This document shows, piece after piece, positions 1 through 33,402 of a stretch of 33,402 nucleotides of DNA. The DNA comes from a virus. Both the position numbers and the translations under genes were made by a program. The stretch's first letter is position 1. Every line of letters begins with the position of its first letter. Location: positions 1 through 33,402 of the IMG/VR virus record IMGVR_UViG_3300030117_004916; one strand, given 5' to 3'. The notes under the pieces are model-generated. The model was not told the origin of the DNA and searched no databases. It saw only the letters and a list, made by a program, of their open reading frames with translations.

Positions 1-12
1 GGGGTGGGAGTC

Positions 13-101
13 GATTAGATTAGATTGATTAGATTGATTGGATTGGATTGATTGGATTAGATTGATTGGATTGGATTGATTGGATTGGATTGATTGGATT
101 G
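13..101. repeat. GATTR tandem repeat with 14-bp period
   Basis: The stretch is built only of GATTA, GATTG and GATT words. The dominant higher-order unit is GATTG-GATTG-GATT (14 bp), repeated about six times with A/G variation in the fifth base. It lies just upstream of the first early promoter and has no coding content. It could be an iteron-like protein-binding array or upstream promoter DNA. Because it touches the window edge, a collapsed or expanded assembly repeat cannot be excluded. Confidence 0.85.
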
Positions 102-131
102 CAAAAAATTGATTGGCCCTACACTTAGCAC

Positions 132-160
132 TTGACATGTCACATTCGCTGCCGTATATT
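132..160 (+). promoter_or_regulatory. Left early sigma70-type promoter
   Basis: A perfect -35 TTGACA (132-137), a 17-nt spacer and a -10 TATATT (155-160) precede the first gene. Predicted +1 is near 167, exactly where the AATAGG hairpin begins. The matching promoter at the other end of the window (33364-33336) has the same -35, the same spacer length and the same hairpin downstream. Confidence 0.85.
133..142. promoter_or_regulatory. Palindromic operator TGACATGTCA over the -35 box
   Basis: TGACATGTCA is a perfect 10-bp palindrome overlapping the -35 hexamer. The identical palindrome overlaps the -35 of the right early promoter (33354-33363). A near copy (TTACATGTCA) lies near 30460. It is a candidate site for a phage repressor, for example the XRE protein at 1924-2121; that link is inference. 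Confidence 0.55.
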
Positions 161-165
161 GGAGG

Positions 166-189
166 TGTCGAGGGAATAGGCCCCCGACA
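166..189 (+). promoter_or_regulatory. AATAGG-loop hairpin, site 1 (5' end of left early transcript)
   Basis: The arms TGTCGAGGG and CCCCCGACA enclose the six-base loop AATAGG (175-180). There is one internal A.C mismatch, also found in the site at 33305-33328. The hairpin starts at the predicted transcript +1 and is followed by the GGGAG ribosome site of the first gene. Confidence 0.75.
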
Positions 190-208
190 GAATAGGGAGA
201 GTGGAACA

Positions 209-409
209 ATGGATTGTCACGCATGCCACGCAGAAATAGAGGGCGAGGGCGTCAAGGTCGAGGAGTTGACCTTGTGCGAGGGGTGTTTCGAGGACGGAGT
301 GGGGGACAATATTGGTGGGCGGGTATTCCCCGCGCTATTTGAAAACGATGGGACGCCCAAGGGGTGGGATTTTCACACACAGTTTCGCACAACAGGGGGG
401 GCATACTAA
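209..409 (+). CDS. Zinc-ribbon-like early microprotein
   Basis: This is a 66-residue protein with two CxxC pairs (Cys3/Cys6 and Cys23/Cys26), spaced as in a small treble-clef or zinc ribbon. Its function is unknown. I chose the ATG at 209 because a GGGAG ribosome site lies just upstream and it follows the promoter leader. A longer in-frame reading from 113 would begin upstream of the promoter. It is the first gene of the left early operon, and its stop overlaps the start of the next gene (TAATG). Early small zinc proteins in phages often act on host regulators, but nothing here shows the target. Confidence 0.7.
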   Translation: MDCHACHAEIEGEGVKVEELTLCEGCFEDGVGDNIGGRVFPALFENDGTPKGWDFHTQFRTTGGAY

Positions 410-702
410 TGGCTGTTATCAACACGATAACTTCCCCGCAGGAGTTTGCGGGGGAGTTTGAGCGCATGGGACGGGGAAAACAATTTTCTTGGATTGCCCT
501 TGAGGCATTGTTTAACTGGTTGGACGAATTGCCCGAGCCACACGAATTAGACGTAATTGCGTTGTGCTGCGAGTTTACCGAGTATGTTGACCTTGCCACT
601 TTTAACGAAGAAGAAGGCGAGGCATTCGGCAATATGGAGGATTTGGGCGAGCAGTATTTTGTAATCCCCACAGAGCAACGCAATTTTTTGATCGGACACT
701 AA
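409..702 (+). CDS. Conserved early phage protein (ELDVIALCCEFTEY type)
   Basis: This 97-residue acidic protein carries the motif ELDVIALCCEFTEY in its middle, preceded by SWIALEALFNWLDEL. That pattern recurs in small proteins of unknown function in phages and plasmids. No enzymatic motif is visible. The start at 409 overlaps the stop of the zinc-ribbon gene, so translation is probably coupled. The stop is followed after 8 nt by the AATAGG hairpin at 711-736. An upstream in-frame ATG at 364 lies inside the preceding gene and has no good ribosome site. Confidence 0.75.
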   Translation: MAVINTITSPQEFAGEFERMGRGKQFSWIALEALFNWLDELPEPHELDVIALCCEFTEYVDLATFNEEEGEAFGNMEDLGEQYFVIPTEQRNFLIGH

Positions 703-710
703 CACACACC

Positions 711-736
711 GCGCCGGGGGAATAGGCCCCCGGCGC
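711..736 (+). promoter_or_regulatory. AATAGG-loop hairpin, site 2
   Basis: The arms GCGCCGGGGG (711-720) and CCCCCGGCGC (727-736) are perfectly complementary around AATAGG (721-726). There is no T-tract, so this is not a standard intrinsic terminator. It sits between two early genes and 8 nt before the AAGGAG ribosome site of the next gene. No promoter was seen immediately upstream. Confidence 0.85.
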
Positions 737-756
737 ACCAATTAAGGAGAACTACA

Positions 757-1011
757 ATCAATAACATAAACAGCAGCCCAACCCGATATGAAATCGCTGC
801 AAGGGTAATAGCTCAGCAGAGTGCCGATGAAAAAGGCAACTATCCAGATGTGGCCCGTGAAATTGAAATGGAAATCGCGGGGCTACAGTCTGAGGACTCT
901 CCCTACAGCTATCTCTACGAGGAGCGGCAGTCAGTTGATGGATTGTACATCCGGGAACGAATACAATACCTCAATGAAATGCCAGAAAATTCGTTTTGTA
1001 TTTTTTTGTAA
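757..1011 (+). CDS. Hypothetical early protein with probable AUC start
   Basis: An open frame of 84 codons follows the ribosome site AAGGAG (744-749) at normal spacing, but the codon in start position is ATC. No ATG, GTG or TTG occurs in frame between the previous stop (700-702) and an ATG at about codon 38. The translation is protein-like: it contains TRYEIAARVIAQQSADEKG and later IRERIQYLNEMP. No family or function is recognised. The frame equals that of the upstream gene, so readthrough of its TAA across the hairpin is an alternative; a sequencing error (ATG read as ATC) is another. The stop lies within an inverted repeat (GCCAGAAA 981-988, TTTCTGGC 1015-1022). Confidence 0.55.
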   Translation: MNNINSSPTRYEIAARVIAQQSADEKGNYPDVAREIEMEIAGLQSEDSPYSYLYEERQSVDGLYIRERIQYLNEMPENSFCIFL

Positions 1012-1032
1012 AAATTTCTGGCGAAACCTTAG

Positions 1033-1072
1033 TGCAAGTCAGAGACGTACAGAGCAGACTTGCTCTCTTGCA
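1033..1072 (+). promoter_or_regulatory. Possible leader stem-loops
   Basis: TGCAAG (1033-1038) pairs with CTTGCA (1067-1072). Inside it AGAGCA and TGCTCT pair around GACT (1051-1066). The element lies in the 97-nt gap before the gene at 1109. It has no U-tract and its role is unknown. Confidence 0.3.
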
Positions 1073-1108
1073 ACCACTTTTAAACACGGACTCATAAGGA
1101 GGCCCACT

Positions 1109-1486
1109 ATGGACGCGCACGACTTACAAGAAATTTTCCGTCATATTGAGGGCGCAAAGCAATATATCTTGATTATGGACGACGGGGACCATACCCGTTG
1201 TTATATGAAGGGGGGTGATTTGGATTACGCTTATATGTTGTCGGGGTTATTTGACGAACACCCCCACGTGTACGAGTTGTTACATGCGGTGAATCAAGCG
1301 CACGCTTTACGCAATAAAATGGCGCAGGAGATTGGCGAAGACGAGGCAGACCGCGCCATCGCGGTCTTATTTCGCGCTATGTACGGGGACGCCCTTGAGG
1401 GCAGAGACAGGGGCGAGGACGCGAACGCTAAATCAGCCCACACTATGGAGGATATGTTGCGGGAATTAGGACTAGATAACAAATAG
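1109..1486 (+). CDS. Hypothetical acidic early protein
   Basis: This 125-residue acidic protein starts at an ATG with a strong AAGGAGG ribosome site (1097-1103). The open frame extends upstream to 821 but that part overlaps the preceding gene and lacks a start signal. It has a mixed N-terminal half (QYILIMDDGDHTRCYMKGG) and a helical C-terminal half ending EDMLRELGLDNK. I recognise no domain. An intrinsic terminator follows at 1591-1629. Confidence 0.75.
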   Translation: MDAHDLQEIFRHIEGAKQYILIMDDGDHTRCYMKGGDLDYAYMLSGLFDEHPHVYELLHAVNQAHALRNKMAQEIGEDEADRAIAVLFRAMYGDALEGRDRGEDANAKSAHTMEDMLRELGLDNK

Positions 1487-1590
1487 GAGTGTTGGCAATA
1501 CAACTATTCTTACAGAGTCAGGGCACTCGGGGGAGAGCCTTGGGCGGTGCGTGTAACATGTTGCGCGGAACTCGCCGCGTAGCGCATCGC

Positions 1591-1629
1591 ACCCCCGCGA
1601 CTTGGGAGAGTTGCGGGGGTCTCTTTTTT
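1591..1629 (+). terminator. Intrinsic terminator inside left early operon
   Basis: The arms ACCCCCGCGAC (1591-1601) and GTTGCGGGGGT (1610-1620) pair with one G.U, around an 8-nt loop, followed by CTCTTTTTT. It separates the first four early genes from the regulator and replication genes. The 104 nt between 1487 and 1590 hold no gene I can support; they contain a CGCGG/CCGCG hairpin. Confidence 0.8.
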
Positions 1630-1648
1630 CATTATAGAGAGATTAAGC

Positions 1649-1927
1649 ATGAGAGTAATTTTTGATTTCCAGCCGGCAACAACAGACGCCGATTGGATTG
1701 TCTCCGCTGAGGTTAGCGCCGGGGCGGGGGCGTCAGCGCGTCCCGTTGTTATTGGCGGGAGCATTGCTGAGGTAACATATGACCCCGGCTACGCTGCGGA
1801 GGTGGAGATTGACCGGGTTGTTATGTATCGGCCCGACAGCTATACAGAGATTGAGATTGAGGACATCGAAGACAAGGACTTCAAAAGGATTAGGGCGTTG
1901 GCTATTGAGGAGGCAAACCAGATATGA
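1649..1927 (+). CDS. Hypothetical early protein
   Basis: This 92-residue acidic protein begins 20 nt after the terminator T-tract, with only a weak ribosome site (GAGAG). It looks mainly beta-rich at the N-terminus (RVIFDFQPATTDADWIVSAE) and ends in a charged helix. No domain is recognised. Its stop overlaps the ATG of the XRE regulator (ATGA), so the two are likely translated together and this may be an accessory to that regulator. Confidence 0.65.
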   Translation: MRVIFDFQPATTDADWIVSAEVSAGAGASARPVVIGGSIAEVTYDPGYAAEVEIDRVVMYRPDSYTEIEIEDIEDKDFKRIRALAIEEANQI

Positions 1928-2121
1928 AGGGTCAGAAGATTAGATTGATACGCGAGGCACTTGGGGAAACACAGGTGCAGTTTGCCGCTCGATTGGGCGT
2001 GCAATGGATTACGGTGAGCCGTTGGGAGCGAGGGCTGAACAAGCCAAGCAGTTTGGTTCTTGACGCAATACGCGACGCCGAAGCCGCCGCAAAGCTGGTC
2101 ATTTTTTCAACAGCGGACTAA
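1924..2121 (+). CDS. XRE/Cro-like HTH transcription regulator
   Basis: This 65-residue protein is almost entirely a lambda-repressor-type helix-turn-helix: GETQVQFAARLGVQWITVSR spans the two core helices, followed by WERGLNKPS as in XRE family members. It lacks a C-terminal oligomerisation or cleavage domain, so it resembles Cro or small plasmid regulators. It is coupled to the upstream gene by ATGA. The palindromic TGACATGTCA sites over the two outer early promoters are plausible targets, but this is inference. Confidence 0.85.
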   Translation: MKGQKIRLIREALGETQVQFAARLGVQWITVSRWERGLNKPSSLVLDAIRDAEAAAKLVIFSTAD

Positions 2122-2143
2122 CGAGGATTAAGCGGGATTAAAT

Positions 2144-2155
2144 GGGCCTATTCCC
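2144..2155 (-). promoter_or_regulatory. Antisense copy of GGGAATAGGCCC core
   Basis: The 12-bp core GGGAATAGGCCC of the AATAGG hairpins occurs here on the - strand, opposite to the local genes. The stem is only 3 bp (GGG/CCC), so it may be a remnant or half of a protein-binding pair with site 3. Confidence 0.35.
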
Positions 2156-2184
2156 TTGCATTGTGCCCTATTAGTTGCTATATT
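2156..2184 (+). promoter_or_regulatory. Middle-left early promoter
   Basis: TTGCAT (2156-2161), a 17-nt spacer and TATATT (2179-2184) form a sigma70-like promoter. The -10 is identical to that of the first early promoter. Predicted +1 is near 2191, coinciding with the start of the third AATAGG hairpin. Confidence 0.65.
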
Positions 2185-2188
2185 AGAA

Positions 2189-2220
2189 ATCCCCCCGGTG
2201 GAATAGGCCACCGGGGGGAT
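2189..2220 (+). promoter_or_regulatory. AATAGG-loop hairpin, site 3
   Basis: The arms ATCCCCCCGGTGG (2189-2201) and CCACCGGGGGGAT (2208-2220) form a perfect 13-bp stem around AATAGG. The stem sequence differs from the other sites, including T-A closing changes next to the loop (TGG/CCA in place of GGG/CCC), while the loop is unchanged. The AAGGAG of the next gene follows 21 nt downstream. Confidence 0.85.
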
Positions 2221-2255
2221 TGCTCACCACCAGACTTGCACAAGGAGTATAGCAA

Positions 2256-2414
2256 GTGATAAACGAAAATATACGTCAGGATTTCGCAAAACGCAACCCC
2301 ATTCGTTGCACTCGCTCCCGCACCTCGCGGGGCGATTACATCGGTTGGGGTATTATTTTTTTTAGTGTTGCTTATTTCGGGTGGCACATTATCCGCAGTC
2401 CACTATTTCAATAA
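2256..2414 (+). CDS. Small single-pass membrane protein (GTG start)
   Basis: This 52-residue frame begins at GTG with the ribosome site AAGGAG at 2242-2247 (8-nt spacing) and ends at TAA 2412-2414, next to the ribosome site of the following gene. Residues 1-27 are polar and basic; residues 28-46 (YIGWGIIFFSVAYFGWHII) form one predicted transmembrane helix. Its place directly behind its own promoter and AATAGG hairpin suggests strong early expression. Function is unknown; an early inner-membrane effector such as an exclusion or host-takeover protein is possible. Confidence 0.65.
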   Translation: MINENIRQDFAKRNPIRCTRSRTSRGDYIGWGIIFFSVAYFGWHIIRSPLFQ

Positions 2415-2425
2415 GGAGGATTATC

Positions 2426-3157
2426 ATGCCGCAGATCAAAATCGGGGAAACGGTGCAGTTCACCGTGGGGGCATTTAATAGCGTGTCGAGAAATCCGTCT
2501 TCTCAGGCTCCCGGCACGTGGTACTACAGCATTAAGGGCGGGTTTGTCGGCGGGGACAAATTACAGGGGACCGCCCATATGTTATGGGCAATGTTACCCG
2601 CGTGGCCGGGAGCCGGGGGGCAGTTAGAGATTACCCGCACTGGCCCGATGGATTTTACTGCAAGCACCACGGCTCCCGGCGATGGGGTGCCGCCGAAATT
2701 AGAGGAATACAACGCAGCGGGGCGCAGCTTCGCAACTATACTCCCCGCTATTAGTAATACTGAGCAGGTGCCGCACGAAATTGACGGCACAGGCCCCGCC
2801 CTTGCGACGGGTGCCGCTGCGCCGATTAGTCCCGCTACACCTACCGCTAACAATACTACTAACACCGCGCTCCGTCCCGATGGATACGACCTGCAAACTT
2901 TGGGGGATCTTGCAGAGCAGTGCATGATAAGGGCCAGTGGGATTATGGAGCGGTTTGCGGAGGCCGGGTGGGAGGTGAACACCGGGACGGCGATTAGTTT
3001 AGGGCAATCCATGTTCAACGCCGCGCAACGGTTGGGTGTTATGCCCGAAGAGGCCGGGGCCACGCCGCCCGATCAGACGGGAGGGGCCGCAGGGCAACAA
3101 CAAGAGCCAGATGTGTTTGACGAGGCATTGGCCGCCGCTCAGGGAGTGTTTAAATGA
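2426..3157 (+). CDS. Possible OB-fold ssDNA-binding or replication accessory protein
   Basis: This 243-residue protein has a beta-rich N-terminal part with WYYSIKGGF, DKLQGTAHMLWAMLP and ITRTG (residues about 1-80), a Pro/Thr/Ala-rich linker (about 100-150), and a helical C-terminal region with LGDLAEQCMIRASGIMERF and SLGQSMFNAAQRLGV. The layout recalls phage OB-fold ssDNA-binding proteins with a C-terminal helical tail, but I cannot name a family. The ATG follows AAGGAGG at ideal spacing; an in-frame ATG at 2381 lies within the preceding small gene. It overlaps the next gene by ATGA and stands among DNA-metabolism genes. Confidence 0.6.
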   Translation: MPQIKIGETVQFTVGAFNSVSRNPSSQAPGTWYYSIKGGFVGGDKLQGTAHMLWAMLPAWPGAGGQLEITRTGPMDFTASTTAPGDGVPPKLEEYNAAGRSFATILPAISNTEQVPHEIDGTGPALATGAAAPISPATPTANNTTNTALRPDGYDLQTLGDLAEQCMIRASGIMERFAEAGWEVNTGTAISLGQSMFNAAQRLGVMPEEAGATPPDQTGGAAGQQQEPDVFDEALAAAQGVFK

Positions 3158-3360
3158 GCAATGTCAGCGAAGAGCGCGAGTGGGTGAGCGTAGCTGAAGC
3201 CGCGCAATTGTGTGGCCTCAGCTACGACACTATGCGAGGGTTAATAACACAGGGCGCGATACCAAGTCGGCGCATTGGTCAGCGCAAGATTAGATTGCGC
3301 CGCAAAGATGTTATGGAGATGTTACTTGGCCGCGAAGACGAAGCAGACACTACGCATTGA
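3154..3360 (+). CDS. Excisionase-like / MerR-type winged HTH protein
   Basis: This 68-residue protein matches the helix-turn-helix 17 / excisionase pattern: EWVSVAEAAQLCGLSYDTMR, then GLITQGAIPSRRIGQRKIRL. The family binds DNA as directionality factors or small regulators. No integrase is present in the window, so an excision role is doubtful and transcription control is more likely. It is coupled to the upstream gene by ATGA, and its 3' end overlaps the RusA-like gene. Confidence 0.8.
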   Translation: MSNVSEEREWVSVAEAAQLCGLSYDTMRGLITQGAIPSRRIGQRKIRLRRKDVMEMLLGREDEADTTH

Positions 3361-3706
3361 CGGGGATTGGCCCGCGATGAATGCGTCGATTAGACGCATG
3401 AAGGGCCATTGGTCTGGATATGCCAAGGAGAAGAGGGATTGGACTCAGCGCGTATGGGCCGAAGCTAAGGCGCAGGGATTGCGCCCCATGCCGACACCTA
3501 TACGCGCTGAGTTTACGTGGCGCATGCCTAACATGAAGAGAGATCCCGATGGATTGCGTGGGTTTGTTGTGAAATATATACTGGATGGTCTTGTTAAAGC
3601 GGGTGTGATACCCGACGACAATGCCACGCACATCGTGGGCTTTTCCGACACCTTCAGATTGGACCGGGACAATCCCGGCATTGACGTTGTGTTGCTGTCA
3701 TGCTGA
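3326..3706 (+). CDS. RusA-family Holliday junction resolvase
   Basis: The protein (about 126 residues) resembles phage RusA endonucleases: an N-terminal strand RIDGDWPAMNASI, then acidic residues in RDPDGLRGFVV and the conserved LDGLVKAGVIPDDN, where Asp residues bind the metal. RusA proteins cleave branched DNA during recombination and before packaging. I favour the TTG at 3326 because GGAG (3315-3318) lies 7 nt upstream and the first strand is kept whole; an ATG at 3377 would cut that strand, and ATGs at 3275 or 3308 lack a better ribosome site. It overlaps the methyltransferase start. Confidence 0.8.
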   Translation: MAAKTKQTLRIDGDWPAMNASIRRMKGHWSGYAKEKRDWTQRVWAEAKAQGLRPMPTPIRAEFTWRMPNMKRDPDGLRGFVVKYILDGLVKAGVIPDDNATHIVGFSDTFRLDRDNPGIDVVLLSC

Positions 3707-5100
3707 GTGTGGGGTCGTTGTTTGCGGGGATTGGCGGCTTTGATTTGGGCTTTACTGCTTGCGGTTATAATATAGCATGGCAGGTGGAGCGTGACCCATG
3801 GTGCCGCCGCGTCTTAGCCAAGCATTGGCCTAATGTGCCCCGCTTCAGCGAAATTGAAGAAGTTGGACGCCACAACCTATCGCGGGTTGATGTTATTTGT
3901 GGCGGCTTTCCGTGTCAGGACATCTCCTTGGCGCGGCCCGTAAAGGGGAAAGGATTGGATGGTGAACGCTCCAGTTTGTGGTGGGAAATGTATAGAGTTG
4001 TTAGCGAGCTACGACCCCTCTACGTTGTCGTGGAGAACGTGCCCAACCTGCTCAACGAAGGAATCGACAGAATTTGTGGGGCTTTGGCCGAGATCGGGTA
4101 TGATGCGGAGTGGCATGTTATATCGGCAGAGGACGTTGGTGCCCCACACACACGCAAGCGTATCTGGATTATATCCTACCCCCACCGTAAGTATGGGACG
4201 CAATGCAACATTGACCCGCAAGGACACCTCGACCATCGCATTGGGGCACACACTATACGACATGGCGCACTTGGCGGGTGGGAAGCTGAACCCCCTGCTT
4301 TGCGAATATCTGATGGGGTTCCCAATCGGGTGGACCGACTTAGGGGATTAGGCAACAGCCTTTCGCCGCACATTGCGCTAACATTAGCCAAGCTCATAAA
4401 GGAGGATTATAACCGACACATGAAAATTATAATCGAAGTGGAAATCAACACCAAAGTTGTTACATCCGAAGAGGAACAAGGTGCAACAACGGGCGTAACA
4501 ACGGGCGCAACAGGGAGTCAGGAGATCGTTTTGGTTCCTGTCGTAGAACAAGAGGACGAGGTACCTAAGACTAGTACTAGTACTAAGAACTTAGATACTA
4601 CTAAGGAGTACTTGGATAGCGAACAGGAAATTGTTACACCTCCAGAGGTTGTTACATCTAACGGTCATATCCCTCACGCTACTTGTAAGGAGGCGGGATG
4701 CGATGCGCCGGTGAGTCGCAAGGGCTTGTGCAATGCCCATTACATGCAACAGCGCCGCAAACAATACGAACCCAGTTTGCAGGCGCTATCTTGTTTTGAG
4801 CGTTGGCGTAAGCACCCTGAGATCGATTATAAGAGCCGCTACAAGGATCACTGGTGCAAGGTTTTTGACGACCTTCACCGCATCGACAGGGTGCCGTGGG
4901 ACGAGATTAGAGCGATCTCAGAGTTTGCCAGCAAACAGTGGGTGCCGCGTTTCATGCAAAGCCCCACAAAGCTACGCCAGCCGTCCAAGGCATATCCCGA
5001 AAAAAAATGTTGGGAGATTATTCAATCACAAATGAAAGGAGAGTTGACTAATGACCCAAGCGATGCAGGGGCTTTCGTCGATGACATCGACTTCAGCTAA
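3700..5100 (+). CDS. C5 DNA methyltransferase fused to phage replication protein
   Basis: One open frame of 466 codons holds two proteins. Residues 1-235 form a compact cytosine-C5 methyltransferase: motif I LFAGIGGFDLG (8-18), catalytic PCQ (71-73), ENV (112-114), HTRKRIW (150-156) and GLGNSLSP (217-224). The target-recognition region is very short. Residues 241-466 have a Thr/Ser/Glu-rich linker, a zinc knuckle (Cys329, Cys334, Cys344, His347) and a C-terminal part with SKQWVPRFMQSPTKLR that resembles the end of phage O-like replication proteins. There is no stop between them, but AAAGGAGG at 4398-4405 precedes an in-frame ATG at 4420, so a separate replication protein may also be made. The methylated sequence cannot be told. 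Confidence 0.85.
   Translation: MLSVGSLFAGIGGFDLGFTACGYNIAWQVERDPWCRRVLAKHWPNVPRFSEIEEVGRHNLSRVDVICGGFPCQDISLARPVKGKGLDGERSSLWWEMYRVVSELRPLYVVVENVPNLLNEGIDRICGALAEIGYDAEWHVISAEDVGAPHTRKRIWIISYPHRKYGTQCNIDPQGHLDHRIGAHTIRHGALGGWEAEPPALRISDGVPNRVDRLRGLGNSLSPHIALTLAKLIKEDYNRHMKIIIEVEINTKVVTSEEEQGATTGVTTGATGSQEIVLVPVVEQEDEVPKTSTSTKNLDTTKEYLDSEQEIVTPPEVVTSNGHIPHATCKEAGCDAPVSRKGLCNAHYMQQRRKQYEPSLQALSCFERWRKHPEIDYKSRYKDHWCKVFDDLHRIDRVPWDEIRAISEFASKQWVPRFMQSPTKLRQPSKAYPEKKCWEIIQSQMKGELTNDPSDAGAFVDDIDFS
3959..4351 (+). CDS. Overlapping alternative-frame ORF inside methyltransferase
   Basis: In the +1-shifted frame over the methyltransferase lies a 130-codon frame containing ASYDPSTLSWRT, WPRSGMMRSGMLYR, LVPHTHASVSGLYPTPTV and GGKLNPLLCEYLMGFPIGWT. 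From memory this pattern (SGLLPTPTA ... LNP.WVEWLMGFPIGWTDL) recurs in proteins often annotated beside or within phage cytosine methyltransferases, apparently arising from this frame of the gene. Whether it is translated here is unknown; the catalytic motifs belong to the other frame. No convincing ribosome site was seen. Confidence 0.3.
   Translation: MVNAPVCGGKCIELLASYDPSTLSWRTCPTCSTKESTEFVGLWPRSGMMRSGMLYRQRTLVPHTHASVSGLYPTPTVSMGRNATLTRKDTSTIALGHTLYDMAHLAGGKLNPLLCEYLMGFPIGWTDLGD
4420..5100 (+). CDS. Internal-start form: O-like replication initiation protein
   Basis: Initiation at the ATG at 4420 would give a 226-residue replication protein without the methyltransferase. The support is the perfect AAAGGAGG at 4398-4405, although its 14-nt spacing is long. 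The product has an N-terminal strand (MKIIIEVEINTK), a disordered acidic linker with repeated nucleotide words, a CxxxxC-x9-CxxH zinc knuckle, and a C-terminal helical region with WRKHPEIDYKSRY and SPTKLRQPSKAYP. O-like proteins bind the origin and recruit the helicase loader; the next gene is a candidate loader. Confidence 0.5.
   Translation: MKIIIEVEINTKVVTSEEEQGATTGVTTGATGSQEIVLVPVVEQEDEVPKTSTSTKNLDTTKEYLDSEQEIVTPPEVVTSNGHIPHATCKEAGCDAPVSRKGLCNAHYMQQRRKQYEPSLQALSCFERWRKHPEIDYKSRYKDHWCKVFDDLHRIDRVPWDEIRAISEFASKQWVPRFMQSPTKLRQPSKAYPEKKCWEIIQSQMKGELTNDPSDAGAFVDDIDFS
4564..4660. repeat. CTAG/CTTAG-rich repeat in replication gene linker (candidate origin)
   Basis: The linker DNA holds CCTAAGACTAG (4564-4574), ACTAGTACTAGTACT (4570-4584), CTTAG/CTAAG words and repeated GTTGTTACATC (also near 4456). 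The first two and the TTGTTAC word recur in the intergenic region at 29750-30470. Lambda-type phages carry their origin iterons inside the O gene, so this is a plausible origin; unproven. Confidence 0.4.
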
Positions 5101-5656
5101 ACGAGGTAGTGGCAACAAGCTCTCTCAGGAGGGTTTTAAAGCGGGCATTAAGGTTTTGATGGCCGAGTATAGTTGGAAGCCCGACGAGGAGCAACTACGG
5201 CAATGGTATCGCACATTGGGTTGGATTTCCGATGATGCGTGGATGAACGCCATCGACAACTGGCTGTTAGGCGATAGTGAGTGGAGACCTAAGCCGGGGC
5301 AGCTACTCAAAATGGCGCAGCAGACCACGCCACGCGAACAGGCCATGAAGGAGCAGCAAAAGAAGGAGGAAGCTGCACGCAAGCGGGAAGAGGACCGCAA
5401 TGTTAAACCTGTTACACGCAACTGGCCCAAAATTCTTAGGGACGAGGAACAGATGTCGCATCAGGTGCGCCGGGCCATTTTGGGGCATTTGGGAATAACA
5501 CGAAAAACGCCGGGCGCTATTCAGATTGTCATGGATACAATACACATGATGACGATGGAGCAGGCGATGGTATTAGAGTACGACGATCCCGTGGCTGCGG
5601 CATTGCCGATAGCTGAAAAGCTGTATAAGAAACAGCAGAAGAGCGAGGAAAAATGA
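5051..5656 (+). CDS. Probable helicase-loader-like replication protein
   Basis: This 201-residue protein begins at an ATG with AAAGGAGA upstream and overlaps the end of the replication gene by 50 nt. Residues about 35-90 contain WKPDEEQLRQWYRTLGWISD and WLLGDSEWRPKPGQLLKM. The Trp/Pro pattern (tyrosine-rich helices, then a 'kWxPtpgdll' strand) is like the N-terminal domain of phage helicase loaders and related primosome proteins. A Lys/Glu/Arg-rich coiled segment follows (about 95-125). The C-terminal half is helical. Function is inferred from this pattern and from position behind the O-like protein. Confidence 0.55.
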   Translation: MTQAMQGLSSMTSTSAKRGSGNKLSQEGFKAGIKVLMAEYSWKPDEEQLRQWYRTLGWISDDAWMNAIDNWLLGDSEWRPKPGQLLKMAQQTTPREQAMKEQQKKEEAARKREEDRNVKPVTRNWPKILRDEEQMSHQVRRAILGHLGITRKTPGAIQIVMDTIHMMTMEQAMVLEYDDPVAAALPIAEKLYKKQQKSEEK

Positions 5657-6081
5657 AAAAGCCCGTACAGAGGCCCAAGCCAAGGGCCATTGACAACCCC
5701 TATGCTTCCACCACTACGGTGGGGACATCTCCGCCCATAACAGACCAGTTAGAACTGAGCTTGGGTAAGGGCGTAGTGCTGCGAGAGCAGGGGATGAACT
5801 TAGCAGCGATGAATAACAAAGAGAAGTTGGATATAGCGCGGGAAGTGGCCGTAGAGATTGCACAGGAAAAGGGCGAGGTGACTTCAGACGATGTTAGATA
5901 CCACCTCAACCTCAAGCCCAGCGATAGGCGCGACAGCCAAAATTGGATGGGGTCCATCTTCCGCGATAGGCGTTTTTCATATACAGGACGCCGCATAAAG
6001 AGCAAGATTGCCCGCAATCATGCCGCCGAGATAAAGGTATGGTGCCTTAACATAGAGGAAATAAACGCACATGCCACATAA
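5653..6081 (+). CDS. Winged-helix-like phage protein
   Basis: This 142-residue protein ends in a domain with EVTSDDVRYHLN, WMGSIFRDRRFSYTGRRIKS, NHAAEIKVWCL. The same order (vTsDDVr, G.iFR, yTGr..S.....H.r.i.vW.l) is common in small phage proteins thought to carry a winged helix. It is likely a DNA-binding accessory to replication. The start overlaps the preceding stop by ATGA. It is the last gene before the convergent terminator. Confidence 0.65.
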   Translation: MKKPVQRPKPRAIDNPYASTTTVGTSPPITDQLELSLGKGVVLREQGMNLAAMNNKEKLDIAREVAVEIAQEKGEVTSDDVRYHLNLKPSDRRDSQNWMGSIFRDRRFSYTGRRIKSKIARNHAAEIKVWCLNIEEINAHAT

Positions 6082-6134
6082 AAAAATTGCAGCCCTCGAC
6101 AAAGAATAATTTTTTACAGAAAGCCCATGACAAG

Positions 6135-6173
6135 CAAAAGTCCTTCGGACATTAAATGTCCGAAAGACTTTTG
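6135..6173. terminator. Bidirectional terminator between convergent operons
   Basis: Arms of 18 nt (6135-6152 and 6156-6173) pair around TAA with one C.A mismatch on the + strand (a G.U pair on the - strand). The ends are CAAAAG and CTTTTG, so both strands have a T-run after the stem. It lies where the + early operon meets the - late operon. Confidence 0.85.
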
Positions 6174-6206
6174 TGTTTATTGCTTATATGATCAGAAACA
6201 CAACTG

Positions 6207-6380
6207 TTAGTTGTTAGCATCGACGTAAGCCTGCCCCAGCACATACGCGCAGGCTATCGCTGCCATAGGCCACGTTACGTCAACGACGCCAGTAGACGCC
6301 GCCGCGCCAGCCGCAACCGTAACTGCTAATTTTCTGCTAACAACCTTATTTGTTACCGTCTTAAGAAGATTCTGTATCAT
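6207..6380 (-). CDS. Small membrane protein, holin-like candidate
   Basis: The ATG at 6380 (GGGAGG upstream) gives 57 residues: an amphipathic start, then VTVAAGAAASTGVV and WPMAAIACAYVLGQAYVDAN, which form one long or two short transmembrane helices. Similar 'WP..aia.aYvlgQa.vDa' proteins lie at the end of phage late operons. Holin activity is only a guess. An ATG at 6431 would add a Cys-rich stretch without a ribosome site. It overlaps the upstream gene by 20 nt. Confidence 0.65.
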   Translation of the reverse strand: MIQNLLKTVTNKVVSRKLAVTVAAGAAASTGVVDVTWPMAAIACAYVLGQAYVDANN

Positions 6381-6567
6381 TGGAGCCTCCCTCGTTGTCA
6401 GACAATTCTTGCAAAAGCTCCTGCATACCAATTAAATAACCGTGTTGACGATTATACATTTCGCGTGCTGCTTGCATTTGCTCCGCTGCGGTGCTGTGTG
6501 CTTGTTGCGCTTTTTTCATTTCATTTTGAATGTTAGCTATTTTTTCTTCTAAAGTTGCAATGTTCAC
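6361..6567 (-). CDS. Small coiled-coil protein (GTG start)
   Basis: The 68-residue product begins at GTG with GAGGAA upstream. Residues 5-58 are helical with heptad spacing (LEEKIANIQNEMKKAQQ, then AAEQMQAAREM), followed by an acidic tail. It lies between two membrane protein genes late in the operon. A spanin-like or minor virion role is possible, but it has no signal peptide or transmembrane segment. Confidence 0.7.
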   Translation of the reverse strand: MNIATLEEKIANIQNEMKKAQQAHSTAAEQMQAAREMYNRQHGYLIGMQELLQELSDNEGGSNDTESS

Positions 6568-6569
6568 GG

Positions 6570-6953
6570 CTATTCCTCTACGGGGGCTAAGGTGTCAAGG
6601 GGGACTTCGATTCGCATGCTTTTAAGCTCAGAGTTAGGAACCTTAAGCAATGTGCCACTAACAATTTTTCCATCTACTATATCATACAAGTAAAAAGTAG
6701 TAGCCATTATCGACGTTTTGGATATGCGTGCAGGTCGCCGGGTTCCGTTTGTATGAACATAACAAACCATGTTTTCATTGTATTCGGACCCTATGAACAT
6801 GGCTATCCCAGCCAAGGCGTTGGTCACAGATTCTTTCACAAACAGAAGGGCGAATCCGGCAGCGAATAGCCATATATATTGCTCTAACAACAAAGCCAAT
6901 CCCGATTGTTGCCCAAATTGCCGCAACGCTTCTTCTGTTGCTGCTTCGTCCAT
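6570..6953 (-). CDS. Membrane protein with MscS-like pore/beta domain
   Basis: This 127-residue protein has a helix at 25-42 (QYIWLFAAGFALLFVK), then VTNALAGIAMFIGSEYNEN, then a beta stretch with PARISKTSIMATTFYL, DGKIVSGTLLKVPNSELKSM. The order resembles the core of MscS channels: pore helix, glycine/alanine-rich turn, then a beta domain with 'V..I....T.l....g....vPNs.l'. It lacks the first two MscS helices. Whether it forms a channel is unknown; its position beside holin-like genes makes a lysis or osmotic role worth considering. Confidence 0.5.
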   Translation of the reverse strand: MDEAATEEALRQFGQQSGLALLLEQYIWLFAAGFALLFVKESVTNALAGIAMFIGSEYNENMVCYVHTNGTRRPARISKTSIMATTFYLYDIVDGKIVSGTLLKVPNSELKSMRIEVPLDTLAPVEE

Positions 6954-6982
6954 TCATAAAACGCTTTCGTGTAAATTGCTTG

Positions 6983-7393
6983 TTATTCAAGTGGGCGCAT
7001 GGCCCACGCTAAAGTGCTGCCGATTAAAACTTGTATTACACCAATTGTAGCTTCGTGTTCAAAGACAGGCGTCCATCGTCCCCACCCTCCAGCAACTTCA
7101 ACTACTTGATATGCAATAATTAGAATCGTCGCTGCCGTACTAGCGTAAGCTGCACTTGACTTTTCTTTTGCTTTAGCATGTTCCTTTTTGGTGAGTGTAA
7201 CTACTTCCGCATGAGCTTTTTTAACTTCTGCTTTAGCTGACCGAGCCTCTTGCGTACGCGCTCGTGCCACACTAGTAGCGGCTCCGCGCATACGCCTACA
7301 TTCGTCAAGCTCTTTCCAAAGTTGTGCGTAATGCTGTCGTAGTTCTGCAAAGCTGCCCACGCTCTTGGGATCGCGTGGTGGTTTTCCTAACAT
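6983..7393 (-). CDS. Coiled-coil membrane protein near lysis genes
   Basis: This 136-residue protein starts 1 nt after the tail-fibre stop. Residues 15-80 are charged and helical, with an Ala/Lys/Glu-rich coiled coil (ARSAKAEVKKAHAEVVTLTK). Two hydrophobic segments follow: ASTAATILIIAYQVVEV (about 86-102) and IGVIQVLIGSTLAWAM (about 117-132). The layout is not a known family to me. A virion-associated or lysis protein is possible. Confidence 0.65.
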   Translation of the reverse strand: MLGKPPRDPKSVGSFAELRQHYAQLWKELDECRRMRGAATSVARARTQEARSAKAEVKKAHAEVVTLTKKEHAKAKEKSSAAYASTAATILIIAYQVVEVAGGWGRWTPVFEHEATIGVIQVLIGSTLAWAMRPLE

Positions 7394-7394
7394 G

Positions 7395-10256
7395 TTAAGC
7401 TGCTTCTAAAGCCGCAATCTTGGTTTCAGCGGTTTCAAGACGCGCTTGCAATTCTTGGATTACCTTCAATCCGATCTGATTTAGGATTGAATATTTAACG
7501 GATTTAGTAGTAGTGCCTAAATCAACGTCTTTTTCTTCTGTTTCACCCGTATCGTTGCCTTCGTTATCTAAAATTGGCACTTCTTGACGCTGAGTATCTG
7601 GTGATTCAGAAACAAGATTTGGAAAAATGGTTTCTATTTCTTGGGCGACAACGCCAAGCATACTCTGTGCATTATCGCCGTATTCCGTTACGTCATGTTT
7701 AAATTTAAATTTGCGAAATTTAACTTGAGCAAAATCGTCCCAGTAACTTCGTGCGTCGGTAATATCTTGCTTGAGTTTAGAATCAGAATCCGCGCCGTAC
7801 GAGTTAGCCCGACTTGTAAAACTACCGTCTGAGTAAATAAACGCTTTAGTCTGAGTTGACGATTCGCATTTAAGGAAAAATACAGTTGTATTATTTGGGT
7901 TACCGCCTGAGCCGTGCAGGTATAATCCGTAAGGTGTAGATGATGTGCTGTTAGTGATCGTAGTGAATCCATTTGCATCAATGGAAAAACGCTCAACAGC
8001 ACCATTTGAGTTGATAAGAAATTTATTGTTAGAATTTTGATAGATAAGTGCAGCGCCTTCATCCTCACCATTCGCGTTCGTTAGCGACAGTTTCATTTGG
8101 CCGCTACTAGAGCCAGTAGTGCCAGTGCTGTAGATCGTCATACCTGCATTGAGGCCATCATTAAGGACAAAACCATCAGCCGAAGCTGAAACCGTTGCAG
8201 CAGCACCGAACTCCAATTTAGATCCATCATATCTTAGGTTGGCCTCGCCGCTCAGCGTACCACTGCCCGTGGCTGTTGTTAGGCGGCCATCGGCATCGTT
8301 AGCGAGTAGGGCTGTGCCACCGATTGTCAGAGCATCGGTTTCAAGTGTACCGTCGATGTCTACATTGCCGCTGAAGTCGCCCGTAGCGGCGTCGAGTTCT
8401 CCTGAAAGTGTGAGGTTGGCAAATCCCGTAGCGTTGTTAGAGTCGTCAATCGTAACACCGCTGTTTTGTCCTGTTTTGCCGCCTGTGCCGGTAAATCGCA
8501 CGATAGCATTGTCGGTGCTACTGCCCGGACCACTAAAATCGCCACTACCACTGACAGACCCCCAGCTTGGGATAGTTCCATTAGTCGTTAGCACCTGTCC
8601 GTTGCTACCCACGCCCAATCGCGCTAAAAAACCGCTGCTGTTGCGGTAATAAATATCGCCAGTAGCATCACTGCCTACAGCTAAACCAAAGTTTGTTAGT
8701 ATAAGGTCGTCAGCAGAGGCATCGACTAACACACTGCTACCGTCGGTATCACCAAAAAATTTAACATCATAGCCCGTGTCATTGACGCCTACTGTTACCG
8801 TAGCGTCTATTTGCACGGCCCCGTCAATGTCTACGGCATCAAGATTAGCTGTGCCGTCAATGTCTGCATCTCCACTTATGTCAAGTGTGGCCGCATCTAA
8901 TTCGCCTGTTAGTGTGACGTTTCTAAACGAGGCGATGTCCTTGTTGGCGTCAACTACAAGGCCTTTGCTTGCTGTAACCGTTCCCGCTGTTACGCCATCT
9001 AACACGTTAAGCTCGGTGGCGGTAGCAGATAAAGCCGTAGACCCTAATGTAAGTTGTCCATCGGGGACAATTAGGCCCGCAGCGCCACTAAATATTAAAT
9101 CATCAGCGGAGGTGTCCCATGTTATATTAGCAGATGCGGTGTCACCATACAAGATTACATCATAACCTTGATCATTAGCGCCAACCGTAATCGTTGCATC
9201 TACCTGCATGGCAGCATTTATATCAAGGGCTTGGTCAAACTTAATGGCTTCGCTGGAATTTGTAGTAACAAAAGTCATGTAGGCATTGTCAGCTTCTTCA
9301 ATTACCAACGCCGCCGCACTATTGTCTAATACTTTAATGCTACTGGCCGCAGAAAACTGCAATGCACCATCGGCCCCAGCCGAAAGAGTCAAATCTCCAG
9401 CTATGTCTACGGCTCCTGAAAAATCGCCAGTAGCTGCATCCAACTCACCCGTCAGCGTTAGGTTGCGAAACGACCCAATATCTTTGTTAGAGTCAACAAC
9501 TACGGCTTTGCTGGCAGCAACGGTGCCTGCCGTAACGCCATCTATTGTTTCTAATTCAGCCTCGTTTATTACCGCAGACCCTATTGTCAAGCCACCTACG
9601 GTAGCTACACCAGTAATCCCTGCTGTTCCCGCTACTGTTAGCCCGCCTGCCAGAGCCAGCGTTGAACTGGCAACCGTTGCGTTAGGTGTTAGAGTTAGAT
9701 GCGTAACATAAGTGCCAGCGGAAGCTATGTCGTTGCCAAGTGTTAGGGTGCCACCATCGGCTATGCTAAGTTTCCATTCATCTCCGGCGTCGTCGCCCTG
9801 ATCTGACTTGAGAACAATGCCAAGTGCGGCCCCTTCGACGGCAGCGGCAATCTCCAAAGCGTTGTTAGTCGTTTCGTCATACTGAAGACTAATGTCTTGG
9901 TCGGAGCCAAGGTAAATTTTCTTATCATCAGCCACATAAACGTCGCCCCACTCTAATGTGGCGCTTCCCAAGTCAGCGCCACCAGAGGCGTCGGGCAAAA
10001 ACGTCGTGCCAATTTTAAGGGAGCCGCTGATGGTTAGGTTGCGAATCTGATTGCTGCTGGAGGTATCGGCAAAATCTTTGTTAGAGTCCAAAACCACCGC
10101 TTTGGAAGCCGCCGCTTGACCAGCGGTAACGCCTAAGTTGTCAGCATTTAGGCTTCCGTTTGCCGTAGAAAGTATGTTGTCAAACTCGCCATTTAAACTC
10201 GACGCAGTAAGCGTGTCGCCCGTAGACCATGTAGTTTGCCTGCTAATAGTACCCAT
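7395..10256 (-). CDS. Tail fibre with C-terminal S74 intramolecular chaperone
   Basis: This 953-residue protein begins with a short virion-binding region and then has repeated beta modules, each with words such as LTLTGELDAATGDFSG, TELNVLDGVTAGTVTASKG and VDGT. The last about 130 residues form the S74 peptidase/chaperone domain: SDSKLKQDI (near 824) with the presumed cleavage serine, FRKFKFK, MLGVVAQEIETIFPNLV and a C-terminal coiled coil. In this family the domain assembles the trimer and is then cut off. The protein should bind the host surface. Module repeats may allow recombination of host-range segments. Confidence 0.9.
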   Translation of the reverse strand: MGTISRQTTWSTGDTLTASSLNGEFDNILSTANGSLNADNLGVTAGQAAASKAVVLDSNKDFADTSSSNQIRNLTISGSLKIGTTFLPDASGGADLGSATLEWGDVYVADDKKIYLGSDQDISLQYDETTNNALEIAAAVEGAALGIVLKSDQGDDAGDEWKLSIADGGTLTLGNDIASAGTYVTHLTLTPNATVASSTLALAGGLTVAGTAGITGVATVGGLTIGSAVINEAELETIDGVTAGTVAASKAVVVDSNKDIGSFRNLTLTGELDAATGDFSGAVDIAGDLTLSAGADGALQFSAASSIKVLDNSAAALVIEEADNAYMTFVTTNSSEAIKFDQALDINAAMQVDATITVGANDQGYDVILYGDTASANITWDTSADDLIFSGAAGLIVPDGQLTLGSTALSATATELNVLDGVTAGTVTASKGLVVDANKDIASFRNVTLTGELDAATLDISGDADIDGTANLDAVDIDGAVQIDATVTVGVNDTGYDVKFFGDTDGSSVLVDASADDLILTNFGLAVGSDATGDIYYRNSSGFLARLGVGSNGQVLTTNGTIPSWGSVSGSGDFSGPGSSTDNAIVRFTGTGGKTGQNSGVTIDDSNNATGFANLTLSGELDAATGDFSGNVDIDGTLETDALTIGGTALLANDADGRLTTATGSGTLSGEANLRYDGSKLEFGAAATVSASADGFVLNDGLNAGMTIYSTGTTGSSSGQMKLSLTNANGEDEGAALIYQNSNNKFLINSNGAVERFSIDANGFTTITNSTSSTPYGLYLHGSGGNPNNTTVFFLKCESSTQTKAFIYSDGSFTSRANSYGADSDSKLKQDITDARSYWDDFAQVKFRKFKFKHDVTEYGDNAQSMLGVVAQEIETIFPNLVSESPDTQRQEVPILDNEGNDTGETEEKDVDLGTTTKSVKYSILNQIGLKVIQELQARLETAETKIAALEAA

Positions 10257-10261
10257 GTATT

Positions 10262-12421
10262 TTACCTTTGCCCTTTTTCTTCTTCTTGCAATCTTTCTAT
10301 AAATTGACCCAAGGTCATACCCGTTTTAGCAAGGTCTTGCACGGTGTCATTGCCAAGGATTTCTCTTGCTTGTCTTGCATATCTTATGTAAGCCCTTGCT
10401 TGCCGCTGGGCTTCTTGCTGTGCTTGTGGGCCGCGCCCAAGCGCCCGCATAAAAGCAGGGCTATTAGCAATTCTATTAGATATGGCTAACATAGCACGCG
10501 GGGAATAGGCTGCAAGTAGGGGTACGCCAGCTAAAACCGTCAATCCCGTACCCATTATTCCACCCGTTAGAATGCCACCCCCCAATAACGTACCTGCCGC
10601 AGTTAGCTTTTTGCTCAGGTCTGCTTTTACAACCAAGCCTGTGCCAAACGATCTTGAACTCATTGCGCCAAGTATTTGCTGAATGCCTGTCTTGCTAACA
10701 AGTCGCTCAAGGTCTTTTACGCCCTCTTCAGTTTCCATTTGTTTGGCGAGCCTGTCTGATGAGGCATTTGTAACAACCCCTTTTTCTATGTCGTTGCCAT
10801 AGGTAGCTCGCACCTGATCTAATTTTTCTTGAGAGTCTCTGTATTCTTGCCGTATTTGCCTAAAGGCGTCTGCATCGGCCTTCTTGCCAACATCTTCAAG
10901 GTGTTGTTGCACTGCGCCCGTAGTGGCACTATGGAGCCGCCCTACTAAGGCGTCACGAACTCTTGCATCTCGCTCTTTCAATGGATTTTCTTGGACAAAA
11001 CGAAAGTCTTTATTTATAAGGTCTTCTATGGGCAACGATGGGTTGTCATTGAAATCGCTGGGAAGTAGGTTTTTGCGTATATGATTTCGCACAGTCGCAC
11101 GTTCGGAGTCAGAGAGGGGCGATGCCGTGCCTTGGGGGGACACAAACTCTACATCATATTCATATTTTTGTCCCGGCAGCGTTCGCAGTGCGCCTACTGT
11201 TTCGTTATTTAATTCTCGTATTGTTTGCACGCCCTCACCTGCCGCATCTAAGCCTTCATATATGCGACTGCCATCCTCTGCCTCGTCATAGAATTTAACT
11301 ACAATTCGCGCACCAAAACCTTCTTCGCCCCCGCTCATTGCTTCGTTAAGCACCTGATTTATGCGATAGGGCAATGTCGCATTGTCTCTCAAGTCCGTGG
11401 ATATTGTTTCTTGGACATTTGGTATAGCGCCTTCCGTCTTTGGCTTGCCATGAAAAAAGTCGTAGCGTGCGGCTCCGTATTTTTTAGACGCATTCTTTTG
11501 TATTTGCCCTATGCTCGCCCTCAGTCTTTCATGGACAGCTTTGAGCGCCCTTTTTGGCCTGTCAGCCGCAGCCAACATTACATTATATTTTTGCGGATCG
11601 CCAACATGCTTGTAAAGCTCCCTAACAGCATTGTCTGGTATTGAAGTTAAAAAACTTTGGACAAAATCTGCTATTATAGACCGCTTATTGCGGCCCGGTG
11701 GTGCCATTTCCTCTGTTAGTTTTTTAAACTTTCCTCGGGTAGACTTTGGCTTGACCTTGGTTTTTTTAGCCCGACGTTGTTGTAGGTAATCAACGACTTT
11801 GGGCCGTAGGTAATCAACAGCATCCTTGGCTTTGCTTGGAACTCCAATCATGGGATCGGCTACAACATCTGCAACTTGTATGCCCTTGGTGCGACCCACT
11901 CGTCCTAATCGTTCGCCTACTTTTGCCAATGATCCCAGCTTCGGAATTTTGCTTAACGCACCAGCGGCACTTGCACCGCCCGTAAACGGAAGTGCTATGG
12001 CTGATGCTAAATTCATAATTCCTTCGGTGGGATAGCCACTAACAATGTCTTCCGGCAAATCAACAACCGACTCCACAAACTCTTCTCCCACCTGGCGAGC
12101 AAGCCTCGTGTCCTCGTCTTCGTCGGTTCCCACGGCCAGCTTTGCGACCCCTGTCCCCAAAGAAACCAGTGGCTTTACGCCCTTTTCGATGGGGGAAAAT
12201 AAAACGTCTCCAAACTGCCCCGGTATTTCTTCGAGGCCCATTGCACCGCCCTCGCCTTCTTCTTCGCCATAATACAGGCGTGACAGAAAGCCTCTTTCTT
12301 CGTCTTTCTCTGCCGTAGAAGCGCGAAACCTTCGCAGCTTGTCTTGCGCCGACAGGCGTTTGGTGCCGCCGCTAGCTCGACTTCTAAAGGCTTGTAATTT
12401 TTGCTTGGCTGTTAGTGCCAT
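10262..12421 (-). CDS. Internal virion / DNA-ejection protein A
   Basis: This 719-residue protein has a basic N-terminus with a repeated LTAKQKLQAFRSR / LSAQDKLRRFRAS motif, an amphipathic segment near 115-170 rich in Ala and Gly, a basic central region (about 205-240) and helical stretches. Near its C-terminus is a hydrophobic region with LTAAGTLLGGGILTGGIMG and LTVLAGVPLLAAY. Long helical proteins with such glycine-rich hydrophobic patches next to the tail genes are typical of podovirus ejection proteins. I cannot assign it to a family by name. Confidence 0.7.
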   Translation of the reverse strand: MALTAKQKLQAFRSRASGGTKRLSAQDKLRRFRASTAEKDEERGFLSRLYYGEEEGEGGAMGLEEIPGQFGDVLFSPIEKGVKPLVSLGTGVAKLAVGTDEDEDTRLARQVGEEFVESVVDLPEDIVSGYPTEGIMNLASAIALPFTGGASAAGALSKIPKLGSLAKVGERLGRVGRTKGIQVADVVADPMIGVPSKAKDAVDYLRPKVVDYLQQRRAKKTKVKPKSTRGKFKKLTEEMAPPGRNKRSIIADFVQSFLTSIPDNAVRELYKHVGDPQKYNVMLAAADRPKRALKAVHERLRASIGQIQKNASKKYGAARYDFFHGKPKTEGAIPNVQETISTDLRDNATLPYRINQVLNEAMSGGEEGFGARIVVKFYDEAEDGSRIYEGLDAAGEGVQTIRELNNETVGALRTLPGQKYEYDVEFVSPQGTASPLSDSERATVRNHIRKNLLPSDFNDNPSLPIEDLINKDFRFVQENPLKERDARVRDALVGRLHSATTGAVQQHLEDVGKKADADAFRQIRQEYRDSQEKLDQVRATYGNDIEKGVVTNASSDRLAKQMETEEGVKDLERLVSKTGIQQILGAMSSRSFGTGLVVKADLSKKLTAAGTLLGGGILTGGIMGTGLTVLAGVPLLAAYSPRAMLAISNRIANSPAFMRALGRGPQAQQEAQRQARAYIRYARQAREILGNDTVQDLAKTGMTLGQFIERLQEEEKGQR

Positions 12422-12433
12422 ATTGCGCTTCCT

Positions 12434-14680
12434 TTAACGGACCCTTGAGTCAAGGCGCTTTAATTCTGCTAATGCCTCTTCGTCTACAAGATTGCCTTCA
12501 TCGTCGTAGGCCCGGTCTGCTAGCGTTTCCAAATACTCTTCACTGACCGATTCACTTGTTGACGTAGCCTGCGACGCGCCGCCCCCACCCTCATCGCTCC
12601 GTTTTTTATATGTCCCCGGCGCAGTTTTCGCAGCTTTCGCGATTGACGCCCGTATGTCTTGTAGAAGCTGGCGCTGTAAATCCGTACTCATATCGGGCCT
12701 GCCTGCCATGCGCTCAAGATTGTCATAGTCTGACATTGACAGTCGGCCCTCTTTCGACAGAGGCTTTAGCACTCTAAATACAATGTCTGCTGTTTGAGCC
12801 TTGAAGTATTCCTGATTTTTTACAGCGTCCCACCCTTGCGATCCCGGCATCAAATCCGCAGCAGCTTGAATCGCCCCAGCACCCCCACTCGGACCAAGCC
12901 CGGTAAGTAGGGCTGTAGTACCAAATTTTGGATTTTCGATATGCTCTTCAAGGCGCGTTAGCACTTGGTCAATTTGCGCTAGCTGAGTCGGATCTAAGTC
13001 ACCCGTACCCGCGCTATCGGGCAGGCCCTCGGCCACTGCCCTCATGCGATCCGTCTTTGCCTCATAGGATCTTAGCAGCAATTCATCTTTGTACCTATCC
13101 ACTTCTCTCTGTATGGCATCTTCTTCCAAGCCTTGCGCCCTAAGATCCTGTTCTTTCTGGTAGGCAATGGCATCTATTTCCCTTTGTGTTGCTTCATCTT
13201 CTAAGCGCCGCGTCCTTGCGATCTCTTCGTCCTGCATTGCCTCCAGACGCTCTTGCTCTTCTAACGCCCGCTTCTGGCTCATAAACTCCTGCCCACCTCG
13301 ACCAATGCCCGCTAACACATCAAACATACCTTCGCCCGCCGTAGTGCGTGGCATGCTTGGGACGACCATAGGATTTACGCGACCTCTTGTTAGGGCAGAA
13401 ATGGCTGTTGCCATGCGAGCTTCTTGTGCTGCACGATCTGCGGCTTCTTGTTCTCGCCGCCCACGTTTGTATTCGCCGCCCAACTCTCCAATCGTGCGAA
13501 GCCCCTGCAACACCAAGTCAGGGTTTTCGCGCACCAATTGTCCAATTTTGCCGCCCAAGCCCGCCAGACGCTCTAAGATGCCGGGGCCTGCGTCCGCAGG
13601 CAAACCTACAGCATTAGCAGCCGCAGGCGCTACACCTGCTTTCGTAGGCGTAGCAACCACTTCAGCCTCGGCGTCTGCGCTGGGCGTAACAATTGTTTCT
13701 TCCATCAATATTGGCCGCTCTTGATAACGACCACGCGTCGGATCAAACGCCTCTTCTTCGTCTTTTGCTTTTCCCACAAGACCTATTGGTCCCGGTAGAA
13801 GTGGGTAGCCTTCTTCTTGTCCAATTATGTCGATGTCTGGTCCTACCGCAAAACGCCTTTGCTGCAAACGCTTACCCGCAGGCTCATCGACTGAGGTTGC
13901 GTCTGCACTGGGCGTTGCAATTGTTTCTTCCATCAATATTGGTCGCTCTGGATAACGACCTCGCGTTGGGTCGAACGAATCACGACCCATTTCTTCTGCA
14001 ACAATCGCATCTTCTAATGAAAGATCGCTTTCAAATAAATCATTGGATACGCGCTGCCCACTTCTTGCCTCTTCTTCTCGTATGCGAGCTATTTCATCTT
14101 TCTCTTTTTGTGTCAACCGACGGGTTGCCATCCCATCCGTAGACTCAATAGCGGTAGTCCCATCCATAAAATCAGGAACGCCACTTATTGTTTGCTGGTC
14201 AGCTAACCTTGGCGATGCAAAGTCAGGTATTTTTTGGGGGTCAAGGCCGGGAGTCACCTCTACGTCTTGCTGCTCGCCACCTTGACGCATGCTTGGTGCG
14301 CCTAAAAAGTCTGCAAAACTGGTTACATCTACTGCTGGCAGATTGCCCAAAATATTCGTGGCATCTTCACGCAATCCACCCATTGCGTCTTCTATGGTTG
14401 GCAATGTGCTTTCTTGCCCCAGCACTTTGTCTATCGCTTGCCGTATATCTGCATCTGTAGGGGGAGTAAATCGCACTGTGGGCAAAGCACGTACAACTTT
14501 TTCAGGATCTACAGCAGTATACATTGGTCCCGTAACGTCGTCAGGCGCAGACCGCTCTAGTGACCTTATAATTTCGTTGATTCGACTGTATAGCGGCTGT
14601 AAGTCAAGCTCCGCTTTGTTACGCGCCCCACCGCCAACTTGTGCGCCTAACGCTGATTGTCCGTAAATCTGCGTTGCCAT
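12434..14680 (-). CDS. Internal virion protein B with internal duplication
   Basis: This 748-residue protein has a duplicated segment of about 29 residues (FDPTRGRYPERPILMEET ... TPSADA) in copies about 76 residues apart. The central part (about 380-560) is a charged coiled coil with EEQERLEAMQDEEIARTRRL. The C-terminal third is helical with a disordered Gly/Ser patch. Its size and position between tail genes and fibre suggest an internal or ejection protein. No enzymatic motif is seen. Confidence 0.65.
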   Translation of the reverse strand: MATQIYGQSALGAQVGGGARNKAELDLQPLYSRINEIIRSLERSAPDDVTGPMYTAVDPEKVVRALPTVRFTPPTDADIRQAIDKVLGQESTLPTIEDAMGGLREDATNILGNLPAVDVTSFADFLGAPSMRQGGEQQDVEVTPGLDPQKIPDFASPRLADQQTISGVPDFMDGTTAIESTDGMATRRLTQKEKDEIARIREEEARSGQRVSNDLFESDLSLEDAIVAEEMGRDSFDPTRGRYPERPILMEETIATPSADATSVDEPAGKRLQQRRFAVGPDIDIIGQEEGYPLLPGPIGLVGKAKDEEEAFDPTRGRYQERPILMEETIVTPSADAEAEVVATPTKAGVAPAAANAVGLPADAGPGILERLAGLGGKIGQLVRENPDLVLQGLRTIGELGGEYKRGRREQEAADRAAQEARMATAISALTRGRVNPMVVPSMPRTTAGEGMFDVLAGIGRGGQEFMSQKRALEEQERLEAMQDEEIARTRRLEDEATQREIDAIAYQKEQDLRAQGLEEDAIQREVDRYKDELLLRSYEAKTDRMRAVAEGLPDSAGTGDLDPTQLAQIDQVLTRLEEHIENPKFGTTALLTGLGPSGGAGAIQAAADLMPGSQGWDAVKNQEYFKAQTADIVFRVLKPLSKEGRLSMSDYDNLERMAGRPDMSTDLQRQLLQDIRASIAKAAKTAPGTYKKRSDEGGGGASQATSTSESVSEEYLETLADRAYDDEGNLVDEEALAELKRLDSRVR
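13689..13990 (-). repeat. Direct repeat inside internal virion protein B
   Basis: AATTGTTTCTTCCATCAATA begins at 13691 and again at 13919, each followed by similar DNA for about 60 bp. The copies are 228 bp apart, an exact codon multiple (76 codons), so the duplication keeps frame. Confidence 0.8.
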
Positions 14681-14694
14681 AATATCTGCCTATG

Positions 14695-15078
14695 TTATGG
14701 TGTTATTCTGCTGTAAGGTGAATCGTATGTTAAGCCACCGCCCCCACCCGCGCCACGACGTATAAGACCACGATCTAACAAGCTCGACACTTGACTTTCT
14801 GGCGTGCTGCCGCCTTTTAAGCCATATAGTTGATTGCCCAACGATGCTAAGTTTGCCATTGTACCAAGTATTCGCGCATCTTTTGGCATTGCCGCTTGCC
14901 GCTGCGCGATGCGCGAAGCCTGTTGGCGACGAAGCATCGCAATGGCATTGACTCGTCGTTGTTCTGCCGCTGTTTCTTCGTCTACCCTTCTCTGTGCTTG
15001 CCCTTGGCGATGCCTGCCATACATGTCCGCGCCCTTCTTTATGCCTGACGCGATCAATGCCATGGTTAATGGTTCCAT
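14695..15078 (-). CDS. Small internal virion protein
   Basis: This 127-residue protein starts with a hydrophobic helix (MEPLTMALIASGIKKGADM), followed by a Gln/Arg-rich helical region (RRVDEETAAEQRRVNAIAML) and a Gly-rich C-terminus. The N-terminal 'tmaliasgikkg' pattern is common in small podovirus internal core proteins. GGAGG precedes the ATG. It is placed between two large internal proteins, so a role in the inner core or ejection is likely. Confidence 0.65.
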   Translation of the reverse strand: MEPLTMALIASGIKKGADMYGRHRQGQAQRRVDEETAAEQRRVNAIAMLRRQQASRIAQRQAAMPKDARILGTMANLASLGNQLYGLKGGSTPESQVSSLLDRGLIRRGAGGGGGLTYDSPYSRITP

Positions 15079-15083
15079 GTTAT

Positions 15084-18000
15084 TTACCCTCCATAATCAT
15101 TCGGGTCAACATCAAGTATGCTAGCAACAGCCTGCTTAACTTCCGTATAGCCTCGTCCCCCCGATGCCATAAATTGCTGTATTGGTTTTGCAATGGCCTG
15201 CATTGTTCTGGCGCGGGCATCCCCTTCCATAGCATTGGCAAGGGCAAGCAACTGACCCAAGGACTCGGCCTGTCGCGCCGTAAGCATGTCGGCCAATTGA
15301 GCGCGTTGTAACTGCGCTTGCAACGTGGGCAAGCCGTTGATTTGGCCCGTTGCTATGGCTGTGCGGAACTCAAGCTCATCCTGAAACTGTCCTTCCTCAG
15401 ACAGTATGCGCTCAGTCTGCATGCGTTCCGCTGATTCAAGCTGTTCTTCAGCCAAATCTAAATTGCCGCTATTTATGAGGTTTTGTATCCGCGTAGCCTT
15501 ATCCATATCAATATTGGCGATTGCCAACCGATTTTTAAGCTCATCCAACTGCACCGCATAATCACGCTGCGACTGCCTCTCTTCTTGACCCACGCGCTCC
15601 GTTTGCATCCTCTCTTCCTGACCCACCCGTTCAGTCTGCATCCGTTCTGCTGATTCAAGCTGTTCTTCAGCCAAGTCTAAATTGCCGCTATTTATAAGGT
15701 TTTGTATCCGCGTAGCCTTATCCAAATCAATATTAGCGATTGCCAACCGATTTTTAAGCTCATCCAACTGCACTGCATAATCACGCTGCGACTGTTTCTC
15801 TTCCTGACCCACCCTTTCCGTCTGCCTTTTCTCTTCCGAAGCCAAGGTTGCCGTAACTCCCTGAAGCTCTTTTTCTGCGAGGGCCAAGTTGCCGCTATTA
15901 ATAAGGTTTTGTATTCGCGTAGCCTTATCCAAGTCTATGTTTGCCATCGTTAAGCGATTTTGCAGTTCATCCTTGGATAGAGCGTAATCACGCTGCGACT
16001 GCCTCTCTTCTTGACCCACCCGCTCGGTTTGCATGCGCTCTGCCGAAGCAAGTTCCTCTGCCGCAACGCCAAGCTGTCCTTCATTTATAAGATTTTGTAT
16101 TCGCGTAGCCTTATCCAAATCAATATTAGCGATTGCCAACCGATTTTTAAGCTCATCCAACTGCACTGCATAATCACGCTGCGACTGTTTTTCTTCTTGA
16201 CCCACCCGTTCAGTCTGCATCCGTTCTGCTGCATTAAGCTCGGCGTTTGCCAAATCTAAATTGCCTGAATTGATAAGGTTTTGTATCCGCGTAGCCTTAT
16301 CCAAATCAATATTCGCCAATGTCAAGCGATCTCGTAGCTCGTCTTTCCGTATAGCATAGTCGCGCTGCGACTGTTTCTCTTCTTGACCCACGCGCTCCGT
16401 TTGCATCCGTTCTGCTGATTCAAGCTCGGCGTTTGCCAAATCTAAATTGCCTGAATTGATAAGCGACTGTATTTCAGTAGCTTTTTCGGCGTCAAGAATA
16501 CCCAACCTAACATTATTGGCTAACTGATTTCGCAGGTTTCTGGACTCAGCTTGCACGCGCTCCGTCTGCATCTCCTTTTCGGCCTGCACTCTCTCCGTCT
16601 GCATACCGGCCTCGCCTTCAAGTTGCGCTTTTGCGAGGTCTATATTGCCCGTATTAATGGCCTGCTGTACCTGTATGGCTTTTTCGGCATCCAATATGCC
16701 CAGCCGCACTCTATTAGCAAGCTCATTAGACAGATTTATTGCATCTTGATCTATCCGTTCTCGCTCAAGGTCAAGTCCAACCTCGCGGGCTAACGTAGAC
16801 TGATCGCCCAAATAACCTGTAACATCTGCCCTTGCCAGTGCTTCGGCCTCCTGTGCGCTCCGTACGCCCTCTTCAAATCGTTCTCGCGTCGTTGGCTCTG
16901 TTATGGTCATGCCGCGTGCCAGCGCCCGGTCTGCAAGGTCTTGTTGCATCATTGCGTCACGCCGCTGTAGGTCCGCAGCATACTGATACTGTGGCGCTAA
17001 CACACGCGCCTGCTCAAGCTGCCTGTCGGCGCGATCCATCTGTGCGCCTATGTCCTGATCGCGGCCAGCTAAAGACCGTGCGCCTCGCAAAAAGCCGCTG
17101 ATGTCGGCTTCGCGCTCCGTGGCCCTTTGCTGCTCTATCTGTGCCTCTAAATCCAAAGCACTTTGTCGCTCAAGAGCATCTTGTTGTGCTTGCCGTGCTG
17201 CCAGCGTGTCTTGTCCACCTAAACGCCCTATCATTTCGCCACCACGCATATAGCGGTCACTGCCAAGCTGCGCTAACTGCAATGCCGCTTCTAACGAGGG
17301 GTCGTTTTGACGCCGCGTTGCTTGATCGGCAAGGATGTCGCTATACGTGCGTCCATATCCAGACCTTAGCTCACCCAATACGTCTGCGGTATCACCGCCA
17401 CCTCGCAAAACACCATATCGCTGCAAATCTTCTACGGTTTGAGCCTCATCCCTTGCTTGCCTTGCTTGAGTATCAGCTATCTGCGATGCCGTTACAGGGT
17501 CTACGCCACCTGATCCTAACAAGTTTTGGCGCAAAGCATCCAACATAACTTGTTGCAAATCGGTTTCGTATTGAAAATACTCAGGATCAAACTCTACATC
17601 ACCTGTAGCCAATAGTTTAGGCCTACCAAGGCCCCGCACGCCGATGCTGGGTCCACCTGTGGGGGCGACTGCTTCTTCAAGTCTTATGTTAAGGTTCGGG
17701 TCGGCAACCCTAACGCCAGGCAACCCTTGCCGCGTCCTTGCCGCAAAGTCCTCTGCGCCTTGTATTAACTCGCGCTGCGTGTCCATTTGCTGCTGCCGTA
17801 GCTCTGCGTCTGTGATGCCGCCTACGGCCTGCGCTGCCGCCGCAGAAGGGCCTGCTGCCTGCGACACTATACCCATCTGCTCGCGATTAACATCTACTTG
17901 GGGTTGGGCTGCTGGTCCCGTAGTGGCTCCCGCAGGAGCCACAAACGACTCCATAACATTGCTGCGTAAAGCATTTATATCTGAAGGCAAACCCATACGC

Positions 18001-18575
18001 CGTGCCGCTTCCGACGCTTCAGACAAATCAAAGTCAGTGCGCCCCGCACGAGCAAGCGCCCGCGCTGCTTCCATTCTCTGGTTATAATAGTCCCTCATGC
18101 CGGGGTCAATGCCACTGGCTGGCGGTGGTGGGGTTGAAGCTGGCGGCGGTGGGGTTGAGGCTGGCGGCGGTGGGGTTGGGGACGGTGGTGGCACAGCAGC
18201 CGGGTTTCCCGCCGTGTTAGTAGGAGTGGTTAGGTCTTTATATTCTTGCGACCTTGTAAATGCTGTTGCTTGATTAGGAAACAGGTCTTGGAACTGAGAA
18301 AAAGACATGCCATCATATGTAGGGTTTCGCGCATTAGGGTCATTTTGCATCGAACTCAGCAAACCCTTGGTATATTCTTGAAAACTTCCTTGGGGATTGT
18401 AATAATCAGAAACTTCCATCATAGCTTGTACGGGATTGTAGCCTTGTATGCCTGTTAGGTCTTTTCCTTGCAATGCGTCACGCAAAGTATTTTCATCATA
18501 CATGCCGTATTTGGCACCTTGCCGTATTTTAGCAAGACGAGGATCAGTTCCGTAATTAAATGCGCCATTAGCCAT
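15084..18575 (-). CDS. Giant internal virion protein C with 62-residue repeats
   Basis: This 1163-residue protein has an N-terminal globular part (1-115), a proline-rich hinge with three PPPPAS units (about 130-155), a long helical middle and seven tandem helical repeats of about 62 residues near the C-terminus. Each repeat contains IDLDKATRIQNLINSGNLDL, then AERMQTERVGQEE, then SQRDY..QLDELKNRLA. The repeats should form a long rod or coiled-coil solenoid. Proteins of this size beside the tail nozzle in podoviruses form the ejected core. No lytic transglycosylase motif was recognised. Confidence 0.7.
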   Translation of the reverse strand: MANGAFNYGTDPRLAKIRQGAKYGMYDENTLRDALQGKDLTGIQGYNPVQAMMEVSDYYNPQGSFQEYTKGLLSSMQNDPNARNPTYDGMSFSQFQDLFPNQATAFTRSQEYKDLTTPTNTAGNPAAVPPPSPTPPPPASTPPPPASTPPPPASGIDPGMRDYYNQRMEAARALARAGRTDFDLSEASEAARRMGLPSDINALRSNVMESFVAPAGATTGPAAQPQVDVNREQMGIVSQAAGPSAAAAQAVGGITDAELRQQQMDTQRELIQGAEDFAARTRQGLPGVRVADPNLNIRLEEAVAPTGGPSIGVRGLGRPKLLATGDVEFDPEYFQYETDLQQVMLDALRQNLLGSGGVDPVTASQIADTQARQARDEAQTVEDLQRYGVLRGGGDTADVLGELRSGYGRTYSDILADQATRRQNDPSLEAALQLAQLGSDRYMRGGEMIGRLGGQDTLAARQAQQDALERQSALDLEAQIEQQRATEREADISGFLRGARSLAGRDQDIGAQMDRADRQLEQARVLAPQYQYAADLQRRDAMMQQDLADRALARGMTITEPTTRERFEEGVRSAQEAEALARADVTGYLGDQSTLAREVGLDLERERIDQDAINLSNELANRVRLGILDAEKAIQVQQAINTGNIDLAKAQLEGEAGMQTERVQAEKEMQTERVQAESRNLRNQLANNVRLGILDAEKATEIQSLINSGNLDLANAELESAERMQTERVGQEEKQSQRDYAIRKDELRDRLTLANIDLDKATRIQNLINSGNLDLANAELNAAERMQTERVGQEEKQSQRDYAVQLDELKNRLAIANIDLDKATRIQNLINEGQLGVAAEELASAERMQTERVGQEERQSQRDYALSKDELQNRLTMANIDLDKATRIQNLINSGNLALAEKELQGVTATLASEEKRQTERVGQEEKQSQRDYAVQLDELKNRLAIANIDLDKATRIQNLINSGNLDLAEEQLESAERMQTERVGQEERMQTERVGQEERQSQRDYAVQLDELKNRLAIANIDMDKATRIQNLINSGNLDLAEEQLESAERMQTERILSEEGQFQDELEFRTAIATGQINGLPTLQAQLQRAQLADMLTARQAESLGQLLALANAMEGDARARTMQAIAKPIQQFMASGGRGYTEVKQAVASILDVDPNDYGG
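15400..16770 (-). repeat. Seven tandem coding repeats, about 186 bp each
   Basis: Copies recur at near 15476, 15691, 15899, 16087, 16273, 16459 and 16655, marked by the word TTTTGTATCCGCGTAGCC or close variants in the first five. Typical spacing is 186-188 bp, with some units lengthened by an extra MQTERVGQEE segment. Middle units are the most alike, which suggests recent duplication or gene conversion. Confidence 0.85.
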
Positions 18576-18579
18576 ATTG

Positions 18580-20085
18580 TTACTCCACGCCTACCACTTT
18601 GCGCCGCCGCATGCGTCCAATGGGCTTGTATTGCAATAATACGCGCCGAAAAACAAACGGTTCGTTCAAAGCGTTGTTGGTATATTTAAGTTGAGATGTA
18701 TTGTCGTAGCCCATTAAATCTGTATCTGCGTATAGTGCTGTATTTTCTCCACCCAATGGCGTTGTGCCTATGACAAAACTTCCAAATCCGGCAGTTGCTT
18801 GCCCCATTAAAATTGACTGCGTAACTCCTGTTATTTTGGGAGACTGTTGCAACACCTGCACATCGTAGGCGCTGTCTTGAACGTCATAAAAATGACGAGC
18901 ATAAAGCCACCTTAGCCTAACGTCCGCGCCTACTGGAGCGGGGGAACCAGTGGAAAATGTGCTTGAAATAGCACTTCCGTCATCGTTTTCATTGGTGTCG
19001 TGCTTGTAAACAATGCCGTTGAAACCGCCAGCGTGAGGCAAGTCGTCTACCAAAGCTGAAGCATTGCGTGTCATGTTGGTGTATGGGCCACTCCAGCAAT
19101 TTAACACAGTGTTGTAAACTATGGCATAGTTGTTCGTTGCCTGTGAAGAACCATACGGCAAAAACCACCAAACCTCATTTGTACTTGGGTAATACATGCC
19201 ATGAACAAGGCCCATTTTGGCTGTGTTAAGATTGTCCCAAAAACGACTTCCGTCTAATGCTTGGCTAATTTTAACAACTTGATCGCCGCCATTCCAAGTG
19301 TAAATTCCGTCTAATCTTGGAAAAAGCTGTACTCCTATTGGCAGATTTACGATACCTCGTCCTGAAACACTACCCGCAGGCGTCTGTCGAGACACTTGAT
19401 ATGGAACCGTGGCATTGCCTGTTGGCGTAAGAGTGTGTATCCCTTCTTGTGTGTGGACTGCCAGCGAGTTGCCTATGGGTGATAAGCCTGTTATGGGGTG
19501 GTCAAAGTTATAATAGTCAGTGCTGCCCCACGTTGTAATATCACCTGTAGTTGAGCGCCACAGTTGATAGTTAGCGCCGTCAACATTTCCAATAAAAAGC
19601 CGATTATCCCAATAGGCTATATGCTTACCTTTGGTAAAACGACCATCATCATCTAAATTTGCAATGTTATTAGTGCCACCTGCCCATGTTATTGCGTCTG
19701 TGTCAACGCCATTGGTAAGCACTAAGGTTGAGCCAGCTAAAACCCACTCAAAAACATTGTCATTGCCCGCTGTAATAGTTACAGATCCCGTGCGGTCTGT
19801 GCCGCTGCCGCCTGTAATGTCGTAAAATTTGTTGCCTGCTATTGCAAATGTTTTGTCAACCGAAGCTAATGTGGCTTGTCCCACCGCCGTAACAGTGGCA
19901 TCGCTGTTTAGCGCACTTGAGTTGAATTTAGCAAATCCTTTACGCTTTTCGACCTCTCCAGCCTGCCCAACGCGACAATTAACCATTTCATATAGCGCAC
20001 TTACCCCCAAATCTTCTGCCGGAAGATCGTAGCGGACGCCATTTTTCCACGGCCCGTATTGTATTGAACTGGCATTTATAGGCAC
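18580..20085 (-). CDS. Tail nozzle / tail tubular protein B-like
   Basis: The 501-residue beta-rich protein contains ALYEMVNCRVGQAGEVEKRKG near the N-terminus, then repeated blade-like stretches such as KHIAYWDNRLFIGNVDGAN, NSLAVHTQEGIHTLTPTGN and VQLFPRLDGIYTWNGGD. This is the pattern of podovirus nozzle proteins, which form a beta-propeller at the tail tip. I chose GTG at 20085, which comes 1 nt after the connector stop. The open frame reaches 20214, but the first 43 codons overlap the connector gene and look unlike the family. Confidence 0.75.
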   Translation of the reverse strand: MPINASSIQYGPWKNGVRYDLPAEDLGVSALYEMVNCRVGQAGEVEKRKGFAKFNSSALNSDATVTAVGQATLASVDKTFAIAGNKFYDITGGSGTDRTGSVTITAGNDNVFEWVLAGSTLVLTNGVDTDAITWAGGTNNIANLDDDGRFTKGKHIAYWDNRLFIGNVDGANYQLWRSTTGDITTWGSTDYYNFDHPITGLSPIGNSLAVHTQEGIHTLTPTGNATVPYQVSRQTPAGSVSGRGIVNLPIGVQLFPRLDGIYTWNGGDQVVKISQALDGSRFWDNLNTAKMGLVHGMYYPSTNEVWWFLPYGSSQATNNYAIVYNTVLNCWSGPYTNMTRNASALVDDLPHAGGFNGIVYKHDTNENDDGSAISSTFSTGSPAPVGADVRLRWLYARHFYDVQDSAYDVQVLQQSPKITGVTQSILMGQATAGFGSFVIGTTPLGGENTALYADTDLMGYDNTSQLKYTNNALNEPFVFRRVLLQYKPIGRMRRRKVVGVE

Positions 20086-20086
20086 G

Positions 20087-20788
20087 TTATCTAAGACTGC
20101 CTTCCGTTGGCTGGAATCTAAAATCTGAAACCGACATGCTATCATCGCGACGCATGCGATATACGCGATTTCCCTGCACGACAGTATTCTGCAACAATCC
20201 TTGCTGTATGACACGCTCCATCTCGCCCTTGTCTACCATAGCCCCTTGATCGTCACCCTTTTCGCTTTTATATAAAGAGCTTACGCCAAACATTAACGCA
20301 GGCTGTATAATAGGGTGAATAAAAGGGTCCAGAGAATTGTTGTCGTCGTCGGAAGCAAAGTCTGGAATAAACGCATAGTAACGATATTTTATAACGTCGG
20401 CATCATCAGGTAGTGGATACAAATCTACTTTAATATATCCCGTTGTTCCGTCTATGCCCCCTATACTAACAAAGCGAGGATCTCCTGTTTCAGAGTGGTC
20501 GGGGTCGCTGGCGTCTAAATTCTGGTTGTCCCAAACAACAATAACATGGTCTTCAGTGTGATTTCGAAAAGACAATGGCTCCGCTACGTCCGACGCCAAG
20601 CTGTAGCTGCGCTGGCTTGCCACACACGCAAAGCTGCCTTCTTTAAAAAGCCAAAACCACTTGGCCCTTGACGCAACATCCTTAGCTACAATGTTGAGGT
20701 ATGTTCGCGCCGAGTCTTTAAACGTAGTAGAGGTTTCTGATAGACCCACTCGCCGCAGGGCGGCTTGCATAACTTCTATGTTAGTCAA
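20087..20788 (-). CDS. Head-tail connector / tail tubular protein A-like adaptor
   Basis: This 233-residue protein begins with VMQAALRRVGLSETSTTFKD and ARTYLNIVAKDVASRAKWFW, followed by a beta middle region with DDADVIKYRYYAFIPDF and a C-terminal helix (EMERVIQQGLLQ). This is the fold order of podovirus adaptor proteins, in which helices dock on the portal and a beta core extends the tube. Position between head genes and nozzle fits. It overlaps the upstream gene by ATGA and is followed by the nozzle start after 1 nt. Confidence 0.75.
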   Translation of the reverse strand: MTNIEVMQAALRRVGLSETSTTFKDSARTYLNIVAKDVASRAKWFWLFKEGSFACVASQRSYSLASDVAEPLSFRNHTEDHVIVVWDNQNLDASDPDHSETGDPRFVSIGGIDGTTGYIKVDLYPLPDDADVIKYRYYAFIPDFASDDDNNSLDPFIHPIIQPALMFGVSSLYKSEKGDDQGAMVDKGEMERVIQQGLLQNTVVQGNRVYRMRRDDSMSVSDFRFQPTEGSLR

Positions 20789-21003
20789 TGTAAGTCCACC
20801 CAGCTTCCATTTGCACGAACCTGTAGCTTGTTAGTGCTGCTGTTGTATAAAATAACACCATTCGCCACTGAGCTTAGAGCATCGCGTTCTGTTGTGGTTA
20901 TTTGGGGTGCAGCAATTGAACTAAATTGCGTTCCATCACCCCTATAACCTGCGGCAAATACTGTTCCGTAAATAGTAAGGTCGCCCTTTATCGGGTCTGT
21001 CAT
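20785..21003 (-). CDS. Small fibre-base-like beta protein
   Basis: This 72-residue protein has TTTERDALSSVANGVILYNS then TNKLQVRANGSWVDL. This motif is found in many phage fibre and head-decoration proteins as a small beta module. It may trim or decorate the tail or capsid. It starts directly after the previous stop (TAAATG) and overlaps the connector gene by ATGA. Confidence 0.7.
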   Translation of the reverse strand: MTDPIKGDLTIYGTVFAAGYRGDGTQFSSIAAPQITTTERDALSSVANGVILYNSSTNKLQVRANGSWVDLH

Positions 21004-21423
21004 TTACTGGTGTGCTGTCGATATTTGATCAAGGTCAAACTCACTCAAATTATTGCCATTACCTTCAAGCCACCGATTTTTCCAAATAACAATAGCCTCT
21101 GGTCCGCGTTCGGCTATGCGTGAGGGTGGATCTGGCATAAATTCAGGAGTATGTGTTACTTCGCCAAATGCCTTGACCGTGTTTCGCACTTGCTGGTTGT
21201 TTGCGGTGTTTTTACGGACTCTTGTGTGGGTTTTGTTTAGGTCTAACAATTCGCGCAATTGATCTTTGTCTTCATCCGTAGCATTATTCATAAGCTGAAT
21301 AAACTCAGCCCATTTGTTAGCGGCTGGGGTCGCTGCCTGCAAAGGTTCTGTAGCCAATTCTACGGCTTGTGCATTTTCCGCTTTAGGCGCAGGCGGTAAA
21401 GCAGTTGCTTGCTTTTTGTTCAT
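21004..21423 (-). CDS. Hypothetical structural-region protein
   Basis: This 139-residue protein has an Ala/Pro-rich N-terminus, a helical part with WAEFIQLMNNATDEDKDQLR, and a C-terminal section with PEFMPDPPSRIAERGPEAIV. I do not recognise it. GGAGAAAG precedes the ATG. It is the first gene after the terminator at 21465-21498, so it is likely expressed below the capsid genes. Confidence 0.65.
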   Translation of the reverse strand: MNKKQATALPPAPKAENAQAVELATEPLQAATPAANKWAEFIQLMNNATDEDKDQLRELLDLNKTHTRVRKNTANNQQVRNTVKAFGEVTHTPEFMPDPPSRIAERGPEAIVIWKNRWLEGNGNNLSEFDLDQISTAHQ

Positions 21424-21464
21424 AAGGACTTTCTCCGAATATTAAAAATTTAACAAAAAATAAA

Positions 21465-21498
21465 CGGAGAGCGGCAAAAAAATAAACGCCGCTCTCCG
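21465..21498 (-). terminator. Intrinsic terminator after capsid genes
   Basis: The arms CGGAGAGCGGC (21465-21475) and GCCGCTCTCCG (21488-21498) are perfectly complementary. On the - strand the stem is followed by TTTATTTTTTGTT. It should lower transcription of tail genes relative to capsid and decoration genes. The + strand also has a TTTTT after the stem. Confidence 0.85.
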
Positions 21499-21503
21499 CG
21501 TTT

Positions 21504-21968
21504 TTAGAAGCAGCCCACTAAATACACTGGTGCCGTAGTGGGCGAACCAGAGTCGTCGGCTAAGGCAAAGCCAAAAACCTGCTCCTCCTCGCCATCTGCC
21601 ATCGTGTCTGCGCGACCATCTGCACCGTTGTCTGCAACTACAGCTTCGCCAGCAGCAACGCTACCATCCGTAAAAACAGTAGCTACGCCAGCAATCTGTA
21701 TAAAGCAGTAAGGAGTTGCCGACACATCTACTGCGCCCAAGGCAACGCCCACGGCACGAAGGGCCTTCTGTGATCCACCAGAAACATCAGGAGTCACTTC
21801 GGTCCCATCAGTACTAGCGGGGCAAAGCACGTAGCCTGTCAAAAGGTCAACGGCGTCTGCAATCTTAACCCACTTATACTTCTTGCCATCTGGGTTGTCA
21901 AAAATATTGCCAACGCCATGATCGTCGGTAGCAGATACGGTTGTTGGTTCAAAATGTAAAATTGCCAT
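21504..21968 (-). CDS. Capsid decoration / head stabilisation protein
   Basis: This 154-residue protein follows the major capsid gene and has the beta-rich pattern of small head proteins: KWVKIADAVDLLTGYVLCPA, ALRAVGVALGAVDVSATPYC, IQIAGVATVFTDGSVAAGEAV and VFGFALADDSG. The 'vaaGeavvad' strand is typical of phage decoration proteins related to DUF2190. GAGGA precedes the ATG. It is followed by a terminator, as expected for an abundant protein pair. Confidence 0.75.
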   Translation of the reverse strand: MAILHFEPTTVSATDDHGVGNIFDNPDGKKYKWVKIADAVDLLTGYVLCPASTDGTEVTPDVSGGSQKALRAVGVALGAVDVSATPYCFIQIAGVATVFTDGSVAAGEAVVADNGADGRADTMADGEEEQVFGFALADDSGSPTTAPVYLVGCF

Positions 21969-22004
21969 CGTTTTTTCCTCTGCTCATAGATGAGGTTTAA
22001 AATA

Positions 22005-22994
22005 TTAGTCGTTAATGTTAATGATAACACCCTGCCGCCGACGGTTGTTAGTCGTAAGCTGGATGCCGACAATAATAAAAGCCACCTTTGCCATCTGATT
22101 TGCAGGCTCGCGGAAGGGCGTCTTAGAAAAATTCATTCCATTCTGCATCTTCAGCTTTAGGTAGTTCGTGTTGAGAAAATACATGCGGTTAGCACCGCAA
22201 TCGCGGTCATACTGAACGGGAATCCCACGATATGAAGGCAAGCGACCATCGATAGAATTGCCATCTTTAGCCGACAGGCGTTGATAGCCAGTGCCTTCAA
22301 AGATTTCTTCAAAATCCGCGTAAATGCTATTTGTGGTAAAAATGTGCGTGGGCTGCTCATTGCCCTCACTCACCTCATTCCACAAAGAAGCCATGCGAAT
22401 CATGCCCTCGTAAAAATCGGTCCCGGTGATAGTTTTAAAGCTGGTGTCAGAGGTAGCGTTTTCTGACTTGTTTTGCCACCAACTATTGCCGCTAATGGTA
22501 ATACCCCCCAAAGTAGTTGGAGATGAACTGGGGGCGTCGGCAATAATATCCTGAAAACCCAATGGCGCTTTGCCCGTCTGCGCGGAATACAAACTAGAGT
22601 TAATCTGGTCGCGCAACGTCAGCATTGACTGCTGTGTCTTGGCTTCCAGTAGCTTCATGGCCGCATCCGTCTTTCGGTTTTCGGTTTCCTCGATGTGGTT
22701 AATGGTAATGGGACAACTGGCATAGCGGAACGGGTAAAATGCTGCCGTTATGCCGTCTACGGCGTCTGTGTTGAGGACATCGTAGCCAGAAAAATATTCC
22801 GCTGAATTACCAGCATACAAAATGTCTTCTTGGATTTCTTTGCCCCCATTTTCCATTTCAAGGGCATTGCCAGAACGAAAAGCCTCCAGCGTCGGATAAG
22901 AGTCAAAAAAGTTGTCTGTTAGGCGCTTCCGCTTTGCCCTCATAGTTAGGGTCCAAGCAGCGTCCCAGCTTGAAGTAGTGGTAGTAGTAGTCAC
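22005..22994 (-). CDS. Major capsid protein
   Basis: This 329-residue protein lies between scaffold and decoration genes. Its N-terminal part has FFDSYPTLEAFRSGN and QEDILYAGNSAEYFSGYDVL. The middle contains AKTQQSMLTLRDQINSSLYS and a loop with THIFTTNSIYADFEEIFEG. The C-terminal part has GIPVQYDRDCGANRMYFLNT, a strand found near the end of many HK97-fold capsid proteins. The start is GTG at 22994 with GGAG upstream. Identification rests on position, size and this strand. Confidence 0.8.
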   Translation of the reverse strand: MTTTTTTSSWDAAWTLTMRAKRKRLTDNFFDSYPTLEAFRSGNALEMENGGKEIQEDILYAGNSAEYFSGYDVLNTDAVDGITAAFYPFRYASCPITINHIEETENRKTDAAMKLLEAKTQQSMLTLRDQINSSLYSAQTGKAPLGFQDIIADAPSSSPTTLGGITISGNSWWQNKSENATSDTSFKTITGTDFYEGMIRMASLWNEVSEGNEQPTHIFTTNSIYADFEEIFEGTGYQRLSAKDGNSIDGRLPSYRGIPVQYDRDCGANRMYFLNTNYLKLKMQNGMNFSKTPFREPANQMAKVAFIIVGIQLTTNNRRRQGVIININD

Positions 22995-23008
22995 AATCTT
23001 TCTCCTGT

Positions 23009-23947
23009 TTATTCAAATCCAAGGCCAAGCATCTTTGCTTGAACCTCACTATCGGTCAATGTTGAACCATCTTCACCAGCATCCATAGAAGCGTTGGCTC
23101 GTACTGCGTTTTTTGCGCTTCTTCGTGTTTGCTTGTCAGTTGACCGCAGGGCATTTGCAGCTTGCGCCGTTATGCCTGCGGCTTTTTCGTATGCTTCTTT
23201 AACAGAGTAGGGATTACCGGTGATGGGATTGTTGTGCGGTGACCCATCAGGGTTGTTAGCTAACAACTTGAGGATCTCCTGTGTCCACTTAGGATTTCGC
23301 ACATCTTCACCATAGACTTCTACCGCCTCTGCGACAGCATCGTTGGTGCGACTCACCACTTGCTCTCGGCTTTGGTTGATAATAGGGCCTACGGCAGCTT
23401 CGCTGCGCTCCAATCGCTGCATCAGCATTTGATTTTGCCGTTCAAGTTGCGCGAAGCGTTCATCTGTCTTTTGGTTCACGTAAAAGTCCATAAAGTCCAT
23501 TGCTTTATTTTCTTCGTCCGTGGACTGCGCTCGCAGTTGCTCAATCGGCGTGTATTGCGGCTCTTGGGGCGCGGCTACCGCCTGCACTCGGTCTGCCCAC
23601 TCATTACGCATGCGCTCGACTTGCTGTGCCTGCTCTTGATGTTGGCGGCGTTGGTCAGCAAGGTCTTGCATCTTGCGCGTGTAATCGGCCTGTTGACTTT
23701 TTACTGCCCGCAGGACGGGTTGATATTGTTCCGGCACCGTATCTGGATCACCTCGCGTCCAATCAAAGGTGTCGGGATTAAACTCCTCGGCATTGCTTGA
23801 ATTAGAGTGTCCATCCCCGCTTTCTGAGGTTTCTACAGGAGTGTCTTCAGTAAGAAGCTGTATGTCACCAACGTCTTCTGGCAAAGAGTCCGTAGAATTT
23901 GTCTCATCTGGAGAAATGGAGTCCGCGTCAAGTATGGCTTCGGACAT
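23009..23947 (-). CDS. Scaffolding protein
   Basis: This 312-residue acidic protein lies directly upstream of the major capsid gene. It has a Ser/Asp/Glu-rich N-terminus, a long Gln/Arg coiled coil (DLADQRRQHQEQAQQVERMR), a second coil (LERQNQMLMQRLERSEAAV), and a basic C-terminal patch (STDKQTRRSAKNAVRA). This is the usual plan of podovirus scaffolds, whose basic end binds the capsid protein. AAGGAG precedes the ATG. Confidence 0.8.
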   Translation of the reverse strand: MSEAILDADSISPDETNSTDSLPEDVGDIQLLTEDTPVETSESGDGHSNSSNAEEFNPDTFDWTRGDPDTVPEQYQPVLRAVKSQQADYTRKMQDLADQRRQHQEQAQQVERMRNEWADRVQAVAAPQEPQYTPIEQLRAQSTDEENKAMDFMDFYVNQKTDERFAQLERQNQMLMQRLERSEAAVGPIINQSREQVVSRTNDAVAEAVEVYGEDVRNPKWTQEILKLLANNPDGSPHNNPITGNPYSVKEAYEKAAGITAQAANALRSTDKQTRRSAKNAVRANASMDAGEDGSTLTDSEVQAKMLGLGFE

Positions 23948-23951
23948 GAAC

Positions 23952-24353
23952 TTACTCCTTCATTTGGTTTTTAGCAGCAGCTACAGCCTCGCTTGGCGTA
24001 GCCCCAAAAGACCATTGCGGCCCTTCAGGTCGCTTCATGTTAGGGTTTGTTATTTCAGACGAAATGTGGCATTTTGATCCACCAACGGCATCTGAAGATT
24101 CTGTAACATTGTATTTTCGCAAAAGTTGTTGTTTGTGACTATACGACTCTACTACGCATCCAAATCCAGCATGATATTTACCATACATGCTTGAATGGTT
24201 GTGATGTAAAGCGTTGCTTTTGTTAAAAACCATTTTTGCGGTGCCATCACATTTTGAACAGGGGATTGCACGTTGAATTTTAGCGTGCGAAACAAAACTA
24301 ACATCTTCTTCCCGATGTCCGCAGTCTTGACACTCAAAGTCGTGAAATACCAT
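23952..24353 (-). CDS. FmdB-like zinc-ribbon protein
   Basis: This 133-residue protein begins with FHDFECQDCGHREE, and a second CxxC occurs at Cys32/Cys35 (PCSKCDGTAKMVF). The pair is the FmdB-type zinc ribbon. The remaining 95 residues are basic and polar and end in a helix. It shares a base with the portal stop (TAATG), so it is translated with the head genes. Such ribbons appear in some phage structural operons, but their role is not known. Confidence 0.75.
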   Translation of the reverse strand: MVFHDFECQDCGHREEDVSFVSHAKIQRAIPCSKCDGTAKMVFNKSNALHHNHSSMYGKYHAGFGCVVESYSHKQQLLRKYNVTESSDAVGGSKCHISSEITNPNMKRPEGPQWSFGATPSEAVAAAKNQMKE

Positions 24354-26395
24354 TAGTTTTGTCCCGGCGCTCGTTGTAATTGTTGTGACATTTCTTGTGC
24401 ATTACCTCGCACCAAAGAAATAATATCGCCTTCTTGACCGCCGCGCTCACGCACCTCCTCTGGTGAGGTCGCACCGCCGCCACCTTGCGCCTGCCCCTGC
24501 GCCTTTTGTTGCAATATTTGCATGTGCTGCTGGACATGCTGCTGCGCTACGGCCATAACCTGCTGCTGTTGCGGCGGCAATAGCTGCTGGAACTCTGGCA
24601 GCGTTTGTATGTTCTGATGAATTTGCAGATGCACCTGATGGTCTTCTTCGGGCGTAACATTGGGGTTGCTGCCTTGCATCAGGTAAGCCACGTTCTCTAT
24701 GCTGGCAAGTTTGGCAGCATCGGCCTTGTTAGCCTGCCCCAAATACTTGTCGGGGTCACTGACCTTGAAGGCTTTAAGTAGCCCTTTTATGGCCTCCATG
24801 CGGTTAATCTCAGGAAGCTGGATCGTGTAGTTAAACAGGGCCAGCGCGTCTTCTCGTTCTAATTGCTCTGTTATAGGCGAAGTGCTACCCGCAACAACAT
24901 CTACCTTAAATCTTACGCGCAACATATCCGCAGTAACCGCTTCGTAAACTGGGTCCATCTCATTTTGTGCTACATTTACCAAAAATTCTTCAGGCGTATA
25001 GCGTTGGTCTGCCATCATACGCAATGTGTTGTGAACAGTAGTTTTATAACAATCGGCAACTCGCATCATCATCCACTCGCGGTTTAGTTGCCCAAAGCTG
25101 GCTTCCAACGACGCCTGTGTTGCCGTCAACTTACGCCCGCCACCCATTGCCATTTGACTAACATTTAAGGACTGCTCTTCATAAGAGCGTGCATCCGACT
25201 CTAAACCCAATTGATCTGGTGGTGGATTGCCAAAATCAAGTGACCTAAATGAAGATTGCGGATCTTCAACCCAAATAATGTCACCGTCACGACCTTGCTC
25301 AAGTGTTTCGCCTATATCAGCATTGGCGTCACGCTCTCGTCTTGCGCCCAACACTGTGCGGGAAAAACGCTTAAGCAAGTCTGCTCGCCTCGACACAGAT
25401 TCTACAATTAATTTTTGCGTGTCTTCGGCGTAAGCCATTGGAGGTTGTCCGTAAAAAGAGTCAGACGTTTGATCAAACTGCAAGGCATAGTAAGGAAACC
25501 CGCCTGCTGTCAGGTAACCGCCCTCTGGCTCAAATTCACCCGTCATCATTTCAGCGCCCGTAAATGGATCAGGCATAGTTATGGGACGCATGGCTAACAT
25601 TGGGTGGTCTATTTCTTCTATTGGCTCGCGCACGGATTCTGCAAAAGTAATGCGCTTGCGGTGCATACGATCATGTATTTCGTATAACACCGCCATCTTG
25701 CCCTGCTCTTTGGCCTCTGTCACCGCCGACGCTTCTTCGTTTGTTTCTGCGCCTTCAACGTCATACAAAATAGTGTCGGCTTTGCTTTCGTCGTTAATAG
25801 GCTGTATTTGACGACGATTGTTAAACCGCTCGTCATTTTGCACGTATTCTAACGGCACAATCATTTTTTCTATGATATAGCGAGCGTGCGAAAGTTTGTG
25901 AGGCGGCGTTAAGGGGTCTATAAATATATTAAACGGGTTTACTCTGTGAACATAAGGAAAGTCATTGTTCATAGAGTCATTAATCGTATAAGGCGCTACG
26001 ATGTCGTCGTCGCCGGGCGGGTTGTATCCATATTTAAGCCAGCCCACATCACAAAACAGTGCGTCAAAAATAACCTGCTGCACCTCGGTCTTGGTGTCCA
26101 TTTGCTCCAAGGCAGCGTTAGCTACACGCTCCAAAATGTCGGCGGCAAACTCTTTGCCCGGCTCTTCTACATGAAAAAAAACATGCGGATAGTTGTAGCT
26201 AATAGACGCAATAATTTGCCGTGACAAAGGATAAAATCGCGACACTCGCACTGTTTTGTCAGAAGGCAAACCCTCAACATCAAAGTCTAATTCATATGTT
26301 TTAAGAAGTCGTCGCCATATTTTGTGCCTCGACCTCATCCATAACTTTGTGTTTTCTATGGCTTTATGCCAAAAATCAACTTCAGATTTTTTCAT
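24353..26395 (-). CDS. Portal protein
   Basis: This 680-residue protein is in portal position (after terminase, before scaffold). It has WMRSRHKIWRRLLKTYELDF at the N-terminus, the wing region with IFDALFCDVGWLKYGYNPPG, VHRVNPFNIFIDPLTP and the downstream SFYGQPPMAYAEDTQK. The last 80 residues are Gln-rich, as in podovirus portals with a C-terminal barrel. It forms the dodecameric DNA channel. Only a weak ribosome site is visible. A stem-loop with T-tract precedes it (26475-26512). Confidence 0.85.
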   Translation of the reverse strand: MKKSEVDFWHKAIENTKLWMRSRHKIWRRLLKTYELDFDVEGLPSDKTVRVSRFYPLSRQIIASISYNYPHVFFHVEEPGKEFAADILERVANAALEQMDTKTEVQQVIFDALFCDVGWLKYGYNPPGDDDIVAPYTINDSMNNDFPYVHRVNPFNIFIDPLTPPHKLSHARYIIEKMIVPLEYVQNDERFNNRRQIQPINDESKADTILYDVEGAETNEEASAVTEAKEQGKMAVLYEIHDRMHRKRITFAESVREPIEEIDHPMLAMRPITMPDPFTGAEMMTGEFEPEGGYLTAGGFPYYALQFDQTSDSFYGQPPMAYAEDTQKLIVESVSRRADLLKRFSRTVLGARRERDANADIGETLEQGRDGDIIWVEDPQSSFRSLDFGNPPPDQLGLESDARSYEEQSLNVSQMAMGGGRKLTATQASLEASFGQLNREWMMMRVADCYKTTVHNTLRMMADQRYTPEEFLVNVAQNEMDPVYEAVTADMLRVRFKVDVVAGSTSPITEQLEREDALALFNYTIQLPEINRMEAIKGLLKAFKVSDPDKYLGQANKADAAKLASIENVAYLMQGSNPNVTPEEDHQVHLQIHQNIQTLPEFQQLLPPQQQQVMAVAQQHVQQHMQILQQKAQGQAQGGGGATSPEEVRERGGQEGDIISLVRGNAQEMSQQLQRAPGQN

Positions 26396-26474
26396 TTGTT
26401 ATTGCGTATTCGCATACACTTTTTAGGTCTAATGCGTGAATCCTAACATACGCTCCCGGCTCAGAAAAAGTAGC

Positions 26475-26512
26475 TAGTGCGCGATTCGCCCTTTTTAACG
26501 AATCGCGCACTA
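26475..26512 (-). terminator. Terminator-like hairpin upstream of portal
   Basis: Arms of 14 bp (475-488 and 499-512 within the 26-kb block) are perfectly complementary around a 10-nt loop. On the - strand the stem is followed by GCTACTTTTTC, a slightly displaced T-run. It lies between the small basic protein genes and the portal, so it may be a partial terminator or an mRNA processing/stability site. Confidence 0.7.
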
Positions 26513-26514
26513 AT

Positions 26515-26679
26515 TTATCGGGAGAGCGGCGTCGGCGTTCCGTTAAAACCCTTGGACCCACCATTGCCATTGCCCTTTTTGTTGGCAACTGACTTGCCCG
26601 TACGCTTTGCTTCTTTTTTTGCAGCCGCCATGCCTTTTGGCGTATAAGAATACTCTTTACCACCCACGTTAGGTGCCAT
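26515..26679 (-). CDS. Small basic virion-region protein (VGGKEYSYTPKG type)
   Basis: A 54-residue protein begins at an ATG with AAGGAAA upstream. It starts MAPNVGGKEYSYTPKGMAAA and continues with Lys-rich AKKEAKRTGKS and a Gly/Asn tail. From memory, similar tiny proteins with 'vGGK.y.YT..G.aAA.k.ak' occur next to terminase or portal genes in marine phages. A DNA- or capsid-binding role is likely but unproven. A longer frame on the same strand (26382-26663) has no ribosome site and overlaps the portal. Confidence 0.75.
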   Translation of the reverse strand: MAPNVGGKEYSYTPKGMAAAKKEAKRTGKSVANKKGNGNGGSKGFNGTPTPLSR

Positions 26680-26682
26680 TTG

Positions 26683-26838
26683 TTATTTCCTTTTTTTTGC
26701 GGTTTTTGCCGATTGCTTGAATGCTTTTGCAGTAGGTGCGCCCTTAGTGCCGGGCTTTCTCATTTTTTCACCTGACCCACCTGCTATGCGTTTGCGTTTT
26801 GCGTGTATGTTTGCGTACAGCCCGCGCTTTTTAGCCAT
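26683..26838 (-). CDS. Small basic virion-region protein (YANIHAKRKRI type)
   Basis: A 51-residue, strongly basic protein begins at an ATG with AAAAAGGAG upstream. It contains GLYANIHAKRKRIAGGSGEK and MRKPGTKGAPTAKAF. I recall the same pattern in cyanophages and other marine phages, where it stands near the packaging genes. It could condense DNA or bind the capsid or scaffold interior. Confidence 0.8.
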   Translation of the reverse strand: MAKKRGLYANIHAKRKRIAGGSGEKMRKPGTKGAPTAKAFKQSAKTAKKRK

Positions 26839-26850
26839 AAAATCTCCTTT

Positions 26851-27126
26851 TTACCATTTTACTTTGTGGCTCCAGTATCGCGCACTAAGTTTTGAAGGAT
26901 TGGGGTCTTGTGCTGAGTGTCGTGCATAATATGATTTTCTTCGCGCTTTGTCTTTGGCAGACGTTGGATTTTTTCCTGCTCCACGAACGCCCTGCTGCCC
27001 AAATCGTATAAGTTTTACCTTGTCTCCCAACTTTGCTAAAACCGCATGGCTTTTTTTAGGATGATTGGCAGTCCTTTTAGGTTTGTTATAACCAGAAAAT
27101 GTTTCGCCTCGGTATGTTATGCTCAT
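26851..27126 (-). CDS. Conserved basic phage protein (GETFSGYNKPKRT type)
   Basis: This 91-residue basic protein reads ITYRGETFSGYNKPKRTANH, then KSHAVLAKLGDKVKLIRFGQ, then QGVRGAGKNPTSAKDKARRK and ends YWSHKVKW. I know this family from cyanophages and other aquatic viruses, without a settled function. It overlaps the terminase stop by ATGA, so it is translationally coupled to packaging. DNA binding is likely from its charge. Confidence 0.8.
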   Translation of the reverse strand: MSITYRGETFSGYNKPKRTANHPKKSHAVLAKLGDKVKLIRFGQQGVRGAGKNPTSAKDKARRKSYYARHSAQDPNPSKLSARYWSHKVKW

Positions 27127-28496
27127 ACGGTATTATATCGACCTTTTTTGCGTGGCCCCTTTGACAATGAGTCTATAGCCTGTTGCGCCGTGCCTTCGTA
27201 GGGCATCTCAGGCGCTACTTGGTATGGCTTGTAACAGTGCATCATAGCGTAGCGCCACTCATCGGCGGCGTGGTCTTCGGCAAAAGTATCAAGGTCTTCA
27301 GGGTTACGCGCTGCGCGTGGCAACGTAGGGACGGTGCGGCAAAGCGCATCATTCCAACCCGCAAAACAATAAAACCGCTCATTTATAAGCGCGTCATTGC
27401 AGACTCGCCAACCATTAATACGATCATTGTTAGCTTTTGTCAACCATAAGCCATGTTCAGCAAAAACATCGGCGGGAGAACGATTCATAGCTTCCGACAA
27501 GCGTCGTTTAACAAAAATGCTGGGGTCGGCATAGATAGCTTGCGGATGCCTGCCTGCCGTAAAGGGACACCCTTCGATAATTTTTGTTATGCCTTCGGCG
27601 TGCTGCGAGGCCGACGCATTGCCTTGATAGTATTCCGTTATGCGATATACGTTGTCGTCATGGTCTACGGTGTATAAACCAAAAGAGCTTGGACTAGATT
27701 CGCCGTAATCCATAGCGCCAAAGAGGGGCCAGTGGTCGGGTATGTTAAACGATGGCACAACCACTTTACTAGCATGCCAGTTGTTAAAAAACGCACCTAC
27801 CATAGCATCCCAATCGCCCGCCAACCACGCCTGCACTAACTGTTCATCGCCTACCGCCTTGAGTCGATGGATGTAATTGGGGTCATTTTGTAACAAGATG
27901 CGGTTGTCTGTAACAAGACTGCGAATATACATTCGCGTCATCTTGTCTTCGCCTGTTGTCAGATGTCCTTCATCAACGGCGTCAACAAAATATCGTTTTA
28001 CTTCGTTGTGGCCGGGGCCACCGGGGTTGCCTGTAACACGTATGCGTTTGACGGGAACATTGTGTGCAGACCGCAAACAAGCCTTAAGTCTATGGTAAGC
28101 CTTTAGGTTAGGCCAAGAACCTATTTCGTCCCACCCCACCCAAGTGTACTGGTGGCCTTGGTAGTGATCGGCGTCCAGTTCCGTTTCTATGTGGCGTAGT
28201 TTAAGGGTCGCGCCACCGGGAAAGTGCCACGTATGAGAGCCAACCTTGTATTCCGCGTCGGGGAACATATCAAAATATATAGCGCGGCTGCGGTCTACGA
28301 TCTCATCCAGTTCGGGGTAGGTGCGGCGAAACAACACTCCCCGCCAATGCTCCCCGTATTGTTGCACATCCGCTGCAAAATCCCCTAACAAAAAATCCGT
28401 TTTTCCTCCACCGCGAGCGCCACCAAAAAAAATTTCGTCAACAAAGGAGGCGCGGATGGCTTTTTCTTGGGGTCCGGGCTGCGGTTGCCAAGGCAT
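27123..28496 (-). CDS. terL: Terminase large subunit
   Basis: This 457-residue protein has the ATPase Walker A GGARGGGKT (25-33), adenine-region RRTYPEL (57-63), Walker B YTWVGWDEIG (117-126) and coupling motif VTGNPGG (154-160). The nuclease half includes GAMDYGESSPSSFGLYTVDH with the first metal Asp at 263 and a later acidic cluster (FAEDHAADEWRY). It drives DNA packaging and cuts the concatemer. It starts directly at the TerS stop. The 'GGARGGGKT' form groups it with terminase_6 or phage-like terminases of marine podoviruses; type of cutting (cos or headful) cannot be told. Confidence 0.9.
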   Translation of the reverse strand: MPWQPQPGPQEKAIRASFVDEIFFGGARGGGKTDFLLGDFAADVQQYGEHWRGVLFRRTYPELDEIVDRSRAIYFDMFPDAEYKVGSHTWHFPGGATLKLRHIETELDADHYQGHQYTWVGWDEIGSWPNLKAYHRLKACLRSAHNVPVKRIRVTGNPGGPGHNEVKRYFVDAVDEGHLTTGEDKMTRMYIRSLVTDNRILLQNDPNYIHRLKAVGDEQLVQAWLAGDWDAMVGAFFNNWHASKVVVPSFNIPDHWPLFGAMDYGESSPSSFGLYTVDHDDNVYRITEYYQGNASASQHAEGITKIIEGCPFTAGRHPQAIYADPSIFVKRRLSEAMNRSPADVFAEHGLWLTKANNDRINGWRVCNDALINERFYCFAGWNDALCRTVPTLPRAARNPEDLDTFAEDHAADEWRYAMMHCYKPYQVAPEMPYEGTAQQAIDSLSKGPRKKGRYNTV

Positions 28497-28966
28497 TAGG
28501 CGTCACTTACGTCGTAGTCGGCTTCCGGCAACTGCTCCACTACTGCTTGCATCTGCTCGTTTTGCTTGAGCCACTCCTCATACGAGTCGGCGCGGGGCGG
28601 GACGTTAGGCCCCTTCATTTCCACAGTATGCTCGACCTGTATCTTGTCGTCGCCTACTTCCTGCCGTATCTGTTCCAAGACCTTCAAGCGCAGGCTTACC
28701 CTTGGCACGGGGATATGCTCAAACATCTCCGACAAGACCTTGACCCGCTCCTTGCGGTCTGCCAGCCGTATTTCCGAAAAGTCCTGCTGGTAGATACGCA
28801 ACTGCTTCTGATACTCCCGCTGGAAGTCCTCATCATTTTTCCATTGCTGTATTGCCGTGCGGGACACCCCCACCTGCTCTGCAATCTGTGCCGTTTGCCG
28901 TTGACGAGAGTAGCGATCCAAAATCATCATGTGGATTGCCTCTTTATGCCGATCCTTAATTTGCAT
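28496..28966 (-). CDS. terS: Terminase small subunit
   Basis: The 156-residue protein has an N-terminal HTH: RQTAQIAEQVGVSRTAIQQW, then KNDEDFQREYQKQL. A central coiled region (EIRLADRKERVKVLSEMFEH) and an acidic C-terminus follow. This is the usual order in small terminases, which recognise the packaging site and load TerL. I chose the ATG at 28966 because GGAG lies 6 nt upstream and it overlaps the endolysin stop (TGATG). Longer frames overlap the endolysin. Confidence 0.85.
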   Translation of the reverse strand: MQIKDRHKEAIHMMILDRYSRQRQTAQIAEQVGVSRTAIQQWKNDEDFQREYQKQLRIYQQDFSEIRLADRKERVKVLSEMFEHIPVPRVSLRLKVLEQIRQEVGDDKIQVEHTVEMKGPNVPPRADSYEEWLKQNEQMQAVVEQLPEADYDVSDA

Positions 28967-29373
28967 CAATAGCTCCATACCGCAGGTCGCGGTCCATGAT
29001 ATTCTGTTTTTGTTAGGTCGTCTAAATGCAAAAAACGTCCCCCCTCGCCCGCCTGACTCACTCCAATGCCCGTAAATTTCAATAACAAAGCCTCGCGCAG
29101 CAACACAAACGCCGTTTCGCCGCGACACAATATGTCAACCGCACGCCCCATTGTATGAGCGCCGGGGTTGTCTTTGCCTGCTTCAACTGGATGAGCAAGA
29201 GAGCGATACGCCGACGTAACAACAATTGGCCCGACAGCATCCCGCAAATCCTGTAACCGATCCAAAAACACCTCGTCCATAACGCAGGCCCCAGTATGAG
29301 AGCAACGCAATTCGCCAAACGTAAAATTCGGCCACCGATCCCGGTCAAACGACTGTTCCGTAAAACTGGTCAT
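28966..29373 (-). CDS. Endolysin, M15 zinc D-Ala-D-Ala carboxypeptidase-like
   Basis: This 135-residue protein reads FTFGELRCSHTGAC, VVTSAYRSLAHP, GAHTMGRAVDI and RFLHLDD. These are the peptidase M15 motifs: zinc ligands His73, Asp80 and His116, with the Ser-Ala-Tyr-Arg strand at 54-57. The enzyme cleaves peptidoglycan peptides. There is no signal peptide, so it needs a holin. I chose ATG at 29373, overlapping the stop of the small membrane gene (ATGA), over the ATG at 29430, which lies inside that gene. Confidence 0.9.
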   Translation of the reverse strand: MTSFTEQSFDRDRWPNFTFGELRCSHTGACVMDEVFLDRLQDLRDAVGPIVVTSAYRSLAHPVEAGKDNPGAHTMGRAVDILCRGETAFVLLREALLLKFTGIGVSQAGEGGRFLHLDDLTKTEYHGPRPAVWSY

Positions 29374-29471
29374 TTTTTCAACATCCGTTCCAGTAACGCT
29401 ACCAAGGCAAAAACATACACCGCCAACCAAATCAAGCCCACAACACCCAACAGCACCGACTTACATTCCAT
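29370..29471 (-). CDS. 33-residue membrane protein coupled to endolysin (pinholin-like candidate)
   Basis: The product is a short N-terminus (MECK), a hydrophobic helix LLGVVGLIWLAVYVFALVAL, then a basic end (ERMLKK). One transmembrane helix with a charged C-terminus is typical of tiny phage lysis proteins. It is the first gene of the late transcript and its stop overlaps the endolysin start by ATGA. The ribosome site (AGAGATAGAG) is weak. A holin or antiholin is inferred from coupling. Confidence 0.6.
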   Translation of the reverse strand: MECKSVLLGVVGLIWLAVYVFALVALLERMLKK

Positions 29472-29493
29472 ACACTCTATCTCTAACAAAGCA

Positions 29494-29528
29494 GGGGCCT
29501 ACAAAGCCGCCTCGACTCCGCAGGCCCC
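29494..29528 (-). promoter_or_regulatory. Stem-loop in late leader
   Basis: On the - strand GGGGCCT (29528-29522) pairs with AGGCCCC (29500-29494) around a 21-nt loop. It is in the leader between the late promoter and the first late gene and may shield or stabilise the message. Confidence 0.45.
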
Positions 29529-29566
29529 CACGCTTCACCACAACTCGGAAGGATAACAACACTCCA

Positions 29567-29596
29567 AGTATAACACGGCTACCTACGCCCTGTCAA
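29567..29596 (-). promoter_or_regulatory. Late promoter
   Basis: On the - strand a perfect TTGACA (29596-29591) is followed after 18 nt by TATACT (29572-29567). The +1 is near 29560, upstream of the 33-residue membrane gene. It is the only strong promoter seen for the 23-kb late operon. It lacks the AATAGG hairpin of the early promoters. Confidence 0.8.
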
Positions 29597-29741
29597 ACGT
29601 AGCCACAGTGTAGAAATAACAAAAAAAGGGGTTGGGCACCCCATCAGCGTAGAAATAGCAAAATCAGCGTAGCCGACAAGAACACCCAACCCATACCACG
29701 TTTGGCGTGATAGTATCATACAAATAGCAGGCAAGCTACGC
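29583..29741. repeat. GCGTAG-motif cluster over late promoter
   Basis: GCGTAG or close variants occur at 29583-29588 (- strand), 29598-29602, 29607-29612, 29646-29651, 29666-29671 (+ strand) and 29735-29741 (- strand). Two copies share the longer form GTGTAGAAATAAC / GCGTAGAAATAGC. The same word recurs in the inverted repeat at 30128-30145. They may be activator sites for late transcription. Confidence 0.45.
29621..29642 (-). terminator. Intrinsic terminator upstream of late promoter
   Basis: On the - strand GGGGT-GCCCA-ACCCC forms a 5-bp hairpin followed by TTTTTTT. A longer alternative pairs GGGTTGGG (- strand 29692-29685) with CCCAACCC (29636-29629). It would block - strand transcription from the spacer entering the late promoter. 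Confidence 0.65.
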
Positions 29742-30127
29742 AAGGCAAAACAGGGCCCTGTTACTAAAAATTATAGGAGCAGACCCTTGTTACAAAGGCC
29801 CCCCCAAGGCGGGTCGCCAATGCAACAAGGGAACAAGCAGAGTCCAGAGACAAGGCAGGTGGGTCTGAGTATATTCGGGTTCGATTGCAATGGACACACC
29901 CCGGCGGCGCTTCACCTCCACCACAGCAGGGGTAGGCCATCGCCAAGGCCCAGCAAGGACCACAGAGGCCCCTAACAAGGCCGTCAGAGGCCGAACGGGG
30001 CCAAGGGGCACCCAAGACCCCTGTTAGGCCCCCAAGGGCCTTAGAAGCCGTCTCAGGCCCTGTTAGGCCTTGGGCCTTAGTTCCTTGGTCCCGTGTCCCT
30101 TGGACTAAGCTAAGATTGTATCCGGGC

Positions 30128-30145
30128 TAGCGTAGCCCTACGCTA
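30128..30145. repeat. Inverted repeat TAGCGTAG / CTACGCTA
   Basis: Two perfect 8-bp arms are separated by CC. It contains the GCGTAG word that clusters near the late promoter, here in palindromic form. Confidence 0.7.
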
Positions 30146-30165
30146 AGGTCTGGCCCCCGGTCTAC

Positions 30166-30195
30166 GCCTTGGGCCTTGGGCCTTGGGCCTTGGGC
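30166..30195. repeat. Heptamer repeat GCCTTGG x4
   Basis: Four exact tandem GCCTTGG units are followed by GC. Each junction makes GGCC and CCTTGG palindromes. Confidence 0.9.
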
Positions 30196-30254
30196 TTTCC
30201 CCTTGGGGCCTAAGACTAAGTAACAAGGCCCCCCTTGGCCCCCCGTCCCCTTGT

Positions 30255-30277
30255 ACTAGTACTAGACTAGTACTAGT
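30255..30277. repeat. 23-bp perfect palindrome of ACTAG words
   Basis: Arms ACTAGTACTAG and its complement flank a central A. The same 11-mers occur in the replication gene linker (4570-4584). CCTAAGACTA (30209-30218) upstream also matches 4564-4573. Confidence 0.85.
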
Positions 30278-30472
30278 GCGGGGCTTAGGTTGTGGAACGG
30301 TGCGTATCGTTTAGGGTCTATCGGGGTCGGTTTCCGGGGCCTTGGTAGACTTGGTTTCCGGGGGGTCGTTATTGTTACGTTTTGAGAGTCAGTGTAGTGA
30401 GCTTCGAGGTGATCTTGTTACGTCCTGGTCGCAATTGTTATCCGCTGCGAGGCCTTGTTACATGTCAGAGAA

Positions 30473-30508
30473 AAGCCCCCGGCCCTTGGAACTATGGGCC
30501 GGGGGCTT
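30473..30508 (-). terminator. Strong terminator of right early operon
   Basis: Arms of 13 bp, AAGCCCCCGGCCC (30473-30485) and its complement (30496-30508), surround a 10-nt loop. On the - strand the stem runs into CTTTTCTC. It lies 24 nt after the last gene of the leftward early operon. Confidence 0.8.
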
Positions 30509-30531
30509 GTATGGTGCGGGGCGTGCGGGGG

Positions 30532-30654
30532 CTATCGGGGGCGCTTGCGGCGCTCTATCCATCCCATTAAATCGTCAAGACATTCGAGCGCCAGTATCGT
30601 CCCTCCGACGCCCACAATGCCCACCACGTAGACGACGGCCAGTATCTCTAACAT
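30532..30654 (-). CDS. 40-residue membrane protein
   Basis: The product starts MLEILAVVYVVGIVGVGGTI with one transmembrane helix (about 3-24), then CLDDLMGWIERRKRPR, a basic cytoplasmic end. The ATG overlaps the stop of the upstream gene (ATGTTAG), and a G-rich ribosome site lies just upstream. It is the last gene before the terminator. The function is unknown; early small membrane proteins can act on the host envelope. Confidence 0.65.
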   Translation of the reverse strand: MLEILAVVYVVGIVGVGGTILALECLDDLMGWIERRKRPR

Positions 30655-30821
30655 TGGCCCATCCCCCCCGCCCGCTCTATCTTAGCCAAGGCCCGCGCAT
30701 AGGCCTTGCGGGGGTGGACGGGGGCTTGGCGCTTATAGTCGAAATTCGCACTACTTAAACCGCGCCTTTGGGGGTCTTTGTTTACCGGGCTTGTCTTATG
30801 TCCGCGCTTATATGCTTGCAT
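30648..30821 (-). CDS. Small basic early protein
   Basis: This 57-residue protein reads MQAYKRGHKTSPVNKDPQRR and continues with a helix YARALAKIERAGG. It is strongly basic and may bind nucleic acid. GGGAG within the end of the preceding gene is its ribosome site. It shares 7 nt with the membrane protein gene. Confidence 0.6.
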   Translation of the reverse strand: MQAYKRGHKTSPVNKDPQRRGLSSANFDYKRQAPVHPRKAYARALAKIERAGGMGQC

Positions 30822-30825
30822 TGTT

Positions 30826-31134
30826 TTAGTCTCCCGTTATTATTGCGTCCCAATTCTCGGCCTGTAATTCCGCTAATTCAGACGCCATTTTCCGGCGCAA
30901 TTCGCAAAGCCGCGCTTGTATATCCAATATGGCCCGGTCTATATCCTCCGCGCATCCAGTATCATCCCCCGGCTCTACCTCCATTAAACACCACGCCGGG
31001 AAATCTAACTTTCCCCCGCGCATATCATGCCAAAGGTTATCGAATACGACCTTTACCCAATCGGCACGCTTGTTTCGCTCTTTTGCATTCTGATCACAAA
31101 TCCACTCTCTCATTTCTTCAACAGGGGTGTCCAT
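30826..31134 (-). CDS. Hypothetical early protein
   Basis: This 102-residue protein reads MDTPVEEMREWICDQN, then RADWVKVVFDNLWHDMRGGK, and ends in a coiled coil (DIDRAILDIQARLCELRRK). AGGGAG precedes the ATG at 31134. A longer frame from 31200 overlaps the preceding gene and hairpin. I recognise no family. It follows the ATPase and partner genes and could be an accessory of them. Confidence 0.7.
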   Translation of the reverse strand: MDTPVEEMREWICDQNAKERNKRADWVKVVFDNLWHDMRGGKLDFPAWCLMEVEPGDDTGCAEDIDRAILDIQARLCELRRKMASELAELQAENWDAIITGD

Positions 31135-31161
31135 TTTCCTATTCTCCCTTGTTAGTGGGGC

Positions 31162-31179
31162 CGGGGGCCTATTCCCCCG
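31162..31179 (-). promoter_or_regulatory. AATAGG-loop hairpin, site 4, over a stop codon
   Basis: On the - strand CGGGGG and CCCCCG pair around AATAGG. The loop contains the TAG stop of the 31169-32071 gene. It lies about 22 nt before the ribosome site of the 30826-31134 gene. Confidence 0.75.
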
Positions 31180-32071
31180 CCACCTTTGCAATTTCATCAT
31201 GCGCGTATTGGGCGTCTTCCCATCGTATAAAATCTTGGGGCATCATGCGCGGGAATATTATGTCAAAATCGGGTAGAGCTAGCCCGGCGCTCATACCCTC
31301 CCCATATCCGCTCCGGGTTAGTGGTGCGGTCTTTGCATCGCGCTCCATTAGAGCAAATCCGATACGGCGCAAGGGGCCGGGGGTAGCAAGGAAAAAAGCA
31401 ATTTGGTCAAGATCAAAAGCTTGGCCCAATTCCCGGATAGGGCACGTAATCGCTACTGATGGCTCATCCATCATATCACCTACCATATTGCAAGTGTAAG
31501 CGATACTTAATTCCGTGTTAATGCCTTGGCGCTCTAATGAGTTAATCAAGCCAAGTATAGCTACTCCGCGCATGTAGATCGCCTTGGCGCTACATGTCCA
31601 ACCTACGCTTACCTCAACGCTTATTCTACAAGTGGGCTTAATCGGAGTCTCTCCTAATTCCATCATGTTCGCGGGGTCGCCGCTAATGTAGGCCGGGACG
31701 CTGGGAATGCTCCCCGCGACATCGTAGTAGAAATCGGGGCGGGGGGCGTCGTTAGCCCCCGCTTGCACTTCTACCATGACGTCGCGCAAATCTTCCCGGG
31801 CTTTAGCATATCCGGTACGCGCTAGCCCTGAGTAAAAAGCGACCATCTCCCCGGCCTTTGTATCCCTAGCTTCGACTATGTCCCAACCGGGGGTCTTGCC
31901 CCCCGCATTATACGGCTTTTCGCTAGCTCCCCCGGCACCGTCGATGCGCGGGGTGGTTTCAATATACTGTAGCATATCTTCTACGCTGTTAGCGCGCCCA
32001 CAGCGCGCCCCGGCAATCTCCCCATGTTGCCCACTATCCGGGGCCGGGATTGTTTCCGTAGTCCAATTCAT
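31169..32071 (-). CDS. ATPase partner protein, possible degenerate VWA-like
   Basis: This 300-residue protein has a central part with PDFYYDVAGSIPSVPAYISG and DPANMMELG, then ISVEVSVGWTCSAKAIYMRG, AILGLINSLERQGINTELSI. From memory, phage proteins with this 'YDVaGd.PdVP.fi.GdP.nM' pattern stand next to CobS-like ATPases (DUF7192 type). The second part has the strand-helix-helix order of a VWA domain, but the usual Asp-x-Ser-x-Ser metal site is not intact. In MoxR or CobS systems the ATPase works with a VWA partner. GGGGAGG precedes the ATG. Function is unknown. Confidence 0.6.
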   Translation of the reverse strand: MNWTTETIPAPDSGQHGEIAGARCGRANSVEDMLQYIETTPRIDGAGGASEKPYNAGGKTPGWDIVEARDTKAGEMVAFYSGLARTGYAKAREDLRDVMVEVQAGANDAPRPDFYYDVAGSIPSVPAYISGDPANMMELGETPIKPTCRISVEVSVGWTCSAKAIYMRGVAILGLINSLERQGINTELSIAYTCNMVGDMMDEPSVAITCPIRELGQAFDLDQIAFFLATPGPLRRIGFALMERDAKTAPLTRSGYGEGMSAGLALPDFDIIFPRMMPQDFIRWEDAQYAHDEIAKVAGE

Positions 32072-32072
32072 G

Positions 32073-33287
32073 CTAGTTATCCTCCCCGGCCATTAGTTCC
32101 TTGGTAAGCACTTTTGCTTTAGCCTTAATCTTGGTAATAGTGGCGGGGTCAAGGCCTTTCCAGACGAAAGCCTCCTCTACCAAGGCGCGACGGATTTTCT
32201 GGCGTAACAATGTTACGCCCTTAAACGCTGCGCGGGGGCTAATGATATGATTTATCCCCAATTCGTCGGCGGCTTTGCCATAGTTAATAACGTCCCGGTA
32301 GTACCCGTCAATATCCGCTTGACTAGCGGGGCGCTTGGCGTCAATAACAAGCGGCTTTTCGTCCCCTTCATACTCGACGCCTAAAATAGCCGCTGTTAGA
32401 CTCCAGTCATAATCCATTTGCACGAAGGCGTATCGCTCCGTGACCGCGCCGTCAATCGGCTGACGTCCCGCATGTCGTAAAGTCGCGCCCTTGCCGATAG
32501 TGTTAGCAGCAGCGATGCAGCGAAAATCTTCGTGCATGGGGACCATTTCGCCATTCGGTGCCGCTAGCGTCCCGTTTTCCAAGGCAGCGTTAAATGCGAC
32601 CAAGGCCCCGGGGTTACTGGCGTCAATTTCGTCCCACAAATACAAGCCGCCGTTTTTGTAGGCGTTGTAAAACGACGTTGCAACGTAGTTACCATTGGCG
32701 TCGTTGTATCCTAACAATTCGTATTTTTGGAGTATGGCCCCCGTATAATAGAAAGGCCTATCAAGGGCCTCTGCGATGCGCTTGGCCAAGGTTGTTTTAC
32801 CCGATCCACTTGGCCCCGCAATATATACATGATGTTCGTTAGCAATTAACCAAAGCACCCATGGAAACATGCGATGGTTTAGCCCTGTTATTTCCTTGAC
32901 TTTCTCCCCCTGCTCAACCTTGACCGTGTAGCTAGCAGCAATGGATGTCTCCAACCGACCAAGGCGCTCTAAAATCTCATCGACGCGCTCGTCTTTACCG
33001 CCCCCGAAAATATCGCCCAGTACGTCTCTCTGTTCAGGGGTTATTGTTATTCCCCCCGTGTTAGCCGGGGCGGGGGCGGGGCCGGGGGCCGGGGCCTTGG
33101 TTTCGGCTTTGGGGGGCGTGTTATTTATCGGGCCACAAATAGCCCCCGCCTCTAGCGTTTCGCCATCGCGGGGCCACTTGTAATTTTCGGGGTTGTGCTT
33201 TGCCTGATGGTAGGCTTGGCGGTGTTTGTTGCACAAGCCCTTACTAACCGCCGGGCGCTCACATCCAACAACCTGACACTTACTCAT
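32073..33287 (-). CDS. MoxR/CobS-like AAA+ ATPase with N-terminal zinc knuckle
   Basis: This 404-residue protein starts with a zinc knuckle (Cys4, Cys9, Cys19, His22: GCERPAVSKGLCNKH), followed by a Pro/Ala linker (about 56-76) and a coil. The ATPase core has Walker A GPSGSGKT (158-165), Walker B GGLYLWDE (213-220), a sensor-like CIAAANT and an arginine-containing ERYAFVQMDYDW strand. This matches the AAA_5/CobS group, which remodels protein complexes. It is first in the right early operon. GGAG precedes the ATG. Confidence 0.85.
   Translation of the reverse strand: MSKCQVVGCERPAVSKGLCNKHRQAYHQAKHNPENYKWPRDGETLEAGAICGPINNTPPKAETKAPAPGPAPAPANTGGITITPEQRDVLGDIFGGGKDERVDEILERLGRLETSIAASYTVKVEQGEKVKEITGLNHRMFPWVLWLIANEHHVYIAGPSGSGKTTLAKRIAEALDRPFYYTGAILQKYELLGYNDANGNYVATSFYNAYKNGGLYLWDEIDASNPGALVAFNAALENGTLAAPNGEMVPMHEDFRCIAAANTIGKGATLRHAGRQPIDGAVTERYAFVQMDYDWSLTAAILGVEYEGDEKPLVIDAKRPASQADIDGYYRDVINYGKAADELGINHIISPRAAFKGVTLLRQKIRRALVEEAFVWKGLDPATITKIKAKAKVLTKELMAGEDN
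32201..32219. repeat. 19-bp palindrome inside ATPase gene
   Basis: GGCGTAACA and TGTTACGCC flank one A, a perfect dyad. GGCGTAACAA also occurs in the replication gene linker near 4492, and a looser dyad (GTAACATGTT) lies near 1554. It could be a protein-binding site within a gene. Confidence 0.6.
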
Positions 33288-33304
33288 TATACTTGCTCCA
33301 TTTT

Positions 33305-33328
33305 CGCCGGGGGCCTATTCCCTCGACG
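33305..33328 (-). promoter_or_regulatory. AATAGG-loop hairpin, site 5 (5' end of right early transcript)
   Basis: On the - strand CGTCGAGGG and CCCCCGGCG pair around AATAGG with one A.C mismatch and one G.U pair. It begins at the predicted +1 and ends 5 nt before the GGAG of the ATPase gene. The same A.C mismatch occurs in site 1. Confidence 0.8.
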
Positions 33329-33335
33329 TCAAGAC

Positions 33336-33364
33336 AATCTAACATATAGCACATGACATGTCAA
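33336..33364 (-). promoter_or_regulatory. Right early promoter
   Basis: TTGACA (33364-33359), a 17-nt spacer and TAGATT (33341-33336) lie on the - strand. The first 11 bases match the left early promoter (TTGACATGTCA). It drives the ATPase operon. Confidence 0.8.
33354..33363. promoter_or_regulatory. Palindromic operator TGACATGTCA (right copy)
   Basis: The site is identical to the palindrome at 133-142 and sits in the same place, over the -35 box. Two identical dyads over two outward promoters suggest a shared regulator. Confidence 0.55.
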
Positions 33365-33402
33365 GCGGAAAAATAACAAAAGCATAACAGGCCCCCGTCT
33401 TT

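Follow-up and report, generated by a model that had tools for sequence, protein, structure and literature searches.

Early cistrons of the phage genome analyzed here (the window, which is a whole virus record of 33,402 bases) are preceded by hairpins with an AATAGG loop, and the relatives of this phage show compensated changes in the stems while the loop is kept, in agreement with the selected RNA element that had been claimed for the early transcripts. Here, we propose that the hairpin is a selected cis-acting RNA element carried by early cistrons in their 5′ leaders and that its (A)AUAGG loop is read, probably by a phage-encoded factor, to act on translation or mRNA stability; we hold this proposal with moderate confidence. 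The order of the proposed leader would be the hairpin with the invariant (A)AUAGG loop, a short spacer, the Shine–Dalgarno site, and the start codon. No description of this hairpin element was found in the literature. Rfam gave no match above the gathering score in the window and nothing credible in 1–2400 at a relaxed threshold.

AATAGG hairpins and early leaders of the window

The window has two early operons, one rightward (~1–6,080) and one leftward at the right end, with a long leftward late block between them. Both termini of the record lie inside the spacer separating the two divergent early promoters, and the arms are seen joined in the relative G001 (contig IMGVR_UViG_3300025128_000153); sites 1 and 5 therefore head neighboring divergent operons. 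A comparison of bases 1–20,000 with 50,697 phage records gave no close match, and no close cultured relative of the phage was found. All five AATAGG-loop hairpins described in the earlier note are present. They are numbered as sites 1–5 and listed here with the features around them.

132–160, + strand: promoter-like TTGACA-17-TATATT before site 1, 11/12 matches
166–189, + strand: site 1, TGTCGAGGG-AATAGG-CCCCCGACA, 8 pairs in 9 positions with one A·C mismatch, heading the rightward early operon (model, 1e-5)
711–736, + strand: site 2, internal, AATAGG loop on a perfect 10-bp stem, no promoter found
1924–2121, + strand: 65-aa HTH protein, kept in G001, L117, and G003
2144–2155, − strand: sixth GGGAATAGGCCC copy with only a short stem, preceding the site 3 promoter
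2156–2184, + strand: promoter-like TTGCAT-17-TATATT before site 3, 8/12 matches
2188–2221, + strand: site 3, perfect 14-bp stem with AATAGG loop, before 52-aa and 243-aa ORFs
30648–30821, − strand: 57-aa basic ORF of the left early operon, candidate loop reader
31160–31181, − strand: site 4, 7/8 pairs with AATAGG loop, internal
32073–33287, − strand: AAA ATPase ORF behind site 5, the anchor for orthologous sites in relatives
33305–33328, − strand: site 5, CGTCGAGGG-AATAGG-CCCCCGGCG, 8/9 pairs with the same A·C mismatch as site 1, heading the leftward early operon
33336–33364, − strand: promoter-like TTGACA-17-TAGATT before site 5, 10/12 matches

The word AATAGG alone is not enriched in the window (19 found versus 15.9 expected). 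AATAGG hairpins are enriched: 300 dinucleotide shuffles in 1-kb blocks gave none in 295 cases and one in the other 5, and no shuffle had more than three hairpins sharing a 6-nt loop. Folding compared with shuffles gave z scores of −5.3 for site 2 and −5.5 for site 3; sites 1, 4, and 5 fold as drawn, with a strength that is not unusual against shuffles. The TAG in the loop of site 4 is also the stop codon of a 300-aa ORF. The late operon, which had been described as free of the element, contains no AATAGG hairpin of comparable stem length.

The stems of sites 1, 3, and 5 begin 6–7 nt past the −10 box, as expected from the claim that three hairpins start at a predicted +1. Across 11 promoter-coupled sites, the stem begins 4–8 nt past a sigma70-like −10 box, and a promoter score of at least 9/12 is found in 8 of them versus 0.8% of random positions. 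No promoter of comparable quality was found for sites 2 and 4 or for the G001 copy at 9496. The AATAGG reading had been placed on the transcribed strand near a ribosome site; all five sites are so oriented, 17–34 nt before a start codon, with a Shine–Dalgarno site between the hairpin and the start codon. In G001, the distance from the copy before a 48-aa ORF to its start codon is ~54 nt. The ORF behind site 2 (757–1011, + strand; INNINSSPTRYEIAARV...) has a good Shine–Dalgarno site and an apparent unusual ATC start.

The folding of a read-through transcript around site 3 was also considered. Pairing with the upstream GGGCCTATTCCC does not hide site 3, because the local 14-bp hairpin wins in folding. 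Separately, a read-through transcript of 2130–2262 (+ strand) is predicted to pair the Shine–Dalgarno site and GTG start of the 52-aa ORF with the −10 region of the site 3 promoter; the two initiation signals would then be hidden, and transcripts begun at the site 3 promoter would escape.

Several other noncoding features lie in or near the early regions. Between the divergent early promoters, a tandem repeat of the (GGATTG/GATT) type (window, 8–123; L189, 5550–5583; L133, 575–610; G003, ~21195–21260) may serve as an origin or as an array of repressor sites. At 29491–29596 (− strand), a consensus extended −10 promoter is directly followed by a long terminator-like hairpin ahead of the late block, a predicted layout like that of a Q-type late antitermination switch. 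A late promoter of G001 (TTGACA-17-TATTAT; L189, 9120–9165) is so near the ATG of an endolysin-like gene that the predicted transcript is nearly leaderless. A hairpin of the ACTAGTACT type recurs in three phages (window, 30253–30277; L190, 12899; L217, 9865), each time in the noncoding DNA that separates the left early operon from the late promoter.

Stems and loops in related phages

Many marine relatives were found by a terminase search, and the records of G001, L117, L133, and L197 (the last in the contig of L115) reach the early region. Additional searches with the ATPase, a methyltransferase-like ORF, and the 243-aa ORF gave few new contigs and none in bacterial genomes. The ATPases of the relatives are 48–69% identical to that of the window, and G001 and L117 share long stretches at 82–97% identity. 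At the start of the ATPase operon, the hairpin is present in all five phages; ATAGG is kept, and the stems are re-paired as GTCACGG/CCGTGAC, CCATAG/CTATGG, GCCCGGGG/CCCCGGGC, and GGGCAGGAG/CTCTTACCC in G001, L117, L133, and L197, respectively. Because these sites are placed by gene position, they provide the cleaner test, and the compensated substitutions that had been named beforehand as the thing to look for in relatives are found there.

An alignment of 12 hairpins, in which N stands for a missing loop base between loop classes, shows both-sided change in seven of eight pairs; 91.7% of cells pair, a percentage inflated by the fact that the hairpins were partly chosen by pairing. The covariation is 0.650 versus 0.215 in shuffles (0/500 as high), and slid controls gave at most 0.215. 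A covariance model recovers the sites of the clade from 514 kb. The other early operon of G001 and L117 contains additional copies, again with an unchanged loop. In G001, the first two genes of the rightward operon have exchanged places, and a hairpin copy precedes each of them. The (A)ATAGG loop is known from five phages only, and several of the sites are closely related. At the other early promoter of L133, a hairpin with a GTTCA loop is found instead of ATAGG, which counts against a leader element. The fixed loop and the drifting stem suggest that a trans-acting factor reads the loop. A CsrA-type site was rejected, as GGA is absent from the loop region in L117 and L197.

The sixth copy bears on whether the element might act as DNA. 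Its oppositely oriented counterpart is present in G001 and L117, so that three phages have opposite-strand copies in or beside the site 3-type promoter. This also counts against a leader element and would suit an operator bound as duplex DNA by a phage repressor, as would the nearly palindromic core and the HTH gene just upstream. The earlier note had kept a DNA-binding site as an alternative, but a single phage has different palindromic arms at its sites (ATAG, GGGG, and CTGG in L117) around an asymmetric center that is fixed; this pattern is the reverse of an operator and makes this explanation very unlikely. It is further disfavored by the occurrence of G·U pairs, the single orientation of leader sites relative to the gene, and the existence of promoter-less copies. 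Moreover, a separate palindrome, TGACATGTCA, lies over the −35 boxes of both early promoters (133–142 and 33354–33363; TGACTTGTCA in L197) and suits the HTH protein better. From its position, this palindrome is likely an operator, perhaps that of the HTH protein at 1924–2121, which is probably a DNA-binding early regulator and not the hairpin reader.

A wide spread of the element was not supported. When viral contigs were scanned for GGGATAGGCCC before a Shine–Dalgarno site and ATG, hits in unrelated phages had significantly extended stems, but the control loops AGAGG, AGTGG, and ATTGG showed equal or stronger enrichment (22/79 versus 3.3 expected) and cancelled this result. Bacterial genomes showed a weaker form of the extended-stem enrichment before Shine–Dalgarno sites. 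GGG-ATTGG-CCC hairpins before Shine–Dalgarno–ATG are frequent in unrelated phages (e.g., L456, L444, L482, and L455), with extended stems in 15/44 versus 2.2 expected. Hairpins before Shine–Dalgarno sites are thus generic in phages, and the (A)ATAGG element is claimed for this clade alone.

The generic occurrence of such hairpins with any loop is also what would be seen if the hairpin were a 5′-end mRNA stabilizer, slowing host decay without a dedicated reader, with the common loop a relic of copying. The stem within a few nucleotides of the predicted +1 at the promoter-coupled sites agrees with this. In that case, however, the stem should drift no faster than the loop, yet the loop is invariant in five phages, and the promoter-less internal copies would need processing to reach a 5′ end. 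We therefore consider a stabilizer of this kind unlikely. As to the two roles suggested earlier, stabilizer and translational operator, the position of the hairpin fits both as judged from the leaders; stabilization alone leaves the invariant loop and the promoter-less copies unaccounted for.

Loops of other lineages and candidate readers

The reading of the loop by a phage-encoded factor was considered together with other loops in more distant phages. G003, whose terminase is 71% identical, has no (A)ATAGG hairpins; a TAGCAG-loop hairpin lies just past each of the two divergent early promoters and a third is internal, and a stem of at least 5 occurs in only 3 of 14 TAGCAG words, which are these three hairpins. 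Because the G003 sites share a different loop of their own, the factor would probably be phage-encoded and co-diverging. When recurrent loops ahead of Shine–Dalgarno sites were searched for blindly, the loops that stood out in these phages were AATAGG, ATAGG, and TAGCAG; a chance-like recurrence of GGTGG in G009 gives an idea of the background. In the more distant G014 and G015, AATTAA loops recur in the same type of leader; this evidence is weaker, with few copies, AT-rich genomes, and near-identical stems in two G015 copies.

In the same two distant relatives, tRNA-elbow-like minihelices are located upstream of small early genes (L211 of G015, + strand, 24716, 25341, 25682, and 25958; L214 of G014, − strand, 9567, 10403, 11317, and 12126). 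Each minihelix combines an acceptor-like helix with a bulge bearing GG and a T-arm in which the stems vary and the TTCRATT loop is invariant; an AATTAA or ACAAA hairpin and a ACACAAACA spacer often follow. At these loci, ARAGORN found no tRNA and Rfam no family.

A possible reader is encoded in the left early operon as a short ORF rich in Arg and Lys, which in the window is the 57-aa ORF. In several relatives, a basic ORF of 38–67 aa lies behind the 300-aa gene at the end of this operon (MDKKQRLSKRKQLRKARKAERRLQRELERL... in G001). The basic ORFs had no family match in PHROGs, and four of them, including that of the window, had no match in Pfam. Their types differ among phages sharing one loop, which weakens the link to loop reading.

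Basic ORFs in this operon would also suit a nut-like signal, in which the hairpin serves as a boxB and an N-like Arg-rich peptide is brought to RNA polymerase where both divergent early operons start. The hairpins at both operon heads and the basic ORFs are the reasons for retaining this alternative; the small loop of 5–6 nt and one intrinsic terminator within the rightward early operon (1591–1628) are also consistent with it. No boxA-like sequence was seen on inspection of the leaders, where a hairpin starting at the predicted +1 leaves no room for boxA on the 5′ side. Several copies per operon are situated near start codons, and the internal terminators are not conserved, the early operons of G001 and L117 being without a strong internal intrinsic terminator. 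Antitermination of the nut type is thus improbable in our assessment, and it is what is left of the put/nut-like signal suggested earlier, since put has two stem-loops instead of the single hairpin seen here.

Returning to the leader element that we prefer, internal cistrons with their own copy would point to an action on the translation or mRNA stability of each cistron, and the location of these per-cistron copies near start codons argues for such an action over a once-per-operon signal. More speculatively, this marine phage lineage may mark its early cistrons with a lineage-specific loop barcode, (A)AUAGG or UAGCAG, read by a co-diverging Arg-rich peptide of the same early operon, forming an RNA–peptide regulon that acts per cistron and not on the elongating polymerase; we put this forward tentatively, as a possibility we would not bet on. 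If the element acts as proposed, it represents a layer of post-transcriptional control copied over the early cistrons of uncultivated marine phages. The hairpins would also form a natural RNA set in which the constraints on stem and loop are cleanly separated, and, should the reader prove to be a short peptide, RNA–protein co-divergence could be tested directly on the lineage-specific loops.

Comparison with known systems

In the lambda nut system, a small RNA hairpin (boxB) is located at both divergent early operons, and its loop is read by the Arg-rich peptide N, which differs between phages. The hairpins of the window are likewise small and head both divergent early operons, whereas boxA is absent and several copies per operon are found beside start codons. 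For the 5′-terminal stabilizing hairpins found on mRNAs of bacteria and phages, no specific sequence is required in the loop. Our promoter-coupled sites, but not the internal ones, resemble them in having the stem at the predicted 5′ end, and differ in that the loop sequence is fixed.

HK022 put is an RNA of ~70 nt with two stem-loops that requires no trans factor (PMC9378689). It is similar in being an RNA element near the early promoters of both arms, but its architecture rules it out, as every site here is a single hairpin of 17–40 nt. The Start-Associated Sequence (SAS) of cluster K mycobacteriophages precedes non-structural genes with large gaps, mostly in one orientation, and its function is unknown; it is a fixed 13-mer, GGGATAGGAGCCC, placed 3–7 nt before the start codon with the Shine–Dalgarno site inside (PMC3203893). 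Its core, GGGATAGG..CCC, is strikingly similar. In contrast to SAS, the hairpin of the window ends 17–34 nt before the start and has a separate Shine–Dalgarno site, and SAS in Pixie shows no consistent stem past GGG/CCC. The letters are similar and the anatomy is different, and membership in SAS was therefore rejected.

The translational operator of T4 gene 43 is a hairpin near the ribosome site that is read by a phage protein, and its loop bases are the same in T4 and RB69 and different in RB49 (PMC3014915). Of the systems compared here, it offers the nearest precedent for loop-mediated reading of a phage hairpin. The T4 operator serves one gene, autoregulated by DNA polymerase, whereas the element described here precedes many cistrons and has no known polymerase-like reader; in both systems, the loop bases are conserved among relatives and different in a more distant one.
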